Below, in pieces: positions 1 through 61,776 of a stretch of DNA of 61,776 nucleotides. Every line of letters starts with the position of its first letter. Position 1 is the first letter of the stretch. A program made the translations under genes and the position numbers. Location of the stretch: the NCBI GenBank assembly GCA_002448395.1, contig DJXS01000079.1:1-61776 (forward strand). Direction: 5' to 3'. The stretch is from Lachnospiraceae bacterium UBA6998 (GTDB lineage: Bacteria; Bacillota; Clostridia; Lachnospirales; Lachnospiraceae). The notes below the pieces were generated by a model that saw only the letters and a program-made list of their open reading frames with translations, was not told the DNA's origin and ran no database searches.

Positions 1-26
1 CCTTTTGTTTTATATCCGGGTATCAA

Positions 27-440
27 TTATTTGCTCTTTTCAAGGACGATGTTCATAACACCATACTGCTGAGGCACTGCAAACTCTTCTTTGGGAACGA
101 CGTACCCCGCTGCCTTGAGGATGTGAACTGTGTACTTGCCGGGATCCTGCTTGAAGACCGCGCATCCGGTGGCGTCTGTCTTCTGCATCATGCACTGCAT
201 ATCAGAGCACATCTGCACGAATGCTCCTTCAACAGGAGTTCCTTCAGGATCTGTTACCATGACAATGTAGGCGTCATTGCTGACTTCTGCGGTTTTAATA
301 CTTCCATTCTGCCCTGTCTTTACGGCTGCTCCGGAAGAATACAGGATATTACCCATACTTTTTTTCCCGACGGAACCACAACCTGTCAGAACCAATGCTG
401 TCATCGCAACCACAAGTAACAAACTTACTATCTTTTTCAT
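27..440 (-). CDS. Small secreted lipoprotein with carboxypeptidase-regulatory-like fold
   Basis: A 137-residue protein. The N-terminus is a lipoprotein signal: charged MKK, a hydrophobic stretch, then the lipobox LTGC, so the mature chain should begin at Cys21 and be lipid-anchored outside the membrane. Residues about 57-135 (YIVMVTDPEGTPVEGAFVQM and on, ending in a KYTVHILKAAGY strand) read like the beta-sandwich of carboxypeptidase-regulatory / CNA-B-like domains: 'dpeGtPveGa', then 'T-D-a-t-G-x-a-x-F', then 'pGkYtv'. Two cysteines and three methionines (CSDMQCMMQ) sit in a loop and could bind metal, but this is a guess. It is transcribed away from the next gene across a 234-bp gap. No enzymatic function can be assigned. 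Confidence 0.8.
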   Translation of the reverse strand: MKKIVSLLLVVAMTALVLTGCGSVGKKSMGNILYSSGAAVKTGQNGSIKTAEVSNDAYIVMVTDPEGTPVEGAFVQMCSDMQCMMQKTDATGCAVFKQDPGKYTVHILKAAGYVVPKEEFAVPQQYGVMNIVLEKSK

Positions 441-674
441 AATTCACCTTCTGTTTTTAATATTTGATCATGCCCGCTGAACTCTTACGTCCTATTCAGC
501 CGCGGGATTTATTATTCACATATTGATATACGTGTTTTAACTGTGTATCCATGGCGGTTTTGGGTTTTTTCAATATTTTGGCAAAAAAACGAAAATGGGT
601 GGGAAAACTAAGTTTCAAATAAGGTTCATATTGAATAATGGCATCATCAACAAGGAACAAGAAAGGAGTTAATC

Positions 675-1997
675 ATGAAAAATACAAACTATCTTAAAAT
701 AGCAGCAGCGGGCACAGCGGCATTTATGATCTCAGCAGCGACAGGCTTTACGGTATTGGCCGGCGCTTTCGGAACGGGCAGCACATCCTACGCTGCGGAG
801 AATACAGCGGTGGTTTCCGAATACACATCAGCGAATGCTACCCCAGAGGTCTCGGAATACGCGAATGCTACCTCAGAGGTCTCTGGATACACAGCATCTG
901 CGGACAAAGCGGAAGATGCGGCGGCGACCTCATCCCTGAACATGGTGAGCGGAGGAGCGCTCGATACGACAGATATGTTTACGGCGAGAGATCTTGAGCA
1001 GACGGCTGACCTGAGCGAAGCACAGAACTATACGATCACGGACGGACAGACCATCGAGATCACCTCAGAGGGCGTTTATGTGATCACAGGAACTGCGGCC
1101 AACGCGTCCATCGTGGTAGAGGCCGGCGATGAGGACAAGGTTCAGATCGTTCTCGACGGTGTATCCATTACCAACGACAGCGCTCCCTGCATCTATGTTA
1201 AGAGTGCGGACAAGGTATTTGTGACCACGACAGATACTGAGAACACCCTTACAGTGACTGGAACCTTCACCGCTGACGGGGATACCAATACAGATGCAGT
1301 CATCTTCAGCAAGGATGACCTGGTGCTGAACGGGACAGGCACACTTACGATCAAGTCCACTGAAAACGGCGTAACCAGTAAGGATGATCTTAAAGTTACC
1401 GGAGGCACGATCAATATCACCTGCAGCGCAGATGCCCTGGAAGCTAATGATTCGATCCGAATTGCGGACGGCGTCATTAACATTGATACACAGAAGGATG
1501 CGCTTCATGCGGAAAACGATGAAGATGACACAGTAGGATTTATCTATATCTGCGGCGGAACGCTCAATGTCGAATCCGAGGATGATGCGGTTCACGCTAC
1601 GACGATCGTCCAGATCGATGACGGTGAGCTCAACCTTAAGGCTCATGAAGGCCTCGAGGCGACCTGGATCCAGGTAAACGGTGGCGAGATTAACATCGAG
1701 GCCAGCGACGACGGAATCAACGCGGCTTATAAATCCGCCAAAATCACGCCTGCCTTTGAGATCACCGGAGGCTATGTCACGATCGTGATGGGATCAGGCG
1801 ATACAGACGCGGTTGATTCCAACGCCAACCTGATCCTCACAGGAGGAACGCTTGATATCACTGCACAGAGTGCTTTCGACTATGACGGAACCTGCCAGAA
1901 GACGGGATGCACGCTGATCGTCAACGGGACAGAGACAGACACCGTCTCCAACCAGATGATGGGCGGCGGCATGGGAGGCATGCGCCGCAGATGGTAA
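675..1997 (+). CDS. Secreted beta-helix protein, Cthe_2159-like (DUF4353) family
   Basis: A 440-residue exported protein. Signal peptide residues 1-41 end near SYAAEN. From about residue 120 onward it is built of short repeating beta-strand motifs (I-x-I-x-x-G-x-Y-x-I-x-G; GTLTIKST; GGTINITCSADAL; GGTLNVESEDDAVHA; GGEINIEASDDGINA; GGYVTIVMGSGDTDAVDSN), the pattern of the Cthe_2159 carbohydrate-binding parallel beta-helix family. The Asp-rich turns probably bind calcium. It ends in a Gly/Met tail, GGGMGGM, then RRRW. The start is fixed by AAAGGAG 8 nt upstream. Residues about 53-72 contain two in-frame copies of a 10-residue unit (ANATPEVSEY / ANATSEVSGY) that encode the window-wide 12-bp repeat. 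Four more repeat copies follow the stop codon. Pectin-like polysaccharide binding is known for the founding member; the ligand here is unknown. Confidence 0.85.
   Translation: MKNTNYLKIAAAGTAAFMISAATGFTVLAGAFGTGSTSYAAENTAVVSEYTSANATPEVSEYANATSEVSGYTASADKAEDAAATSSLNMVSGGALDTTDMFTARDLEQTADLSEAQNYTITDGQTIEITSEGVYVITGTAANASIVVEAGDEDKVQIVLDGVSITNDSAPCIYVKSADKVFVTTTDTENTLTVTGTFTADGDTNTDAVIFSKDDLVLNGTGTLTIKSTENGVTSKDDLKVTGGTINITCSADALEANDSIRIADGVINIDTQKDALHAENDEDDTVGFIYICGGTLNVESEDDAVHATTIVQIDDGELNLKAHEGLEATWIQVNGGEINIEASDDGINAAYKSAKITPAFEITGGYVTIVMGSGDTDAVDSNANLILTGGTLDITAQSAFDYDGTCQKTGCTLIVNGTETDTVSNQMMGGGMGGMRRRW
831..890 (+). repeat. In-gene tandem 30-bp repeat carrying the 12-bp core
   Basis: Two adjacent 30-bp units, 831-860 and 861-890. 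The first holds an exact ACCCCAGAGGTC (840-851). The second has one C-to-T change (870-881). Translated in frame they give the TPEV / TSEV peptides just after the signal peptide of the beta-helix protein, in a region that looks like a flexible linker. Confidence 0.9.
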
Positions 1998-2004
1998 AAC
2001 CGAT

Positions 2005-2114
2005 ACCCCAGAGGTCTCGGGTAAATTGAGACCCCAGAGGTCTCGGCGCATAATCGGGACCCCAGAGGTCTCGAGAGGAAAGAGAGGAAAAGGGACCCCA
2101 GAGGTCCCTTTTCC
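2005..2114 (+). repeat. Cluster of four 12-bp core repeats with extended hairpins
   Basis: Exact ACCCCAGAGGTC at 2005-2016, 2031-2042, 2059-2070 and 2095-2106, directly after the beta-helix gene. The last three fold into longer hairpins around the loop CCAGA: 6-bp arms at 2028-2033/2039-2044, about 7 bp with one G-T pair at 2056-2072, and 12-bp perfect arms at 2086-2097/2103-2114. The last stem has a T run in its 3' arm and could serve as a transcription terminator for the upstream gene. Confidence 0.9.
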
Positions 2115-2181
2115 CATTTGCATTCTTAACTGCGGAACATTATTATTAGAGTACAACTATAAGGAATGCGTGGTGACGAGA

Positions 2182-2580
2182 ATGACCCCTAAGAACAGTG
2201 AAGAAGCGATCCGAATGGGGCTGGAGGATATCGAAAGCAAATTCGGAATCAGATTTTCGAGAGTTGAGGACGGAGAAGCGGAGGCGTCAGCCCCGCTTAT
2301 GTCAAAAGATAGAAATTTCTACAATGTGCCCTACGGAGCTGTTCTGTTCAATCTGGCAGACAATACTGCGGGCATGGCTTATCTGAGCACCGGCGGGAAC
2401 GGTGTCACCGTGAGCGGGAATGTGAACTACCTGCGAGGAGCAGCCCCGGAGGCTATGGAACTTCGAAGCCGCGCGAAAGTGATCAAACGGGGCAGGAAGC
2501 TATGTTTTATCAATGCTGAGGTGGAAGACGACCTGGGAAATCTGCTGTCAACATACAGTTTTGTCTTCTCAAATATCTGA
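2182..2580 (+). CDS. PaaI-type hotdog-fold thioesterase
   Basis: A 132-residue protein matching the PaaI/YdiI acyl-CoA thioesterase family. The segment FYNVPYGAVLFNLADNTAGMAYLSTG is the usual 'n..g..HGG.i..laD.a.g.a' helix, here with Tyr-Gly in place of the common His-Gly. It is followed by VTVSGNVNYLRGA and the beta-strands ELRSRAKVIKRGRKLCFINAEVEDDLGNL. It should hydrolyse a small acyl- or aryl-CoA ester in the cytoplasm. The reading frame is open upstream to 2026, but that extension encodes the repeat cluster (GTPEVSRG, GTPEVPFP). I therefore chose ATG 2182; the in-frame GTG codons at 2170/2173, closer to an AAGGA, are alternatives. Catalytic Asp is present (LADNT). Substrate unknown. Confidence 0.8.
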   Translation: MTPKNSEEAIRMGLEDIESKFGIRFSRVEDGEAEASAPLMSKDRNFYNVPYGAVLFNLADNTAGMAYLSTGGNGVTVSGNVNYLRGAAPEAMELRSRAKVIKRGRKLCFINAEVEDDLGNLLSTYSFVFSNI

Positions 2581-2633
2581 GAAGTTTTCTGTGTGCAATG
2601 GACTCATATTGATTTCATCTAGGAGAAATGAGC

Positions 2634-3377
2634 ATGACACTGGCGAGTTACTATTTTAATCAGTTTACAACAGCACAGTACGCGGACTTCTGTATTCGCC
2701 TTGTGGTGGCATTTTTGGTCGGCGGTATGGTTGGACTTGAGCGGAGCAAACGTTTCAAGGAAGCCGGCATTCGCACGCACATCATAGTATGTGTCACTGC
2801 GGCACTGATTATGCTGGTCTCCAAATACGGTTTTGCGGATTTGAATCAGACTACAGGAATGGAAGTTTTGGGAAGTAAAGGCGCGGATCCCGCCAGAGTC
2901 GCCGCGCAGGCTGTCAGCGGTATATCTTTTCTGTGCGCGGGCGTGATCTTCAAGGTGGGCAGCAGCATCAAGGGACTGACTACAGCTGCCGGGATCTGGA
3001 TGACTGCCGGCATCGGCCTCGCGGTCGGAGCGGGCATGTATGTGGTGGTTGCTTTTACGGCTGTGCTGTTGTGGCTTCTGCAGTACGTGTTCTACAGAAT
3101 GCCGATCGGCGCGGAATCCTACGACGGCTATCAGCTGAAGTTCATAGTGAAGGACACCGAAAAGTTTGAGGAACTGTTGAGAGAACAGTTCACAAGCTGG
3201 GGAGTTCAACTGACAAGCAGCAACATCACTTGGCAGCGGGATGGGGTGACAGAGTTTGAATTTGTCGTGCGAGGAGCCAATGCGATTGAATACAAGGACA
3301 TTAAGGAATTCGCAAGCAAAATCCCGGAAGTTGTTTCCTTCAGTTACAGTCCGCTGAATGTCATACATTTAATCTGA
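2634..3377 (+). CDS. MgtC/SapB family membrane protein
   Basis: A 247-residue protein. The N-terminal half has four to five hydrophobic helices with the conserved MgtC signatures VAFLVGGMVGLERSKRFKEAGIRTHIIVC and a later GAGMYVVVAFTAVLLW helix. The C-terminal about 85 residues (YQLKFIVKDTEKFEELLREQF and on) form a soluble ACT-like domain, as in full-length MgtC. Known members modulate membrane ATPases and magnesium or phosphate homeostasis. Start: ATG 2634 is 8 nt from AGGAG; the ATG two codons earlier (2628) is too close to it. A terminator follows at once, so it is probably monocistronic. Confidence 0.88.
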   Translation: MTLASYYFNQFTTAQYADFCIRLVVAFLVGGMVGLERSKRFKEAGIRTHIIVCVTAALIMLVSKYGFADLNQTTGMEVLGSKGADPARVAAQAVSGISFLCAGVIFKVGSSIKGLTTAAGIWMTAGIGLAVGAGMYVVVAFTAVLLWLLQYVFYRMPIGAESYDGYQLKFIVKDTEKFEELLREQFTSWGVQLTSSNITWQRDGVTEFEFVVRGANAIEYKDIKEFASKIPEVVSFSYSPLNVIHLI

Positions 3378-3384
3378 ATCGAGA

Positions 3385-3424
3385 GAGCCGCAGCTCCTTA
3401 AACGGAAGCTGCGGCTCTTTTTTT
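3385..3424 (+). terminator. Rho-independent terminator after mgtC-like gene
   Basis: An 11-bp perfect stem (GAGCCGCAGCT at 3385-3395 with AGCTGCGGCTC at 3407-3417), an 11-nt loop, then seven T. The downstream gene is convergent, and its stop codon overlaps the T run. Confidence 0.9.
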
Positions 3425-4883
3425 ACATGTGCAGTATATTTTTCCAGCCTTTCAGGCTGACAGGTTCAAATCGCTTCTTGAGTTCTTTGACCGTCTGATC
3501 GCGGCCCGCATCCTTGATATGGACATCGCATTCGTCAGTTTCTGTGCCGAAAGTGATGACTTTGGGGGCACCCACATAGCGCTGCAGGTATCCGAGCATT
3601 GCGGGTCGGTTAGCTTCCGCCGCATAGATGCGGAGGATCTTTTCCCCTTCCTCACAGTCAAAATAGTCAAAATTTATGCGGCATCTGTCGATCCAGGGCT
3701 GCTCCTTTAGCTTTTCGTGGAGACAGTCGATGTTCTCTTCGCGGTCAATGATCAGAATGTACAGGACATCTTTATTGATCGTCGCGTTCGTCCTTACATA
3801 GTTGCGATAGGGAGAGGTCCGCTTTTTGTGATAAAGCTTCGCCATGGATATGTAGGCGCTCTTCGAGAGAGCCAGATCAGGGACCGGCTCGTCCTCGACC
3901 TCTGGGGTAGGGGTGTGATGGGTGTGATGGTGAGTGTCGCGGACTTCCTCCAGGATCAGGTCTTTGTAGTCCTTGAAGTAGATGACAAGAAGGTTGTCCT
4001 GTACGGTGTTGACAAAAAAGGGAATCCCCTCAGTGTGCAGAAAATCCGTGATGTGGCTGACCAGGGCGGGCTCTATTTTGACAGTGCGGACGTATTTCAT
4101 TGTATGGAGGTCATAGAGAACGGCGCCGTCCATTGCAATGATGGGGAGACGTAGGTCGACACCGGACAGGATCTCACGAACAGTAGCAGGAGTCTGCTTG
4201 GTAGAGACTGAGAAGCGCATGCCGTCATGGAGAAAACGGTTGAGTTCAACCTTTGTGAAGCGGCTGAGTTCCCGGTCCTCCCTGAAAAGGACGTGATCGA
4301 TGCCTGACACAAACAGCGTTTCGCGGTCCCGGACTCTCGGAAAGTGAACAGAGTTGACAAAGATCGCCACGCCTACGCCGATGATCGTCTCGAGGGTACG
4401 GTAGAAGACGTGGATGTAGGGGTTCGCGTCCTCAATGTGGTATACCGCTATGCCCAAAAAGACAACAGCGGCGAAGAGAGCATACTGCGAGATGTTCAGC
4501 AGAACGGTGGAGTAGATCACCAGACCCGTGAAGATTCCGAGCAGGATATAAAAGATCACAGTGGTGCGGAAGTCGCCGCCCTCGGGCAGGAGTTCCAGAA
4601 ACAGGATTGCCGCACCCCAGAAGGCGCCGACCAGTGTGCCTATGATGCGGTCCTTGCCCTCTCTGAGCATGTTGGAGGAGTAGGGCTGCACGCACTGCAG
4701 GGCGGCGATGATCGAGTAGAAGGGCTCGCCGCGCATGCCGCGAAGGACGTAGACGACCATACAGAGCCAGACGGAGATGACAGAGCGGACGATACGCTGA
4801 CCGGGCGGCTGGATCCGGATCCGGGATGCCTGAGGGATGACAGAACTAAATTTACTGGATTGAGAAAAAGGTCTTTCTGACAT
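3423..4883 (-). CDS. FUSC-like aromatic acid exporter fused to a degenerate Cof-like HAD domain
   Basis: A 486-residue protein. Residues about 30-175 hold the transmembrane half of the FUSC / aromatic-acid-exporter family (VISVWLCMVVYVLRG, FYSIIAALQCVQPYSSNML, GKDRIIGTLVGAFWGA, then three hydrophobic helices). From about residue 190 the chain resembles Cof/HAD hydrolases (LFVSGIDHVLFRED, LNRFLHDGMRFSVSTKQTPATV, LRLPIIAMDGAVLYD). The usual nucleophile motif DxDGTL reads SGIDHVLF, so the catalytic Asp is gone and the domain is probably a ligand-binding or regulatory cap. A His-rich stretch (THHHTHHTPTPEVEDEP, about 318-334) contains the 12-bp repeat translated as TPEV. Start supported by GGAG 7 nt upstream. 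Substrate unknown. Confidence 0.72.
   Translation of the reverse strand: MSERPFSQSSKFSSVIPQASRIRIQPPGQRIVRSVISVWLCMVVYVLRGMRGEPFYSIIAALQCVQPYSSNMLREGKDRIIGTLVGAFWGAAILFLELLPEGGDFRTTVIFYILLGIFTGLVIYSTVLLNISQYALFAAVVFLGIAVYHIEDANPYIHVFYRTLETIIGVGVAIFVNSVHFPRVRDRETLFVSGIDHVLFREDRELSRFTKVELNRFLHDGMRFSVSTKQTPATVREILSGVDLRLPIIAMDGAVLYDLHTMKYVRTVKIEPALVSHITDFLHTEGIPFFVNTVQDNLLVIYFKDYKDLILEEVRDTHHHTHHTPTPEVEDEPVPDLALSKSAYISMAKLYHKKRTSPYRNYVRTNATINKDVLYILIIDREENIDCLHEKLKEQPWIDRCRINFDYFDCEEGEKILRIYAAEANRPAMLGYLQRYVGAPKVITFGTETDECDVHIKDAGRDQTVKELKKRFEPVSLKGWKNILHM
3897..3908 (+). repeat. Single 12-bp core repeat inside the FUSC-HAD gene
   Basis: Exact GACCTCTGGGGT, read by the minus-strand gene as Thr-Pro-Glu-Val next to a His-rich linker. 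It is followed by AG, giving the GGGGTAG form. Confidence 0.9.
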
Positions 4884-5041
4884 AGTTTATTCTCCGTTTT
4901 TTGGAAGGGAGCACTGGGGAACAGCCTCCCGTTGTGGCGGAAGAAACGTGATTCCTGTATAATGAAGAGTAGTTATGAAATAGTTCATTTGTATGCATTT
5001 AATTATATCAGTTCTGACAGTAAGAAGAAAGCGCGGACAAA

Positions 5042-7150
5042 ATGGCAACTATGATACTGAAAATGACAGCAGTTGTTGTCCTATATTTGATCATTACTGC
5101 GGCCGTATGGAAATTCCAGTCCCGGTATGTACAGACATGGGGATCACGGATTGGAATCGGTCTCATCTACGGGGCTGCCGCTATCGCTGCGACGCATTTC
5201 GGGATCAATGAAAAAGATATGATATTAAATGTCAGGGATATCGGCCCCCTTGCGGCGGGTCTCTTTTTTGACCCCTTTGCAGGAATCATAGCGGGAGTGC
5301 TCGCCGGAGCTGAGCGATTTTACGCAGGTATGATTCTGGGAATGGCAAGTTTTTCGACTGTTGCCTGCAGCCTGACAACAATGCTTGCAGGAATCTTTGG
5401 CGCGCTTATGAGAGTCTTTTTTTACAGAGGGAAAAGGGCGCCGGCAGGACAGTCCTTCTTTATAGGCGCCGTAATGGAAGACTTTCACATGTACGCGGTC
5501 CTTCTGACACACAGGGATAATATGAACAGGGCCTATGAAGTGGTCAGGAACTGCGCTGTTCCGATGATCCTTTTCGGAGGCTTGGGGCTTATGGCCTGTT
5601 CGACTGTTATTTGTCTGGTGTCCGGGGAGGACAGGAAGAGAGTGTCCATTTTTGATCGGGAAAGGACGCCGATCGCCAGACGATTTGCGCGAAGACTCCT
5701 TGCAGTCACTTTTGCGATTTTCGTTATCAACCATGTAATGGACTATAATTTCCAGGAGAGAAACGCACTTCAGGATGCAGAGGCCTACCTTCAGTACATG
5801 GGGGATGAATTCAAGAGATTTTACGATGAACAAGGCAGAGATATGGAGAAAACAGCGGAATATCTGCCTTATATCAGCATTGGCAGCTCTGATACCATTA
5901 TGTACCTCATTTTCAATGAAGAAGGGGATGAAGTGGGGGGAATGTACGATGATGAAGACGGCCCGCTGGATATCGATGGCGATGGCCTGCAAAAAATAAA
6001 GGATAACCTGGGCGAGGGCGTCTTCATATGGAAGTCTCCGTTTGAGGATGAAGACGACATGGCATGCGTGTCATTTGTGCTGGACAAACCGAAGAACCTG
6101 TATATGGTGCTCGCAATGTCGTATGAAGCGATGATGCAGTCCCAAAGCAATAAGATTTATGAGATCTTCCTGTCAGATGTACTGCTGTTTTCGGCGCTTT
6201 TTATGCTGATCGTAGTACTGGTGGAAACCCTGGTGTGCCGGAATCTGAAATCCGTAAATAACTCTTTGCAAAAGATAATCAGAGGCAATCTGGATGAGGT
6301 GGTCACGGTGCGCGAATCCGTGGAGTTTTCCCTTCTTTCGGATGACATTAACCAAACGGTGACGACGCTTAAGGGGTATATCAACGAAGCCGAGAGACGA
6401 ATGGAGGAGGAACTGAAACTTGCGACCTTCATTCAGGAATCAGCGCTGCCGCATGTATTTACATCCTCCAGAAAGGATTTTGAGATTTACGCTCTCATGA
6501 AACCGGCCAGGTATGTCGGCGGTGATTTCTATGATTTCTTCTTTACGGATACCAATAAACTGGCGCTGGTCATTGCCGATGTTTCGGGGAAAGGAATTCC
6601 GGCCGCGCTGTTCATGATGCGCGCCAAGACGGCGATCTCAAACGCTGCCCGTATGGGCAAGTCTCCCTCTGAGACACTTTATGAAGTTAACAATTCTCTC
6701 TGCGAAGGCAACGAAGCGGAGATGTTTGTTACAGCGTGGGTGGGCATCATAGATCTTGAATCAGGACTTATGAATTGCGCTAACGCGGGCCATGAATTCC
6801 CTGTGTTCTGTCATGCGGGCGGCGAATATGAGCTTATAAAAGACGTTCACGGACTGGTTCTCGGCGCTATGGAAAATGTGCCCATGAAAGAGTACACGCT
6901 GCAGATGAACCCGGGTGACAGACTATTCGTCTACACGGACGGCGTGCCGGAGGCGATAGACAGGGACGAGAAAGCATATGGAACAGGGCGTCTGGTTGAT
7001 AAACTGAACGAGCTCAAGGAGGAGCCGCAGAAAGAGACTCTCGAAAAAGTACACCATGATATTGTGAAGTTTGTGAAGGAAGCGGAGCAGTTCGACGACA
7101 TCACGATGCTGGGATTCACCTACATAGGAGGAGAGACGGACGCCGGGTGA
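5042..7150 (+). CDS. Membrane-bound SpoIIE/RsbU-type PP2C phosphatase
   Basis: A 702-residue sensor phosphatase. Residues 1-190: hydrophobic helices like the 5TM-5TMR_LYT sensor (AAGLFFDPFAGIIAGVLAGAERF). Residues 220-385: a TM helix plus an extracytoplasmic sensor region rich in acidic residues (YDDEDGPLDIDGDG), then a second TM (LFSALFMLIVVLVETLV). Residues about 400-455: HAMP-like linker. Residues about 460-700: SpoIIE phosphatase core with the expected metal-binding acidic motifs (YVGGDFYDFF, VIADVSGKGIPAALFMM, LFVYTDGVPEAID, FDDITMLGF). It should dephosphorylate an anti-anti-sigma factor or similar substrate in response to an outside signal; no anti-sigma pair is adjacent. RBS is weak (AAGAAAG, 11 nt). 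Confidence 0.88.
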   Translation: MATMILKMTAVVVLYLIITAAVWKFQSRYVQTWGSRIGIGLIYGAAAIAATHFGINEKDMILNVRDIGPLAAGLFFDPFAGIIAGVLAGAERFYAGMILGMASFSTVACSLTTMLAGIFGALMRVFFYRGKRAPAGQSFFIGAVMEDFHMYAVLLTHRDNMNRAYEVVRNCAVPMILFGGLGLMACSTVICLVSGEDRKRVSIFDRERTPIARRFARRLLAVTFAIFVINHVMDYNFQERNALQDAEAYLQYMGDEFKRFYDEQGRDMEKTAEYLPYISIGSSDTIMYLIFNEEGDEVGGMYDDEDGPLDIDGDGLQKIKDNLGEGVFIWKSPFEDEDDMACVSFVLDKPKNLYMVLAMSYEAMMQSQSNKIYEIFLSDVLLFSALFMLIVVLVETLVCRNLKSVNNSLQKIIRGNLDEVVTVRESVEFSLLSDDINQTVTTLKGYINEAERRMEEELKLATFIQESALPHVFTSSRKDFEIYALMKPARYVGGDFYDFFFTDTNKLALVIADVSGKGIPAALFMMRAKTAISNAARMGKSPSETLYEVNNSLCEGNEAEMFVTAWVGIIDLESGLMNCANAGHEFPVFCHAGGEYELIKDVHGLVLGAMENVPMKEYTLQMNPGDRLFVYTDGVPEAIDRDEKAYGTGRLVDKLNELKEEPQKETLEKVHHDIVKFVKEAEQFDDITMLGFTYIGGETDAG

Positions 7151-7169
7151 CTTACGAATACATTAACGG

Positions 7170-7202
7170 AGCCCTGCCGGGATTTGCCGGCAGGGCTCTT
7201 GC
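7170..7202 (+). terminator. Hairpin terminator between convergent genes
   Basis: An 11-bp stem AGCCCTGCCGG (7170-7180) with CCGGCAGGGCT (7187-7197) and a short loop. The T tract is weak on the plus strand (CTTGCT). It lies between the phosphatase and the convergent minus-strand gene and may serve either. Confidence 0.65.
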
Positions 7203-7240
7203 TATAAGTATGGCTCTTCATGGTGATATACAGTCTTGGG

Positions 7241-8140
7241 TTACTGAACGGTATCCTCCACGTTCTGATCGCTGCCAAAGACGAGTTCGGGACTCTCTGC
7301 AGGGGGAAACTCGTTCTTAATTTCTTCTGCAGCCTGGGCCTTGGCCTCTGCTGCCTTGGCGGCCATTTCATCGCGCTGTGCCTGGGCTTCGAACTGGGCT
7401 TGTGCCTGCGCCTGCGCAAGTGCCGCCGCTTCTCTGCGCGCCTGTTCAAGAGCCTGAGCCTGGGCAGCTTCGGCTGCCTTGCGGGCCTGCTCTTCCTGTC
7501 TTGCCTTCTCCTCAGCCTCTATGCGGGCTTGTTCCGCTCTCTCTGCGGCAGCAGCTTTCTCGGCTTCCATCTTTTTCTCACGCCTTCCTGCGAGCAGGAT
7601 ACAGATCCAGGTTACCAGCATGCTGAAGAGGCAGGCGCATCCGCAGATGAGAAGGATCCAGCTGGAGAAACCTGCGACGATTCCTGTGATGGCCGTGATC
7701 TTTGAGAGAACGCAGAAAGCACCGGCAATGCTGGCGATAGAAATGACAAGATTGAGGATCCAGACGGGATAGTCCAGGACTTTCATCTGAACAGTTCCCT
7801 GAAGGACCAGGACACCGAGGATCAGAGATACCAGTCCTGTATAGATTTCAAAATTGGCAGTCACATCATTTATGCGGATCAGGCCGATCAGTCCCATCAG
7901 GACCAGCAGCGTTCCGAGCGCAAATCCGTAGCGGTCGATCCGCCTGTAGTCGCCCGCAAGGAAGAAGGAAGCGATGGACGCGACGCCGATGGCCACTATG
8001 CCGCCGCACAGAATCTGGCAGAGTGTGATGAGCGCCACTGATTTGCTGAACAGGAGCAGATAGCCAAGCGCTATGGCGACTGCTGCGAGAAGAATCTGTG
8101 TGATTACACTGCTTTTACTGGTTGAAGCTTTCATGATCAT
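7241..8140 (-). CDS. HdeD/DUF308-like membrane protein with long alanine-glutamate coiled coil
   Basis: A 299-residue protein. Residues 1-195 contain six hydrophobic helices (ILLAAVAIALGYLLLF, LCQILCGGIVAIGVASIASFF, YGFALGTLLVLMGLIGLI, YTGLVSLILGVLVLQG, and two more), the layout of HdeD/DUF308 proteins. Residues 198-275 are a charged, Ala/Glu/Gln-rich heptad region (KKMEAEKAAAAERAEQARIE and on) that should be a cytoplasmic coiled coil; its last third is dominated by AQAQAQAQ. The tail ESPELVFGSDQNVEDTVQ is acidic. Start chosen at ATG 8140 behind GGGG. The coiled-coil tail suggests a scaffold role, but function is unknown. Confidence 0.65.
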   Translation of the reverse strand: MIMKASTSKSSVITQILLAAVAIALGYLLLFSKSVALITLCQILCGGIVAIGVASIASFFLAGDYRRIDRYGFALGTLLVLMGLIGLIRINDVTANFEIYTGLVSLILGVLVLQGTVQMKVLDYPVWILNLVISIASIAGAFCVLSKITAITGIVAGFSSWILLICGCACLFSMLVTWICILLAGRREKKMEAEKAAAAERAEQARIEAEEKARQEEQARKAAEAAQAQALEQARREAAALAQAQAQAQFEAQAQRDEMAAKAAEAKAQAAEEIKNEFPPAESPELVFGSDQNVEDTVQ

Positions 8141-8321
8141 AATCCCCCTGAATATGAAAAGGTCAAAATATCAATTAATAACAGTTTACCACTCTAAAAG
8201 ATAAAAGGAGATATATTTTGACGAGTTTTATGTATAATAGTTGATAGGAAATTACGTGTTTAATAGTATGCAGGGGATTTACCGCTCCGGCGTCTTCGCG
8301 CTGACAGGAAGGAGAGAGGCG

Positions 8322-8717
8322 GTGGAGAGAAGTCTATGGAAACGGGTTCTGATCGGAATTACGTTACCTGCCATATTTATCCTGCTGTGCATCTATGAGT
8401 ACCAGGGCGGCAGCGGAATGGAGTGCATGTTTTACCGATACACAGGGCTGTACTGTCCGGGCTGCGGATCGGGCAGAGCAGTCAGTGCGCTGTTCCATGG
8501 CCGTTTCGCGGAGGCAGTGTCTTACAATATTCTGCTTCCGATCCTCGGGATCCCATGCTTGATTGTGCTCGCTCACGAATATCTGCGTATCGTGTTCCCG
8601 GGGATGGAACTCAGACCGATCCGCATATCCCAGAGAACTGCGGTGATATTGACGGCGGTCATTGTTGTGTTCTGGATCCTCAGGAATGTGTCGGCGTTCG
8701 ATATTTTGGCACCTTGA
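8322..8717 (+). CDS. DUF2752 membrane protein
   Basis: A 131-residue protein with three TM helices and the DUF2752 hallmark Y-x-G-x-x-CPGCG-x-x-R (YTGLYCPGCGSGRAVSALFHGRFAEAVSYN). The two Cys of CPGC may bind a metal. I chose GTG 8322 because GGAAGGAG lies 6-8 nt upstream; the frame is open to a TTG at 8241, and an ATG at 8268 is possible but has no good RBS. It is followed by a direct repeat of the core and then a zinc-ribbon/CD225 gene; DUF2752 and CD225 genes often sit together in Bacillota. Function unknown. Confidence 0.78.
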   Translation: MERSLWKRVLIGITLPAIFILLCIYEYQGGSGMECMFYRYTGLYCPGCGSGRAVSALFHGRFAEAVSYNILLPILGIPCLIVLAHEYLRIVFPGMELRPIRISQRTAVILTAVIVVFWILRNVSAFDILAP

Positions 8718-8771
8718 TGCGGTACGGGATATGCCGTAGGGAACTGTGTGAAGTGCAGGATTTGGTGCGAG

Positions 8772-8828
8772 AAATCCATCCTCTGGGGTGGGGTAAAATG
8801 TAAATCCATCCTCTGGGGTGGGGTAAAA
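8772..8828 (+). repeat. Tandem 30-bp repeat with variant core
   Basis: Two direct units beginning AAATCCATCCTCTGGGGTGG, at 8772 and 8802. Each contains ATCCTCTGGGGT (8778-8789 and 8808-8819), one base off the consensus GACCTCTGGGGT at each of the first two positions. It sits between the DUF2752 and CD225 genes, just upstream of the latter's RBS. Confidence 0.85.
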
Positions 8829-8851
8829 AAGATAAGAGGGAGGCTGATATT

Positions 8852-9301
8852 ATGAAAATTTGTCCTTATTGCCACAATGAAAATGAGAACAGCAATAAGT
8901 TCTGCAATTTCTGCGGGGCACCGTTTGAAAATGATGCGGCGAAGGAGGAGAATAACGCGGTCGAAAGTGTGCCGGAGTACGAACCGAATGATTATCAGCC
9001 GCAGGACAACTCTGTGCCGGCACAGGAGAGCGAGGTTCCTGTCTACAACAACTATGATCTTGGAGCGAATAATGGGACTGTGACGCCGATACCGATCGGC
9101 GGGTATGTTGCCTGGAGTATTTTCGTGATTCTGTTTTGTACGATTCCGGGCATTGCGGCACTCTTTTATGTGCTGAGGATCAACCGGGCCACGACGCCGG
9201 AAGAGCAGTTAAAGACATTGGATACAGCGAAGAAGATTCTTATAGTCGGCACAGTGCTTGCCGTTATTAATCTCGTGAGTACTATTGCGTCGAATATGTG
9301 A
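8852..9301 (+). CDS. Zinc-ribbon CD225/dispanin-type membrane protein
   Basis: A 149-residue protein. Residues 4-22 form a zinc ribbon (CPYC and CNFC). Residues 25-75 are acidic and low in complexity. Residues 83-147 match the CD225/dispanin (IFITM-like) domain: helix YVAWSIFVILFCTIPGIAALFYVLRINRA, a loop, then AKKILIVGTVLAVINLVSTI. The intramembrane helix followed by a short cytoplasmic loop and a TM helix is the family's hairpin layout. RBS GGGAGG precedes ATG 8852. The cellular role of bacterial CD225 proteins is not established. Confidence 0.85.
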   Translation: MKICPYCHNENENSNKFCNFCGAPFENDAAKEENNAVESVPEYEPNDYQPQDNSVPAQESEVPVYNNYDLGANNGTVTPIPIGGYVAWSIFVILFCTIPGIAALFYVLRINRATTPEEQLKTLDTAKKILIVGTVLAVINLVSTIASNM

Positions 9302-9355
9302 GTTAGAGGATGAACCCCCGGGCGCTGCTGCACCCGGGGATTTTCGAGAGAACGG

Positions 9356-9409
9356 GACCTCTGGGGTGGTTTGTTCAGGGAGAATGGGAGAGAACGGGAC
9401 CTCTGGGGT
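9356..9409 (+). repeat. Two core repeats in the hflK leader
   Basis: Exact GACCTCTGGGGT at 9356-9367 and 9398-9409. Both are preceded by the same local flank GAGAACGG, so this is a local duplication of about 42 bp. It ends 11 nt before the AGGAGG of hflK. A GC-rich hairpin, CCCCGGG/CACCCGGGG near 9314-9340, lies just before it and may end the CD225 transcript. Confidence 0.88.
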
Positions 9410-9432
9410 ATCATTTATTAAGGAGGCAGAAT

Positions 9433-10521
9433 ATGGCTTTGAAGGATTTTTGGAAGAATAATCCGGTCAAAAACGGAAGCGGACCCGGTAACGGCTCCGA
9501 TGCAGGCGGGCAGAAACCCGACAAGGATAAAATGGCGAAAATGCTGAGCGCTATTTTGATCCCTGTAGTAGTGGTGCTTGTCCTTGTCAGAGTAGTGGCA
9601 GGGTCCTTCTATACCCTTTCGGAGACGGAAAGCGCTGTTGTAACGACTCTGGGGCAGGCAACGGTCAATAACAATAAGGGCTTGCAGTTCAAAATCCCCT
9701 TCATACAGGATGTGACCAAGATCAACACCACAGTGCGCAGCTTTGAGGTCGGCTATGTGGAGACCAGCGACGGGAGCTACCGAAACGTGGAGAGCGAGTC
9801 CACAATGATCACGTCGGACATGAATTTTGTGGATATTGACTTTTATGTGACTTATCAGGTCACGGACCCGCTGCAGTATATGTATGCCTCAGAGGTACCG
9901 GAGCTGATCCTTAAGAATCTGGTACAAAGCACCATCCGAGGAACTGTCAGTGCATATACGGTGGATTCCGCACTGACCACGGGCAAGTCAGAAATCCAGC
10001 AGAACATCAAAAACATAGTGATGGACGAACTGGAACAACAGAATATTGGCCTGTCATTGATCGATATTTCGATCCAGGACGTCGAACCGCCCACAGATCA
10101 GATCAAAGAAGCGTTCTCTGAGGTAGAGAATGCGAGACAGAATAAGGAATCTGCTTTGAACGAGGCCAACCAGTACCGAAACGAGCAGCTTCCTGCAGCA
10201 GAGGCCAAGGCAGATAAGATCATACAAAAGGCAGAGGCACAGAAGACTGCACGCATCAACGAGGCGAACGGTCAAGCGGCTCGCTTTAACAGCGAGTACA
10301 GCGAGTACATCAAATATCCGCTGATCACCAAGCAGCGTATGTTTTATGAGGCTATGGAGGAGATTCTTCCCAGTGTCAAGATCATCATCAACAATGATGA
10401 GGCGGGGACTACACAGCGGATGTATTTGGGTGATCTGGATGGGACTTTTGATTCGGCCTCGGCCTCGACCTCTGGGGTCAGGGGTTCCGCTTCCTCAGAT
10501 CAGTTGGGAGGTGAGCAGTGA
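9433..10521 (+). CDS. hflK: HflK-like SPFH/band 7 membrane protease regulator
   Basis: A 362-residue protein. Residues 1-35 are a Gly/Asn/Asp-rich cytoplasmic tail, residues 38-58 a TM helix (AILIPVVVVLVLVRVVAGSFY), followed by the SPFH/PHB domain (VVTTLGQATVNNNKGLQFKIPF ... VTYQVTDPLQYMYA). A long coiled coil (NARQNKESALNEANQYRNEQL, AEAQKTARINEANGQ) comes next. HflK with HflC forms a cage around the FtsH protease. Start is fixed by AGGAGG 7 nt upstream. The stop overlaps the next gene by one base, so the two are translationally coupled. Near the C-terminus (residues about 345-348) the 12-bp repeat is translated as Thr-Ser-Gly-Val within a Ser/Ala-rich tail, probably tolerated because the tail is not conserved. 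Confidence 0.88.
   Translation: MALKDFWKNNPVKNGSGPGNGSDAGGQKPDKDKMAKMLSAILIPVVVVLVLVRVVAGSFYTLSETESAVVTTLGQATVNNNKGLQFKIPFIQDVTKINTTVRSFEVGYVETSDGSYRNVESESTMITSDMNFVDIDFYVTYQVTDPLQYMYASEVPELILKNLVQSTIRGTVSAYTVDSALTTGKSEIQQNIKNIVMDELEQQNIGLSLIDISIQDVEPPTDQIKEAFSEVENARQNKESALNEANQYRNEQLPAAEAKADKIIQKAEAQKTARINEANGQAARFNSEYSEYIKYPLITKQRMFYEAMEEILPSVKIIINNDEAGTTQRMYLGDLDGTFDSASASTSGVRGSASSDQLGGEQ
10467..10478 (+). repeat. Core repeat inside hflK tail
   Basis: Exact GACCTCTGGGGT followed by C, giving a 4-bp GACC/GGTC hairpin. It is read in frame as TSGV. Confidence 0.9.
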
Positions 10522-11612
10522 TGAAGAAGCACATAGGAAAAATATTGGCTGCACTGATTGTCATCTACCTTCTTGTTAACATGGCGGCGGTCATCACTTA
10601 TCCCAACCAATACAAGGTCATTAAGACCATGGGCAAAATATCGAGAGTAACCACGGAACCCGGCTTTTCTCTTAGGATTCCTCTGATTCAAAGCGAGACC
10701 ACGATTTCCAAGGCACGGCAGCTTTACGACATCGCGCCCACCGAGATTTATACTTCTGATAAGAAAAAGATGGAAGTCGATGCTTATATCATTTGGCATG
10801 TAACAGATCCTATAAAATTCACGCAGACTCTGAATTCATCCACGGCGGGTGCTGAAAGCAAAATAAGCGCCATGGTTTACGGCGCACTGAAGGCCACTGT
10901 TTCCAGCACATCCCAGGAGGAACTGATCGCGTCGAGGGACGCAGCTTTAGATAAGACGGAGGAGGATGATGCACTGGATGTGGAAGTTCAGGACATCACC
11001 TCTGAGGACCTCAAAGAGGAGACCGGGACAAACACTGAGAGCTCTGAGGCTGGTTCAACTGGTGAAGCTGGTACAGCCGGAACGGGAACGGATTCGCAAG
11101 AGCAGCCGAAAGAGACAGAAGACGGCATGACGGTCATCGATGAGAACACCCGGGTTATCTCTCTTTCGAACAAGATACTCGAACAGTTAAACAAGGATTA
11201 TAATCCGGAACAGTACGGAATTGAAATCCAGATGGTCAAAATCAAGAAACTTGATCTTCCGGATGAAAACAAGGATGCTGTATACAACCGCATGATCACC
11301 GAGCGCAAAAATATTGCTGCCGCTTACAAAGCTCAGGGCGAGTCTGAGGCTCAAAAGATCCGCAACACCACCGACAGGGAGACAGCAGTTATGCTTTCAG
11401 AAGCGGAAGCTACAGCTAGCAGACTTGAGGCAGAAGGTGAGGCTGAATACATGCGAATCCTTTCCGATGCTTACAATGATCCTGACAAAGCGGAGTATTA
11501 TCTCTTCGTGCGCCAGCTGGACGCTGCAAAAAAGAGCCTTGAAAACGGGAACACTACACTCTTCCTTGACAGCGATTCGCCGCTTGCGAGCGTTTTCGAG
11601 CAGTCAGAATAG
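10521..11612 (+). CDS. hflC: HflC-like SPFH/band 7 protease regulator
   Basis: A 363-residue partner of HflK: TM helix at residues 7-27, then the PHB domain (NQYKVIKTMGKISRVTTEPGFSLRIPLI, VDAYIIWHVTDPIKF), and the QMVKIKKLDLPDENKDAVYNRMITERKNIAAAY motif typical of HflC. Residues about 143-206 are an unusual low-complexity acidic/Thr/Gly insertion (EETGTNTESSEAGSTGEAGT) that splits the band 7 domain from the coiled coil. Translation is coupled to hflK (ATG overlaps its TGA, with GGGAGGTGA 8 nt before). The last 30 nt of the gene plus 7 nt after it are duplicated exactly downstream, in association with repeat cores. Confidence 0.87.
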   Translation: MKKHIGKILAALIVIYLLVNMAAVITYPNQYKVIKTMGKISRVTTEPGFSLRIPLIQSETTISKARQLYDIAPTEIYTSDKKKMEVDAYIIWHVTDPIKFTQTLNSSTAGAESKISAMVYGALKATVSSTSQEELIASRDAALDKTEEDDALDVEVQDITSEDLKEETGTNTESSEAGSTGEAGTAGTGTDSQEQPKETEDGMTVIDENTRVISLSNKILEQLNKDYNPEQYGIEIQMVKIKKLDLPDENKDAVYNRMITERKNIAAAYKAQGESEAQKIRNTTDRETAVMLSEAEATASRLEAEGEAEYMRILSDAYNDPDKAEYYLFVRQLDAAKKSLENGNTTLFLDSDSPLASVFEQSE

Positions 11613-11656
11613 TGGAGCACTTGCGAGCGTTTTCGAGCAGTCAGAATAGTGGAGCA
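11583..11656 (+). repeat. Perfect 37-bp tandem duplication of the hflC 3' end
   Basis: Positions 11583-11619 and 11620-11656 are identical and adjacent. The first includes the last codons and stop of hflC; the second is untranslated. The duplicated unit ends GGAGCA, the same flank that precedes each repeat core in the array that follows. Confidence 0.95.
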
Positions 11657-11809
11657 GGACCTCTGAGTGGAGCAGGACCTCTGGGGCAGGGAGCAGGACC
11701 TCCAGGAGCACAGGAGCACAGGAGCAGGACCTCTGGGGTATGAGAAGTGGGGTATGAGAAGTGGGGTATGAGAAGGGTACGGCCGGAGCAGGACCTCTGG
11801 GGTACGAGA
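11657..11809 (+). repeat. Core-repeat array between hflC and the phosphoesterase
   Basis: Units of GGAGCAGGACCTCT type. Exact GACCTCTGGGGT at 11728-11739 and 11792-11803; variants at 11658 (CTGAGT), 11676 (ending GGGGC) and a decayed one at 11697. Three copies of a TATGAGAAGTGGGGT unit lie at about 11739-11779, so the array has expanded by at least two different local units. No coding potential is evident in this 234-bp gap. Confidence 0.88.
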
Positions 11810-11846
11810 AGAGTGGGCAATATTTTGACACGAGGAGAAACTTGGC

Positions 11847-12422
11847 ATGGCCAAAATATACTTTATTTCTGATCTTCATTTTGGGCATAAGGATGTGATC
11901 GCGTTTGACCGCAGGCCGTTCAAAGACGTGGAAGAGATGGAAGCAGAGCTGATTCGCAAGTGGAATGCCAAGGTTTCGCGTGACGACCATGTATTTGTAA
12001 TTGGAGATATGTTTGGAGGAGTTACAACGGCACATGCCGGCGAGATCGTGCAATCGTTGAACGGCAAAATACATCTTATTCGCGGCAACCATGACCCCAG
12101 AGGTCAGATTTTTGAGAGCCTGTTTGAGGATGTTGCTGCGTACAGAGAGATTCAAGTGCAGGTACGCGGTGTGAGGCAAAGAGTCATCATGCGGCACAGA
12201 CTCCTCCCATTTTTCAGAGGACATGATGAGGGCGCTGTCATGCTTTATGGGCATACGCACAACTCAATTGTTGCCCGGGGCGAGGACCAATGCATTCGCT
12301 TCGTGAATTGGCTCGGCATCCCATTTCATGCGTTCAACGTAGGAGCCTGCCGCTTGGACTATGAGCCCAAAACCCTCGAGGAGATACTTGAGAAAGCGGG
12401 AGAGATCAAGCAGGCAAAATAG
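11847..12422 (+). CDS. Calcineurin-like metallophosphoesterase
   Basis: A 191-residue single-domain phosphoesterase with the full metal site: D-x-H (DLHFGH, residues 9-14), GD (GDMFGG), GNHD at about 79-82 and GHTH (YGHTHNS). It resembles YfcE-like or short phosphohydrolases that cut phosphodiesters with two metals. RBS is GAGGAG. Immediately after the catalytic GNHD motif the 12-bp repeat is translated as Pro-Arg-Gly-Gln (residues 83-86), very close to the active site; whether activity survives cannot be told. It was probably once neighboured by a second intact phosphatase (next entry). Confidence 0.83.
   Translation: MAKIYFISDLHFGHKDVIAFDRRPFKDVEEMEAELIRKWNAKVSRDDHVFVIGDMFGGVTTAHAGEIVQSLNGKIHLIRGNHDPRGQIFESLFEDVAAYREIQVQVRGVRQRVIMRHRLLPFFRGHDEGAVMLYGHTHNSIVARGEDQCIRFVNWLGIPFHAFNVGACRLDYEPKTLEEILEKAGEIKQAK
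12094..12105 (+). repeat. Core repeat beside the active site of the phosphoesterase gene
   Basis: Exact ACCCCAGAGGTC with a 5-bp potential stem (TGACC/GGTCA). It follows the GNHD codons directly and stays in frame. Confidence 0.9.
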
Positions 12423-12448
12423 TGAGATTACTGATAATTAATTAAAAG

Positions 12449-12476
12449 GCGCAGGCGAATGAAGCCTGCGCTTTTT
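12449..12476 (+). terminator. Rho-independent terminator
   Basis: An 8-bp stem GCGCAGGC (12449-12456) with GCCTGCGC (12464-12471), then five T. Confidence 0.9.
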
Positions 12477-12550
12477 CCCTTAATTGCCTAAAATGTTGTA
12501 TTATACAACTAAGCTATAAATAAATCGTAGGGAAAATAGAAGGAGGAGAT

Positions 12551-13362
12551 ATGAATACGGTCATTAGTGAAGGAGATAAATCTTACCCCAGAGAATCATC
12601 TGTATATACTTGGGGACATGATTGACCGAGGGCAGGACGGTATTCGGATTCTGCAAGATGTCTCTTCGCGCCCTAATGTCACATGCTTGCTTGGAAACCA
12701 CGAGTACATGATGTGGAACTATGTTAGTTGTCACATCTTTAAAGACCTTAACTGGCTGAATCCTTCCAATGGCGGAATGCAGACTCTCTCCGAATATCGA
12801 AAACTCATGCCTGCCGACAGAGCATCTGTCAAAAAATATCTTGCTGAGCTTTTTCTCCAAATAGAGCTGACAGTGGAAGGCACGACATTTCTGCTATCTC
12901 ATTCATCCTTCCTTTCCGGTTACGGTACTGTAAAATGGCGAGACAAGTCGATCACCGCAGCAGATGTCTCAAATGTGGTCTGGTATTCTCCGTGGAGATC
13001 TTTTGAACATATGGAACCCCAGAACATATGGAACCCCAGAGGTATCGTACTGAGAACATACGGAACCCCAGAGGTATCGTACTGATAATAGATACCATAT
13101 CATTGGGCATGTGCCTGTCATGATGATTGACGACAGGTATTGGCAGGATAATTGCATGCCTGAAATGCCGGCTTTTTACCAAGATCCATTGAATTGGATT
13201 ATCAATATAGACCTAGGCTGCGCAATGATTCCGATCATTAAGGCTAATCCCGACAGATTTGAAGATTCCTTCAAGAAAGTGCCGTCACTCTGCGTCCTGA
13301 ATCTGGAAAACTTCGCAAAAGGAATAGAGCTTGTGGCAACTTATATCCGGGGAATAGTGTGA
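12551..13362 (+). pseudogene. Broken PrpA/ApaH-like serine/threonine-type phosphoesterase
   Basis: The remnant of a calcineurin-type phosphatase with two independent lesions. An ATG with a good RBS (GGAGG) at 12551 starts MNTVIS, the usual N-terminus before the D-x-H-G motif, but the next bases jump out of frame to KEINLTPENHLYILGDMIDRG. About 15-20 residues, including the first metal-binding Asp-x-His, are missing. The GDMIDRG and LLGNHEYM motifs remain. At 13005-13085 the sequence GAACATATGGAACCCC occurs three times (17 + 32 + 32 bp). One 32-bp unit alone keeps the frame (EHTEPQRYRTDNRYHIIGHVPV), but the extra 49 bp shift it by one base and produce stop codons near 13084. Downstream the frame resumes through IIGHVPVMMIDDRYW to the true stop at 13362. 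Confidence 0.85.
13005..13085 (+). repeat. Tandem expansion that shifts the phosphoesterase frame
   Basis: Units at 13005-13021 (17 bp, truncated), 13022-13053 and 13054-13085 (32 bp each, one mismatch). Each contains ACCCCAGA; the two full ones read ACCCCAGAGGTA, one base from the consensus. Confidence 0.92.
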
Positions 13363-13370
13363 TGTTGCCA

Positions 13371-13424
13371 GAGACTGCGACCTCTGCAGAGACTCAGAGA
13401 CTCAGAGACTGCGACCTCTGGGGT
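13371..13424 (+). repeat. Core repeats downstream of the RAYT gene
   Basis: GAGACTGCGACCTCTG occurs at 13371-13386 (variant, CTCTGCAG) and 13406-13421, the latter as an exact GACCTCTGGGGT (13413-13424). Short GAGACTCA repeats lie between. It abuts the 3' end of the transposase gene. Confidence 0.85.
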
Positions 13425-13494
13425 GGGGGAGCTGGGTGGGGTAGCTTGAGCGAAGTCCAGGCGACAGATTGTATCGCAGGTATTGCCGACCAGT

Positions 13495-14250
13495 TCAGAC
13501 TGCCAGCGCCAATGCCTTCCTGATCACGCCATACGAGATCCCGGTTATCCTGCTGGCCTGCTTCATAGAGATATGGGCCATCCGCATATTGCATAGTACA
13601 TTGTCCCTCTGAGTGATATCAAGTGATTGAAATTCCGCCACATTGCGGCATCCGGATAGCCGCTGCATGATGCTTATCGCGATTTCATCGGTAAGCCGCG
13701 GTATTTCCTCCTCAATATCAAGGCACAGATCGTTATTATCTGCACAATTAAATTTTATAAAGTCGTTTTTGCTGGTCTCTGACAAAATTAGCTCACTGTC
13801 GATCAGATCATTGTCAAAATATCCTCGGAAGCTGCTGTATTTGTACTTCCTCGGATGATTGCAGATTGCGGCCTTTACTGGATTTTGATGAATATATCTA
13901 GTCACGATCAGGAGCTGCGACCGGTTGTTGATGGGCCTGCTTTTGAAACGAGCCTGGAACAGACTCCCGACACGCTGGTATTTTTTGTTATACCAGTACA
14001 CAAAACTAGGTATTATTCGCTGAAAGATTCTTGGCAACGGAATTTCGCCGGGCTTGATGAGCAGATGGATATGATTTGACATCAGACAATAGGCAATGAT
14101 TTTGTAACCACAAATGGGCTGATATTTCCTAAGAATTGACAAAAACGTCTCATAGTCTTCGCTATCCTCGAAAATACGCTGTTTATTAATTCCGCGATAA
14201 ACCACATGATAAATACCTAAATTGCTGGAAAGACGAGGGCGTGTCGGCAT
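13495..14250 (-). CDS. REP-associated tyrosine transposase (RAYT-like, Y1/HUH)
   Basis: A 251-residue single-strand DNA transposase of the IS200/TnpA-REP superfamily. Catalytic features: HUH motif His60-Ile-His62 (LMSNHIHLLIKP), the YNKKYQRVGSLFQARFKSRPI region, and the nucleophile Tyr119 in VTRYIHQNPVKA. Residues 168-251 form an extra C-terminal domain ending in a helix-turn-helix-like ISMKQASRITGISYGVIRKA, common in Bacillota members. RBS AGGAGGT is 9 nt upstream, so it is likely expressed. It has no IS200-type ends or TnpB partner visible, which fits a domesticated RAYT rather than a mobile IS. Copies of the 12-bp hairpin sequence flank it on both sides (13413 and 14456-14580). It is the only transposase in the window. 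Confidence 0.88.
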   Translation of the reverse strand: MPTRPRLSSNLGIYHVVYRGINKQRIFEDSEDYETFLSILRKYQPICGYKIIAYCLMSNHIHLLIKPGEIPLPRIFQRIIPSFVYWYNKKYQRVGSLFQARFKSRPINNRSQLLIVTRYIHQNPVKAAICNHPRKYKYSSFRGYFDNDLIDSELILSETSKNDFIKFNCADNNDLCLDIEEEIPRLTDEIAISIMQRLSGCRNVAEFQSLDITQRDNVLCNMRMAHISMKQASRITGISYGVIRKALALAV

Positions 14251-14455
14251 AAAGAAATGACCTCCTGATGTGATTGAAAGAATGCGTCACCTTAGTCATT
14301 ATGGGCTGGCACTTGAAAAAAGCAATTGTCTGCTGGCCTTACACTTCGGCGACACCGGTTTGATTTGATAGAGACTTGAGAAGCGCCAAAACAGAGGCAC
14401 TTGATCAGTTGACTAAATGGTAGCACAGGCAATTCGGGTATTCAAGTTTGGATAT
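14251..14455. other. Leader region of the RAYT gene, nothing further recognised
   Basis: This 205-bp stretch between the transposase start and the repeat array holds the AGGAGGT RBS on the minus strand. I see no clear promoter, hairpin or reading frame. Together with the array it forms a 369-bp gene-free gap. Confidence 0.5.
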
Positions 14456-14580
14456 GACCTCTGGGGTGGATAGGGTGGATATGACCTCTGGGGTGGAGGT
14501 GGATATGACCTCTGGGTGGATATGGGTGGATATGACCTCTGGGGTAGAGGGAAGAAATAAAGAAATACGACCTCTGGGGT
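14452..14580 (+). repeat. Five-copy core array upstream of RAYT and of the 147-residue protein
   Basis: Exact GACCTCTGGGGT at 14456-14467, 14483-14494, 14534-14545 and 14569-14580, and one copy with a G deleted at 14507. Four are preceded by the same GGATAT flank (unit GGTGGATATGACCTCTGG), so the array grew by local tandem duplication. Confidence 0.92.
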
Positions 14581-14619
14581 TCATACCTGTGTCTGTGACT
14601 TCACAAACAGGAGGAGAAC

Positions 14620-15063
14620 ATGGATATAGACGAATTAATAGAAAAGCCGTATTGGATTGTAGACATTCTTCCGGAGCAGGTTGCGAAAAATTCAGATGGC
14701 CAATATTTTGCCATCGAACAGTATTATCTGAGCGAACCCCAGAACTCGGAATTGCGTAAAAAGTATGCCGGTTTGATCCTGAAACTAAACTGTTACCATG
14801 ACATTTATGTCTTGAATGATTTTGCTGAGGATTCCGAATGCGGAGAGCTAAATCCCGATCCCAATAAACTCGTGAGTTATACTGTGGGAGAATATGCAAA
14901 AAATAGCGTGCGCTTTTTTATCAGGAATGAGAACACACTGATAGTATCAAATATTGATGATACATATCTGACGATTTATAACCCTTCGGAACGCGCTCTT
15001 GCATTAATACGCAGACTGGCGGCCGCAGAGGGGCTGTATGTTTGGAGGCCTGTGGAAACTTGA
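14620..15063 (+). CDS. Conserved hypothetical protein of 147 residues
   Basis: A soluble protein beginning MDIDELIEKPYWIVDILPEQV with GQYFAIEQYYL, LILKLNCYHDIYV, and ending YNPSERALALIRRLAAAEGLYVWRP. The 'KPYWVIDILP ... EGLYVWKP' pattern is one I recognise from an uncharacterised family widespread in Clostridia. No catalytic motif is visible. RBS AGGAGGAG precedes ATG 14620. No function is proposed. Confidence 0.75.
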   Translation: MDIDELIEKPYWIVDILPEQVAKNSDGQYFAIEQYYLSEPQNSELRKKYAGLILKLNCYHDIYVLNDFAEDSECGELNPDPNKLVSYTVGEYAKNSVRFFIRNENTLIVSNIDDTYLTIYNPSERALALIRRLAAAEGLYVWRPVET

Positions 15064-15067
15064 TCGC

Positions 15068-15079
15068 GACCTCTGGGGG
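15068..15079 (+). repeat. Variant core repeat
   Basis: GACCTCTGGGGG, one base from the consensus, 5 bp after the stop of the 147-residue protein. Confidence 0.75.
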
Positions 15080-15156
15080 AGGGTGATTGTGTGGCAGTAA
15101 TTATGATCAGAATATGTAATCAGAAAGTAAATCAGACGTGATATATAAGGGATAGT

Positions 15157-15173
15157 GAGACCTCTGAGGTCTC
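15157..15173 (+). repeat. Near-perfect palindromic version of the repeat
   Basis: GAGACCTC (15157-15164), one T, then GAGGTCTC (15166-15173): an 8-bp stem with a single central base. It equals the core with GGGG changed to GAGG, which turns the imperfect hairpin into a palindrome. Confidence 0.85.
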
Positions 15174-15189
15174 TCACACAAAAATAATA

Positions 15190-15254
15190 GCCATGAGACC
15201 CCAGAGGTCTCAGAGGTCCATAGGTCTCAGAGGTCATGAGACCCCAGAGGTCTC
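15190..15254 (+). repeat. Core repeats in the leader of the DUF4230 gene
   Basis: Exact ACCCCAGAGGTC at 15198-15209 (7-bp arms TGAGACC/GGTCTCA, 15194-15212) and 15241-15252 (6-bp arms). Degenerate CAGAGGTC fragments lie between them. The second ends about 10 nt before the AAGGAG of the next gene, so its hairpin could affect translation. Confidence 0.9.
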
Positions 15255-15271
15255 CCACAAAAGGAGTAATC

Positions 15272-15937
15272 ATGGATTATATCAAACAGCATCGCAACCA
15301 GATTTACTTGGGTGTGACCATAATAGCCGTACTGCTTGCCATAGTGCTTAGCCTGGACTACAAAATCCGAAGGGACGCTGAGCAGAACGAAACAGCTGTC
15401 ACCGCTACGACCATAAAGGAAAAAGAGAAGAAGGACAGAGTGGTGATCTCCGTCAGCACCGACACCATCCAGGATGGGCTGGCAAATATGGGCTTTCTGA
15501 TCACGCAGGAGTACTATTTTACCCAGGTGGAGAAATATACGAAGGAGAAGACTTTCTTGAAGTTCATCACCTCATCCTCAGAGTTCATGTACAGCTACGA
15601 CGGAGCTGTTATGGCGGGCATAGATTTTGGGAAGATCAAGATCAAGACTGATGAAGACCGCAAGATCATTGCAGTCGAAATGCCGGACTCCGAGATTCAG
15701 ACAGTCACGATCGACAAAGACACTTTCAAGATTTACTCAGAAAAGGATTCTCTGTGGAATCCGCTCAAACTGGAAGATTACAATATTTCGCTCGTTGAGT
15801 TTGAAAATGCAGCCAAAGATAAAGCCATCGCAAGCGGCATTCTTGAGCGTTCAGATGAGCAGGCCCGGAAGCTCGTGCGTGAGTTCATTATCAGCCTTCC
15901 GAACACAAGTGAATACACAATTTCATTCACAGACTAA
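15272..15937 (+). CDS. DUF4230 membrane-anchored protein
   Basis: A 221-residue protein. A single N-terminal TM helix (IYLGVTIIAVLLAIVLSLDY, residues 9-28) is followed by a DUF4230 domain: VVISVSTDTIQDGLANMGFLITQEYYFTQVEKYTK, FMYSYDGAVMAGIDFGKIKIKTDEDRKIIAVEMPDSEI, and the C-terminal RKLVREFIISLPNTSEYTISF. The domain should lie outside the membrane. Start at ATG 15272 behind AAAAGGAG; an upstream in-frame ATG at 15236 lies inside the repeat cluster and is rejected. It is 12 bp from the next membrane-protein gene, probably one operon. Function of DUF4230 is unknown. Confidence 0.83.
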   Translation: MDYIKQHRNQIYLGVTIIAVLLAIVLSLDYKIRRDAEQNETAVTATTIKEKEKKDRVVISVSTDTIQDGLANMGFLITQEYYFTQVEKYTKEKTFLKFITSSSEFMYSYDGAVMAGIDFGKIKIKTDEDRKIIAVEMPDSEIQTVTIDKDTFKIYSEKDSLWNPLKLEDYNISLVEFENAAKDKAIASGILERSDEQARKLVREFIISLPNTSEYTISFTD

Positions 15938-15949
15938 GGGGTGAGTGCT

Positions 15950-16726
15950 ATGAAAAATGCTTTGAATTATCAGAAGCTCATGATTGTTGCGCTGTTGATC
16001 CTTTTTGCTGTTATATCCATTACCAAAATAGCGCCCGCCGCCGCGGATCCGGCCAATCACAAACATTCTATAGAACAGACGGAAGAGAAAATCACGTCAG
16101 TCATGACTCTTTCGGGCGGGGCTGCCGCCACATCTGCCACACTTTCCCTACTGCCGGGCGACATGTGCACGCCTCTGGCAGAGCAGCTGGCTGAGTTGGC
16201 AAAATATTTTCTCCTGATCCTCAGCGCCCTTTACCTCGAAAAATTCCTGATAAGCCTGTCAGGCTATATTTCATTTATGATTCTGATTCCGCTGGCCTGC
16301 TTTATTGTATGCGTCGCTGTGATGACCGGGAAACAAAATCTTACCCGAACTGCTGCCAAAATAGCGCTTATCGGCATAATCATCTTTGGAATAGTTCCTG
16401 CAAGTGTTAAACTTTCAGATATGGTGTACCAGACACAGGCCTCAAAGGTCAACGACGCAATTGATGATTATAACAACCTTGAAATCGAGGGCGATGGTGA
16501 AAGCGGGCTTTTCAACGAGTTCAACACTATCACGAATGAAACGATCGAGAACGTGTCATCATTCATGGACAACCTTCTTGAGTCCCTTGCCGTTATGATC
16601 GTGACATCGTGTGTGATCCCGCTTCTTGTCTTTTTCTTCCTGGTGTGGCTGGTAAAGGTTGTCTTTTCTGCCAATATTTTGGTGCTCGATACGACCTCGC
16701 TGGAAGCTCTGACCAAGAGACCCTGA
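15950..16726 (+). CDS. Multi-pass membrane protein of unknown function
   Basis: A 258-residue protein with an N-terminal signal-like helix (IVALLILFAVISITKIA), a soluble segment, three or four central helices (YFLLILSALYLEKFLISL, ISFMILIPLACFIVCVAVM, IALIGIIIFGIVPASV), an acidic 50-residue loop (DAIDDYNNLEIEGDGESG), and a last helix (VIPLLVFFFLVWLVKVVF). I do not recognise the family. Start at ATG 15950 behind AAGGGG; GTG 15941 is an alternative. The last seven codons run into a repeat array, so the C-terminus LEALTKRP may have been reset by repeat expansion. Confidence 0.68.
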   Translation: MKNALNYQKLMIVALLILFAVISITKIAPAAADPANHKHSIEQTEEKITSVMTLSGGAAATSATLSLLPGDMCTPLAEQLAELAKYFLLILSALYLEKFLISLSGYISFMILIPLACFIVCVAVMTGKQNLTRTAAKIALIGIIIFGIVPASVKLSDMVYQTQASKVNDAIDDYNNLEIEGDGESGLFNEFNTITNETIENVSSFMDNLLESLAVMIVTSCVIPLLVFFFLVWLVKVVFSANILVLDTTSLEALTKRP

Positions 16727-16780
16727 CCAAGAGACCTCTGGGGTGACCAAGAGACCTCGACCAAGAGACCTCTGGGGTAG
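16711..16780 (+). repeat. Tandem GACCAAGAGACC array at a gene end
   Basis: Four units of GACCAAGAGACC at 16711, 16725, 16745 and 16759. The second and fourth are completed to exact GACCTCTGGGGT cores (16733-16744, 16767-16778); the others are truncated. The stop codon of the upstream gene falls inside the first unit. Confidence 0.9.
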
Positions 16781-16807
16781 CATGTTAAACAGAACGGAGA
16801 TTGTCAT

Positions 16808-17596
16808 ATGCCTGATTATAAAACAATTGATCAATTACCTTTAGAATTAAACATCAGGGATCTGGGAGGGCTTGAGACCAAGGACGGAAGACATGTCAAA
16901 AGAGGGATGCTCTTCAGAAGTTCTGCATTGGCATTTTTTGACGAGGAAGAATTGAAGCCGGTGCGAAATCTGGGGATTAGAACTATTTTGGATTTCAGGG
17001 CGTTGAAGGGGATTCAGAAAGATCCGGATCCTGAACTTGAGGGAGCGGCATACTATAACAAATGCGCTGCGTTTCAAAACTTTTTGGACGATCTGAACTC
17101 GCCAGGAGAGCTTGCAAGTCTGATTTTTGACGAAGAGCAATCAGGAAATGCTGTGGATGTGCTGGTTTCCAGCTACACTGCATCCCTTGCTTTTTCTAAT
17201 GAATCATACAAGTTTATGTTTGACTGCCTGTTGGCAGGTGAAGCCCCGATGCTGTTTCATTGCACCAACGGTAAGGACAGGACAGGGGTGGCCGCCATGT
17301 TGATCCTGCTGGCTTTGGGGATTCCGGAAGAAGTCGTGAAAGAGGATTACATGCAGAGCAACATCTGCAGGCAGCCTGACATTGATGAGCTTATGGAGAG
17401 GTTCAAAATAATCACCGGAAGACTTGAGAATGCTAGATCCTTCTTCACAATGGTCGGGGGCGTCCTGCCTCATTCAGCGGACATGGTGATATCGGAAATC
17501 TTGGAGCGCTACGGCACTTTCGAGAATTACATGGAGCAGGAGTATGGGGTTGACAGAGAGCTTTTGAAGAAATTCAGAGATATGTATCTGGAATAA
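16808..17596 (+). CDS. Tyrosine-protein phosphatase (Y_phosphatase3 type)
   Basis: A 262-residue protein of the IphP / MptpB family. It contains LNIRDLGGLETKDGRHVKRGMLFRSSAL near the N-terminus, IRTILDFRALKGI, and the P-loop HCTNGKDRTG, with nucleophile Cys152 and Arg158, followed by AAMLILLALGIPEEVVKEDYMQSN. These enzymes remove phosphate from phosphotyrosine, and some also from phosphoinositides, in the cytoplasm or after export. No signal peptide is seen. RBS GGAG lies 8 nt before ATG 16808. Confidence 0.9.
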   Translation: MPDYKTIDQLPLELNIRDLGGLETKDGRHVKRGMLFRSSALAFFDEEELKPVRNLGIRTILDFRALKGIQKDPDPELEGAAYYNKCAAFQNFLDDLNSPGELASLIFDEEQSGNAVDVLVSSYTASLAFSNESYKFMFDCLLAGEAPMLFHCTNGKDRTGVAAMLILLALGIPEEVVKEDYMQSNICRQPDIDELMERFKIITGRLENARSFFTMVGGVLPHSADMVISEILERYGTFENYMEQEYGVDRELLKKFRDMYLE

Positions 17597-17600
17597 CGCA

Positions 17601-17725
17601 GACACTTGACCCCAGACACTTGACCCCAGACACTTGACCCCAGAGGTCTTATCAGGTATCAGGTGAGGGACTATTGAAACACATGACCCCAGAGGTCTAG
17701 AGGTCATATCAGGTGAGGGACTATT
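17601..17725 (+). repeat. Core repeats plus a duplicated ribosome binding segment
   Basis: GACACTTGACCCCA occurs three times in tandem (17601, 17615, 17629); only the third is completed to an exact core (17637-17648). A second exact core is at 17686-17697. An 18-bp segment holding the RBS of the next gene, ATCAGGTGAGGGACTATT, is present twice (17658-17675 and 17708-17725), 50 bp apart, so local gene sequence was duplicated with the core. Confidence 0.9.
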
Positions 17726-18499
17726 ATGCTGGAAACGGAAAGGCTTGTTTTGCGCCGGAGGGAAAACAGCGATGCAGGAAATTTATACGAATACACCAAA
17801 GACCCTGATGTCGGACCGTGGAAAACGGACAGTGCGCAGGTGCCTGCCTTCCAAGTGCTTACCTTCGGCAATCCGGAAGCAGATACACTGCTGATTCAGA
17901 TGGTTGATGATCATGATCTTGAAGTGATCGAGAGCGAAGTCTCTTATATCGGGAAATTGTCCGGCGGACAATGTTTTGACCTGAAGGCGGTCAGGGTAAA
18001 GAACTGGAACAACGACCTGTCACCGTGGCCGGCTCCGGCGGTTTTCGGAGATGAGGGATTTGGAGGCGGCGCGCAGGGAGTTCTGGACTTTGTCATGGGC
18101 AAAATAGTGCCGACCCCAGAGGTCATTAAATCGCGAGGGATAAAGCGAATCTTCATCGGCGGGTACTCCCTTGCTGCGCTGTTCGCGCTCTGGGCAGGCT
18201 ATCAGACAGATATTTTTGACGGCATTGCAGCGGCTTCGCCGTCGGTCTGGTTCCCGGACTTTACAGAATATATGCGGGAAAACGAAATTCACGCGGATGC
18301 AGTATACCTTAGCCTTGGCGATCGTGAGGAACGAACGAGAAACCCGGTCATGTCCCAGGTTGGAAAAGCGATCCGGGAGGCACATAATCTGCTTACGGCC
18401 TCCCGGATCGAGTGCGAACTGGAATGGAATAAGGGAAACCATTTTAAGGAGCCGGACCTTCGGACGGCGAAAGCTTTTGCATGGCTCATGAACCGCTGA
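17726..18499 (+). CDS. Alpha/beta hydrolase with an N-terminal GNAT acetyltransferase fragment
   Basis: A 257-residue chimera. Residues 1-32 (METERLVLR-like LETERLVLRRRENSDAGNLY then EYTKDPDVGP) are the textbook start of a RimJ-type GNAT acetyltransferase, but the rest of that domain is absent. From about residue 33 the chain is an esterase-like alpha/beta hydrolase: TLLIQMVDDHDLEVIESEVSYI, LSPWPAPAVFG, nucleophile in FIGGYSLAALFALWAGYQTD, AAASPSVWFP, and a C-terminal His in KGNHFKEPDLRTAKAF. The 12-bp repeat is translated as TPEV at residues 130-133. RBS is GGTGAGGG. The hydrolase may still be active; the acetyltransferase part cannot be. Confidence 0.78.
   Translation: MLETERLVLRRRENSDAGNLYEYTKDPDVGPWKTDSAQVPAFQVLTFGNPEADTLLIQMVDDHDLEVIESEVSYIGKLSGGQCFDLKAVRVKNWNNDLSPWPAPAVFGDEGFGGGAQGVLDFVMGKIVPTPEVIKSRGIKRIFIGGYSLAALFALWAGYQTDIFDGIAAASPSVWFPDFTEYMRENEIHADAVYLSLGDREERTRNPVMSQVGKAIREAHNLLTASRIECELEWNKGNHFKEPDLRTAKAFAWLMNR
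18113..18124 (+). repeat. Core repeat inside the hydrolase gene
   Basis: Exact ACCCCAGAGGTC, preceded by G and followed by A, read in frame as Thr-Pro-Glu-Val in a loop before the nucleophile strand. CAAAATA lies immediately upstream at 18100. Confidence 0.9.
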
Positions 18500-18505
18500 T
18501 AAGCT

Positions 18506-18600
18506 ACCCCAGAGGTCAGTTTCGGAACTGACAAGCTACCCCAGAGGTCGGTTTCGGACAAGCCACCCCAGAGGTCGGTTAATAACCCAGAGGTCGGTTA
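18506..18600 (+). repeat. Four-copy core array between convergent genes
   Basis: Exact ACCCCAGAGGTC at 18506-18517, 18538-18549 and 18565-18576; a shortened ACCCAGAGGTC at 18584. Flanks CAGTTTCGGA / CGGTTTCGGA and CGGTTAATAA are duplicated with the cores. The last unit ends 6 bp from the stop codon of the minus-strand gene. Confidence 0.9.
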
Positions 18601-18606
18601 ATAAAA

Positions 18607-19089
18607 TCAACGGCGCTCAAAAGCCTGCGGGCTGATTTCTACCTTCGGCCCATGGATCAGTCCGTCCTCAGTTAGAAGGTCGCATCCGCCGAAGGCCCAC
18701 GCATAAATCTTCTCGAGTCCTGCGCCGCAGACAACTCTGCGCAGATTCCTGCAGTCCTTAAATGCAAATGGCGGGATGATCCTTAGCTGATCGGGCAGAA
18801 CAATTTCTTCAATTCCACATCTGACGAAGGTGTAGCCCCATAGTGTTTTCAATTGCTCCGGCAGCTTCAGCTGCCGGAGATTTATGCATCCGTCAAACAG
18901 AAATTCCCCCATATCTGTCACAGAATCCGGGATCTGAATAGAAGTGATCTCGTCGTGCCCGCGAAATACTTTGTCATTCAGGATCGTAAAGATTTTGTCA
19001 TCCGGTATGATGACTTCTGCTTCATCTCCCTCATAACCCGTAAGGCAAAAAGTGCCGTCTTCAACGCGTCTGTAGTAAAACTCCTGCAT
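18607..19089 (-). CDS. Short leucine-rich repeat protein (BspA-like LRR_5)
   Basis: A 160-residue cytoplasmic protein with about five BspA-type leucine-rich repeats: IPDDKIFTILNDKVFRGHDEI, TSIQIPDSVTDMGEFLFDGCINL, RQLKLPEQLKTLWGYTFVRC, GIEEIVLPDQLRIIPPFAFKDC, RNLRRVVCGAGLEKIYAWAFGG. There is no signal peptide. RBS GGAG is 9 nt before the start. Such repeats bind proteins; the partner is unknown. It is convergent with the hydrolase gene and separated from it by a core-repeat array. Confidence 0.85.
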   Translation of the reverse strand: MQEFYYRRVEDGTFCLTGYEGDEAEVIIPDDKIFTILNDKVFRGHDEITSIQIPDSVTDMGEFLFDGCINLRQLKLPEQLKTLWGYTFVRCGIEEIVLPDQLRIIPPFAFKDCRNLRRVVCGAGLEKIYAWAFGGCDLLTEDGLIHGPKVEISPQAFERR

Positions 19090-19207
19090 GTGTATATCTC
19101 CTTAAAGTGTTTTCACTTAATAGAATGCCATAAAACGATTATACTGCAACTGCGAAATTGTAATAAGTACATAGCAATCGCGGTCCAGCTTCGGCTGCTT
19201 CAGCTTC

Positions 19208-19275
19208 GACCTCTGGGGTAGTTTGTGGTCAGCCCAGCCCCGACTTCGCCCAGCCCCAGCCCCGACCTCTGGGGT
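19208..19275 (+). repeat. Two core repeats upstream of the acyltransferase
   Basis: Exact GACCTCTGGGGT at 19208-19219 and 19264-19275. Both continue TAG and both are preceded by C-rich duplicated words (CAGCTTCGAC, CAGCCCCGAC). They lie in the 301-bp gap 19090-19390; the rest of that gap shows only the GGAGGTGGG ribosome binding site of the next gene. Confidence 0.9.
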
Positions 19276-19390
19276 AGCTTGTCAATCAAACATAACATTG
19301 GACCTGCCCAAATGTTCTGTTTGGTTGGTGGACGTGGTCCCTCCATCGCGATATGATTTTGTTAAGAATAATTGCGGAGGTGGGATTATT

Positions 19391-20479
19391 GTGAGAAAAT
19401 ATTATTTAGATAACATCAGATGGATCACGGTAGTGATCGTAGTTTTATATCATGTGATCTATATGTATAACGCGGAAGGGATTCCGGGGGTGTGCGGTAA
19501 GATCACAGATCTTGAAGTTCAGTATTTTGACGTGTTTCAGTACATCGTGTACCCCTGGTTCATGATGCTGCTTTTCATGGTTTCCGGGATCAGCTCGCGG
19601 CTCTATCTGGATAATCATTCCCACAGGGAATTCATCAGCAGCAGGACGACGAAGCTCCTGGTGCCTTCCACGATCGGACTGTTTGCTTTCCAGTTCCTGC
19701 AGGGATATGTCAATGTTGCTCTTGGAGGCGTCGTCTTCAAAGACCCCGGTATACCCCTGATTGCGAAGGTGCTGATCTGTATCGCAAGCGGAAGCGGAGT
19801 GCTCTGGTACATTCATCTACTGTGGCTGTTCTCTATGCTGCTTGTGCTTGTGAGGAGAATCGACAGGGACAGGCTTTGGAACGCCTGCGGAAAGGCTGGC
19901 TTCCCGGTGCTTGCCGTGCTCGCTCTTCCGACCTATGGGGCGGCGCAAATCCTCAATACGCCGATTGTCAGTGTCTACCGATTCGGGCTGTATTTCTTTG
20001 TTTTTCTGCTGGGCTATTTTGTCCTGTCCCATGACGAGGTGATCGAGGTCCTGGAGAGGTGGTTTCCGCTGCTGGCGGTGACCTCTGGGGTACTGGGAGC
20101 AGCGTTCTGCGCGCGATATTTTGGCGAAGTTTATGCGGACAATCCGGTATATCGCTCCGTGCTGTTCGTCACATACGGATATTTTGCCTGCCTGGCGATC
20201 TTAGGCGGCATGTCAAAATATTGCGACTTCAGCAACAGTTTCACCCGCTGGATGAGCAAGAGGAGTTTCGGTTTGTATGTGTTTCACTATCTGGGGATCT
20301 CTTCGGTGGCACTATTTGTGGGCAGGCGAGGAATCCTTCCCGCACCTGCGGTGTATCTCTTAAGTCTGATTGCAGGGGTCGCGGGCGGATATCTCCTGAA
20401 TGAGATCATTTCAAGGATACCGGGTTACAGATGGGCGGTGCTGGGTATCAAAGAGGAGAAGAAAAATGTTCAAGGATAA
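19391..20479 (+). CDS. Acyltransferase 3 family membrane protein
   Basis: A 362-residue integral membrane acyltransferase. It begins RKYYLDNIRWITVVIVVLYHVIYMYN, the family's opening with the conserved 'D.iRw..v..Vv.yHv', and continues with about ten hydrophobic helices and R-x-x-R-like SSRTTKLLVPSTIGLFAFQF. Such enzymes O-acetylate or succinylate cell-surface sugars. GTG 19391 was chosen because GGAGGTGGG lies 8 nt upstream; the frame is open back to 19223, but that segment is repeat-derived. Residues 230-234 (VTSGV) encode the 12-bp repeat inside a TM helix. The 3' end overlaps the next gene by 14 bp. Confidence 0.85.
   Translation: MRKYYLDNIRWITVVIVVLYHVIYMYNAEGIPGVCGKITDLEVQYFDVFQYIVYPWFMMLLFMVSGISSRLYLDNHSHREFISSRTTKLLVPSTIGLFAFQFLQGYVNVALGGVVFKDPGIPLIAKVLICIASGSGVLWYIHLLWLFSMLLVLVRRIDRDRLWNACGKAGFPVLAVLALPTYGAAQILNTPIVSVYRFGLYFFVFLLGYFVLSHDEVIEVLERWFPLLAVTSGVLGAAFCARYFGEVYADNPVYRSVLFVTYGYFACLAILGGMSKYCDFSNSFTRWMSKRSFGLYVFHYLGISSVALFVGRRGILPAPAVYLLSLIAGVAGGYLLNEIISRIPGYRWAVLGIKEEKKNVQG
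20080..20091 (+). repeat. Core repeat inside a predicted TM helix of the acyltransferase
   Basis: Exact GACCTCTGGGGT, read in frame as Thr-Ser-Gly-Val. Confidence 0.88.
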
Positions 20480-20903
20480 TCTCGTTCAAATGCGGAAGAT
20501 GAAACAGATGACCCAGGAAGATGTCGCGGAAAAGGTCGGCGTGACAAGACAGGCAGTGGCGAAATGGGAAGCGGGCGAGACTATTCCGGATCTGGAAAAA
20601 TGCAGATGCCTTGCGGAATTGTTCGGCGTTTCCCTGGATGATCTGGCCAATTTCGAACCAAAGGACAACTTGGGGCTTAGTGTGCCGCCCAAAGGCAAGC
20701 ACTTATTCGGGGTGGTGACAGTCGGAGATAAGGGACAGATCGTGATTCCGGCAAAGGCGAGAAAGACGTTTGGCATAGCCGCAGGCGATCAGCTGGTCGT
20801 GCTTGGCGACGAAGCTCAAGGGATGGCGATCATCAAAGCGGAGAACTTTCTCTCGATCGCGGAAGCAGTCAAAAAACTGCAGCAAGCCACCCCAGAGGTC
20901 TAA
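20466..20903 (+). CDS. XRE-type HTH regulator with AbrB-like domain
   Basis: A 145-residue regulator. Residues 4-58 are an XRE/Cro helix-turn-helix (NLVQMRKMKQMTQEDVAEKV, GVTRQAVAKWEAGETIPDLEK). Residues 80-125 are a SpoVT/AbrB swapped-hairpin DNA-binding domain (VVTVGDKGQIVIPAKARKTFGIAAGDQLVVLGDE). ATG 20466 follows GAGGAGAAG and lies inside the end of the acyltransferase gene, so the two are likely co-expressed. The last four residues, Thr-Pro-Glu-Val, and the stop codon come from a 12-bp repeat plus its TCTAA flank, so the natural C-terminus was probably replaced. Confidence 0.88.
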   Translation: MFKDNLVQMRKMKQMTQEDVAEKVGVTRQAVAKWEAGETIPDLEKCRCLAELFGVSLDDLANFEPKDNLGLSVPPKGKHLFGVVTVGDKGQIVIPAKARKTFGIAAGDQLVVLGDEAQGMAIIKAENFLSIAEAVKKLQQATPEV

Positions 20904-21058
20904 GTTACCCCGGCACCCCAGCAACCTACCCCACCAGCAACCTACCCCAGAGGTCTAAGCGGTCTAAGCTGCCCAGCACCCTGGCAACCTACCCCAGAGG
21001 TCTAAGTTGGCAACCTACCCCAGAGGTCTAAGTTGGCAACCTACCCCAGAGGTCTAAG
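20889..21058 (+). repeat. Five-copy core array at the end of the regulator gene
   Basis: Exact ACCCCAGAGGTC at 20889-20900, 20944-20955, 20991-21002, 21017-21028 and 21043-21054. The last three form a clean 26-bp tandem (unit GGCAACCTACCCCAGAGGTC plus TAAGTT). A GTAG-complement CTAC precedes four of them. The array ends at the ATG of the methyltransferase gene. Confidence 0.93.
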
Positions 21059-21060
21059 TC

Positions 21061-21855
21061 ATGAATGAAGTAAATAAAACCCTTTTCATCCCTTTATATG
21101 GAAAATCGACTGTAAGCAAACAGCATATCATTCTAAGCGATCCGGATGCCGAGAGGATCTGGGAAGCGGAAAGCTTTCCGATCCGCGGCAAGTCGAAATC
21201 GAAATGGCTTGCCTACAACATGGCGATGCGCGCCCGCGTGTTTGACGACTGGACGGAGCGCATGCTCAGAAAGCATAAGGACGCCCTGGTGCTGCACATC
21301 GGTTGCGGACTCGACAGCAGGTGCAGAAGAGTGAAAGTGCCGTACAGAGAATGGATCGACTGTGACCTGCCGGACGTGATCGCGATACGGAAGAACTATT
21401 TTGACGAGTGTGAAAACTACCGCATGCAGGCCCTGGACGCCTCAGATCCCGCACAGATCCAGGCGCTTCCCGAGAGCGACACGACAATCGTTGTCCTCGA
21501 AGGGCTCAGCATGTATTTGTCCAAGGCTCAGCTTCGCGGATTTCTCGGGGCGCTGCAGGAGAAGTACGGAATGCTCTGTATTTTGATGGACATCTACACG
21601 GAGTTTGGCGCGAAGGCGTCAAAATATAAGAACCCGGTCAACGATGTCGGCGTCACGAAGCTCTATGGCATTGATGACATGGAGGACGTGATCAGCGGAC
21701 TGGGACTGCAAGTCGTGAGAGAGCATTCTTTTACTCCCCCGGAACTGGTGAACGAGCTGAAGCCGCTTGACAGGGCCTTTTTCAAACTGCTGTTTACAGG
21801 GCGCGTGTACAGAAAGATCTATCGGCTGATGGAAATCGCGACAGCCCGGGCATGA
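21061..21855 (+). CDS. Class I SAM-dependent methyltransferase (LCM/TcmP family)
   Basis: A 264-residue methyltransferase. Motif I is VLHIGCGLDSRCRRV (residues about 77-91), then EWIDCDLPDVIAIRKNYF and VVLEGLSMYLSKAQL, all typical of the leucine-carboxyl-methyltransferase / TcmP O-methyltransferase family. The substrate is unknown; small-molecule carboxyl or hydroxyl groups are likely. The start codon follows the last repeat unit by 6 nt. The only Shine-Dalgarno-like string is AGAGGT within the repeat core, 8-9 nt upstream of ATG, so the repeat seems to supply the ribosome binding site. Confidence 0.83.
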   Translation: MNEVNKTLFIPLYGKSTVSKQHIILSDPDAERIWEAESFPIRGKSKSKWLAYNMAMRARVFDDWTERMLRKHKDALVLHIGCGLDSRCRRVKVPYREWIDCDLPDVIAIRKNYFDECENYRMQALDASDPAQIQALPESDTTIVVLEGLSMYLSKAQLRGFLGALQEKYGMLCILMDIYTEFGAKASKYKNPVNDVGVTKLYGIDDMEDVISGLGLQVVREHSFTPPELVNELKPLDRAFFKLLFTGRVYRKIYRLMEIATARA

Positions 21856-21966
21856 CCTGAATCATAATGATTGACACTGATGAGTGGAGATCTTATGATT
21901 TAGTAAACGCAATTATCAGTTTGCTTGTGCGATATTTTGCACAGTTTCTGAGAGAAAGGGGGTAAC

Positions 21967-22719
21967 ATGTACAAACTTTGGGAGACACTTGAGGAAGCGA
22001 AGAAACTGAAATGGGTGGAGCTGTCCCACAGCCTTAACAATGACAGCCCTTACTGGAGCGGAATCCCGGAAGGAAGCGTGGAGCTTTGCAAAGTGGTTTT
22101 TGACTGGGGAAATCCCATGCTGGACTGCCGGATCCACACTTTCAAATTCCCCGGACAGTTCGGAACACACATTGATTTCCCGGGGCATTTTGTAAAGGAC
22201 GGGGACCTTTCGGAAGCCTATGATGTCAAGCAGGGCGTGTTCCCTCTGTGCGTGGTCGATATCACAGACAAAGTCGCACAGGATGTTCATTACGCAGTGA
22301 CCGCGCAGGACATCAAGGACTATGAGGCAAAATATGGACCGATCCCGGATGGCGCATTTGTGGCGCTCAGGACAGACTGGTACAAGAACTGGCCGGATAT
22401 GGACGCGCTTTCCGGCATAGCAGAAGATGGAAGCGAGAATTTCCCCGGCTGGTCCATGGAAGCGCTCAAGTACATCTATGAGGAGAGAAACGCCGCTGCG
22501 AACGGCCACGAGACGCTGGATACCGATGCCTCAGCAGAAGCTGCTAAGGCCGAAGATCTCGCATGCGAGCGCTATGTTCTTGCCAAGGGAAAGCTTCAGA
22601 TCGAGGTTCTGCGCAACCTGGACAAAGTGGCTCCCGCAGGCGCTGTCCTCTTTGCTGCATGGCCCAGGATAGAAGGCGCTACCGGCCTTCCCGCAAGAGT
22701 CTGGGCGATCACTGAGTAA
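21967..22719 (+). CDS. Cyclase / kynurenine formamidase-like hydrolase
   Basis: A 250-residue member of the cyclase (KynB-like) family. The metal-binding signature HxGTHxDxPxHF appears as QFGTHIDFPGHF (residues about 73-84), with VELSHSLNNDSPYW near the N-terminus and IPDGAFVALRTDW later. Members hydrolyse formylkynurenine, isatin or other cyclic amides with zinc or manganese. RBS AAAGGGGG precedes ATG 21967. A bidirectional terminator follows. No tryptophan catabolism genes are adjacent, so the substrate is open. Confidence 0.85.
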   Translation: MYKLWETLEEAKKLKWVELSHSLNNDSPYWSGIPEGSVELCKVVFDWGNPMLDCRIHTFKFPGQFGTHIDFPGHFVKDGDLSEAYDVKQGVFPLCVVDITDKVAQDVHYAVTAQDIKDYEAKYGPIPDGAFVALRTDWYKNWPDMDALSGIAEDGSENFPGWSMEALKYIYEERNAAANGHETLDTDASAEAAKAEDLACERYVLAKGKLQIEVLRNLDKVAPAGAVLFAAWPRIEGATGLPARVWAITE

Positions 22720-22760
22720 GGAGTGTCGGGGTTGACATTAATAAGAGCTATATACACGAA

Positions 22761-22800
22761 TTTAAAAAGCCAGAGGGGAGAGCACCTCTGGCTTTTTAAA
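22761..22800. terminator. Strong bidirectional terminator
   Basis: A 16-bp perfect stem: TTTAAAAAGCCAGAGG (22761-22776) pairs with CCTCTGGCTTTTTAAA (22785-22800). It serves the cyclase gene and the convergent MarR gene. The stem itself contains CCAGAGG/CCTCTGG, part of the repeat core, and an exact core follows 10 bp later. Confidence 0.92.
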
Positions 22801-22810
22801 TTGGATCGCT

Positions 22811-22822
22811 ACCCCAGAGGTC
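22811..22822 (+). repeat. Core repeat between cyclase and MarR genes
   Basis: Exact ACCCCAGAGGTC preceded by CT, 8 bp before the stop codon of the minus-strand MarR gene. Confidence 0.9.
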
Positions 22823-22830
22823 GATTAAAG

Positions 22831-23283
22831 TCACTGATCCATCAAGCCCTCTTCACAGATGCCGCGCATGTTGGCGGCAATGAGATCGAGGCAGTGGTAC
22901 ATATTCTCGCGCATCTCCTCTGTGATGCCCTGGCCGGCAAGGTCGAGGGCGACTGTGGCGCGCGCCCGGATCTGCGCGGCGATCGTTCTGCCGAGGGGAG
23001 TGAGCTTAGGGGTTACCCTGTATCTGGAACCATTGTACGGTTCCAGGATCCCTTTTTTCTGAAAGTCGGCGAGAGCACGGGAGACATCTGCTTTGTCGCG
23101 CTGGCAGAGGTCTGCGAGCCGGGCGGCAGTGATCTCTCCTTCATACCCGTCAAGCATCAAAAGATAGAGGGCGTGCGTGCCCCTCAGACCATATTTTTTC
23201 ATTTCGTCCGTTGCGATCTTATTCCAGTATCTGGAAATGTTAAAAATATCCAGACTGAAGTGCTCAAAACGGTTTTCCATCAT
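22831..23283 (-). CDS. MarR family transcriptional regulator
   Basis: A 150-residue winged-helix regulator: LRGTHALYLLMLDGYEGEITAARLADLCQRDKADVSRALADFQKKGILEPYNGSRYRVTPKLTPLGRTIAAQI, the MarR DNA-binding helix-turn-helix and wing. MarR proteins bind DNA as dimers and release it with small ligands. It is divergent from nothing and convergent with the cyclase; the DegV gene lies upstream on the same strand 53 bp away and could be co-transcribed. Target genes are not evident. Confidence 0.88.
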   Translation of the reverse strand: MMENRFEHFSLDIFNISRYWNKIATDEMKKYGLRGTHALYLLMLDGYEGEITAARLADLCQRDKADVSRALADFQKKGILEPYNGSRYRVTPKLTPLGRTIAAQIRARATVALDLAGQGITEEMRENMYHCLDLIAANMRGICEEGLMDQ

Positions 23284-23336
23284 GCCATCCTTTCCATATG
23301 CGGCGCGGCGGCTCGATATTTGTTTACTGAACAGCC

Positions 23337-24185
23337 TTATTGTACCGCACCGGATTTAAAATAAGCAACCGCAACGGCTCCGGGACCGGCATGCGTACCG
23401 ATGACGCTTCCGAGCTGTACGCAGTCCAAATCGGTGACATGGCCTTTCCAGAGGCACTGGCTGTCCTGAATGTACTGACGAAGCATGTCGTCTGAGAGAC
23501 CGGTATAGCCAAGCAGAAGAGGCATGGAGAAATCAACTCCGTTCTTGCGGATCTGCTCGATAAGAAGGTTGTTGGCTTTTTTGGAACCGTGGGCCTTACC
23601 GAGGACTGCGAGTTCACCGTCACGGGTTGTGACGACGGGCTTGATGCCCAGGACGCCGCCGGCTAAAGCAGCCGCACCGGAGATCCTGCCGCCCTTTTTC
23701 AGGTATTCAAGGGTATCGACCATGGCGACAAGACCGACCTCATCTCGCTTTTTTGACAGGTGATTCGCCAGTTCATCGAGTCCCATGCCTTCCTCCGCGC
23801 AGCGCAAAGCATACTCCGCAAGTACCCCGGAAGCGATGGATACGTTCTTACTGTCTACGACGCGGACATTCGGGAAATCCTCTGCGGCGATGCAAGCGCT
23901 CTGATAGGTGCCGGAAAGGCGCGAGGAGACTGTGATCACGATGGCTTCGTCGCCTTTTTCCTGTAGATCCCGAAACACATCCGCAAATGCTGCGGGCGTT
24001 GCCTGGCTGGTCTTGGGAAGTTCCGGGCTGGAGACGAGCTTTTGATAAAACTCCTGCTTATTTATTGTGACTCCGTCGATGTAATCTTTCTCTCCGAATG
24101 TGACGGTGAGCGGGACGACGGTAAAAAGATTGCTGTATTTATCTGCAATATCTACTGTGGAATCGGTAATGATTCTTACTGGCAT
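23337..24185 (-). CDS. DegV family fatty-acid-binding protein
   Basis: A 282-residue DegV protein: VRIITDSTVDIADKYSNLFTVVPLTVTFGEKDYIDG at the N-terminus, LPKTSQATPAAF, IVITVSSRLSGTYQSACIAAED, VDTLEYLKKGGRISG and GTHAGPGAVAVAYF at the C-terminus. DegV/FakB proteins hold a fatty acid for the FakA kinase; no fakA is adjacent. RBS AGGAGG is at the expected distance. It diverges from fba across a 309-bp gap. Confidence 0.93.
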   Translation of the reverse strand: MPVRIITDSTVDIADKYSNLFTVVPLTVTFGEKDYIDGVTINKQEFYQKLVSSPELPKTSQATPAAFADVFRDLQEKGDEAIVITVSSRLSGTYQSACIAAEDFPNVRVVDSKNVSIASGVLAEYALRCAEEGMGLDELANHLSKKRDEVGLVAMVDTLEYLKKGGRISGAAALAGGVLGIKPVVTTRDGELAVLGKAHGSKKANNLLIEQIRKNGVDFSMPLLLGYTGLSDDMLRQYIQDSQCLWKGHVTDLDCVQLGSVIGTHAGPGAVAVAYFKSGAVQ

Positions 24186-24302
24186 AAGTGTGTTCCTCCT
24201 TTAAATCTCAAGAACAATGGTGAATGTTGATTTGTCAACGTTCTGAAGAATATCACCGACTTGTTGAAATGTCAACAAGTTTTTCGGACTTTTTCGCAAA
24301 CC

Positions 24303-24420
24303 ACCCCAGAGGTCGATTTCCCGAACCTACCCCGAGGTCAACCTACCCCAGAGGTCGATTTCCCCGGTTTCTGGTTTTTTCAAACAAACTACCCCAGAGG
24401 TCGATTTTTCCAGAGGTCGA
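24303..24420 (+). repeat. Core array in the fba promoter region
   Basis: Exact ACCCCAGAGGTC at 24303-24314, 24345-24356 and 24391-24402, plus truncated forms (CCCCGAGGTC near 24330, CCAGAGGTC at 24410). Flank CGATTT is duplicated with each. The last copy ends about 20 bp before a TATAAT at 24440-24445; the matching -35 position (24417-24422, TCGATT) lies in the repeat flank. The gap 24186-24494 contains nothing else I can name. Confidence 0.88.
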
Positions 24421-24494
24421 TTTTTTCCCGCGAAAGCATTATAATAATGATAGTAACTTCCAAAACATTAACTAATAAAAAAGGAGACAACGAA

Positions 24495-25463
24495 ATGGCA
24501 TTAGTTACTACGACCGAAATGTTTAAAAAGGCTTATGACGGCGGTTATGCTATCGGCGCTTTCAATGTGAACAACATGGAAATCGTCCAGGGCATTACAG
24601 AAGCAGCAGGCGAACTGAACAGCCCCGTAATTCTTCAGGTATCCAAGGGTGCACGCGCATATGCAAATCACACCTATCTGGTGAAACTGGTTGAGGCAGC
24701 TGTTATTGAGAATCCTCAGATCCCGATCGCACTTCATCTTGATCACGGTGATTCTTTTGAACTGTGCAAGAACTGCATCGACGGTGGATTCACTTCTGTT
24801 ATGATCGATGCTTCTTCCAAGTCCTTTGAAGATAACATCGCTCTGACAAAGCAGGTAGTTGAATATGCACACGCACACGGCGTAGTGGTAGAGGCAGAGC
24901 TCGGAACTCTCGAAGGCGTAGAGGATGAAGTTGTTGTCGAGGCAGGCAAGGCCAGCTACACTCGTCCCGAAGAAGTAGAGGAATTCGTTACCAGAACCGG
25001 CTGCGATTCCCTTGCTATCGCGATCGGCACTTCCCACGGCGCTTATAAGTTCAAACCTGAGCAGTGCACACGCAATGCGGACGGCATCCTTGTTCCTCCG
25101 CCGCTTCGTTTCGACGTTCTTGAGGAAGTTTCCAAGAGACTGCCCGGATTCCCGATCGTTCTGCACGGATCTTCTTCTGTTCCGCAGGAATTCGTAAAGA
25201 TGGTCAACACATACGGCGGCAACATGCCCGATGCTATCGGCATTCCGGAGTATGAGCTTCGTCATGCTGCAGAGCTTTCCGTCTGCAAGATCAACATCGA
25301 CTCTGATATCCGCCTGGCTATGACCGGCAACATCAGGAAATACTTTGCAGAGCATCCGGATCACTTCGATCCCAGACAGTATCTCAAACCCGCAAGACAG
25401 GCGGTTAAGGATATGGTCGCTCACAAGATCGTCAACGTTCTCGGCAGCGCAGGCAAAGCTTGA
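24495..25463 (+). CDS. fba: Class II fructose-1,6-bisphosphate aldolase
   Basis: A 322-residue zinc aldolase that splits fructose 1,6-bisphosphate into dihydroxyacetone phosphate and glyceraldehyde 3-phosphate. It has GAFNVNNMEIVQGI, the active-site HLDHGD (Asp83, zinc ligand His84), EAELGTLEG, GTSHGAYKF (zinc His), and VLHGSSSVP. The start follows AAGGAG by 9 nt; an upstream open extension to 24261 lies in the repeat array and is rejected. Codon use is strongly biased (few rare codons), as expected for a highly expressed glycolytic gene. A 19-bp-stem terminator follows. Confidence 0.95.
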   Translation: MALVTTTEMFKKAYDGGYAIGAFNVNNMEIVQGITEAAGELNSPVILQVSKGARAYANHTYLVKLVEAAVIENPQIPIALHLDHGDSFELCKNCIDGGFTSVMIDASSKSFEDNIALTKQVVEYAHAHGVVVEAELGTLEGVEDEVVVEAGKASYTRPEEVEEFVTRTGCDSLAIAIGTSHGAYKFKPEQCTRNADGILVPPPLRFDVLEEVSKRLPGFPIVLHGSSSVPQEFVKMVNTYGGNMPDAIGIPEYELRHAAELSVCKINIDSDIRLAMTGNIRKYFAEHPDHFDPRQYLKPARQAVKDMVAHKIVNVLGSAGKA

Positions 25464-25488
25464 GACCATTCATAACAATGTAAATACT

Positions 25489-25534
25489 GGCTGTGAAGAA
25501 ACGGGAGAATCCTCCCGTTTCTTCACAGCCATTT
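25489..25534 (+). terminator. Long-stem terminator after fba
   Basis: A 19-bp perfect stem: arms 25489-25507 and 25512-25530 (GGCTGTGAAG... with ...CTTCACAGCC), a 4-nt loop AATC, then ATTTGTTTT. Confidence 0.92.
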
Positions 25535-25551
25535 GTTTTAGGCAATATTTT

Positions 25552-25563
25552 ACCCCAGAGGTC
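25552..25563 (+). repeat. Core repeat after the fba terminator
   Basis: Exact ACCCCAGAGGTC preceded by a variant of the second motif (CAATATTT) and followed by ATGAAGG. No gene starts there. Confidence 0.9.
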
Positions 25564-25681
25564 ATGAAGGTCCTTGAAAAAGAGAAATGACATAATGGAA
25601 TACGCAGATCGGGACCAATAACCGCAACGCAAAGTTCATACGCTGCAAAAAAGTAATTATGAAAGAAAGGAGTGCAGCTTT

Positions 25682-27619
25682 ATGTCATACGAAAAACTAT
25701 TCGAACCCGGCATGATCGGAAATCTTGAACTCAAGAACCGCATCGTGATGCCCGCTATGGGATGTTCCCTGGCGGAGTCCACCGGCGAAGCCGGAGCCCG
25801 CATGATCAAGTACTACGCTGACCGCGCAAGAGGCGGAGCGGGCCTGATCATCACCGAGATCACCCGCGTCGACGACGAGACCGGCGTCGGCACACCTAAC
25901 CAGCTGAGCGTAACCAACACCCATATGATTGCGCAGCTTTCGCGTCTGGCAGAAGCTGTGCACGCCTATGATACGAAGATCTTCGTTCAGCTTCACCATC
26001 CGGGCAACCAGACCCCCAGCCGGCTGATCGGCGGCAAGCAGCCCGTCTCGGCATCGGACGTCACCTGCAAAGTCATCGGCGAACAGCCCCGCGCGCTGAC
26101 CACCGAGGAAGTCGAGGCCATGGTCCGCAAATTTGTCACCGGCGCTGTGATCGCCCAGAAGTCCGGCATCGACGGCGTCGAGATCCACGCCGCGCACGGC
26201 TATCTGGTCAGCCAGTTCCTCTCGCCCCACACCAACAAGCGCACCGACAAATACGGCGGCAGTTTTGAGGGCCGGATGCGCTTTATCACAGAGATCATCA
26301 TGGGCATCAAGGCCTATTGCGGCCCTAAGTTCCCGATCTCTGTGCGCATGAACGGCAGCGATTACCTGTCCGACGGCATCACTGAGGAGGACGGCATCGC
26401 TCAGGCAAAATATCTCGAAGCCCTCGGCATCAGCTGCATCAACGTCAGCTGCGGCACATACGATTCAGGCGCGACCATCATTGAGCCGAGCTATTTTGCA
26501 GAGGGGTGGAAGATCAATCTGGCCTCCAACATCCGCAAGGCTGTGAAGATTCCCGTCATCGCTGTCTGCAATGTCAAGCACCCTGCTTTTGCCGAGAAGA
26601 TGCTCGAAAATGGCGCTGTAGATTTTGTCGGCATCGCGCGCGGCCACTTGGCAGATCCCAACTGGGGCAAAAAAGCGAAATCCGGCAAGGACATCCTGAT
26701 CCGCAAATGTCTGGGATGCATGGAGTGCTTCAGGATCCTCAACGACGGACTACCTCTGGGGTGCACTGTCAACCCGGTTCTGGGCCGCGAATTTGAATAC
26801 GGCGACGAGAAGCTTGTTAAGAACGGCACCGGCCGCAAAGTGGCAGTCATAGGCGGAGGCCCCGCGGGCATGGAAGCTGCCCTTACGCTGGCCAAACGCG
26901 GATTCGACACTATTTTGTTCGAGGCGCAGGATAAACTGGGCGGAACCGCTAATCTCGCTGCGATCCCTCCGAATAAAGGAATGATCACGGAATTTGTGGA
27001 GACTATGCAGGCACAGCTTGAGGAAGCAGGTGTGGATGTGCGCCTTTGCGCGAAGGCGGATCCTGAGGTGCTCAAGGCGATCGGTGCGGAGGCCGTCTTT
27101 ATGGCAGCGGGCGGAAGTCCGGTACTGCCGTCCATACCCGGTATTGAAAGTGCTGTAACAGCAGAAGAGATCCTTGGCAGAGAGACACCTCCCGCTGATC
27201 AAAACATCGTCATTATCGGAGGCGGTGTCACAGGACTTGAGACAGCAGAATACCTCTCTGAGAAAAACAAGGTCTCAGTAGTCGAGATGCTCGACAAAGT
27301 AGGCGGAAACCTGTATCCCAGCGTAGTCATGCACCTCGCCCAGGAGATCATGAAGAACGGCGGCAGCATTATGAAGGGCAGGAAGCTGACAGCCGTTGAG
27401 GACGGAGCGGTTACTATCGCGGACGCAAAGACCGGCGAGGAGACAAGCCTGCCCGCTGACCTGGTCGTTCTGGCAATGGGCGTTCGTCCTGACAGACCCG
27501 ACTATGATGCGCTGCGAGAAGCGTACGGAGATAAGCTCATCCTGGTGGGAGACTCCGCGAGGCCTGGGCAGATCTACGACGCGCTGCACAGCGGACACGA
27601 CAAGGCTTTCGTATATTGA
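25682..27619 (+). CDS. Old Yellow Enzyme-type NAD(P)H:flavin oxidoreductase with FAD domain
   Basis: A 645-residue protein of the 2,4-dienoyl-CoA reductase / BaiCD group. Residues 1-330: FMN-binding TIM barrel (LFEPGMIGNLELKNRIVMPAMG, VEIHAAHGYLVSQFLSPHTNKRTDKYGGSFEGR). Residues about 343-364: 4Fe-4S cluster cysteines (CLGCMEC and GCTVNP). Residues about 385-640: two dinucleotide folds (VAVIGGGPAGMEAAL, IVIIGGGVTGLETAEYL). It should reduce an activated C=C bond in an anaerobic pathway, with electrons from NADH through FAD and the cluster to FMN. RBS GGAG. The middle of the gene uses many C-ending codons (GGC, CGC, ATC), somewhat unlike its neighbours. A near-copy of the repeat core lies at 26751. 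Confidence 0.9.
   Translation: MSYEKLFEPGMIGNLELKNRIVMPAMGCSLAESTGEAGARMIKYYADRARGGAGLIITEITRVDDETGVGTPNQLSVTNTHMIAQLSRLAEAVHAYDTKIFVQLHHPGNQTPSRLIGGKQPVSASDVTCKVIGEQPRALTTEEVEAMVRKFVTGAVIAQKSGIDGVEIHAAHGYLVSQFLSPHTNKRTDKYGGSFEGRMRFITEIIMGIKAYCGPKFPISVRMNGSDYLSDGITEEDGIAQAKYLEALGISCINVSCGTYDSGATIIEPSYFAEGWKINLASNIRKAVKIPVIAVCNVKHPAFAEKMLENGAVDFVGIARGHLADPNWGKKAKSGKDILIRKCLGCMECFRILNDGLPLGCTVNPVLGREFEYGDEKLVKNGTGRKVAVIGGGPAGMEAALTLAKRGFDTILFEAQDKLGGTANLAAIPPNKGMITEFVETMQAQLEEAGVDVRLCAKADPEVLKAIGAEAVFMAAGGSPVLPSIPGIESAVTAEEILGRETPPADQNIVIIGGGVTGLETAEYLSEKNKVSVVEMLDKVGGNLYPSVVMHLAQEIMKNGGSIMKGRKLTAVEDGAVTIADAKTGEETSLPADLVVLAMGVRPDRPDYDALREAYGDKLILVGDSARPGQIYDALHSGHDKAFVY
26751..26762 (+). repeat. 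Possible core repeat in the oxidoreductase gene
   Basis: TACCTCTGGGGT, one base off GACCTCTGGGGT, read as Leu-Pro-Leu-Gly between cluster cysteines. The segment fits the protein family well, so this may be chance. Confidence 0.35.
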
Positions 27620-27627
27620 AAAAAGGG

Positions 27628-27704
27628 ACCCCAGAGGTCTCCTAATGCTTTTTTATATGTGAAAAGCTACCCCAGAGGTCCCATTAGTGCAGAGGTCCCA
27701 TTAG
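27628..27704 (+). repeat. Last core repeats of the zone
   Basis: Exact ACCCCAGAGGTC at 27628-27639 (stem extended by GGG/CTC) and 27669-27680; AGAGGTCCCATTAG is duplicated at about 27674 and 27691. No exact core is seen between here and position 61776. Confidence 0.9.
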
Positions 27705-27708
27705 CGGC

Positions 27709-28626
27709 TCACGCCTCTTCGTCGGCCCAGATATCTGTGGGCTTTCCGCCCAGCTTTATGCCGATCGCCACAAGTGCGACCAGGACCACGACCTGGATCG
27801 CGATAGCCGGGACCGTTCCCTCGACGCCGAAGGCGACGTTGTAGAAGAAGCTGTCCCGCGCCGACGCCGCATCAAGACTGAACACCGAGTAAGGGACGAC
27901 ATTTCCGCTGTTGGGCAGTCCCGCAAGAATGCTCTGCGTGAAATTCCAGCCGGCATGCGCGGCCATCGCCATCCACAAACTGTCAAAATAGTAAACCATC
28001 GCACTAAAGAGCAGACCCGTCACGACGAGGTCCACGATCGCCATAACTGATATGCCATTGTTTCCCAGGTGGATCATTCCGAAGAAGACGGAATTGACGA
28101 GCACCGCCAGCCAGAACTTGCCTTTGTAAGTGCGCAGGACACGCTGATAAATGAAGCCGCGGCAGATCATTTCTTCAGCCGCCGACTGCACGAAGACAGC
28201 GATAAAGAGAATAATGAAAGGTATCAGTTCAAACTTGTCAAAATACATCCTGATATCGCCGTGCATCCAGGCCATCAGTATGAGTGCGCCGTTCATACCG
28301 ATACCTATTAGGAGGCCGATCAGCAGGTTGATGACATTGTTGCCCTTACAGCCGGTTCCGTATGCTTTAAACAGGGGACGGTTTTTCTTAATGAGCCCAT
28401 TCAAAAAGAGAACGAGCCAGATACCTGCGAAAGAAAAGTATAAGCCGGCTGTGGTACCCAGGTCACTGCTGTATGCGCCGGATACCAGCACAGCAAGTTC
28501 ACCTATGAGCTGGCCCGCCAGAATCAGAATATAAGCCAGTATGCAGGTCCAGATCGCGGAGCCGAAGATGATCTGCGGGATTGTTTTCCCGGGTTTCTGT
28601 TCAGAAAAAGGTTCGTTGTTTGCCAT
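27709..28626 (-). CDS. CPBP family intramembrane protease (CAAX-type)
   Basis: A 305-residue membrane protein with about eight helices and the Abi/CPBP motifs: SAAEEMICRGFIYQRVLR (EExxxR), FGMIHLGNNG (FxxxH) and AAHAGWNFTQS (HxxxN-type). These form the glutamate/histidine site of type II CAAX-like proteases, implicated in peptide processing or self-immunity to bacteriocins. RBS AAGGAG. Its 3' end abuts the last repeats of the zone. No bacteriocin genes are adjacent. Confidence 0.88.
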   Translation of the reverse strand: MANNEPFSEQKPGKTIPQIIFGSAIWTCILAYILILAGQLIGELAVLVSGAYSSDLGTTAGLYFSFAGIWLVLFLNGLIKKNRPLFKAYGTGCKGNNVINLLIGLLIGIGMNGALILMAWMHGDIRMYFDKFELIPFIILFIAVFVQSAAEEMICRGFIYQRVLRTYKGKFWLAVLVNSVFFGMIHLGNNGISVMAIVDLVVTGLLFSAMVYYFDSLWMAMAAHAGWNFTQSILAGLPNSGNVVPYSVFSLDAASARDSFFYNVAFGVEGTVPAIAIQVVVLVALVAIGIKLGGKPTDIWADEEA

Positions 28627-28686
28627 GGATTACTCCTTATTGTTCTATTTTTTTATTTCCGATTTCCATTCACAAAATAGTATACG

Positions 28687-28730
28687 CAAAAAAAACAATA
28701 ACATACATAAAAAAGTATGTTGTTTTTTTG
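28687..28730. terminator. A-rich hairpin between divergent genes
   Basis: GCAAAAAAA...ACATAC at 28686-28706 pairs imperfectly with GTATGTTGTTTTTTTGC (28715-28731), with a small bulge. It lies upstream of both neighbouring genes, so it is more likely a leader or promoter-region structure than a terminator. Confidence 0.4.
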
Positions 28731-28797
28731 CCTCATTTCCGTATATTAAATGGAAGCACGAAAACGGAAAACAATATAACAATGGGAGGATAAGATC

Positions 28798-29175
28798 ATG
28801 AGACTTATACTGAATATACTTTGGCTGCTTTTCGGCGGACTGTTCAGCGCCCTCGGCTGGGTGCTTACGGGGTGCCTCTGGTGCATCACCGTGGTCGGCA
28901 TTCCGGTCGGCCTGCAGTGTTTTAAGCTGGCAAGCATTTCTCTTGACCCGTTTGGCAAAGAGATCGTCTATGATGATGAAAATGCAGTTTCTTTCCTGCT
29001 CAACATCCTGTGGATCATCTTCGGCGGGATTGAGATGGCAATCGGCAACGCACTCATCGGAATTGTACTGTGCATAACAATTATCGGAATCCCGTGGGGA
29101 AAACAGTATTTTAAGATCGCGAAGCTTTCACTCATGCCTTTCGGGGCGAGGGTAGAGCGCGAGCACATCCTGTAA
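28798..29175 (+). CDS. YccF domain membrane protein
   Basis: A 125-residue protein with two YccF repeats: LNILWLLFGGLFSALGWVLTGCLWCITVVGIPVGLQCFKLASISLDPFGKEI and LNILWIIFGGIEMAIGNALIGIVLCITIIGIPWGKQYFKIAKLSLMPFGARV. Each has two hydrophobic helices and a GIPxGxQxFKLAxxxLxPFG motif. Start is ATG 28798 behind GGGAGGA. Function unknown; a terminator follows. Confidence 0.93.
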   Translation: MRLILNILWLLFGGLFSALGWVLTGCLWCITVVGIPVGLQCFKLASISLDPFGKEIVYDDENAVSFLLNILWIIFGGIEMAIGNALIGIVLCITIIGIPWGKQYFKIAKLSLMPFGARVEREHIL

Positions 29176-29187
29176 AATGGAAGAATT

Positions 29188-29228
29188 AAGGGTACTTACA
29201 GCCGAAGAGGCTGCAGGTACCCTTTTTT
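29188..29228 (+). terminator. Terminator after yccF-like gene
   Basis: Outer stem AAGGGTAC (29188-29195) with GTACCCTT (29217-29224) and inner CAGCC/GGCTG, followed by six T. Confidence 0.88.
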
Positions 29229-29292
29229 ATTTCCCTTTACAGGAGGAAATGCGGTATGATAAAGGCGTATCTGATCAGAAGGAGGTGCTGAC

Positions 29293-30213
29293 ATGTACAG
29301 TGAAAAAATCGTTGTGGGGGCGGGAACGGAGTATCCGCTGAACGGACTTATGACGCTTCCGTCTGATCTGTCGAAACCGGTGCCCGCCGTTGTGATGGCG
29401 CACGGCTCCGGTGCCAGCAATATGGACGAAAAAGTGTTGAAACTTACGCCCTTTAAGGATCTCGCCGAAGGGCTCGCCAGGCATGGCATCGCCTCACTGC
29501 GTTATGACAAGCGAACTTTTGTGCACGGGCGCAAGATGATCAGGAATAAAAGCCTTACTGTAAAGGAAGAGACGATCGAAGACGCGCTGCTCGCAGTAGA
29601 GATGCTCAGGAAGGACCCGCGGATCGACCACGGCCGCATCTTTATTCTTGGTCACAGCATGGGAGCCATGCTCGCGCCGAGGATCGACGCGGAGGGCGCG
29701 GACGTCAAGGGGCTTATAATGATGGCGGGAACTCCTTACCGTCTTGAAGAAATCGTGCTGAGGCAGCTCAGGCAGGCCGGCCGCGGCAGCTCGATCCTGA
29801 AAGCGATCATAGGACTGGAGTACAGGTTTTACAAAAAGAGATTTCACGGCCTCTATCAGATGAGCGACAAGGAAGCGAAAAGAAAGAAGTTCGCGGGAAA
29901 TATGTCGCTGTACTATTTCAAGGAGATGGGTCAAAAAACAGCTGCCGACTATCTTTTGGCAAGCAAAAAACCGGTGCTGATCCTGCAGGGCGGAAAGGAC
30001 TTCCAGGTACTTGCGAAGCGGGATTACAGGATGTTTAAGAAGCTCCTCGCAGGCAGGGAAAATACAGAATACAAATTGTATCCCGAACTGAATCACATCT
30101 TTGTGAAGGGAATCTATAATGACATTCTCAAGGCGTCCAAAGAGTACAGTGTGGAGCAGCATATAGGAGAAGACGTGATCGGGGATATTGCGGCTTTCAT
30201 TCACCGTAATTGA
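29293..30213 (+). CDS. Alpha/beta hydrolase
   Basis: A 306-residue cytoplasmic serine hydrolase: YPLNGLMTLPSDLSKPVPAVVMAHGSGASNMDEK (oxyanion HGSG), IASLRYDKRTF, nucleophile elbow LGHSMGAMLAPRI (Ser), PVLILQGGKDFQV (Asp) and YPELNHIF (His). It resembles dienelactone hydrolase/esterase enzymes that act on small esters. RBS AGGAGGTG. It is the first gene of a tightly spaced run with the RyR/TrkA genes (15-bp gap), so it may belong to that system. Confidence 0.88.
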   Translation: MYSEKIVVGAGTEYPLNGLMTLPSDLSKPVPAVVMAHGSGASNMDEKVLKLTPFKDLAEGLARHGIASLRYDKRTFVHGRKMIRNKSLTVKEETIEDALLAVEMLRKDPRIDHGRIFILGHSMGAMLAPRIDAEGADVKGLIMMAGTPYRLEEIVLRQLRQAGRGSSILKAIIGLEYRFYKKRFHGLYQMSDKEAKRKKFAGNMSLYYFKEMGQKTAADYLLASKKPVLILQGGKDFQVLAKRDYRMFKKLLAGRENTEYKLYPELNHIFVKGIYNDILKASKEYSVEQHIGEDVIGDIAAFIHRN

Positions 30214-30227
30214 AGGAAGGATTTATA

Positions 30228-32102
30228 ATGACTGCACTTTGGGTTATTGTTCTGTCGATCATCATATTCACGGCGCTCGTGATCAATATGGCTTTCAAGC
30301 CGGCGTATTCCGCGAAGCTGACGGCGTATCTGATGGTGATCGCCGTTATGGGCGGAAGCATTATATATGGAAAAGGCTATACTGACGTTACCGGGAATAT
30401 GTTCCTGTCGCTTGTCAGGACGCCGTTTTCCGTCATCGGCATGTTTCTGGGCAAAAATGATATGTCCGCGATCAGCGGATCGCCCTGGATGAAGTCGGGC
30501 CTTGGGGTATTCTGCTTCTGGCTCTTTCATCTGATGGCGTTTTACTCCATTGCAAGCGCCGCCATGGTCACGGTGGGCTCTGCCGGACTAAGGAAGCTCA
30601 GGCTGTTCCTGGCGCTGAACGGAGACCTGACCATCATATACGGCGTCAATGACAACAGCATAAAAGTGGGCCGCGAGTGCCTTACCCGTGAGAACAGCGC
30701 AGTGGTCATGATCAGTGAAAACGACGCGGAGCCCAGGGCGCAGGAGATCATCAATATGGGGATGGCGATCATCACCGGCAAAGGGATCGCTCAGTCCTCT
30801 GACCGGGAGCTTAGGAAACTGAAGATCAGCGCCAGGGATAAAATAGAGATCTTTGCGCTGGACCAGAACCCGCAGAAGAATCTTTTCTACGCCTTAAAAC
30901 TTAAAGACGCATTTGAAGGGATGAAGGTATCCCCGGCCAAGACCAGCCTGACTCTGGCAGGAACGGAGGAGATCATCGCCTCCATGCTGCAGGTCTCGAA
31001 AGACCGGTACGGCTTCGGCTATGTGAATGTATTTGAACCCTCAGAACTCATGGCGAGAGCAATGATCCGGCTGTGTCCGCCTTGGGAATGCATAAGTTTT
31101 GATGAAAAAGGCAGGGCCGGGCAGGATTTTGACTGTATCGTGGTAGGCCTTGGGGAATGCGGACAGGCGGTCCTTCGTCATCTGATCATGAACGGCCAGT
31201 TTGTGGGAAGCCGTTTCCACGCCGCGGTGTTCTCCCCGATGAGCGGTCAGGAAGCAGGCTATCTCTTTGCGGAGTGCAGGGAACTTGTAAATCAGTACGA
31301 CATAGAACTCAGAAATGACGACGGCAGGAGCAAAGAGTTCTATGACTATCTGGAAAGCAGACTGGACACGGTAAAATATATTGCCGTGTGCACAGGAAAT
31401 GATGAGATGAACACGGAGATCGCCGATCACCTTATGCTCTATCTTGGGAGAATGAACGCCGAGGACATTTGCGTTCTCAAGTGTGTCAAAGAGCAGGTGA
31501 GCTACCAGAAGGCGATCGGAAGCGGAATCCAGACCCGGAGTGTGTATTCCTACGACATGCTGTCTGCCGTAAAAGAGGACAGGAACGCGATCCTGATCAA
31601 CAGCGTTTACGATAGTTCTGACAGATCCGACTGGGACAAATGGGTGGCCTGCGACTCCTTCAGCAAGATGTCCTCCAGAGCGTCCGCGGAATTTCTTCCC
31701 GCGATCGTCAAGGCTTCCGGAAGCACCAGGGAAGAGGCTATGAATGACGATTGGGAACGGCTGCTCGGAGAAGCGAAGCTCGATGTGCTGGGAGAAATGG
31801 AGCATTTGCGCTGGTGCGCTTTCCATTTCTGCAGCGGATACAGAGTGATGACCGACGAGGAGTTTGACAATAGGGCTGCGGAATACATAAAGAATCTGAG
31901 TGAGGGAAGACCCGCGAACCCAAGAATCGGCAAAGATACCGACGAGAGGAGTCACGCCTGCCTGATCCCCTACGAAAAGCTGGACAAGCTGTCTGAGAAG
32001 GAAAAAGGTATTACCGGAAGAAATATTGATTACAAGCAGTCCGATATCAACAATGTCCTGATCATTCCCAGGATTCTGAGACAGGAACAGGCGGAGGGTT
32101 AA
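30228..32102 (+). CDS. Membrane protein with two TrkA-N-like folds and a RyR-like C-terminal domain
   Basis: A 624-residue protein. Residues 1-125 contain four hydrophobic helices (WVIVLSIIIFTALVINMAF, LTAYLMVIAVMGGSIIYG, FLSLVRTPFSVIGMFLG, VFCFWLFHLMAFYSIASAAM). Two Rossmann-like segments follow: LTIIYGVNDNSIKVGRECL (about 145) and DFDCIVVGLGECGQAVLRHLI (about 300). The C-terminal part, MEHLRWCAFHFCSGYR to RSHACLIPYEKLDKLSEKEK, matches the ryanodine-receptor-like (RyR) repeat, which has 'E..H..W...r...GW' and 'hP.LvPYeeL'. It has no selectivity filter, unlike the next gene, with which it is coupled (1-bp gap). It probably senses a nucleotide- or NAD-type ligand and signals to the channel; this is inference. 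Confidence 0.72.
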   Translation: MTALWVIVLSIIIFTALVINMAFKPAYSAKLTAYLMVIAVMGGSIIYGKGYTDVTGNMFLSLVRTPFSVIGMFLGKNDMSAISGSPWMKSGLGVFCFWLFHLMAFYSIASAAMVTVGSAGLRKLRLFLALNGDLTIIYGVNDNSIKVGRECLTRENSAVVMISENDAEPRAQEIINMGMAIITGKGIAQSSDRELRKLKISARDKIEIFALDQNPQKNLFYALKLKDAFEGMKVSPAKTSLTLAGTEEIIASMLQVSKDRYGFGYVNVFEPSELMARAMIRLCPPWECISFDEKGRAGQDFDCIVVGLGECGQAVLRHLIMNGQFVGSRFHAAVFSPMSGQEAGYLFAECRELVNQYDIELRNDDGRSKEFYDYLESRLDTVKYIAVCTGNDEMNTEIADHLMLYLGRMNAEDICVLKCVKEQVSYQKAIGSGIQTRSVYSYDMLSAVKEDRNAILINSVYDSSDRSDWDKWVACDSFSKMSSRASAEFLPAIVKASGSTREEAMNDDWERLLGEAKLDVLGEMEHLRWCAFHFCSGYRVMTDEEFDNRAAEYIKNLSEGRPANPRIGKDTDERSHACLIPYEKLDKLSEKEKGITGRNIDYKQSDINNVLIIPRILRQEQAEG

Positions 32103-32103
32103 G

Positions 32104-33639
32104 ATGAAACGCAATCTGAAAATGGTTGGAGGAGCGATCGGCGCCTATGCGGTCATAGTGATCCTTCTGACAGTAGTAGAGTCAGGCGCGGACGGCTCTT
32201 CGATCAAATCGATCTGGGATGCCATATGGTACTCGCTGATTACCCTGACTACCGTGGGATACGGAGATCTGTCTCCGGTCACCGGCGCCGGCAGAGTGCT
32301 GGGGATCATTCTGGCGCTGTGCAGTCTGGGCGTTTTATCCGCCGTGATCAGTGTCTCTTTCCGCATCATCGGAGAACAGTTTCTGCCGATGGCGAAACTC
32401 TACAGAAACAGGGATAAAAAGTGGTATGTCTTTGGATCCGCGAACAGGGATTCCATGACACTGGCGCAGGAACTGGGCAGAGAAAAGAACTGTATGCTCA
32501 TCTTTCGAGGTGAGGATAAAGGAGATTCGGGTCCGGGCAATACACTTTACACGGACGCTGATATTGCCGCGCTGAAGGACCTCAGAGAAGGGGACGGCGG
32601 AATGACGGCCATTTTCATGGGGGACGATCCCTGGGAGAATTACTGCGGGGGACTTACGGCGGCAGAAAAAAACGTTGAGTGTTACTGCATGGCGGATATG
32701 ATGGTCGACGCGGTGCCCGGCAATATGCACCTTTTCGGAAAGGCGGAGTGCCTGGGACGATGGTACTGGCAGTATCATCCCCTTCTTCTGAGAGAAAAAA
32801 CAGTGGCGCTGATCGGATGCGGCAAATACGGGAGCGCGCTGCTCGAGAGAGCGCTGCTCACCAACGTGTATTCGCCTGACCGAACTGTGGAATATCATGT
32901 GTTTGAGGACGAGGCGGGATTCGCCGACATGCACGGCGAGCTGGTGCGCGCGCTGGCTTCGGGAGATCCACAGGAGGACCGGCTGGCATTTTATAAAGAA
33001 AAGTGGCATGAGAAAATGGATATTCTGAGGAAGGCCGACCGCATCATCATCTGCAGGGACGACGATTCGATGAATCTCGACGTCCTGGAGAAACTCAGCA
33101 CCTGGTTCGGCATCAGGAAGAATGTGCATGTGCGGCTCTCGGAGGAAATGCCGGGCGTGCAGTCTTTTGGCAGAGGAGAGCAGATCCTGACAAGGGAGTA
33201 TGTCATGAAGGACGCCCTGAACAGGCGGGCTGTGACTATGAACGATATTTACAACCGCGGATCTTCATGCCCGACAAAGTGGGAGGACCTGAGCTATTTT
33301 CTCAAGCAGTCCAATATTGCCGCTGCGGACCATCTGATTGTCAAGATCCGGTATCTTCTCGGCGACGAGACGATCACTGAAGTAACTCCCGAGAACTGCG
33401 GGCGGGCTTATGAAGTCTACTGCAGCACAAGAGAGAGCAGGGGAGAAGAGTATCAGGAGATGGAACACCGCCGCTGGATGCACTTCTATCTGATGCACAA
33501 CTGGTGCAGGAGCGAAAAGCGCGACAACGAGAAGAGGCTGCATCCTTTGATGCTGCCCTATGAAGAGCTCGAACCCGCGGAACAGAAAAAAGACGCCTAT
33601 GCATGGGAGATGCTTGGTCTGATCTTCGAAAAGACTTGA
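32104..33639 (+). CDS. Two-TM potassium channel with TrkA-like and RyR-like domains
   Basis: A 511-residue protein. Residues 9-85: TM1 (AIGAYAVIVILLTVV), pore helix and potassium selectivity filter TTVGYGDLSP (Thr-Val-Gly-Tyr-Gly at 50-54), TM2 (VLGIILALCSLGVLSAVISV). Residues about 100-420: two TrkA/RCK-like segments (WYVFGSANRDSMTLAQELG; TVALIGCGKYGSALLERALL). Residues about 440-511: RyR-like domain (EYQEMEHRRWMHFYLMHNW, RLHPLMLPYEELEPAEQKKD). It should let potassium cross the membrane under control of a cytoplasmic ligand. Coupled to the preceding homologue-like gene; RBS GGAGGG. Confidence 0.8.
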   Translation: MKRNLKMVGGAIGAYAVIVILLTVVESGADGSSIKSIWDAIWYSLITLTTVGYGDLSPVTGAGRVLGIILALCSLGVLSAVISVSFRIIGEQFLPMAKLYRNRDKKWYVFGSANRDSMTLAQELGREKNCMLIFRGEDKGDSGPGNTLYTDADIAALKDLREGDGGMTAIFMGDDPWENYCGGLTAAEKNVECYCMADMMVDAVPGNMHLFGKAECLGRWYWQYHPLLLREKTVALIGCGKYGSALLERALLTNVYSPDRTVEYHVFEDEAGFADMHGELVRALASGDPQEDRLAFYKEKWHEKMDILRKADRIIICRDDDSMNLDVLEKLSTWFGIRKNVHVRLSEEMPGVQSFGRGEQILTREYVMKDALNRRAVTMNDIYNRGSSCPTKWEDLSYFLKQSNIAAADHLIVKIRYLLGDETITEVTPENCGRAYEVYCSTRESRGEEYQEMEHRRWMHFYLMHNWCRSEKRDNEKRLHPLMLPYEELEPAEQKKDAYAWEMLGLIFEKT

Positions 33640-33665
33640 TCAAAGGGTAAAGGAAGAGACTTTTT

Positions 33666-35096
33666 ATGAATTCAGCTAAGGATCCGGACAAATTATTAAA
33701 ATGGACCGCTGTCTATCTGGGAGCGGTTTCCTGCCTTCTGGTACCTTTGTTCATAAGGAACAGCTATTTTGGCTTAATAGAATTAAAAGCTCGCGTTTAT
33801 CTGTATGCAGCGGTACCGGCTGTTGTCCTTATGGCAGTTCCGGTCCTGCACGGACTATTAGCAGGCGGCAAAAAATACAGGAAGACGATCATTCTTCTTA
33901 TCGCGATCGGAGTATGGGCGCTCTTTTCTTCCCTGGTGTCGCTTGATCCCGGGCTGTCTTTTCTGGGGAGCAAGGGCTGGAGCGTCGGATCGCTTATGAC
34001 GCTGGTCCTGATCGCAGGTACGATCATAGTTTCAAGGTATTTAGAATTTGATCCCCGCCTGCTGATCCCGGTGATGATTGCCAACACGATCATCAATATT
34101 CTGGCGATCGTCCAGTCAGCGGGCTTCAATGTTTTCGGGCTGCAGAACGGGCTGATCAGGGAACAGTACTACACTTATCTGTCGACGATCGGAAATGCCA
34201 ACAGCTATTCGGGCTATCTGTGTCTGGTGCTCCCCCTGTTCTGGGGCGCTTTCATGTCGTGCGGGGAATGGTCGACGAAAGTGTTGTATGGCATTTTTGC
34301 CGCGCTGGGATCAATGGGGATCATCATGGCCAACAGCGACAGCACCTATGCAGGGGTCGGAGTCTGCCTTCTCTTCATGCTGCTCTTCGTGTTCGGCTCA
34401 GAGCAGTACCTGAGGAGATCTGCGATCCTGCTGTTCCTACATGGTCTCTGCCTTCTGTTTGTGAGGTATTGTCCGTTATTCGAGGCCAAAAGAGCGACGT
34501 TTAAAGGGCTCTCCAAGGCACTGGCAAGCAGTCCCTATGCAGAACTGATCTGTCTGTGCGGCATACTCCTGTATCTGATCTGCGGAAAACTGTTCCGCAG
34601 TGGGAAGGAGAGGTATCTTCTGATCGCACTGGAGGCGCTGACTGCCGCGGCGATCATTCTGTTTGCCGCACATACAGCCCTGAATTTCAGTGACATCTGG
34701 GGAAACGGCCGGGGCGCGATCTGGAGAAGCGGATGGGAATACTTCCGGGGACTTCCCCTGCGTCGAAAGATAACAGGAATAGGGCCTGAAATGATCTTTG
34801 CGGCTTACATAAGGCTCAAAGCAGAGACCGGCAGAAACGTTGTTACAGCACACAGCGATATACTGCAGATACTTCTTGCGCAGGGGATCGTCGGACTCGG
34901 ACTGTATTTTGCTTTCTGGGGACGGATGGCAGCACTGTTCCTGGGGAAAAAGCTCTGGAAAACGAACACTGCGGTATTCTTTTTCCCGCTTGCAGCATAT
35001 TGGGGACAATCACTGTTTTGCACCGTGTATCCGATAACGGCTGTTGTATTCAGTATTATGACAGGGCTGTATATTAAAAATGCGGAGTCAGACTAA
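33666..35096 (+). CDS. O-antigen ligase-like polytopic membrane protein
   Basis: A 476-residue protein with about twelve TM helices and the Wzy_C/O-antigen-ligase features: IGNANSYSGYLCLVLPLFWG, a large loop, and GNGRGAIWRSGWEYFRGLPLRRKITGIGPEM, with HSDILQILLAQGIVGLGLYF near the end. Such enzymes transfer or polymerise glycans on the outer face of the membrane. It is 26 bp behind the channel gene and ends in its own terminator, so the four genes 29293-35096 are likely one transcript. Why a ligase should sit with RyR-domain channels is unclear. Confidence 0.75.
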   Translation: MNSAKDPDKLLKWTAVYLGAVSCLLVPLFIRNSYFGLIELKARVYLYAAVPAVVLMAVPVLHGLLAGGKKYRKTIILLIAIGVWALFSSLVSLDPGLSFLGSKGWSVGSLMTLVLIAGTIIVSRYLEFDPRLLIPVMIANTIINILAIVQSAGFNVFGLQNGLIREQYYTYLSTIGNANSYSGYLCLVLPLFWGAFMSCGEWSTKVLYGIFAALGSMGIIMANSDSTYAGVGVCLLFMLLFVFGSEQYLRRSAILLFLHGLCLLFVRYCPLFEAKRATFKGLSKALASSPYAELICLCGILLYLICGKLFRSGKERYLLIALEALTAAAIILFAAHTALNFSDIWGNGRGAIWRSGWEYFRGLPLRRKITGIGPEMIFAAYIRLKAETGRNVVTAHSDILQILLAQGIVGLGLYFAFWGRMAALFLGKKLWKTNTAVFFFPLAAYWGQSLFCTVYPITAVVFSIMTGLYIKNAESD

Positions 35097-35120
35097 CAGG
35101 CTGACTGCCGCATTTTTTTC
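35080..35120 (+). terminator. Terminator overlapping the stop of the ligase-like gene
   Basis: AATGCGGAGTCAG (35079-35091) pairs with CTGACTGCCGCATT (35101-35114), one mismatch, then seven T. The stop codon TAA at 35094 lies in the loop. Confidence 0.85.
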
Positions 35121-35270
35121 ATTTTTTCACATATTTAACACAGACGAACGGTGAAAATCTGTTATAATAGCAATGTTTTGCAGGATTATGATGCCTGCAT
35201 TTCGAGAAGAACGGACCGGTTCCGCCCGGATCCGGACCGTGAAGATGAAACTGAGAGGAGAATAACCGTT

Positions 35271-36476
35271 ATGGCCGGGAACAAGAACACGAAGTATGAT
35301 GGAATGAGTGCCAGCAAGGCAAAGCGCGAGCGCGCGAAGGATGAACGCGAGCAGGCTAAACGCTCAGCATCGATAAATAAAGCGATCGGGATCGGAATCG
35401 TTGTTGTGATCGCAGCACTGATCGGCGCCGCTTTCGGCAGAAGCTGGTATATTGAGAAGAACAAGACTGTGGCTTCCACCGATTACAGCGCAATGCTTAA
35501 TGATGACGGCACCATCAAGGATGTCAACGTAACTGATTACGTCAAGACTTTTGACGTGAACGCAGTTAAGCTCGCGAAGGCGGACGTGGAATACACGGAC
35601 GAGAAGATGCAGGAGGATATCAACGCGCAGCTGGAGAATCACAGAGTTCTCAATGCGGACACCGCTCTCGCTGTCAAAGACGGCGATGTAGTCAATATCG
35701 ATTATGTCGGAACGATCGACGGCACAGAGTTTGACGGCGGAAGCGCGCAGGGATATGACCTGACGATCGGTTCCGGCTCCTTTATCGACAACTTCGAGCA
35801 GCAGCTCATCGGGGCACATCCCGGCGATCAACTGACAGTGAATGTCACTTTCCCGGAAGAGTATCCGAACAACCCCGATCTGGCCGGAAAGGCTGCAGCT
35901 TTTGCTGTGACAGTTAACGGGATCAAGGAATTGCCCGAGTTTAACGATGAGTTCGTTAAGGCCAATCTCGCTGATTATGCCCAGACCGCAGAGGAGTACA
36001 AACAGTATCTGAGGGATACCAATTACCAGAACAATCTTAACTCTGCTGTAAGCAAGTACATCAGCGACAATATTTCCGCGGATAATTATCCGACAGCTTA
36101 CCTCAAGCAGCTGAAGGCTCTTCAGATGACGCTCAACGAGGAAGAGTTTAACTACATGGCTCAGATGTACGCGCAGTACGGCATGAACTTCTCCTACGGC
36201 AGCGCTATGGAATATAAGGGCGCGGCCAATACAGCGGAGTACGAAAAGGTTCTTGAGGATGAGGCCAAACAGTTCTGCCTCAACAACATGGCTTACCAGG
36301 ATCTGGCAGCTCAGGCCGGCATCGCGATCACGGATGAAGATTACGAAGCTTTCAAGACAGAGAACAGCCTGACGGAAGAGATCGAGACGACATACGGCAG
36401 ACCCTATCTGATCCAGCAGTACATCCTGCCTGAGAAGGTTGAGACATATATTGCGGAGCATGCGGTAGTTGAATAA
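35271..36476 (+). CDS. Membrane-anchored FKBP-type peptidyl-prolyl isomerase, trigger-factor-like
   Basis: A 401-residue protein. Residues 1-35 are highly charged and cytoplasmic (SKAKRERAKDEREQAKRSAS), residues 40-62 a TM helix (AIGIGIVVVIAALIGAAFG), then an extracytoplasmic part. An FKBP core spans about 140-235 (VKDGDVVNIDYVGTIDGTEFDGG, YDLTIGSGSFIDNFEQQLIGAHPGDQLTVNVTFPEEYP), and a helical trigger-factor C-like region completes it. It should help fold secreted proteins. ATG 35271 follows GAGAGGAG; the ORF extends to 35151 without an RBS. A TATAAT lies at 35163-35168. Confidence 0.88.
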   Translation: MAGNKNTKYDGMSASKAKRERAKDEREQAKRSASINKAIGIGIVVVIAALIGAAFGRSWYIEKNKTVASTDYSAMLNDDGTIKDVNVTDYVKTFDVNAVKLAKADVEYTDEKMQEDINAQLENHRVLNADTALAVKDGDVVNIDYVGTIDGTEFDGGSAQGYDLTIGSGSFIDNFEQQLIGAHPGDQLTVNVTFPEEYPNNPDLAGKAAAFAVTVNGIKELPEFNDEFVKANLADYAQTAEEYKQYLRDTNYQNNLNSAVSKYISDNISADNYPTAYLKQLKALQMTLNEEEFNYMAQMYAQYGMNFSYGSAMEYKGAANTAEYEKVLEDEAKQFCLNNMAYQDLAAQAGIAITDEDYEAFKTENSLTEEIETTYGRPYLIQQYILPEKVETYIAEHAVVE

Positions 36477-36495
36477 GAAAGCAATTTGAATGTAT

Positions 36496-36528
36496 AAAAA
36501 ATGCGCTCACCAGGAGCGCATTTTTTTA
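36496..36528 (+). terminator. Terminator after the FKBP-type gene
   Basis: AAAAATGCGCTC (36496-36507) pairs with GAGCGCATTTTT (36514-36525), a short loop, then a T run. Confidence 0.92.
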
Positions 36529-36567
36529 CAGCAGATAAAGCATGACGGAAGTAAAGGGCAGCGGGAC

Positions 36568-37332
36568 ATGACATACAGCAAAGATTTGCAGAAGAAACAG
36601 AAAGGCTTTATAGTGAAGAGGGCTGCAATGGCGGCGGCAGTGCTGCTGGTGGTGCTTGCTGTTTTTTGGGGCATATATGTAAATACCTATTATCACGCCG
36701 ATGAGTCGGCAGGCGCTTTTCTGGTCTCGGACGAACAGGTGCGGGTGGAAAAGACGGAGTACGGATGGTTCCTGGACGGGCCTTCGGAGGAGAATGCGTT
36801 GATTTTCTACCCCGGAGCCAAAGTGGAGGAGACTGCGTACGCGCCGATCCTGCACAGATTCGCGGAAGAGGGCATGGACGTATGTCTGGTGAAGATGCCT
36901 TTCCGCCTGGCTTTTTTCGGAATCAGCAAGGCCTCCGATGTGATGGCGCAGTATGAGTACGAGAACTGGTATATCGGCGGACACTCGCTGGGCGGCGCCA
37001 TGAGCGCGGTCTACGCGGCGGATCACGGGGATGAGCTGAAGGGCATTGTCCTGCTTGCAGCATATGCGACGAAGAAACTGAACGATGATCTGATGGAAGT
37101 CGTGCTCTACGGATCTGAGGACGGGGTCCTGAACAGAGCCAAAATAGTGGAAAGCCGGAAGTTCGCTCCGAGCCTTTCGGGACATTACCTTGAGAAGGTG
37201 ATCGAGGGCGGAAACCATGCTTTTGTCGGTAATTATGGCAGGCAGAAAGGTGACGGCGAGGCCGGGATCACGGCAGAAGAGCAGCAGGAAAAGATTGTCA
37301 GGCTGGTAATGGAGGCGATCAGATCGCATTGA
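36568..37332 (+). CDS. Membrane-anchored alpha/beta hydrolase
   Basis: A 254-residue protein. A basic stretch and TM helix (MAAAVLLVVLAVFWGIYVNTYY, about residues 21-42) anchor it; the hydrolase is outside. It has ENALIFYPGAKVEETAYAPIL, the nucleophile GGHSLGGAMSAVYAADHG (Ser), a later catalytic Asp in YGSEDGVLN, and His in EGGNHAFVGNYG. This is the lipoprotein-like or secreted alpha/beta hydrolase family common in Clostridia. Start at ATG 36568 with a poor RBS (GCGGGA); the ORF extends to 36490 through the terminator, which is rejected. Confidence 0.82.
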   Translation: MTYSKDLQKKQKGFIVKRAAMAAAVLLVVLAVFWGIYVNTYYHADESAGAFLVSDEQVRVEKTEYGWFLDGPSEENALIFYPGAKVEETAYAPILHRFAEEGMDVCLVKMPFRLAFFGISKASDVMAQYEYENWYIGGHSLGGAMSAVYAADHGDELKGIVLLAAYATKKLNDDLMEVVLYGSEDGVLNRAKIVESRKFAPSLSGHYLEKVIEGGNHAFVGNYGRQKGDGEAGITAEEQQEKIVRLVMEAIRSH

Positions 37333-37363
37333 GCCGGCCTCAGAGACATTTGAAAGGATATAA

Positions 37364-39808
37364 ATGAAGCGGGAATTTCTGATCTCAAGACTTGACGAAC
37401 CGAATATTGCGCATGCTTATGTCTGTGAGTCTGATCAGAATCTGCTCAACAACATTCGCATCCTGTGCACCAGGCAGCCGGAGACTCTGCGTTATTTCGT
37501 GCCGGAAGAGCTGTTCTGGGAGATCAAAAACGGCGAGACGGTTGCGATCACGACGGAGTGCTATGACGAATATGGCAGATGGATGTTTACCGTGGATCCC
37601 CTGAAGGTGCTGTCAGGGCAGCTGTGGGACAAGAAGATATACCTCGAGGATGAGGAGGGTCTGGACATCCGGATCCGGATCGACGGATACGCTCTCCCTG
37701 CACCGGGAGAGGACCAGACCGAGCTGATAAGGCCCCTTAAGTACCGCAAGACCGGAAGCAGGGCAGTTTCCGGGGCGCAGAGCGCAGCAGGCGGCAATGC
37801 GCGGGGAAATCACAGTGCAGCGGCCAGCAAGGCGGGTGGAAACCGAGCAGCCTCCGGCAGCGCGCGGGGAAGTAACGGAAACGCACGCAGTGCGCAGGGC
37901 AGTTCAAAGGCGCGGGACGAGGATCCTGATTTCCGGAAAAGGAAGAAATCCCCGCTCAAGGCGATCCTGCTGGCGATGGTGATCCTGGCTGCAGCAGCGG
38001 GAGTCTGGTTTATGCGGGATACTTCCGTGAAAAGGTTTGAAAACAGCATCGATGCTGCCCACTACGCGAATGCGGTGACTATCTATAACGGTGAGATTTT
38101 GGGGCATGAGGCGCGGGAACAGAAAGCGGATCCTAAAGCTCGGCAGGCTGTGGAAACTGTCAGAGACAGATATATGGATGAGCTGTGCGGATATCAGGAT
38201 ACATGTGCGTATCTGAATATTTTGACAGAGTTTGAGAAGGATGAACTCTCTGACATGGCAGAAAGTGCCCTGGCAGAGGTGCAGCTGTACGAGGTGTCTT
38301 CCGAGAGTTTCAAGGAGGGCGTGGGCCTCATGGAGAACAAGGAGTATGTCGCGGCGATCGGGGCTTTTCTCAAGATCGAGGAGTCGTCGACGGTCTACGG
38401 GGACGCTCAGAAGAATGTGAAGGCCTGCGTGGATCTGCTGACCAAGGCAGCTGAAAGCCCGGAGACGGAGGCGGAATTCCTTGCGGCGATCGAGCAGCTG
38501 GAAGCGGCGATCGAACTGCTGCCTGAAAATGACGCGCTGGTAAAGAGCAGGGATGCCTGCCTGTCAAAATATCACACGCTTGTGCGCAGCAACGCTTTCA
38601 GGGAGGCTGACCAGATGGCGGCGGACGGCGATTTCGAGGGCGCTTTTGCCAGGATCGACAAGGCGCTGGAGATCCTGCCGGAAGATGAGCAGCTCACGCA
38701 GAAGGCGGAAGGCTTAAGAAACGCATTTGTGGCTTATGTGACCAGAGAAGCAGTCAGCCGGGTCAATTCCGGAGATTTTGACGAGGCATACGGGATCGTG
38801 GAGGAAGCTTCCGAGCTTTATTCCTGCGAGGCGCTGGATGCGCTGTATGAGCAGATCGAAGAGGGCGAGAGCGGACTAGACCCGGAGACGAGCGAATTTA
38901 CGGCGGCAAAAGTCGCTTACACCGAGTACCCGGGTGAACTTAAGGGAACCGTAAAGAAGCAGGAATACGCCGTGAAGGCGGTAGGAGGACCGTGCAGCTT
39001 CTTCCTCACCAAGGTGGAGGGCACACTTAAGGCACAGATCGCGGTCAAAGGGCCGGATGGCGCAGAGCTTGTGAGACAGACCGGACTGGTGAACGGAAGC
39101 GAAGTAAACTGTGTCCTTGAAAAGGACAAGACATATACTGTATCTGTAGAAGCGGCAGAAGGGGAAGGCAAATATGTCCTGCTCTTCGGGCAGAATAAAG
39201 CGGCTTCGGATGTGTCTGATTATGACCTGATCCGGGACAGTGTGGAGTTTAAGGGGCAGTACAACACTTACACCTTTGTGCCGGAGAACAGCGGGACTTT
39301 CCGCTTCGATGTAAGAAGCGCCGATAAGGAACTGGCTCTGAAGCTGGATATTTATGACGCGAGAAACGCAAAGATCTTCGGAGATAACCTGACGGAGGGA
39401 AACGGCGCGACGCTGGAACTGAACGCGGGCGAGGCCTATAAAGTCTATATTTCGCAGACCGGTAAGATCGGAGAGTACGCGCTGGCGATCGGCAAGCAGG
39501 AGTCATCTTCGGATATCAGCGGGAAGTGCATCGTCCCCGGCGCGATCACTTACAAGGACCAGAAAAAGGCTTACACCTTTACAGCTGCTGAGTCCGGAAA
39601 GTATCAGATCACGATCGGAAACATGAATGAGGGCTGCAGCGTCAAGATGTATGTCTACAGCCAACTGGGCGACAGGCTCGAGGGAGCTGATGAGATGATG
39701 AGCGGAGACAGCCTGTCTGTGATCCTCAAAGAAGGTCAGAGCTACCAGATCAGGCTCACACAGCTGAGCGGAATTGGAAACTATACGATTACAATGGTAA
39801 AGGAGTGA
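37364..39808 (+). CDS. Large single-TM protein with TPR-like and PPC-like repeat regions
   Basis: An 814-residue protein I do not recognise by name. Residues 1-125 are a cytoplasmic globular domain (FLISRLDEPNIAHAYVCESDQ). Residues 127-195 are low complexity (Gly/Ala/Ser/Asn/Arg). Residues 202-218 are a TM helix (AILLAMVILAAAAGVWF). Residues 225-500 are alpha-helical, with TPR-like pairs (GLMENKEYVAAIGAFLKIEES, MAADGDFEGAFARIDKALEILPED, VNSGDFDEAYGIVEEASELY). Residues 530-814 hold three beta-rich repeats resembling bacterial pre-peptidase C-terminal domains (YAVKAVGGPCSFFLTKVEGT, YNTYTFVPENSGTFRFDVRS, KKAYTFTAAESGKYQITIGN). It may be a surface or cell-envelope scaffold; no enzyme motif is visible. 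Confidence 0.65.
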   Translation: MKREFLISRLDEPNIAHAYVCESDQNLLNNIRILCTRQPETLRYFVPEELFWEIKNGETVAITTECYDEYGRWMFTVDPLKVLSGQLWDKKIYLEDEEGLDIRIRIDGYALPAPGEDQTELIRPLKYRKTGSRAVSGAQSAAGGNARGNHSAAASKAGGNRAASGSARGSNGNARSAQGSSKARDEDPDFRKRKKSPLKAILLAMVILAAAAGVWFMRDTSVKRFENSIDAAHYANAVTIYNGEILGHEAREQKADPKARQAVETVRDRYMDELCGYQDTCAYLNILTEFEKDELSDMAESALAEVQLYEVSSESFKEGVGLMENKEYVAAIGAFLKIEESSTVYGDAQKNVKACVDLLTKAAESPETEAEFLAAIEQLEAAIELLPENDALVKSRDACLSKYHTLVRSNAFREADQMAADGDFEGAFARIDKALEILPEDEQLTQKAEGLRNAFVAYVTREAVSRVNSGDFDEAYGIVEEASELYSCEALDALYEQIEEGESGLDPETSEFTAAKVAYTEYPGELKGTVKKQEYAVKAVGGPCSFFLTKVEGTLKAQIAVKGPDGAELVRQTGLVNGSEVNCVLEKDKTYTVSVEAAEGEGKYVLLFGQNKAASDVSDYDLIRDSVEFKGQYNTYTFVPENSGTFRFDVRSADKELALKLDIYDARNAKIFGDNLTEGNGATLELNAGEAYKVYISQTGKIGEYALAIGKQESSSDISGKCIVPGAITYKDQKKAYTFTAAESGKYQITIGNMNEGCSVKMYVYSQLGDRLEGADEMMSGDSLSVILKEGQSYQIRLTQLSGIGNYTITMVKE

Positions 39809-39826
39809 CGTCAGTCACTCCTTTGT
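39799..39826. terminator. Bidirectional terminator between convergent genes
   Basis: AAAGGAGTGAC (39799-39809) pairs perfectly with GTCACTCCTTT (39814-39824). It includes the end of the 814-residue gene and the convergent CAT-like gene's stop. Confidence 0.88.
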
Positions 39827-40498
39827 TGAAAAATTGAAATTATTGAGTTCCTCGCCGAGGTTGTCGAAGAAGCGGCCGACGTGGATGCCGTCAATTAGCG
39901 CGTGATTTACCAGAAGTGTCACCGGTATCGATGTTTTGACCCGTTCCACGACCCGGCCGTCCTCCAGCGCCAGGTATTTCTCCGATTTATAGGCTCCCCA
40001 GCAGAAACTTGGGATGGAAAAGCGGTTGTCCGGAAGGGGCATCATGGCCTCAGTATAGTTGAGCCAGGGGACGGTGGATATAAAGAGAAGGCCCAGAATG
40101 TCTTCATCCTCTTCCTCCAGATGTTCAGAATGAAGGGCAGCATCCTGCTTGATGCAGCTTTGTTCGAGGTATTTCGAAAAAGGCTGGTTGACGTTCACAT
40201 TGCAGTAGCGGTAGGTGTCGTCAGGCAGGGCAACTATGTAGGAGGGATTACAGTAATCGTACTCTATGATCTCTTCGTTCAAAATGCGCTGACGAAACTC
40301 CGGGATCCGGTTGGCAGTCCGAACGACGGCGTACTGAAAGCTGAGGAAGAAGGGGCAGCCGGACGCTTTAAGTCTGGGAAGCCAGTCGGAGATGTCCACC
40401 TGCACGGTTATGGATATAAAGGGCTGGTTCATGGTCAGGAAGTGCCTGAAGTGGTCGAGGCGGGGGTACTTGGGCATATCGATATGTTTGTACGGCAT
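39815..40498 (-). CDS. Chloramphenicol acetyltransferase-like protein (CAT type A fold)
   Basis: A 227-residue protein of the CAT family: FRHFLTMNQPFISITVQVDISDWL, FFLSFQYAVVRTANRIPEFRQRI, VPWLNYTEAM, and the catalytic motif HxxxDG within LLVNHALIDGIHVGRFFDNL. The first His of the usual HHxxxDG is Asn, but the second, catalytic His is kept. It is convergent with the previous gene. CAT relatives of this group may be resistance enzymes or xenobiotic acetyltransferases; conferral of chloramphenicol resistance cannot be judged. Confidence 0.85.
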   Translation of the reverse strand: MPYKHIDMPKYPRLDHFRHFLTMNQPFISITVQVDISDWLPRLKASGCPFFLSFQYAVVRTANRIPEFRQRILNEEIIEYDYCNPSYIVALPDDTYRYCNVNVNQPFSKYLEQSCIKQDAALHSEHLEEEDEDILGLLFISTVPWLNYTEAMMPLPDNRFSIPSFCWGAYKSEKYLALEDGRVVERVKTSIPVTLLVNHALIDGIHVGRFFDNLGEELNNFNFSTKE

Positions 40499-40608
40499 AG
40501 TGTATTTAAGCTCCTTATAGTGTAAAGTAGTCAGTGTACTGCTGTTCGGGCAAGTTCATTATACACAAAAAGCCTTAGATTGATGAAGTGTTAAGCAGGA
40601 GTGAATAT

Positions 40609-42045
40609 ATGAAAATTCTGATCGCAGTTTTGCTGCTGATATTGGCATTAGGAGCCGCCGCGCTGGTGCGTACGCTGACGATCCGGGCTCGGAAGTCGGA
40701 CTACGTTCCGCCCAGGGACGATCCGCGCGCCATTCCCTATGCGGAGAAACTCTCGCGGATGGTCAAGTACGACACGACTTCCTATCCGAATACGGACCAG
40801 CGGGAGACATTTCTCGGTTATCACAAGATCCTGGAGGAACTGTTCCCTCTGGTACACGCGCGATTGGACAAAACAGAGATCGGCGGCAGCCTTCTCTACC
40901 ACTGGAAGGGGAAGTCGGATAAGTATCCGGTGGTGCTCATGGGACACCAGGACGTGGTGCCTGTCTCCGGGGAGTGGACGAAGCTGCCTTTTTCGGGCGA
41001 GATCTCTGAGGGGAAAGTCTGGGGCCGCGGCAGCGTAGATACGAAGTGCTCCTGCATGGCCTTCTTCCAGGCGGTGGAAGAACTGCTTGCGGAAGGGTAC
41101 GAGCCTGAACAGGACGTATGGCTCTCGACATCCTGCACTGAGGAGTGGGGCGGACCGGGATGTCCCGCTCTGGTGGAAGAACTTCGGAAGAGGGGAGTTA
41201 AGCCCTGGCTGGTATGCGACGAAGGAGGCGGTCTCTACACGGATCCGATGATGGGGATCAAGGGGAATTTCGCCATGATCGGCGTATCGGAGAAGGGCAG
41301 AGCCAACGTGAAGTTCATCGCGCGGGGCAAGGGCGGACACGCCAGCACCCCGCAGAAAAATTCGCCGATCGCCAGGCTCTCGGCCTTTGTGTGTGATGTG
41401 GAGCGGCACTGTCCCTTCCGCAGCGAGATGGAACCGGAAACAAGGGCTATGCTGGAGGCGCTGGCGCCTGCGGCTTCTTTTCCGATCCGGCTGATCCTTG
41501 AGAATCTGTGGCTCTTCCGCAAACCGATCGAGTGGTTCACGCCGCGCATTAACGGACAGGCAGCTGCCATGCTCAGGACGACGATCACTTTTACGATGGC
41601 TTCGGGATCCAATGCCTATAATGTCATGCCGCGGGAAGCCTGGGTGGGCGCCAACATGCGCTTTGTCCATCATCAGGACATGGAGGAGAGCCTTGAAGTC
41701 ATGAGAAGGATCGCCGCCAAGTATGATCTGGAGATGGAGGTAGTCCACGGGACAGCCTGCACCAGAATGATCGATTACAAGGGCGAAGTTTACCGCTATG
41801 TGGCGGATACAGCTGCCAAAACATTCCCCGGCTGCATCAGCAGTCCCTATATTCTGACGGCGGCGACTGACGCCACCTTTTACGATGAGATCTGCGACAA
41901 CTGCATCCGCTTTGCCCCGATTGTGTACGGGCAGGAGGAGAAGAAGGGGATTCACGGCGTCAACGAGGCGCTTCGCTATGACTGCCTGCCGGGCGCGGTG
42001 GATTTCTATAAGAATCTGATCGTGGATAATCACAAGTCTTTGTGA
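40609..42045 (+). CDS. M20 family metallopeptidase with N-terminal TM anchor
   Basis: A 478-residue M20/M25/M40 peptidase, probably carboxypeptidase PM20D1-like. Residues 1-22 are a TM helix or signal anchor (ILIAVLLLILALGAAALV). The zinc-ligand motifs are VVLMGHQDVVPV (His, Asp), GRGSVDTKCSCMAF (Asp), STSCTEEWGG (catalytic Glu and zinc Glu), LVCDEGGGLYTDP, and a C-terminal HGVNEAL (His). ATG 40609 follows GGAGTG. Its gene ends 12 bp before the promoter of the preQ1 operon. Confidence 0.88.
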   Translation: MKILIAVLLLILALGAAALVRTLTIRARKSDYVPPRDDPRAIPYAEKLSRMVKYDTTSYPNTDQRETFLGYHKILEELFPLVHARLDKTEIGGSLLYHWKGKSDKYPVVLMGHQDVVPVSGEWTKLPFSGEISEGKVWGRGSVDTKCSCMAFFQAVEELLAEGYEPEQDVWLSTSCTEEWGGPGCPALVEELRKRGVKPWLVCDEGGGLYTDPMMGIKGNFAMIGVSEKGRANVKFIARGKGGHASTPQKNSPIARLSAFVCDVERHCPFRSEMEPETRAMLEALAPAASFPIRLILENLWLFRKPIEWFTPRINGQAAAMLRTTITFTMASGSNAYNVMPREAWVGANMRFVHHQDMEESLEVMRRIAAKYDLEMEVVHGTACTRMIDYKGEVYRYVADTAAKTFPGCISSPYILTAATDATFYDEICDNCIRFAPIVYGQEEKKGIHGVNEALRYDCLPGAVDFYKNLIVDNHKSL

Positions 42046-42057
42046 CAGATGCGGCGC

Positions 42058-42085
42058 TTGACTATTTTGTCCGTCATGATATACT
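42058..42085 (+). promoter_or_regulatory. Predicted sigma-A promoter of the preQ1 operon
   Basis: TTGACT (42058-42063), a 16-bp spacer, then TATACT (42080-42085). It lies about 20 bp upstream of the riboswitch. Confidence 0.6.
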
Positions 42086-42103
42086 GATGTAGCGCGTTCG
42101 CGC

Positions 42104-42145
42104 CGACAGTTCGTTTGTACCATCCTGTCGTTAAACAAAACCAGG
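42104..42145 (+). promoter_or_regulatory. preQ1-I-like riboswitch
   Basis: A 6-bp stem CGACAG (42104-42109) with CTGTCG (42125-42130) encloses a 15-nt loop beginning TTCG. The A-rich tail TTAAACAAAACCAGG that follows closely resembles the tail of the known Thermoanaerobacter preQ1-I aptamer. Loop and tail should form the pseudoknot that binds preQ1. A 10-bp hairpin (CGATATATGC 42153-42162 with GCATATATCG 42168-42177) and a terminator at 42210 follow, so control is probably transcriptional. Its position before queDEC genes supports the call. Confidence 0.75.
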
Positions 42146-42209
42146 ACTGCTGCGATATATGCTGCCTGCATATATCGGTATTTTCATTTGGATCTTAAGA
42201 TGAACTTCA

Positions 42210-42239
42210 GCTCCGCGGTGCAGGCCGCGGAGCTTTTTT
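42210..42239 (+). terminator. Riboswitch-controlled terminator
   Basis: A 9-bp stem GCTCCGCGG (42210-42218) with CCGCGGAGC (42225-42233), then six T. It lies just ahead of queD and is probably the off-state of the preQ1 switch. Confidence 0.88.
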
Positions 42240-42260
42240 GCTCTGTTTGGGAGGAAAGCA

Positions 42261-42677
42261 ATGTACTATATCAGATCGGAAAGCAGTTTTGATTCGGCGC
42301 ATTTCCTGAAGGGATATGCCGGAAAGTGCAGCAACCTGCACGGCCACCGCTGGAGAGTGGTGGTGGAACTGCAGGCGGAGGAACTCATCGGCGAGGGGCA
42401 GATGAGAGGTATGGTTCTGGATTTTGGCGACCTGAAGAAATTCCTTGGCGGAATGTGCGACAACCTGGATCACTGCCTGATCTGTGAAGAGGGATCTCTG
42501 AGGCAGAAGACGATCGAAGCCTTGAAAGAGGAGGAGTTCCGGATCGTGGAAGTGCCCTTCAGGCCGACCGCGGAGAACTTCGCGCGGTATTTCTACGAGG
42601 AGACCAAAGCCGCAGGATTTCCGGTACACCGCGTAGAAGTATATGAGACACCGACCAATTATGCGGCGTATGAGTGA
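42261..42677 (+). CDS. queD: 6-carboxytetrahydropterin synthase
   Basis: A 138-residue protein that converts dihydroneopterin triphosphate to 6-carboxytetrahydropterin in preQ1 synthesis. Zinc-ligand and catalytic segments are SSFDSAHFLKGYAGKCSNLHGHRWRVVVEL (His in FDSAHF, Cys in GKCSNLHGH), then MVLDFGDLK and LDHCLI, and a C-terminal VEVYETPTNYAAY with the catalytic Glu. Start with GGAGGAA. First gene of the operon after the riboswitch. The stop overlaps nothing; queE starts 16 bp on. Confidence 0.94.
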   Translation: MYYIRSESSFDSAHFLKGYAGKCSNLHGHRWRVVVELQAEELIGEGQMRGMVLDFGDLKKFLGGMCDNLDHCLICEEGSLRQKTIEALKEEEFRIVEVPFRPTAENFARYFYEETKAAGFPVHRVEVYETPTNYAAYE

Positions 42678-42693
42678 TGCAGGAGCGGATCAG

Positions 42694-43356
42694 ATGAGAG
42701 TTGCGGAAAAGTTTATAAGCATTAACGGCGAGGGAACCCGCGCCGGCGAACTGGCAGTGTTCGTGCGATTCACAGGCTGCAACCTTCGGTGCAGTTACTG
42801 CGACACGATGTGGGCCAATGAGCCGGGATGCCCTTATGAGGAGATGAGCCCCGCACAGATCTGCGATTATGTGCAGTCAACGGGGATCAAAAATGTAACG
42901 CTGACCGGCGGAGAACCTCTTCTTCAGAAGGATATGGGCAAGCTGATCGGCCTTCTTACCACGGACTGCGGCGTCCGTGTCGAAATAGAGACCAACGGCG
43001 CGGTGGACTTGAAGCCCTTCACGAAGCTTCCAGAGGGCAGACCGGTGTTCACGATGGACTACAAGCTTCCGTCCAGCGGATATGAGGACCGGATGATCAC
43101 GGAGAACTTCGGCGTTCTGGAGGCGGAGGACACGGTGAAATTTGTTTCCGGCAGTCCGGAAGATCTTGAGAGAGCCGGTGAGATCATAGAGAAATACGGG
43201 CTTCTTGGACGGTGCCACGTGTATTTCAGCCCGGTCTTCGGGCAGATCGAACCGGTGGAGATCGTGGATTATATGCTGAATAAGCGGATGAACAAGGCCA
43301 GGATCCAGATTCAGATGCATAAGGTGATCTGGGACCCGAATGAGCGGGGAGTCTGA
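42694..43356 (+). CDS. queE: 7-carboxy-7-deazaguanine synthase (radical SAM)
   Basis: A 220-residue radical SAM enzyme that makes 7-carboxy-7-deazaguanine from 6-carboxytetrahydropterin. The cluster motif CxxxCxxC is present as CNLRCSYC (F-x-G-CNLRC), with VTLTGGEPLLQKDMG as the SAM-contacting GGE motif and FTMDYKLPSSG. ATG 42694 follows CAGGAGCGG; an upstream in-frame ATG at 42643 overlaps queD and is rejected. Confidence 0.92.
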   Translation: MRVAEKFISINGEGTRAGELAVFVRFTGCNLRCSYCDTMWANEPGCPYEEMSPAQICDYVQSTGIKNVTLTGGEPLLQKDMGKLIGLLTTDCGVRVEIETNGAVDLKPFTKLPEGRPVFTMDYKLPSSGYEDRMITENFGVLEAEDTVKFVSGSPEDLERAGEIIEKYGLLGRCHVYFSPVFGQIEPVEIVDYMLNKRMNKARIQIQMHKVIWDPNERGV

Positions 43357-43426
43357 TCCGGAAACGACCGGGAAAACATAAGAGACAGCGAAAAATGCAC
43401 CTGAGGCGCAATGGAGAGACTGAAAG

Positions 43427-44005
43427 ATGATTGACGAAAGAGCAATAGAAGAACACATCAGGGGAATTCTGATCGCGCTGGGCGATGACCCGGAGCGCGA
43501 GGGCATTAAGGATACGCCCAAAAGAGTGGCAAAAATGTACTCTGAAGTTTTCGAGGGCATGAATTATACAAACCACGAGATCGCGGAGATGTTCGGCAAG
43601 ACCTTCGAAGAAGGATTTGACGAGGAAATGACCTCTGATCCCGGACGCGTAGTCGTGATGAAGGACATAGATATGTTCTCCTACTGTGAGCACCACATGG
43701 CGCTCATGTACGACATGAAGGCGACCGTGGCTTATGTGCCCGGCGGCAAAGTGATCGGTCTTTCCAAAATAGCGCGCGTCTGCGACATGGTCGGCCGCCG
43801 CCTGCAGCTGCAGGAGAAGATCGGCAGGGACATCGCGGATATCATCTCCGAGATCACAGGCAGCGAAGATGTGGCGGTCACCCTGGAGGCCTGCCACAGC
43901 TGCGTCACAGCTCGGGGCATTAAGAAGACGAATACTAAGACTTACACAGCGGAACTGCGCGGACGCTTCAGGACGGATCCGATGCTGCAGTTCTGCCTTA
44001 AATAA
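43427..44005 (+). CDS. folE: GTP cyclohydrolase I
   Basis: A 192-residue enzyme that converts GTP to dihydroneopterin triphosphate, the first step for both folate and queuosine. Motifs: [21 protein letters not shown], the zinc-binding [12 protein letters not shown] (Cys, His), [20 protein letters not shown] and [17 protein letters not shown] (Cys). Its place inside the que operon supports a role in supplying preQ1. RBS GAGAGAC weak. Confidence 0.95.
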
Positions 44006-44016
44006 GGGGGAAAAAA

Positions 44017-44709
44017 ATGAAAGCACTGGTTCTGAGCAGCGGCGGCGTGGACTCCACAACGGCGCTCGGCATGGCAATAGCCAAATACGGCAAAGAAAAT
44101 GTGATCGCGCTGTCCATTTCCTACGGACAGAAGCACGATAAGGAAATTCAGGCGGCATCTGCTGTGGCAAAATATTACGGCGTCGAACAGTTATTTCTGG
44201 ACCTGAGCCTGATCTTCAGCTACAGCAACAGTTCCCTTTTGAAACAGTCCACTGAGGAAATCCCTGAGGAGAGCTACGCAGAGCAGATCAAAGAGACAGG
44301 CGGAAACAAGCCTGTGAGCACTTATGTACCTTTTCGGAACGGCTTGTTCCTGTCCTCAGCTGCCAGTATCGCCCTGAGCAAAGACTGCGGCGTGATCTAC
44401 TACGGCGCCCACGCGGACGATGCGGCGGGCTGCGCGTATCCCGACTGCTCTCCTGTATTTAACAACGCGATGAATGAGGCAATCTGGGAAGGCTCCGGAC
44501 GCCAGCTTCGGATCGAGGCGCCCTTTGTCAATATGAACAAGGCAGACATCGTTCGAATCGGTTTGGAACTAGGCGTCCCTTACGAACTGACATGGTCCTG
44601 CTACGAGGGCGGCGAAGAGCCCTGCGGAAAGTGCGGCACCTGCATCGACAGAGCGGCAGCGTTTGCAGCTAACGGAGTTAAAGACCCGGCAATCCGTTTT
44701 AACAATTGA
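44017..44709 (+). CDS. queC: 7-cyano-7-deazaguanine synthase
   Basis: A 230-residue ATP-dependent enzyme that turns 7-carboxy-7-deazaguanine to preQ0. PP-loop SSGGVDSTTALGMA at residues 7-20, GADDAAGCAYPDC-like HADDAAGCAYPDCSP, and the zinc-binding cysteines CYEGGEEPCGKCGTCIDRAAAF at the C-terminus. It starts 11 bp behind folE with AAGGGGG. Confidence 0.95.
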   Translation: MKALVLSSGGVDSTTALGMAIAKYGKENVIALSISYGQKHDKEIQAASAVAKYYGVEQLFLDLSLIFSYSNSSLLKQSTEEIPEESYAEQIKETGGNKPVSTYVPFRNGLFLSSAASIALSKDCGVIYYGAHADDAAGCAYPDCSPVFNNAMNEAIWEGSGRQLRIEAPFVNMNKADIVRIGLELGVPYELTWSCYEGGEEPCGKCGTCIDRAAAFAANGVKDPAIRFNN

Positions 44710-44769
44710 TGGAATTAGCAGAACATAATAGAAAAATGAAACAAAGTCTTATTAGGATGGAGAGGGAAA

Positions 44770-45252
44770 ATGAGAGAGACCGAGGGACTTACACTACTGG
44801 GAAACAAAAATGTGAAATATGACACCGATTACAATCCGGATCTGCTCGAGACATTCGAGAACAAGCACCCGGAGAACGACTACTGGGTCAAGTTCAACTG
44901 CCCGGAGTTCACTTCGCTGTGCCCGATCACCGGTCAGCCTGATTTTGCCAACATCATTATCACCTATGTGCCCGCCACGCGTATGGTGGAGAGCAAGAGC
45001 CTGAAGCTCTATCTCTTTTCCTTCCGCAACCATGGAGATTTCCACGAGGACTGTGTCAACAAGATCATGAAAGACCTGATCAAACTGATGGATCCTAAGT
45101 ACATCGAAGTGCGCGGCCGATTCCTGCCCAGGGGAGGCATTTCCATTGATCCCTGGTGCAATTACGGCAAGCCCGGCACTAAGTGGGAGAAGATCGCTGA
45201 GAATCGTATGATGTGGTTTGACATGAACCCGGAATCGGTTGACAATCGCTAA
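44770..45252 (+). CDS. queF: NADPH-dependent preQ0 reductase
   Basis: A 160-residue short-type QueF that reduces 7-cyano-7-deazaguanine to preQ1. Catalytic Cys in [18 protein letters not shown], the conserved [27 protein letters not shown] motif (Glu and His). It ends the queDE-folE-queCF set. Its stop is 14 bp before the next gene, but that gene is functionally unrelated. RBS GGAGAGGG. Confidence 0.95.
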
Positions 45253-45266
45253 ACGAATTTTCAAAT

Positions 45267-46259
45267 ATGAGTGAATACAAACATGAGAATACGGGCGGCT
45301 GGATCGTGCTCAATGCGCAGCAGTCGGAAGCGGTGAAGACGGCGGAGGGACCGGAAGTCAGGGAGGTAGTGCTGAAGACTCGCCGAGCCCAGTACTATTA
45401 TTTGCTGCGGGTGGCAGACGGGTGCGAAGAGGAGACAGCGGTCCTGTATCGGAATAATGAGAGCGCGATCCCAGTGGTCGATCTTTTGGAAAGAAATAAT
45501 GTGCCGTACCGGATCAGGAATGCGGAAGTGGGCTTTTTCACGCACCGGACGGTGATGGATATTTCGAATATCATTAAACTGGCTTATGATCCCCGTGATG
45601 TCGATGCTTTCATGGCAGTGTACTACAAGCTGGGGTTGTATCTTAACAAGGAGACGGCTTCTCTGGTCTGCGATCTGAGCAGGCGGCTTGGGCTGCCGGT
45701 GCTGGAAACGGCCATCAGATATGCGGACCTGAAACCGATGACACTGAAAAGCCTGAAGTCGATCCGCACGCATCTGGAGAATATGAAGGAAGAGCGGGGG
45801 GATCAGGCGGTTTCCAGAATCGTGCGGCACATGGGATACGGCGAGTATCTGTCCAATGCCGGGATCAGAGACAGTAAGATCTATATTTTGAAAGCGCTCG
45901 GCGTGCAGACTGAGTCGCCGTCTGAGCTGCTGGACCGGATCGGATATCTGGAAGATATTTTCCGCGGAAAGGAGTCGGATCCGGACTGCCCCTTCATTCT
46001 TTCTACGATTCATGCCAGCAAAGGGCTCGAATATGATACAGTGTACTTGATGGACGTGGTCAACGGGTTGTTCCCGGAGGAAGTGCCGGTCAGCATGAAG
46101 TATATGCAGCCCGACGAGCGGCGCGTGTTCGAGGAGGAAAGGCGGCTCTTCTATGTGGGCATGACCAGGGCCAAAAAGCGCCTGTGCGTGTTCACGACGG
46201 AAGCAAAGTCGGTGCTTGCGGATGAACTGTTCGGCAGGGAAAAGGTGAGGAAGCGGTAA
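45267..46259 (+). CDS. UvrD-like helicase lacking the ATP-binding core
   Basis: A 330-residue fragmentary UvrD/PcrA-type protein. Residues 15-32 (LNAQQSEAVKTAEGPE) match the opening Q motif of UvrD helicases, but the next residues jump to domain 2A/2B: EETAVLYRNNESAIPVVDLLERNNVPYRI, FILSTIHASKGLEYDTVYLMDVVNGLFP (motif V), DERRVFEEERRLFYVGMTRAKKRLCVF (motif VI). Walker A, Walker B and about 200-250 residues between are missing, yet the frame is intact. It cannot bind ATP on its own. No good RBS is seen. It is coupled to the next gene (its TAA shares the A of the following ATG). It may be a decayed gene or an accessory DNA-binding subunit. Confidence 0.75.
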   Translation: MSEYKHENTGGWIVLNAQQSEAVKTAEGPEVREVVLKTRRAQYYYLLRVADGCEEETAVLYRNNESAIPVVDLLERNNVPYRIRNAEVGFFTHRTVMDISNIIKLAYDPRDVDAFMAVYYKLGLYLNKETASLVCDLSRRLGLPVLETAIRYADLKPMTLKSLKSIRTHLENMKEERGDQAVSRIVRHMGYGEYLSNAGIRDSKIYILKALGVQTESPSELLDRIGYLEDIFRGKESDPDCPFILSTIHASKGLEYDTVYLMDVVNGLFPEEVPVSMKYMQPDERRVFEEERRLFYVGMTRAKKRLCVFTTEAKSVLADELFGREKVRKR

Positions 46260-48421
46260 TGGCAGCGGAAAGAATGCCTGATTTTAAAGAGATCAACAGG
46301 CTGATCGAGAGCCTTGAGATGCTGGACCGGAGTTTTCAGAGGATCACTGCGGAGTACGAAGGGCATGAGGAGAAGGTGAGGCAGGCCTGCGCGGCGCAGC
46401 TCAAGAAGGAATCTGCCGAATTTCTCAAAGAGATCCCGGTGGAGGAGCTGAAGAATTCCAAGGCCGGCATCCGGATCAGCGCGCTTCAGAGCGCGGGGTA
46501 TAACACGCTGTATGACCTCTATAAGGCGGAGAACTGGAAGCTGCAGAATATTGAGGGGATCGGCGAGAAGCAGATTTCCTCGATCAGAAGTATCATCGGA
46601 GAGTTTTTAACCCGTCTCTCCACAAGAGCCCGCATCAGGCTGACACCCGACAGGGACGACATAGCCTCCAGGACGCTCATTCACGAGATCGCAAGATTTC
46701 GTAAGATCGAGCAGATCAGGAGAGAGGCGGGACCTCTGACGGCGAGTGTTCACGAGACGATCAGCGCGCTGACTGCTGCTGTGACGATACGGAGCCGTTT
46801 CCGCTGGATCTTTTCCTTCGGCGGAACGAAGAATGAAACCATAAGGGCGATCGGCGATATTTTGACCTATTGCAGGAGCGCCGAGTACAACCTGGTGAGG
46901 AGTCTGGTCTCCCAGTACGGCGAAGCCGTAAACATGGGCGTGCTCGACGCGATAGAGGACTTCAAGAAGAACAGCGCCTCTTACTACGCCATTATCGAGC
47001 GGATGACGGGAGCGGGCGCGAAGCGGGAACTGGTATACAGCAGTGTCCCTGCGCAGCTGGCGGAGGAGATCGACGCCTTTCCGCTGAATCTCGATCGGTT
47101 TAAAGGGAATCTTCGCGCCTATCAGGAATTCGGCACGCGGTACATTCTCACTATGAAGAGGGTGCTCCTGGGCGACGAGATGGGCCTTGGCAAGACGATC
47201 CAGGCCATTGCCGCCATGACGCACCTCTACGGGGAGAACAGGCAGAGCCGCTTTCTGGTGGTCTGCCCGGCATCCGTCATGATCAACTGGTGCAGGGAAA
47301 TCCAGAAATTCAGCGACATTCCGGTCAATCTTCTGCATGGGCCTTTGCTGGAAGACGCGCTGCTGAGCTTTACGGAACTCGGCGGTGCAGCCGTGACCAA
47401 CTACGAGAGCATGGGCAAAATAGTGGGAACCATAGACAACCATCTGACCCTTTCCATGCTGGTCATCGATGAGGCGCATTACATCAAGAATCCGGAGGCC
47501 AAGAGGACGCAGTATATCCATGCCCTGGATGATGAGTCGGAGAGGATCCTGCTCATGACAGGAACGCCCCTGGAGAACAAAGTAAGGGAGATGTGTGAGC
47601 TGATCGGTTTCGTTCGCCCGGACATGGTCGAGAACGTGCGCACCTATGCAGGGATGCGGCAGCTTCCCGCTTTCCGGGAGATGCTGGCACCGGTCTATCT
47701 GCGCCGGCAGCGGGACATGGTGCTCGATGAACTGCCCCCTCTGACTGTGGAAGAGGAGTGGTGCGAGATGACGGCGGAAGATGCGGCAGCCTATGGCGTA
47801 GAAGTTATGGGCGGGAATTTTATGGGGATGCGGCGCGTCTCCTACCTGCAGGAGGATCTGCGGACTTCTTCCAAGGCGCATCGTCTTTTTGAACTCTGTG
47901 ACCAGGCGATGGAAGGGCGGCAGAAAGTGATCGTCTACTCTTATTTCCGGGAGACGATCCGCAAGGTATGTGATTTCCTGGGACCTGTGGTCATCGGATC
48001 GATCACCGGGAGCACGCCTCCCGAGGAGAGGCAGGATCTGATCGACAGATTCTCACAGACTCCGGAGGGAGCTGTTCTGGTCTGCCAGATCCAGGCCGGC
48101 GGCACAGGACTCAATATCCAGGCTGCGGGCATCGTGATCTTCTGTGAGCCGCAGATCAAGCCCTCCCTCACATGGCAGGCTATTTCCAGAGTCTACCGGA
48201 TGGGCCAGGTGCAGAACGTGCTGGTCTACCATCTGCTGTGTGAGAACACTGTGGATGAGGCCATGCAGGAGATCCTGGCTGTCAAAGAAGAGGAATTTGA
48301 CATGTTCGCCCATGATTCGGCGATCGCTGAAGCGGCCGACGGGCTGGCTGATAAAGAATGGATAAGACAGATCGTCGAGAGGGAGAAACGAAAATATCTT
48401 CCGGCAGTGATAAACGAATGA
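46259..48421 (+). CDS. SNF2/DEAD-type DNA-dependent ATPase
   Basis: A 720-residue protein. The N-terminal 230 residues include a helix-hairpin-helix-like segment (LYDLYKAENWKLQNIEGIGEKQIS), which suggests DNA binding. The SNF2 ATPase starts at about 275: LRAYQEFGTRYILTMKRVLLGDEMGLGKTIQAIAAM (motif I), VVCPASVMINWCREI (Ia), MLVIDEAHYIKN (DEAH, II), LLMTGTPLENKV (III), VIVYSYFRET and QIQAGGTGLNIQAA (V), SRVYRMGQVQNVLVYHLL (VI). It would remodel or translocate on DNA with ATP. Coupled with the truncated UvrD-like protein upstream; a bidirectional-looking terminator follows. Confidence 0.88.
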   Translation: MAAERMPDFKEINRLIESLEMLDRSFQRITAEYEGHEEKVRQACAAQLKKESAEFLKEIPVEELKNSKAGIRISALQSAGYNTLYDLYKAENWKLQNIEGIGEKQISSIRSIIGEFLTRLSTRARIRLTPDRDDIASRTLIHEIARFRKIEQIRREAGPLTASVHETISALTAAVTIRSRFRWIFSFGGTKNETIRAIGDILTYCRSAEYNLVRSLVSQYGEAVNMGVLDAIEDFKKNSASYYAIIERMTGAGAKRELVYSSVPAQLAEEIDAFPLNLDRFKGNLRAYQEFGTRYILTMKRVLLGDEMGLGKTIQAIAAMTHLYGENRQSRFLVVCPASVMINWCREIQKFSDIPVNLLHGPLLEDALLSFTELGGAAVTNYESMGKIVGTIDNHLTLSMLVIDEAHYIKNPEAKRTQYIHALDDESERILLMTGTPLENKVREMCELIGFVRPDMVENVRTYAGMRQLPAFREMLAPVYLRRQRDMVLDELPPLTVEEEWCEMTAEDAAAYGVEVMGGNFMGMRRVSYLQEDLRTSSKAHRLFELCDQAMEGRQKVIVYSYFRETIRKVCDFLGPVVIGSITGSTPPEERQDLIDRFSQTPEGAVLVCQIQAGGTGLNIQAAGIVIFCEPQIKPSLTWQAISRVYRMGQVQNVLVYHLLCENTVDEAMQEILAVKEEEFDMFAHDSAIAEAADGLADKEWIRQIVEREKRKYLPAVINE

Positions 48422-48434
48422 TTATTCTTCACAC

Positions 48435-48468
48435 AAAAAAAGGACTGTATGTGCAGTCCTTTTTTTTA
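48435..48468. terminator. Terminator after the SNF2 gene
   Basis: AAAAAAAGGACTG (48435-48447) pairs with CAGTCCTTTTTTT (48454-48466) around TATGTG. The symmetry of A and T runs lets it act for both convergent genes. Confidence 0.92.
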
Positions 48469-48507
48469 TTCGAGTATTGATTTTGAGCATCGGAGCTTTC
48501 GCCGGGA

Positions 48508-51500
48508 TCACTCGGTCCGCAGCGCGATGACCGGATCTTTCTTGGACGCCGACCTGGACGGGATCAGTCCGCCGATCATGGTCAGGACCGTGGCGATGAT
48601 GACCAGGGCGACCGCCGCCTGAGGCTCCAGGACAGCCGTGATGTCGTCGATCTCGGTGACCTTGTGGATTATATCGTTGATCGGGAACAATAGCAGCCTC
48701 GTGACTATAACGCCGATAATGCCCGAGAGCAGACCGATGATGCAGGTCTCAGCGTTGAAGATGGAGGAGATGTTCCTCTTGGAGGCACCGATGGCGCGCA
48801 GGATACCGATCTCCTTGGTCCTCTCAAGGACTGAGATATAGGTGATGATTCCGATCATGATCGAGGAGACGACCAGTGAGATCGAGACGAAAGCGATGAG
48901 CACGTAGGTGACCGCGTTGACGATCGTCTCCACGGAGCCCATCAGGATTCCCGTGATGTCCGTGTACTGCAGTTTTTTGGCCTCTTCCGCGTTGTCATTG
49001 TAGCGGGTCAGGAAATCGGTGAAGCGGTTTTTGGACTCAAAGTCGTCAAAATAGAAAGAGATGCTGGTCGGATCATCTTCTTTCTGGTATCCCAGATTGA
49101 GAAGATTGCCCTTGTAGGACCGTTCCTTCCCGCTGACCATTGTTTCCATGAGTCTTGAGAGTTCGTCCTCGTCTTTGTTGAATTTGAAAGCCTCCGCGAA
49201 CTTGTCCGTATCAAAGGTCATGAAATCACCGTCTCCGCTGAACATATTGGAGAGGGGCGCCATAGCTTCCGCCAGGGCTTCACCGGTACCTTTGGCCACG
49301 AGCAGGGCCATATAATCTTTGGCAAGTTTGTAGCCCTCTTCAAAGAGAGCGGAGCTGTTGTCCTTCATTGCCTGCGCGATCGCGTCGTCGGTGGAGGGAA
49401 GATCACTCACAGGGACCATGTTATTCTCATTCGGAGAAAGGCTCCCATAGTAGTTGTCAAAGGATTCCTCGATGATCCTGGTGGCGAGAGCAGGATCGAG
49501 CTTGATCTGCTCGATGGAGCCCAGCATCTGGGCGACTTTGTCCTCGGAGATGGCGTTCTCCTTATACATATCAAGATAATCTAAGGTGATATACTTCTTT
49601 TCGGTAGTCTCACCGCCGTCTTCGTACTGCTTTTTGATCTGGGACTTGAGCGCCGACTTTATAAGTCCGGCATTCTCCCCGTCCATCCCGGAGGTATCCA
49701 TGCCGTCGATCACAGCGTCGGCCTCCGCCTTGGTGGATGCGCTCTGCAGGGAATCGATCGTCTTCTGAATGCCTTCCGTGGCCTGGGATGCGGCGGAATT
49801 CGCTGCCAGATCCGCAATGGTCTCCTTCATGGACTGCAGTCCGCTGATCAGTTCAGACACGTCGACCGGAGCCTCTGCGTCGCCGGATTCGCTGCCGGAG
49901 GAGCCCTGCCGGACCATATCTTTGAGCTGCGCGGTCATTTCTTCGTTGAGACCAAGAGAATCTATATAGGCATCCGCCTCAGCGACAGTAGTGACGCCCT
50001 GCAGATCGGCGATAGTCCTGTCGATCCGCTCGCCAACAGCCTTTTTCGCCTGTTCCCTGGCGGTTGTCTCGATAGTTTCCTTAAGACTCTCAAGTGTACC
50101 GACAGCGCCGGAAACATCCGGTTTCGTCTCCGGAGCAGTGGACTCGGTCAGTGTGACAGTCGCTATCTGCTTGTATCCCTCGATGATTCCGTTTGCGAAA
50201 GCGGAATCTGCCTGGGTAACCGCCTGGACCATTGATTTTGTGATCTCGTCGATGCTGTCGACGACCTCTTTCGAGGAGTTCATGATGATGTCTGTCATGG
50301 CATTGGGGTCCATGCTCAGGCCGTCAAGGTCCATATTAATGACGAAAGCTTCCGCCAGAAGATCTTCGTCAACAGTGATCATGTCTTCGAAATTGAGATC
50401 ATCCTCATCTTCATCATCGAAGGCTTTGCCGGAGAAAACATCGTAATCGGGATCCCTGAGCTGCGCCAGGACGATCTCGGAAGAATAAGCCTTGTTCATC
50501 ACGTAGGAAGTGAGCTCCGGCAGATAGAGGACGCCGGTAGTCGAGGAAGAACCGGATCCCTTTTCCTGGGGCTTGTAAATGATCGCTGTGATCTTGAGAG
50601 GCTCCGCGTCTTTGTAGACATCCCGCATGTAGTCGTCGTCATCGGACATATCCTCGTAGATCTCGTATTCCTCATTCCATTTATATTTTGACGAGGGATC
50701 AATGAGCTTAAACTCTTTTCCGAGGATCTCATCATAGGTGACCGTCATAGGCTCGTTGTGTACGGAGATCTTCTCGCCCAGATAGAGGTCTTTCATGATG
50801 TCCGAGAGTTCTTTGGTATCGCGGAAACCGAGGGAGTAGAGCAGCAGGTCGGAGATCTGGTTGGGATCCATGACACACAGAGCGAGTTCGTTATACTTCT
50901 CGGGCCATTTGCCGTAAGCGACCGTATACTCATTCTTCATCCGCTCCGGCTCGATCATCTCGGAGAATGTGGACATGGATCCGCCGCCCAGCGACATGGA
51001 AGCGAAGATGCCGCCTCCGCTGGAACTGGTGGGGTAGATCTGCGCGAGCCGGTCGGTCGAATCGACGGTGTAGATCACCGGTGAAACAGCATAGGACTTT
51101 CGTATCATGCGAACATTGTCCTTATACTCTTCGGGATGCTCGTCCAGATAAAGCATGAAACTCTTGAGGTCGTTGTTGCTGATGGAGTCGGTGAAGGAGG
51201 TGATGTACTGCTGTTCCACAAGGGAATTGCCCTCCGCCTTGACATCCCTGATCGCCTGCATGGACAGGATGATGCTGGCCAGGTCGCCTTCCTCCGAGTT
51301 GATGGTCAGCGGGTAGCTGTTCATGGTCTCTTCCTGGATCTGGTCGATGTAATTCTGAAATCCCGTGGAGAGTGACAGGATCAGCGCGATGCCGATGATG
51401 CCGATGGATCCCGCGAAGGCGGTCAAAAAAGTGCGGCCCTTCTTGGTCATGAGGTTGTTAAGGCTCAGACCGAAAGAGGTTGCCAGGTTCATCGAGGCCT

Positions 51501-52218
51501 TTCCGAGGTTCTTGTGAATGCCCGGCTCCTCACTCTCGATGATGAGAGGGTTGGTGTCATCGGTGATCTGTCCGTCCTTGAGACGGACGATACGGTTGGA
51601 GTACTGTTCGGCGAGTTCCGGGTTATGGGTGACCATGACGACCAGGCGGTCGTTGGCCACTTCTTTCAAAAGATCCATGACCTGCACGGACGTCTTTGTA
51701 TCCAGAGCGCCGGTGGGCTCGTCCGCCAGAAGAATCTTGGGATCGTTGACCAGGGCGCGGGCGATCGCCACACGCTGCATCTGACCGCCGGACATCTGGT
51801 TGGGTTTTTTGTGCGACTGCTCTTTAAGGCCGACCTTATCCAAGGCGTCGAGAGCCATTTCCCTGCGCTTCTCAGCAGAAATACCGCCGATGGTCAGGGC
51901 CAGCTCGACGTTCTGCAGCACTGTCTGGTGGGGGATCAGGTTGTAGGACTGGAAGACGAAACCGACTGTGTGATTGCGGTAGGAGTCCCAGTCGCGGTCC
52001 TTGTATTTCTTGGTAGAAATGCCGTTGATGATCAAATCGCCGGTGTCATAGCGGTCCAGCCCTCCTATGATGTTGAGGAGGGTGGTCTTGCCGGATCCGC
52101 TGGGTCCCAGGATCGCCACGAACTCGTTGTCCCGGAGGTTGAGGGAGACGTCGTCGAGGGCGATCTGCTCGTACCCCCCGGTGTTATATTTTTTCTTTAT
52201 ATTCTTAAGTTGAAGCAT
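48508..52218 (-). CDS. Large fused ABC transporter (MacB-like ATPase plus FtsX permease)
   Basis: A 1236-residue protein. Residues 1-230 are an ABC ATPase: Walker A GPSGSGKTT (38-46), signature MSGGQMQRVAIARALV, Walker B ILLADEPTGALD and a switch His in VMVTHNP. A TM helix follows (FLTAFAGSIGIIGIALILSLSTGF, about 310-333). Residues about 335-1090 are a very large extracytoplasmic domain rich in acidic and Ala/Glu-helix segments. The C-terminus has three FtsX helices (TYVLIAFVSISLVVSSIMIGIITYISVLERTKEIGILRAIGASK). Related fused proteins move peptides or lipids or act in cell-envelope stress. ATG 52218 has GGAGG upstream; the longer open frame to 52395 is rejected. Confidence 0.87.
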   Translation of the reverse strand: MLQLKNIKKKYNTGGYEQIALDDVSLNLRDNEFVAILGPSGSGKTTLLNIIGGLDRYDTGDLIINGISTKKYKDRDWDSYRNHTVGFVFQSYNLIPHQTVLQNVELALTIGGISAEKRREMALDALDKVGLKEQSHKKPNQMSGGQMQRVAIARALVNDPKILLADEPTGALDTKTSVQVMDLLKEVANDRLVVMVTHNPELAEQYSNRIVRLKDGQITDDTNPLIIESEEPGIHKNLGKASMNLATSFGLSLNNLMTKKGRTFLTAFAGSIGIIGIALILSLSTGFQNYIDQIQEETMNSYPLTINSEEGDLASIILSMQAIRDVKAEGNSLVEQQYITSFTDSISNNDLKSFMLYLDEHPEEYKDNVRMIRKSYAVSPVIYTVDSTDRLAQIYPTSSSGGGIFASMSLGGGSMSTFSEMIEPERMKNEYTVAYGKWPEKYNELALCVMDPNQISDLLLYSLGFRDTKELSDIMKDLYLGEKISVHNEPMTVTYDEILGKEFKLIDPSSKYKWNEEYEIYEDMSDDDDYMRDVYKDAEPLKITAIIYKPQEKGSGSSSTTGVLYLPELTSYVMNKAYSSEIVLAQLRDPDYDVFSGKAFDDEDEDDLNFEDMITVDEDLLAEAFVINMDLDGLSMDPNAMTDIIMNSSKEVVDSIDEITKSMVQAVTQADSAFANGIIEGYKQIATVTLTESTAPETKPDVSGAVGTLESLKETIETTAREQAKKAVGERIDRTIADLQGVTTVAEADAYIDSLGLNEEMTAQLKDMVRQGSSGSESGDAEAPVDVSELISGLQSMKETIADLAANSAASQATEGIQKTIDSLQSASTKAEADAVIDGMDTSGMDGENAGLIKSALKSQIKKQYEDGGETTEKKYITLDYLDMYKENAISEDKVAQMLGSIEQIKLDPALATRIIEESFDNYYGSLSPNENNMVPVSDLPSTDDAIAQAMKDNSSALFEEGYKLAKDYMALLVAKGTGEALAEAMAPLSNMFSGDGDFMTFDTDKFAEAFKFNKDEDELSRLMETMVSGKERSYKGNLLNLGYQKEDDPTSISFYFDDFESKNRFTDFLTRYNDNAEEAKKLQYTDITGILMGSVETIVNAVTYVLIAFVSISLVVSSIMIGIITYISVLERTKEIGILRAIGASKRNISSIFNAETCIIGLLSGIIGVIVTRLLLFPINDIIHKVTEIDDITAVLEPQAAVALVIIATVLTMIGGLIPSRSASKKDPVIALRTE

Positions 52219-52401
52219 TGTGCCTCCGCAAATATACAACAATTGAAATTTGATGATAATACTGTAACGGAATTGGTCAAAAAAGCGCAAGTAGCCAAAG
52301 CATCTTTTTACAGGAAGTTCATAAATGGCAGCGATATCATAAAAAAACAGAGTTTTTCTTATTAAAAGACGGCTCCCAAAGCCCGTGATTACCACATATA
52401 T

Positions 52402-52429
52402 TTGTAATCCGGCAAAAAAGTGATATAAT
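52402..52429 (+). promoter_or_regulatory. Predicted promoter of the duplicated-domain secreted protein
   Basis: TTGTAA (52402-52407), a 16-bp spacer and TATAAT (52424-52429), about 30 bp upstream of the start codon. Confidence 0.45.
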
Positions 52430-52457
52430 ATAAGTCCGGCTTAGAAAGGACATTATT

Positions 52458-53078
52458 ATGAATATCCATAAATTTATCATTTATATTGCAGCGGCGTTCT
52501 TCGCGATCAGCGTGATCTTCGGCGCAGCAGGCACCGGCGCGGCTGCAGCAGCAGCCCGGGCCGAAAATGCGGAGCTGCGGGAATACACCCCCGCAGAACT
52601 CAGCTGCATGTCCCAGTACTACTACAAGCGCACCAGCGAGAGCGGCTTTTATCCGCCCAAGGTGTCCTGTCAGGACTTGGGGAACGGCTTATACGAGATC
52701 ATTCTTTTTGAAGAAGTAAAGGAAGCGGACGGCACTGTCCACAGCACGACCTATGCGCAGTATTCGATCGGAACAGATGCGAAGGGTACGGATACGATTT
52801 TCGGAAAAGAGATCGATCTGACGCTTTACAGCAAGGTGTATACACCGGAAGAACTCTGCAAGCTGGCTCAGAATCACTATTATAAGGCGAATGATTTCTA
52901 TCCGCCCAACGTATCGTACACAGCCAATAAGGACGGCACTTATACGATCTGCATGTTTGAGATGATCGAGGACGACGGCGGTACGCCGCACAGCGCAACT
53001 TGCGGATGGTACACGGTCAATGTATGCGGGGTCGGAACAGACGACATGATGATGCAGACCATTGATCTCAATGAGTAA
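52458..53078 (+). CDS. Secreted protein with two tandem copies of one domain
   Basis: A 206-residue protein with a signal peptide (residues 1-35, AAFFAISVIFGAAGTGAAAA). The rest consists of two related modules of about 78 residues: EYTPAELSCMSQYYYKRTSESGFYPPKVS... ending GKEIDL, and VYTPEELCKLAQNHYYKANDFYPPNVS... ending MQTIDL. Each has a helix, a YPPxVS turn, a strand-rich 'DGTYEI.LFE...dGg..HS.t...Y.v' half and a closing DTIF/DDMM turn. I do not recognise the family. RBS AAAGGA. It is 8 bp upstream of the nuclease gene, so the two are likely exported together. Confidence 0.78.
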   Translation: MNIHKFIIYIAAAFFAISVIFGAAGTGAAAAAARAENAELREYTPAELSCMSQYYYKRTSESGFYPPKVSCQDLGNGLYEIILFEEVKEADGTVHSTTYAQYSIGTDAKGTDTIFGKEIDLTLYSKVYTPEELCKLAQNHYYKANDFYPPNVSYTANKDGTYTICMFEMIEDDGGTPHSATCGWYTVNVCGVGTDDMMMQTIDLNE

Positions 53079-53086
53079 AGGAATTC

Positions 53087-53899
53087 ATGGCAAAAGGGAC
53101 TAAGAGAGACCGTCGGAGACAGTACGCCATCCGCAGAATGCTGAAGAAAGCTTTGTGCGTGGTTCTGCTGGTGCTGCTGGTCCTGGCCTATATCGGGATC
53201 CGGAAACAGGAAAGCGCGGGCGCGCAAGGCGCCGGCACACAGGAGATTTCCGGACTGGTCTCGACACAGAAAGCAGGCGGACAGCCGGGAAACCCGGAAG
53301 GAGATTTCAGCCTTGACATGGTTCCGGCCTATTCCGGCAGAGCCTATGTCGATATCAACGGCGATGTTCCCTTTTTTACGCGGGAGGAGATGACAGCGGA
53401 AGCCTTCCACGAGTACTGGCCGCTGGATGATCTGGGACGGTGCACGGGAGCTTACGCTTGTGTCGGACCTGAGACCCTTCCCACGCAGGAGCGGGGAGAT
53501 ATAAGTCCCGTAAAGCCGACGGGATGGAACACGAACCGTTACAGTGATATAGACGGAGAGATGCTCTTCAACCGTTGCCATCTGATCGGGCATCTGCTGA
53601 CAGGGCAGGACGCCAATGAGCGCAACCTGATCACAGGGACGAGGTACATGAATGTGGAGGGCATGCTGCCCTTTGAGGAGTCGGTCGTCAGGTATGTAGA
53701 GGGAACCGGTCATCACGTGATGTACAGGGTCAGGCCATATTTTGACGGTGACAACCTGGTCTGTGCCGGAGTCCTGATGGAAGCCGAATCAGTCGAGGAC
53801 CCGCTGGTCCGGTTCTGTGCCTTCTGCTACAACGTTCAGCCGGGATTTGAGATCGACTATAAGACGGGCGACAACCGCCGCGCCAAGGCGCCTGACTGA
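53087..53899 (+). CDS. Membrane-anchored DNA/RNA non-specific endonuclease
   Basis: A 270-residue protein. A basic N-terminus and TM helix (ALCVVLLVLLVLAYIGI, about 22-38) anchor it facing outward. The nuclease domain has the EndA-like pattern FNRCHLIGHLLTGQDANERNLITGTRYMNVEGMLPFEESV, with the catalytic His in NRCH (the DRGH position of the betabeta-alpha-metal family) and the metal-binding Asn in ERNL. VRPYFDGDNLVCAGVLMEAESVED follows. It would cut extracellular nucleic acid, perhaps for nutrition or DNA uptake. RBS AAAGGAAT is weak. Confidence 0.87.
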   Translation: MAKGTKRDRRRQYAIRRMLKKALCVVLLVLLVLAYIGIRKQESAGAQGAGTQEISGLVSTQKAGGQPGNPEGDFSLDMVPAYSGRAYVDINGDVPFFTREEMTAEAFHEYWPLDDLGRCTGAYACVGPETLPTQERGDISPVKPTGWNTNRYSDIDGEMLFNRCHLIGHLLTGQDANERNLITGTRYMNVEGMLPFEESVVRYVEGTGHHVMYRVRPYFDGDNLVCAGVLMEAESVEDPLVRFCAFCYNVQPGFEIDYKTGDNRRAKAPD

Positions 53900-53962
53900 C
53901 TCGTAAGTATTGGTAGTCAGCGCCGGATTAATATAGTAAACTGAATATGGAAGTAAGGAATG

Positions 53963-54076
53963 GGGGCAGGCGTCTTTGTACACCCTTTGATGACATCCTT
54001 TTAACATTGGTGAAAGAGGCAACTCTTTCGTTTGGTGTACAAATGTCAGTCATCAGATAGCCTGCCCCTGTTTTTC
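53963..54076 (+). ncRNA. Candidate structured RNA with an H-type pseudoknot
   Basis: Perfect helices seen by eye. P1: GGGGCAGGC (53963-53971) with GCCTGCCCC (54060-54068). P2: TTTGTACACC (53975-53984) with GGTGTACAAA (54034-54043). P3: GAAAGAG (54012-54018) with CTCTTTC (54023-54029), closed by the GNRA loop GCAA. A pseudoknot: TGATGAC (53988-53994), inside P2, pairs with GTCATCA (54049-54055), outside P2. TGACAT (53991-53996) could instead pair with ATGTCA (54043-54048). P1 ends in a T-rich tail (TGTTTTTCTG, then six T), so the RNA may end there, or P1 may be a switchable terminator ahead of the next gene (ATG 54101). I do not recognise the family. Confidence 0.62.
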
Positions 54077-54100
54077 TGTTTTTTAAGGCAGGAGAAAGAT

Positions 54101-56377
54101 ATGGAGAACCTCACGATCAAATTTGAAAAACTGTTGTTATCGGAACTCAGGCTGTTAGCTTATACTCCGGGAGCGGAGGACAATTCGCAGCTGACCGACG
54201 ATAAGCTTGCGCAGGCTGTGACAGTCAACGAGGAGCTCATAAATCTTGGCTTCACACTGAAACCGAAGGATTTGATCGCGCTTGCCGGCAGTCCGTCACT
54301 GTACGGGTTCGCGCAGCATTTCCGAAGCCTTCTGCCCAAGGTCTTGGCGCCTCCCATGTATCCTGATTTCCCGCTTCAGGTGATGGGGATGAGTGAAGCT
54401 GAATTCCGTATGCACCAGATGATCCATTATTTTTCTACCTATGATCTGGAGTGGCTTTTTGGGGTGGAGGTAAAGCGCGGATGGCTGCCGGATGTGACAT
54501 CGAGTGAGAAGACGGAGAGAGATGACACCCTGCTCAGGGCCAAGGTCCTGGAACTTGTGCCCCAAGATAAGGCGCCGCTCACTGCGCTCACTCGGATCAT
54601 GCAAAAAAGAGAGCGGCTGACGCTCCCCGGGCGGGAACTGACAGTTGAGACCCTGCCTTACCTTGAGCCGGAAGATATTGCAGGCCTGCAGGTGCCCTTT
54701 AAGGAAAACCTGGCAGTGCTCTTTGACGCGATCCTCAGGATCGGACCGGCAGACGGGAAGACATCCGGGGACGCCGCAGACAAGAGAGTCCTCCTTTGGC
54801 GGCAGATCTGCCAGCACACAGGCGATGTGTTAAAGAGTACGAGCGCTGTTTTGCCGATGCATCGCTATCATTTCCGGACTAATGAAAAGAGAGCGGTCGT
54901 AAGACTCCTGGAGTCTTATCCGGTGGCAGATTTTAAGGCCAATCTGATCCTGTCCCGCGGCAAGAGGGAGAAGTGCATCACGGTTCTGCAGTTCCTCGAT
55001 TACAACATGTATTCACGGAGTGCGGCACACTTGGAAGCGGTGCGGGCTCTTAGAAACGGTGAACTGAGGTCCTGGGAGGCACAGGTCAAATATCTGCTTG
55101 CTTCTGGTGACGAAGGCGCGCTGGATTTCATTGCAAAGCGTCCCGGAATGATGCTGCGCATGATCGGATGGCTTTTGAGGATGGGATATCCGGACCGGGA
55201 AATCCGGGACAGGCTGGTGGAGAACGCAGGCAAGCTGAGCGCCCACACGATCATAGACATTTTAAACGCGCTGGATTTCAAGGAGGAAAATGCCCCGCAG
55301 GAAGATATTTACCGGCGGATGAGAGCTGAACAGGAAAGATACATGGAACAGTGTTCGGAGACTGTGAAGAATCCGGAAGCGGTTTATGCGAAGTACAGGC
55401 TGATGCTTGCAAAAGGTTATGCGGACGAAGTGATCCGGAATGCAAAGGACAGGATCAGTCAGTGCCGAAGGGAAATCCGGGAAATGGACCGGGAGTATAA
55501 GGCGGCCTGTGATCTTTACAGAAGAACCGCCCCCTATTCAGGGAGGGTGAGAGCGATCCTGGAAGATGTTCTGCGAGCGCACATGGAGAAAGCGCACACG
55601 GAACTGGCAGGAAAGAAGGTCTTTGTGTCTGCAGAGGAATACGATCTGTCGTACAGCCGTCTCGAGGGCGGGAAGAAATCTTCGGAGGGAGGCTACCTGC
55701 CAAGCGGAATGGCGATCCGGATCCCGGAGGAAGTGAAGCGGCTTCGCTTTTTTGTCTACTGGAACGACAAGAGCCGCGTGGACGTGGATCTTCATGCAAA
55801 GGCATATGACCTTGAGGGAGAATCCATCGATGTGGGATGGGACGCTCATTTCAACAAGTCGGGGATCGTTCACTCCGGTGATATCACCCACAGTAACGCG
55901 GCAGAATTTATCGATATCAATATGGACGCACCTTTGCGCAATGCTGAAACCTCAATTCACCTTTACTACGGTAAGCGGTCTTTTGGCCAGATAGAGACCT
56001 GCTATGTCGGGATGATGGCTGTAAAGAGATTTGGGGAGAAAGTAAAACTATACGATCCGAAGAACTGCTTCTTTACTCACGAACTGCGCTCCGGGGAGAC
56101 AAGGATCAGTTACGGATATGTGGATGTGAAGAAAAGACTGCTTTTCTTCACAGGCAGAGCACCGGAAAAGGCCTCGCGATTTGCGATGCCCAAGGGCATG
56201 TACAGAGAAACGGCTCCGACCTTGTCGCTGAAGAGATATCTGGACCTGCTGGTGGAGGCTCAGGGCGCCGTGTATGCGGACTCCGCGGAGGAGGCGGACC
56301 TGATCCTGACGGTCGGAAAGCCTGAGGAGGAGAGAGCGGTGAGTCTGGTGGACCGTAATTTCTTCCTGGAAGCGTGA
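54101..56377 (+). CDS. TerD-domain protein with a large helical N-terminal region
   Basis: A 758-residue protein. The N-terminal about 540 residues are mostly helical (LPKVLAPPMYPDFPLQVMGM, WLFGVEVKRGWLPDVTSSEK, RPGMMLRMIGWLLRMGYPDREIRDRL, coiled-coil ISQCRREIREMDREYKAA). Residues about 555-680 match TerD: RIPEEVKRLRFFVYWNDKSRVDVDLHAKAYD, DVGWDAHFNKSGIVHSGDITHSNAAEFIDINMD, IHLYYGKRSFGQIETCYVGMM. The aspartates of DVDLHA and GDITHSNA are where TerD proteins bind calcium. TerD proteins belong to stress-response systems around tellurite resistance and metal sensing. RBS GGAGAA. No other ter genes are in the window. The candidate RNA ends 25 nt upstream of its start. Confidence 0.75.
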   Translation: MENLTIKFEKLLLSELRLLAYTPGAEDNSQLTDDKLAQAVTVNEELINLGFTLKPKDLIALAGSPSLYGFAQHFRSLLPKVLAPPMYPDFPLQVMGMSEAEFRMHQMIHYFSTYDLEWLFGVEVKRGWLPDVTSSEKTERDDTLLRAKVLELVPQDKAPLTALTRIMQKRERLTLPGRELTVETLPYLEPEDIAGLQVPFKENLAVLFDAILRIGPADGKTSGDAADKRVLLWRQICQHTGDVLKSTSAVLPMHRYHFRTNEKRAVVRLLESYPVADFKANLILSRGKREKCITVLQFLDYNMYSRSAAHLEAVRALRNGELRSWEAQVKYLLASGDEGALDFIAKRPGMMLRMIGWLLRMGYPDREIRDRLVENAGKLSAHTIIDILNALDFKEENAPQEDIYRRMRAEQERYMEQCSETVKNPEAVYAKYRLMLAKGYADEVIRNAKDRISQCRREIREMDREYKAACDLYRRTAPYSGRVRAILEDVLRAHMEKAHTELAGKKVFVSAEEYDLSYSRLEGGKKSSEGGYLPSGMAIRIPEEVKRLRFFVYWNDKSRVDVDLHAKAYDLEGESIDVGWDAHFNKSGIVHSGDITHSNAAEFIDINMDAPLRNAETSIHLYYGKRSFGQIETCYVGMMAVKRFGEKVKLYDPKNCFFTHELRSGETRISYGYVDVKKRLLFFTGRAPEKASRFAMPKGMYRETAPTLSLKRYLDLLVEAQGAVYADSAEEADLILTVGKPEEERAVSLVDRNFFLEA

Positions 56378-56407
56378 GAAATAAGACACTGTTTGTGATC
56401 ATTGAAA

Positions 56408-56432
56408 AAGGGGCTTGCTGCGCAGGCCCCTT
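56408..56432. terminator. Hairpin terminator between convergent genes
   Basis: AAGGGGC (56408-56414) pairs with GCCCCTT (56426-56432). Inside, TTGC/GCAG pair imperfectly. A-run before and TTACTTTTA after suit both directions. Confidence 0.7.
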
Positions 56433-56436
56433 ACTT

Positions 56437-57096
56437 TTATAGTTCGCCGCTCTCCATTGCCGCGGCGACATCAGAAAGAGAATCGTAGATCCCCGCGCAC
56501 ATGTCCCGCATGGCCTGATCCGGCGCCACATCGTTCGGTACCATGATCGGCGCGCAGCCTGCCCTGTATGCGGCGAGAATACCGTTGGGACTGTCTTCGA
56601 GCACATAGCAGTCCTCCGGCCTGTATCCGATCATGGCCGCAGCCTTGATATAACCTTCCGGATGCGGCTTGCCGAGGGTCACTTCGTCGCCGCACAGAGT
56701 AGCGGCAAAATAGTGACTGATTCCCGCGCTCTCAAGGTTATTGTTGACGATCTTGCGGTCACTTCCGCTCGCCAGTCCGATGGGATATCCCTTATCTGAC
56801 AGATAGGTCAGGATCGTATCGAGTCCGGGCCTTGCGCGCAGTTCTGTTTTGACAAGTTCCGCGACCAGATCAAAAGTCTGACGTATGAAAGCTTCCGCAT
56901 CCGCTCCTTCCGGCAGATAGCGGGCGGCAGTATCGATCATATCCTGGCCGCTTCTTCCCATCAGAGCCAGATGCATCTCCCGGGACATTTCGAACCTGAA
57001 CAATTTCATGGCGATGTCGTCAAATGCCTTATCGTAAATACACTGGGTATCGAACATCAGCCCGTCCATATCAAAGATCACAGCTTTTTTCTTCAT
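56437..57096 (-). CDS. HAD family phosphatase, beta-phosphoglucomutase-like
   Basis: A 219-residue HAD hydrolase: nucleophile motif AVIFDMDGLMFDTQCIYD (Asp9, Asp11), cap helix MALMGRSGQDMIDTAARYL, motif II GLASGSDRKIVNNNL, motif III K in LGKPHPEGYIKAAAMIGY and acidic motif YVLEDSPNGILAAYRAG. It hydrolyses or isomerises a small phosphate. ATG 57096 follows AGGAGGAA; nine codons further upstream are open but lack an RBS. Close to the GH4 gene on the same strand (64-bp gap), suggesting a shared sugar-use role. Confidence 0.9.
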   Translation of the reverse strand: MKKKAVIFDMDGLMFDTQCIYDKAFDDIAMKLFRFEMSREMHLALMGRSGQDMIDTAARYLPEGADAEAFIRQTFDLVAELVKTELRARPGLDTILTYLSDKGYPIGLASGSDRKIVNNNLESAGISHYFAATLCGDEVTLGKPHPEGYIKAAAMIGYRPEDCYVLEDSPNGILAAYRAGCAPIMVPNDVAPDQAMRDMCAGIYDSLSDVAAAMESGEL

Positions 57097-57160
57097 AGAT
57101 TCCTCCTGCAGCCGATTTTTCACAGAAGATATGGTCAGCGCAGGCCGCCTTATCTATGCG

Positions 57161-58480
57161 TCAGTGAAACTTCGGCAAATAATCCCCGTGCGCCGCGATC
57201 AGTTCGTCAACCATCTTTTTGATGGTATCGATGTCGAGCTCGCTCCCCGTGTGGGGATCGAGCATGGCCGCCTGATAGACGTGCTCGAGCTTATGAGTGC
57301 GGGCTGCCTCAATGGTGAGGAGCTGCACGTTTATGTTTGTCATATTCATGGCCGCGCATACGACCGGAAGAGCTCCGACGCGGCAGGGATTGATCCCGCG
57401 GCCGTTAACAAGGCAGGGAACCTCTACGCAGGCCTCTTCGGGGAGGTTGCTGATCAGATGGCCAGTGTTGAGGACATTGCCGCCAATCTGATAGGGAGTG
57501 CCGGTAACCACGGATTCCATGATGTGGGAGGCGTACTCCCTGGAGCGCTCGTGAGTCTTGACACCTGTCTCAAGAAGTTCTGCATATTCCTTCTTCCAGG
57601 ACTCGATCTGGTTAATGCAGCGGCGCGGATATTCGTCCAGCGGGATGTTGTAGCGGTCTATGAGTTCCGGATATCTGCTCTTTATATAAAAGCCGTTGTA
57701 CTCTGCGTTGTGTTCACTGGACTCAGTACAATAGTAGCCGAAATTACGGATATAGTCAAAACGGACCTTATCTTTAAATTCGGGATCCGCTATTTTGGCA
57801 GCGACACGGGACTTGATCTCGGGATAGAGGTCATTGCCGTCCTTGTCGCGGATCTCTAACAGCCAGGCCATATGGTTGATTCCTGCGATCAGCTCTTTAC
57901 GGCCCTCAAGCCTGTCTTCCATGCCGACGAAAGTGAGAAGATCTTTGGAGCAGACCTGTACGCTGTGGCAAAGCCCCACAGTTTTGACGCCGGTATAGCG
58001 CTGCATATAGCCGGACAGCATGGCCATCGGGTTGGTGTAGTTCAGAAAGAGCGCGTCCGGGCACACTTCTTCCATATCTTTGGCAAAATCTTCCATGACC
58101 GGGATCGTCCGCAGCGCGCGCATGATGCCCCCGATGCCGAGAGTATCTGCGATAGTCTGGCGAAGGCCGTATTTCTTGGGTATCTCAAAGTCGATGATGG
58201 TAGCTGGATCGTATCCGCCGACCTGGATCGCGTTGACGACAAAGGATGCGCCGGCAAGGGCTGCCCGGCGGTTTTCGGTACCGAGATAGCACTCGATCCG
58301 GCCGTATCCGCCCAGGACGCCGCGCATGGCCTCGAGGATCGTCCGGCTCTCTTCAAGCCGCACGACGTCGATATCATACAAGGCGAAGACACTGTCTCTG
58401 AGCGCCTCGCTGCACATGCAGTCTCCTATAACATTTCTTGCGAAAACGGTGCTTCCGGCACCCATAAACGTTATTTTCAC
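57161..58480 (-). CDS. Glycoside hydrolase family 4 alpha-galactosidase/glucosidase-like
   Basis: A 439-residue NAD- and metal-dependent glycosidase: KITFMGAGSTVFARNVIGD (NAD-binding GxGSxxF), ALYDIDVVRLEESRTIL, NYTNPMAMLSGYMQRYTGVKTVGLCHSVQ (metal-ligand Cys in the CHSV motif), and GINHMAWLLEIRDKDGNDLYP (His). The family acts by a redox-elimination mechanism on alpha- or beta-glycosides. GTG 58480 was chosen: it starts VKITFMGAG with AGGAGGGG upstream; the open frame to 58606 has no RBS. Confidence 0.9.
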   Translation of the reverse strand: MKITFMGAGSTVFARNVIGDCMCSEALRDSVFALYDIDVVRLEESRTILEAMRGVLGGYGRIECYLGTENRRAALAGASFVVNAIQVGGYDPATIIDFEIPKKYGLRQTIADTLGIGGIMRALRTIPVMEDFAKDMEEVCPDALFLNYTNPMAMLSGYMQRYTGVKTVGLCHSVQVCSKDLLTFVGMEDRLEGRKELIAGINHMAWLLEIRDKDGNDLYPEIKSRVAAKIADPEFKDKVRFDYIRNFGYYCTESSEHNAEYNGFYIKSRYPELIDRYNIPLDEYPRRCINQIESWKKEYAELLETGVKTHERSREYASHIMESVVTGTPYQIGGNVLNTGHLISNLPEEACVEVPCLVNGRGINPCRVGALPVVCAAMNMTNINVQLLTIEAARTHKLEHVYQAAMLDPHTGSELDIDTIKKMVDELIAAHGDYLPKFH

Positions 58481-58712
58481 AGTCTTACCCCTCCTGAGAT
58501 TTTTTTTACAGGATAGCAGAAGGTTCATTTCTGATACATGGCGTAATGTGTCAGGATTCCGCAGTTTAATAAAAATAGCGCGGGGAGAAGGGTAATCGGA
58601 GCGCACTTATGATAAAATAAAAACGGTTGGATTCTTGATCATGTACAAGAATTGCAGTGATGAGCTGATCGCGTTTTCCAGGAACGCTTGTCAGGTAAAA
58701 GGAGGAAACAGT

Positions 58713-60404
58713 ATGGGGTACATGGAAAGATATGAGGAGTGGCTTAAAAAGCTTCCGGAGGATCATCCGTTTCACGCGGAGCTTCTCGCGATAAAGGGCG
58801 ATGACGCAGAGATCAAGGACCGCTTCTACAAGGAGATCGAGTTCGGAACAGCAGGCCTTCGCGGGATCTTCGGAGCCGGGACGAACCGCATGAATGAGTT
58901 TACGGTCGGCCGTGCGACGCAGGGAATCGCCAACTATATTTTGAACTCCGGAGAGGATGTGAACCGGGGATTTGTGCTGGCCTATGACAGCCGCTACAAT
59001 TCCAAGGAATTTGCGCAGCTGGCAGCGGAGATCCTGGCAGGAAACGGGATCAAGGCTTACCTGTTCCCTTCGCTTCGTCCTACTCCTGAGCTGTCATTTG
59101 CGATCAGAAGCTTCGCGGCTCTGGGCGGTATCAACATGACAGCCAGCCACAACCCGAAGGAATACAACGGATACAAAGTTTACTGGATGGACGGCGCGCA
59201 GATCTCCGGCGAGATCTCCGACGGAATGCTGAAGGAAATTCTGGCGCTTGATCTCTTTGACGATTTTAAGAAGATTCCGCTGGAAGAAGCCATCGAGGAG
59301 AGAAAAGTCAGGATGCTGGGCGAGGAGATGGACCTTGCGTATCTCGACTATGTTGTCTCCATGAGACAGCGCACAGATGATGAGATCGACAGGACGATCC
59401 CGATCGTTTACACGCCGCTTAACGGCGCGGGCAGCATCCCGATGCAGAAACTGGCGGCGGATCTGGGCTATGTCAACTTTTATATTGTTCCCGAGCAGAA
59501 GGATCCCGATCCGGAATTTACGACTGTGGGCTATCCCAATCCGGAGGATCCCAAGGCATTTGCTCTCGCAGAAGAGCTTGGCCGGAAAGTCGGGGCGGAG
59601 GTCCTGATCGCGACAGATCCCGACAGTGACAGAATGGCTGTTGAGGTCTCTGACGGCAAGGGCGGATATGTGCCTCTGAACGGAAATCAGACCGGAGCGC
59701 TTCTTATCGCCTATATGGCAAGGAGCATGTATGAGAAGGGGACACTTCCCCCAAAAGCCGCGATGATCAAGTCTATCGTCACAGGAAATCTCGGCCGGGT
59801 GATCTGCGAGAACTTCGGGATCCGCGTTTTCGACGCGCTGACCGGATTTAAGAATATCTGCGGCGTCATTCCCAAGGCAGAGGATATGGGATACACCTAT
59901 TTCTTCGGATATGAGGAGAGTATCGGCTGCGCGCCCGGCGTGGAGATCCGCGACAAGGACGGCATCTGCGCTTCCATGCTGATCATGGAGCTGGCTGCCT
60001 GGTGCCGCAAGAACGGCATGTCTTTGGCGCAGTATCTGGATTCCCTGTATAAAAAGTACGGTTATTACGCGGAGGACCAGGTATCACTGGTACTCAAAGG
60101 CATTGAGGGCGCCGAGAGGATCGGGCGCTTCATGGACGTGTTCCGCTGCAATAAACCCGGAAGATTCGGAAGATTTGTGGTGGATAAGTGCACGGATTAC
60201 ATCAATGGATATAAAGATGTTCCGGCCTCAAATGTGCTCATCTACAAAATGACCGACGGCAACTGGTTCGCCATGAGACCTTCAGGGACAGAGCCCAAGA
60301 TCAAGTTCTACTTCTACGCGAAATCGGATAACATGGACGAATCTCAGGAATTAGTCAACGATATGAAAACAGCAGTGGGTGAAATGGTTCAAAGCATTGA
60401 GTGA
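58713..60404 (+). CDS. pgcA: Phospho-sugar mutase (alpha-phosphoglucomutase)
   Basis: A 563-residue enzyme that interconverts glucose 1- and 6-phosphate. Substrate- and metal-binding loops: FGTAGLRGIFGAGTNRMN, the phosphoserine loop NMTASHNPKEYNGYKVYW (Ser), metal-binding TDPDSDRMAVEV, FGYEESIGCAPG, and the phosphate loop MRPSGTEPKIKFYF. ATG 58713 follows AAAGGAGGAA; the open frame to 58635 is rejected. It is followed by a terminator and by pgi, so the two sugar-phosphate genes are neighbours. Confidence 0.94.
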   Translation: MGYMERYEEWLKKLPEDHPFHAELLAIKGDDAEIKDRFYKEIEFGTAGLRGIFGAGTNRMNEFTVGRATQGIANYILNSGEDVNRGFVLAYDSRYNSKEFAQLAAEILAGNGIKAYLFPSLRPTPELSFAIRSFAALGGINMTASHNPKEYNGYKVYWMDGAQISGEISDGMLKEILALDLFDDFKKIPLEEAIEERKVRMLGEEMDLAYLDYVVSMRQRTDDEIDRTIPIVYTPLNGAGSIPMQKLAADLGYVNFYIVPEQKDPDPEFTTVGYPNPEDPKAFALAEELGRKVGAEVLIATDPDSDRMAVEVSDGKGGYVPLNGNQTGALLIAYMARSMYEKGTLPPKAAMIKSIVTGNLGRVICENFGIRVFDALTGFKNICGVIPKAEDMGYTYFFGYEESIGCAPGVEIRDKDGICASMLIMELAAWCRKNGMSLAQYLDSLYKKYGYYAEDQVSLVLKGIEGAERIGRFMDVFRCNKPGRFGRFVVDKCTDYINGYKDVPASNVLIYKMTDGNWFAMRPSGTEPKIKFYFYAKSDNMDESQELVNDMKTAVGEMVQSIE

Positions 60405-60415
60405 TAATAAGGACG

Positions 60416-60446
60416 GGCCGCGCTAAATGTGCGGCCTGTTATTTTG
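60416..60446 (+). terminator. Terminator after pgcA
   Basis: GGCCGC (60416-60421) pairs with GCGGCC (60431-60436), then TGTTATTTT. Confidence 0.75.
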
Positions 60447-60613
60447 TGTCCGGCAATAGGTTGTAAATATCCATGTATATGGAATTTTTGTGTACTAACA
60501 TATACCCACGGATGTGGTAATATAGACAATAGAAAAGGTAATACTCTATAGTAGTTGTATATTTTGCAGTATAAGGCTGCGCACAAAGCAAAGTTATAAG
60601 GAGGGTAAAAAAT

Positions 60614-61776
60614 ATGGTTTCTTGGAAGAATTTTGACACACTGGCATCCTATGAGAAACTGATGGCGCTCAAGGGCCATGTCAATCTGGTGGAAGTAATG
60701 TCCGGTGAGAACGGTGCGAAGCGCGTTGCTGAGTACTGCGTTCCCATGGCTTGCGATATGAAATACAATTTCGCCGCTAAGGCAGTTGATGACGATATTC
60801 TCGCAGTTCTTCAGGAACTGGCTGACGAGGCTCAGCTGACAGAGAAATACGCAGAGCTTTACAACGGCGCTGTGATCAACACAGGTGAGAAGCGTCTCGT
60901 TCTGCATCAGCTCTGCCGCGGACAGCAGGGCGGCGATGTCATCGCTGACGGCGTCAACAAGAGAGAGTTCTATACAGGCCAGCAGAAGAAAGCGGCTGAT
61001 TTCGCGAACAAAGTACATGCAGGCGAGATCACAAACGCTGCAGGCGAGAAGTTCACCACAGTAGTCCAGATCGGTATCGGCGGCTCCGACCTCGGCCCGC
61101 GCGCCCTCTATATCGCCCTTGAGAACTGGGCAAAGAGGCACGGCCAGCAGAAGATGGAAGCGAGATTCATCTCCAACGTTGACCCCGATGACGCAGCAGC
61201 AGTTCTGAAGTCTGTCGATGTGGCGCACTCCCTCTTCATCGTTGTCTCCAAGTCCGGCACAACTCTTGAGACTCTGACCAACGAGTCCTTCGTAAGGGAT
61301 GCCCTCAAGAATGCAGGCGTAGATCCTTCCAAGCACATGCTTGCTGTTACCAGTGAGACTTCCCCTCTGGCGAAGAGCGCTGACTATCTGGAAGCATTCT
61401 TTATGGATGACTACATCGGCGGCCGCTATTCTTCCTCCTCCTGCGTAGGCGCAGTTGTCCTGTCCCTGGCATTCGGACCGGAAGTGTTCGCGGCGATCAT
61501 GGACGGCGCAGCAGAGTCTGACGCTCTGGCTAAGGATCCCGATATCAGAAAGAACGCAGCCCTTCTGGATGCTCTGATCGGCGTCTATGAGAGAAATGTA
61601 TGCGGCTATCTCTGCACTGCAGTGCTTCCTTATTCCCAGGCTCTGTCCCGCTTCCCTGCACACCTGCAGCAGCTGGATATGGAATCCAACGGCAAGTCCG
61701 TCAACCGCTTCGGCGAGCCCGTTAACTATGTTACCGGCCCTGTTATCTTCGGTGAGCCCGGCACAAACGGCCAGCA
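60614..61776 (+). CDS. pgi: Glucose-6-phosphate isomerase, 5' part (runs off the window)
   Basis: The first 387 codons of an open frame without stop. ATG 60614 follows AAGGAGGG by 8 nt. The protein starts MVSWKNFDTLASYEKLMALK; QIGIGGSDLGPRALYIAL (sugar-phosphate site), VSKSGTTLETLTNES (SIS phosphate loop), DDYIGGRYSSSSCVGA (the D-x-x-GGRxS motif of Pgi), and ESNGKSVNRFGEPV (catalytic Glu) are all present. It interconverts glucose and fructose 6-phosphate in glycolysis. Codon use is strongly biased, like fba, as for a highly expressed gene. Several minus-strand open frames over this gene are shadows. Confidence 0.93.
   Translation, partial: MVSWKNFDTLASYEKLMALKGHVNLVEVMSGENGAKRVAEYCVPMACDMKYNFAAKAVDDDILAVLQELADEAQLTEKYAELYNGAVINTGEKRLVLHQLCRGQQGGDVIADGVNKREFYTGQQKKAADFANKVHAGEITNAAGEKFTTVVQIGIGGSDLGPRALYIALENWAKRHGQQKMEARFISNVDPDDAAAVLKSVDVAHSLFIVVSKSGTTLETLTNESFVRDALKNAGVDPSKHMLAVTSETSPLAKSADYLEAFFMDDYIGGRYSSSSCVGAVVLSLAFGPEVFAAIMDGAAESDALAKDPDIRKNAALLDALIGVYERNVCGYLCTAVLPYSQALSRFPAHLQQLDMESNGKSVNRFGEPVNYVTGPVIFGEPGTNGQ

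Follow-up and report, generated by a model that had tools for sequence, protein, structure and literature searches.

Repeats concentrated around a RAYT-like transposase gene in a Lachnospiraceae genome and most of the relatives examined

A RAYT-type gene and its product

The stretch of DNA analysed here (61,776 nt; hereafter the window) belongs to Lachnospiraceae bacterium UBA6998, whose 2.42-Mb assembly consists of 138 contigs and is 73% complete. Statements about published systems refer to excerpts of the papers cited. The gene of interest and its main features are as follows.

13495..14250, minus strand: gene for a RAYT-like Y1 (HUH) transposase of 251 aa (open reading frame list, Pfam and NCBIfam profiles, alignment, model and fold match)
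14065..14073, minus strand: HIH (HUH) motif, residues 60-62 (H60 and H62 invariant in the alignment)
13894..13896, minus strand: catalytic Tyr119 in YIHQNP, the Y---NP signature (Y119, N123 and P124 invariant)
13498..13569, minus strand: C-terminal HTH-like segment, approximately residues 228-251 (model helices 229-236 and 240-250)

The product of this gene is an HUH nuclease of the RAYT/TnpA_REP type. It matches the Pfam family PF01797 (Y1_Tnp) with 51.8 bits against a cut-off of 23, and scores 68.9 bits with the NCBIfam equivalog REP_Tyr_transpos, below the cut-off of 80. H60, H62, F98, Q99, Y119, N123 and P124 are invariant among nine aligned relatives whose identity goes down to 40%; the protein has FQ at 98-99 and, with YIHQNP at 119-124, the Y---NP signature described for class 2 RAYT/TnpA_REP proteins (PMC6006769). 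The best fold match in the PDB to an AlphaFold2 model (mean pLDDT 86.4) was 4er8, a REP transposase with its hairpin (Foldseek, E 2.5e-8; TM-score 0.73 by target and 0.49 by query), followed in the list by the ISDra2, IS200 and IS608 transposases; a sequence search of solved structures gave no match. An earlier note, made from the sequence alone, had called the protein a REP-associated tyrosine transposase on the strength of HIH 60-62 and Tyr119, and the profile match, the invariant residues and the fold match bear this out. Where the note placed a C-terminal HTH-like domain, the model has two helices, and Pfam called no HTH in the protein. The note had also described the gene as the only transposase of the window, and a Pfam scan of fifty of the other window ORFs found no further one. 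One ORF outside the repeat field, at 39815-40498, matches PF00302 (chloramphenicol acetyltransferase family).

The source genome, at 73% completeness, holds the window RAYT gene once, together with one relative of 36% identity; the several near-identical copies per genome that characterize IS200/IS605 elements are absent from it. Of 11 homologous loci with a named source, nine are from uncultured Lachnospiraceae MAGs, one is from Ruminococcus flavefaciens and one from a member of the Clostridia. Isolate names beginning with RUG presumably denote rumen genomes.

The repeat field of the window

The gene lies within a field of short repeats, in which the following features were recorded.

838..27680: repeat field, 42 exact copies of GACCTCTGGGGT (50 with at most one mismatch), centred near the RAYT gene
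838..881, minus strand: repeat pair (one exact, one with one mismatch) within ORF 675-1997
2003..2106, minus strand: four-copy array
3897..3910, plus strand: lone copy within ORF 3423-4883
9356..9411, plus strand: tandem pair, flank duplicated
10467..10478, plus strand: lone copy close to the 3' end of a Band_7 gene
11676..11805, plus strand: three copies (one with one mismatch) and partial units (GGGGT and right flank repeated)
13033..13076, minus strand: two one-mismatch copies; insert absent at the orthologous sites of G244, G247 and G249
13413..13426, plus strand: RAYT-flanking copy, downstream side
14456..14580, plus strand: RAYT-flanking array, upstream side, of four exact copies and one degenerate copy; local tandem duplication
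15068..15252: cluster including the symmetric form GACCTCTGAGGTC
16733..16780, plus strand: tandem pair with a partial unit in between
17637..17697, minus strand: pair and partial units
18504..18595, minus strand: four-copy array, one copy with one mismatch
19208..19277, plus strand: tandem pair
20887..21054, minus strand: five-copy array, three copies 26 bp apart
22809..22822, minus strand: lone copy
24301..24402, minus strand: three-copy array
25550..25563, minus strand: lone copy
27628..27680, minus strand: pair, the last copies of the field

The first exact copy of the 12-mer lies at 840 and the last at 27669, and the 14-mer GACCTCTGGGGTAG occurs 33 times in the window with at most one mismatch, against 0.02 expected. 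As the earlier note had stated, the repeats span 0.84-27.68 kb and flank the RAYT gene on both sides (13413 and 14456), and between 27.7 and 61.8 kb there is no exact copy; only two matches with two mismatches were found there. The source genome as a whole contains 187 exact copies and no occurrence of the pattern read backwards. Since 145 of the 187 are on contigs other than that of the window, a single genome-wide field around the window RAYT is ruled out. A set of 200 genomes, with one for each genus in the family, yielded the 14-mer in the source genome only.

The copies lie mostly outside genes: 28 of the 42 are outside ORFs as called, in a region with a coding share of 84%, and 34 of 42 are outside genes after three repeat-derived ORF starts were trimmed by hand (region 83% coding). 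At 9310, 19223 and 24261 repeats fall within apparent 5' extensions of ORFs, so that the starts assigned there by gene callers may lie too far upstream. Five of the 12 in-ORF copies (840, 3897, 18113, 24303 and 24345) read in the TPEV frame. The core is missing from relatives to which the copy at 18113 aligns without gaps; chance may therefore account for some of the in-gene copies.

Architecture of the repeat

The earlier note had described the repeat as a 12-bp hairpin, and this description does not hold. In a DNA fold the bare 14-mer is not notable (-1.1 kcal/mol, z -0.98), which rules out the 12-mer as a hairpin on its own. Where the mobile unit is best preserved, it is a near-palindrome of 50 or 68 nt, a REP doublet, with the 12-mer as its tip; elsewhere in the source genome the 12-mer forms the end of a near-perfect palindrome such as GACCTCTGGGGTAGTTTGTCCACAGGTGTGGACAAACTACCCCAGAGGTC. 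The 50-mer folds as single-stranded DNA with -27.5 kcal/mol (z -10.8). Within 100 nt, head-to-head pairs number 223 and tail-to-tail pairs 33 (in the stretches used, orthologous copies included), and the commonest start-to-start spacings are 38 nt (79 pairs) and 56 nt (40 pairs). The 50-nt class (58 distinct sequences) has compensatory changes in the inner stem: positions 20 and 31 are paired in 43 of 58, against 26.4 expected from the columns, and positions 21 and 30 in 47 of 58, against 29.6. In the 68-nt class (40 distinct) there is little compensatory excess. At two loci (L052 and L053; G260, RUG13777) the tip lies at the centre of the palindrome, with arms like GGTCAAATGACC and GGTCATTTGACC, and not at its ends.

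Inward-pointing tip pairs bound the hairpin stem (TTTGTCC...), and in the better-preserved fields the tip is mostly followed by RG. Canonical REPs carry GT[AG]G at the foot of their hairpin stem. In arm-bearing fields, which comprise fields of the RAYT-B locus and one field without a RAYT (described below), GGGGTRG is followed by the TTTGTCC stem, and in the 50-nt form GTAG itself is paired. After the core, the window copies have A at 52% and G at 57%. The RGTTTG arm is found on 4 of the 42 window tips, whereas two RAYT-B fields have it on 54 of 63 and on 58 of 66 tips; as it is infrequent in other RAYT-B fields (6/26, 1/30 and 2/48) and frequent in one RAYT-less field (48/59), it does not strictly follow the type of RAYT. 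The copies in the window are mostly degenerate half-units, and no Rfam family reached its threshold in the window.

Copies also occur in local tandem duplications, of which the duplicated unit is the core with its local flank and varies by locus. In a histogram of raw counts, the breakpoints of partial copies are mostly mid-core. Of the left partial units (n = 118), the 53 with no more than one core base were dropped, and 47 of the 65 kept end at positions 6-9; of the right partial units (n = 83), the 37 with no more than one base were likewise dropped (an N run in L019 accounts for part of them), and 31 of the 46 kept hold the last 4-8 core bases. Polymerase slippage at a quasi-palindrome could also give such mid-core breakpoints.

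Repeat density around RAYT genes

Contigs with a RAYT were chosen from the RAYT matches in genomes of the genus; for some of them the repeats were already known beforehand. Positions of the repeats (at most one mismatch) and of the RAYT gene are given by genome and contig.

Window: repeats 0.8-27.7 kb; RAYT 13.5 kb
G257:C20: repeats mostly 14.8-34 kb; RAYT 29.4 kb
G206:C12: repeats 38-63 kb, a pair at 27; RAYT 46.9 kb
G214:C42: repeats mostly 24-40 kb, smaller groups at 10, 17 and 51; RAYT 30.8 kb
G251:C30: repeats 6.3-17.2 kb; RAYT 12.2 kb
G247:C32: repeats 0-30 kb, satellites at 52-70; RAYT 9.0 kb
G244:C13: repeats 5.5-37 kb; RAYT 23.2 kb

The repeats are thus concentrated around the RAYT of the window and those of most relatives examined. 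Plotted against distance from the RAYT gene over 11 loci (partly orthologous, with G240 left out and only some contigs extending past 20 kb), the pooled density of clusters falls from 0.82 per kb at 0-5 kb to 0.51 (5-10 kb), 0.44 (10-15 kb), 0.26 (15-20 kb) and 0.04 (20-30 kb), and is 0.07 and 0.05 per kb beyond. For two better assemblies the copies were counted from whole-genome listings. In G206, 32 of 52 copies and 12 of 26 clusters are within 20 kb of two full-length RAYTs, a count that leaves out a third, fragmentary RAYT on C41, where the share of the genome covered leads one to expect 2.4%. In G214, at least 70 of 105 copies (100 listed) are no more than 20 kb away from one of two RAYTs or from an end fragment on C83 (2.6% expected). 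The earlier note had proposed spread mainly to nearby places. Nearness to the gene holds for each field, but not for the source genome as a whole, where the majority of copies is on other contigs.

Repeat fields are also present at G214:C61, G206:C24, G247:C38 and the end fragment G214:C83. In G237:C32 repeats extend across nearly all of the 20 kb examined, and in G237:C22 a second cluster lies 17-20 kb from the RAYT. The RAYT of G240 has no repeat copy on its 6.4-kb contig. By shared neighbours, the window, G237:C22 and G214:C83 form one locus (RAYT-A), and G247, G251, G206 and G214 share another (RAYT-B). Because the neighbouring genes group the loci in this way, they suggest that RAYT-A, RAYT-B, the locus of G206:C24 and G214:C61, and G237:C32 occupy distinct positions on the chromosome, with at least four neighbourhoods in all. 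Contig C85 of the source genome starts where the RAYT-B gene ends in G247; the source genome therefore has a RAYT-B field as well, with the gene apparently in an assembly gap.

Pairing of repeat and RAYT clade

A tree was constructed of 38 full-length RAYTs, comprising 36 of 52 RAYT matches and two further loci; of the matches outside the tree, ten were partial, so that only their flanks were counted, and six were left out. The window RAYT belongs to a clade of 19 members (support 98/95). At least two tips (at most one mismatch) are present within 1 kb of the gene in 18 of the 19 clade members, the exception being G240 with none; the 19 full-length RAYTs outside the clade have no tip at all within that distance. 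The repeat thus tracks the RAYT clade, and on the RAYT tree the tip shows up once, with one absence. Among the partial RAYTs, the fragments in G206:C41 and G214:C83 are accompanied by the tip, and the other eight by neither this repeat nor the one described next.

A second palindromic family, GGGACGGTTC, occurs in pairs approximately 35-70 nt apart and flanks many of the more-distant RAYTs (L031-L033, L035-L037, L039 and L054, in genomes G203, G204, G205, G225 and G253). At least two copies (at most one mismatch) are near 14 of the 19 outsiders, 11 of these 14 with at least one exact copy. Two matches were required because four clade members also have a single one-mismatch match. In the fuller tree the pairing of the tip was kept at 18/19 against 0/19, and the claim for the second repeat was weakened. 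Five outsiders have neither repeat nearby. They include the two RAYTs nearest to the clade, G251:C18 and G260:C23, which share 51-52% identity with that of the window and have neither repeat within 1 kb. GGGGACGGTTC is present in 151-223 copies in four genomes and in 24 in G225. In G203 this second repeat is dispersed: the first 100 of its 223 places, up to C51, fall on 24 contigs, at least 100 copies are off the RAYT contigs C89 and C91, and seven are in the 20 kb around one RAYT.

Among 62 genomes of the genus, 18 have the tip, and each of the 12 genomes whose RAYT has 50% identity or more holds 12-235 exact copies. Presence of the RAYT is associated with the number of repeats (12/0/4/46; P = 8e-10, Fisher's exact test). 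We do not rely on this result, because a host tree (marker found in 16 of 30 genomes) places the repeat-bearing genomes in one or two clades; at genus level the co-occurrence is confounded by phylogeny.

Fields without a RAYT

Two of the outcomes that the earlier note had named as refuting its view were observed in part: fields dense in repeats but without a RAYT, and genomes that have repeats and lack the gene. A dense palindrome field of 34 kb with 68 copies occupies 8-42 kb of G257:C3, a 118-kb contig; no RAYT was found in the 60 kb examined, nor on the contig among the RAYT matches. Orthologues of this field are present in G247 (C23), G244 (C41) and the source genome G000 (C7 and C65), so that some of the source genome's other copies belong to a RAYT-less field. 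The RAYT-B field of G251 holds genes of both the B field and the G257:C3-type field, and may be a rearranged part of the latter. Further RAYT-less clusters, at G234:C32 (33-67 kb), G214:C88 (10-20 kb) and G247:C32 (approximately 49-77 kb), are syntenic, and 17 of the 19 copies of G234:C32 are in the RAYT-less field. No hidden RAYT was detected in these orphan fields by a six-frame HMM search (with a profile that included antisense rows from minus-strand loci) or by tblastn to E 5 with oriented queries. The most suggestive match, in G234:C32, was rejected as it sits in another long reading frame, which we take to encode an ammonium transporter. Four genomes, all incomplete MAGs, have at least five copies without a RAYT of at least 50% identity. 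In G248 (93% complete), the 17 copies form scattered arrays, and the RAYT search gave no match there.

Alternative explanations

These fields bear on the first of three alternatives, in which the host amplifies the repeats by replication slippage or template switching at the quasi-palindrome and the RAYT merely inhabits repeat-rich, tolerant intergenic regions. The locus-specific unit of the tandem duplications, core with local flank, agrees with this as well. Slippage alone, however, would not carry the same tip to many intergenic sites over tens of kb, and it leaves unexplained both the tracking of tip and RAYT clade and the decay with distance from the gene; we consider this alternative unlikely.

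Also improbable, in our view, is that an ancestral repeat-rich segment was inherited together with its RAYT, local action being old history and the enzyme now used otherwise. Sites are conserved between species in 300 of 324 directional comparisons, so that present activity is not established, and both the restriction of repeat-bearing genomes to one or two host clades and the RAYT-B neighbours common to G247, G206, G214 and G251 fit inheritance of a block. Against it stand the at least four neighbourhoods, each apparently with its own RAYT and field; the few sites at which presence of the insert differs between close species (e.g. window 13033 and G000:C65 5213); and the state of the genes, since all 19 full-length clade members are free of stops and the two fragments, G206:C41 and G214:C83, are at contig ends. 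The remaining 24 of the 324 comparisons concern empty sites; approximately nine of these are gap-free and thus point differences, and no consensus footprint of the insert was obtained from them.

In the third alternative, which we hold to be very improbable, the RAYT supplied the repeats and selection concentrated them as signals of the host (e.g. nucleoid sites, terminators or stabilisers of mRNA): the intergenic bias and the stable hairpin of the full element would suit it, but it gives no reason for the limit of 15-20 kb around the RAYT, the window units mostly lack the hairpin arm, and no Rfam family reached the threshold there.

A proposed short-range copying model

We consider it probable instead that a RAYT with a long HTH-like tail, similar to TIRYTs, nicks and copies the REP doublet mainly at short range. 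We build here on the protein family, the repeat, its field, the clade-specific pairing and the doublet architecture as observed, and infer from them the site of cleavage, the copying and the cause of the short range. The RAYT is predicted to bind the hairpin as a single strand and to nick within the tip, most likely after CT in GACCTCT^GGGGTAG. TnpA_REP enzymes are known to cleave single strands at CT, with a nearby GTAG as guide (PMC8266576), and GGGGW opens the motif in many of the TIRYT inverted repeats in print (PMC3733652). A nick in mid-tip is suggested because the tip GACCTCT|GGGGTAG holds both CT and GTAG, because breakpoints are mid-core, and because of this GGGGW start. The cut strand would then be transferred to single-stranded DNA elsewhere in the vicinity, which would give rise to new copies and half-copies mostly within approximately 15-20 kb of the enzyme's own gene, with local tandem duplications as by-products of nicking and rejoining. 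The short range may stem from cis-preference of the nascent protein or, alternatively, from transfer within one replication fork.

More tentatively, and with the odds somewhat against it, this RAYT lineage may be cis-restricted, each gene building and maintaining its own field of approximately 15-20 kb on each side, with several separate fields in one genome, out of a 12-nt tip used both as nick site and as target. Related RAYTs of the same genus, in contrast, are associated with the genome-wide dispersed GGGACGGTTC. If the lineage is cis-restricted, the range would be a trait, open to measurement, of the enzyme or of the single-stranded DNA nearby. The mechanism by which REPs spread is still unproven, and a copy density that depends on distance makes short-range, RAYT-dependent copying directly testable; the value of such a test lies in the decay in several neighbourhoods, with the dispersed repeat of related RAYTs as contrast. 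The system also offers an abundant repeat partner for RAYTs resembling the long, HTH-like-tailed type catalogued without any, and suggests that such enzymes copy their own repeats mostly to nearby places.

Comparison with known systems

The E. coli TnpA_REP structure 4er8 shares the HUH/Y1 fold and is the best structural match, although identity over the aligned part is 17% and its chain has 165 aa against 251. Proteins of TnpAY1 subclass 2.1 and TIRYTs are described with a C-terminal HTH-type domain, approximately 238 aa and FQ or W[EQ] (PMC6006769, PMC3733652). The window RAYT resembles TIRYT/TIRtron and subclass 2.1 proteins (Di Nocera 2013, PMC3733652; PMC6006769), which have approximately 240-250 aa, FQ and an HTH-like C-terminus, in its 251 aa, FQ at 98-99 and two C-terminal helices; it differs in having no Pfam HTH and in its Y motif, YIHQNP, which fits subclass 2.6 rather than 2.1 (PMC6006769). 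Inverted repeats on the flanks, which in some species form dimers of moderate abundance (PMC3733652), are a further likeness to TIRYTs, as is the second repeat type here, GGGGACGG, which nearly fits the published TIRYT motif GGGGWSAS (PMC3733652). For subclass 2.1, no REP-like repeats are reported in the excerpts of Quentin 2018 (PMC6006769), whereas here repeats are present near the gene, and the 12 genomes whose RAYT has 50% identity or more have 12-235 exact tips each.

Like REPIN-RAYT systems (Bertels and Rainey 2011, PMC3116915), the repeats form inverted REP doublet hairpins, are intergenic, and occur in tandem arrays with flanks and in RAYT-adjacent clusters. The REPIN trait of two inverted REPs in one hairpin is present in the arm-bearing fields and little in the window. 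That of genome-wide dispersal is absent: REP doublets of P. fluorescens SBW25 are described as random in extragenic space (PMC3116915), while those here are concentrated in fields.

The closest precedent is that of Nunvar et al. 2010 (PMC2817692), in which, as far as the excerpts go, REPs of three marine gammaproteobacteria and Thauera are confined to or enriched around rayt genes instead of genome-wide, as here; RAYT presence was linked to REP number, and new copies were proposed to form preferentially near rayt. The earlier note's suggestion of a possibly new type therefore stands only in part, accumulation of REPs near a RAYT being already published. The differences lie in range and host, with proteobacterial regions of up to approximately 200 kb against approximately 25-35 kb in a genus of Lachnospiraceae MAGs, in genomes that have several RAYT loci, each with its own field, and in the repeats, some of which come down to a 12-nt tip whose flanks vary. 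Literature searches by the letters of the repeats (among the matches listed) and by terms gave no relevant description of the repeat sequences, and we found no report of a RAYT-repeat system in this Lachnospiraceae lineage. The chemistry and the tendency are thus known; what appears to be new is the tight, repeated, RAYT-centred fields and the clear pairing of repeat and enzyme in this lineage.
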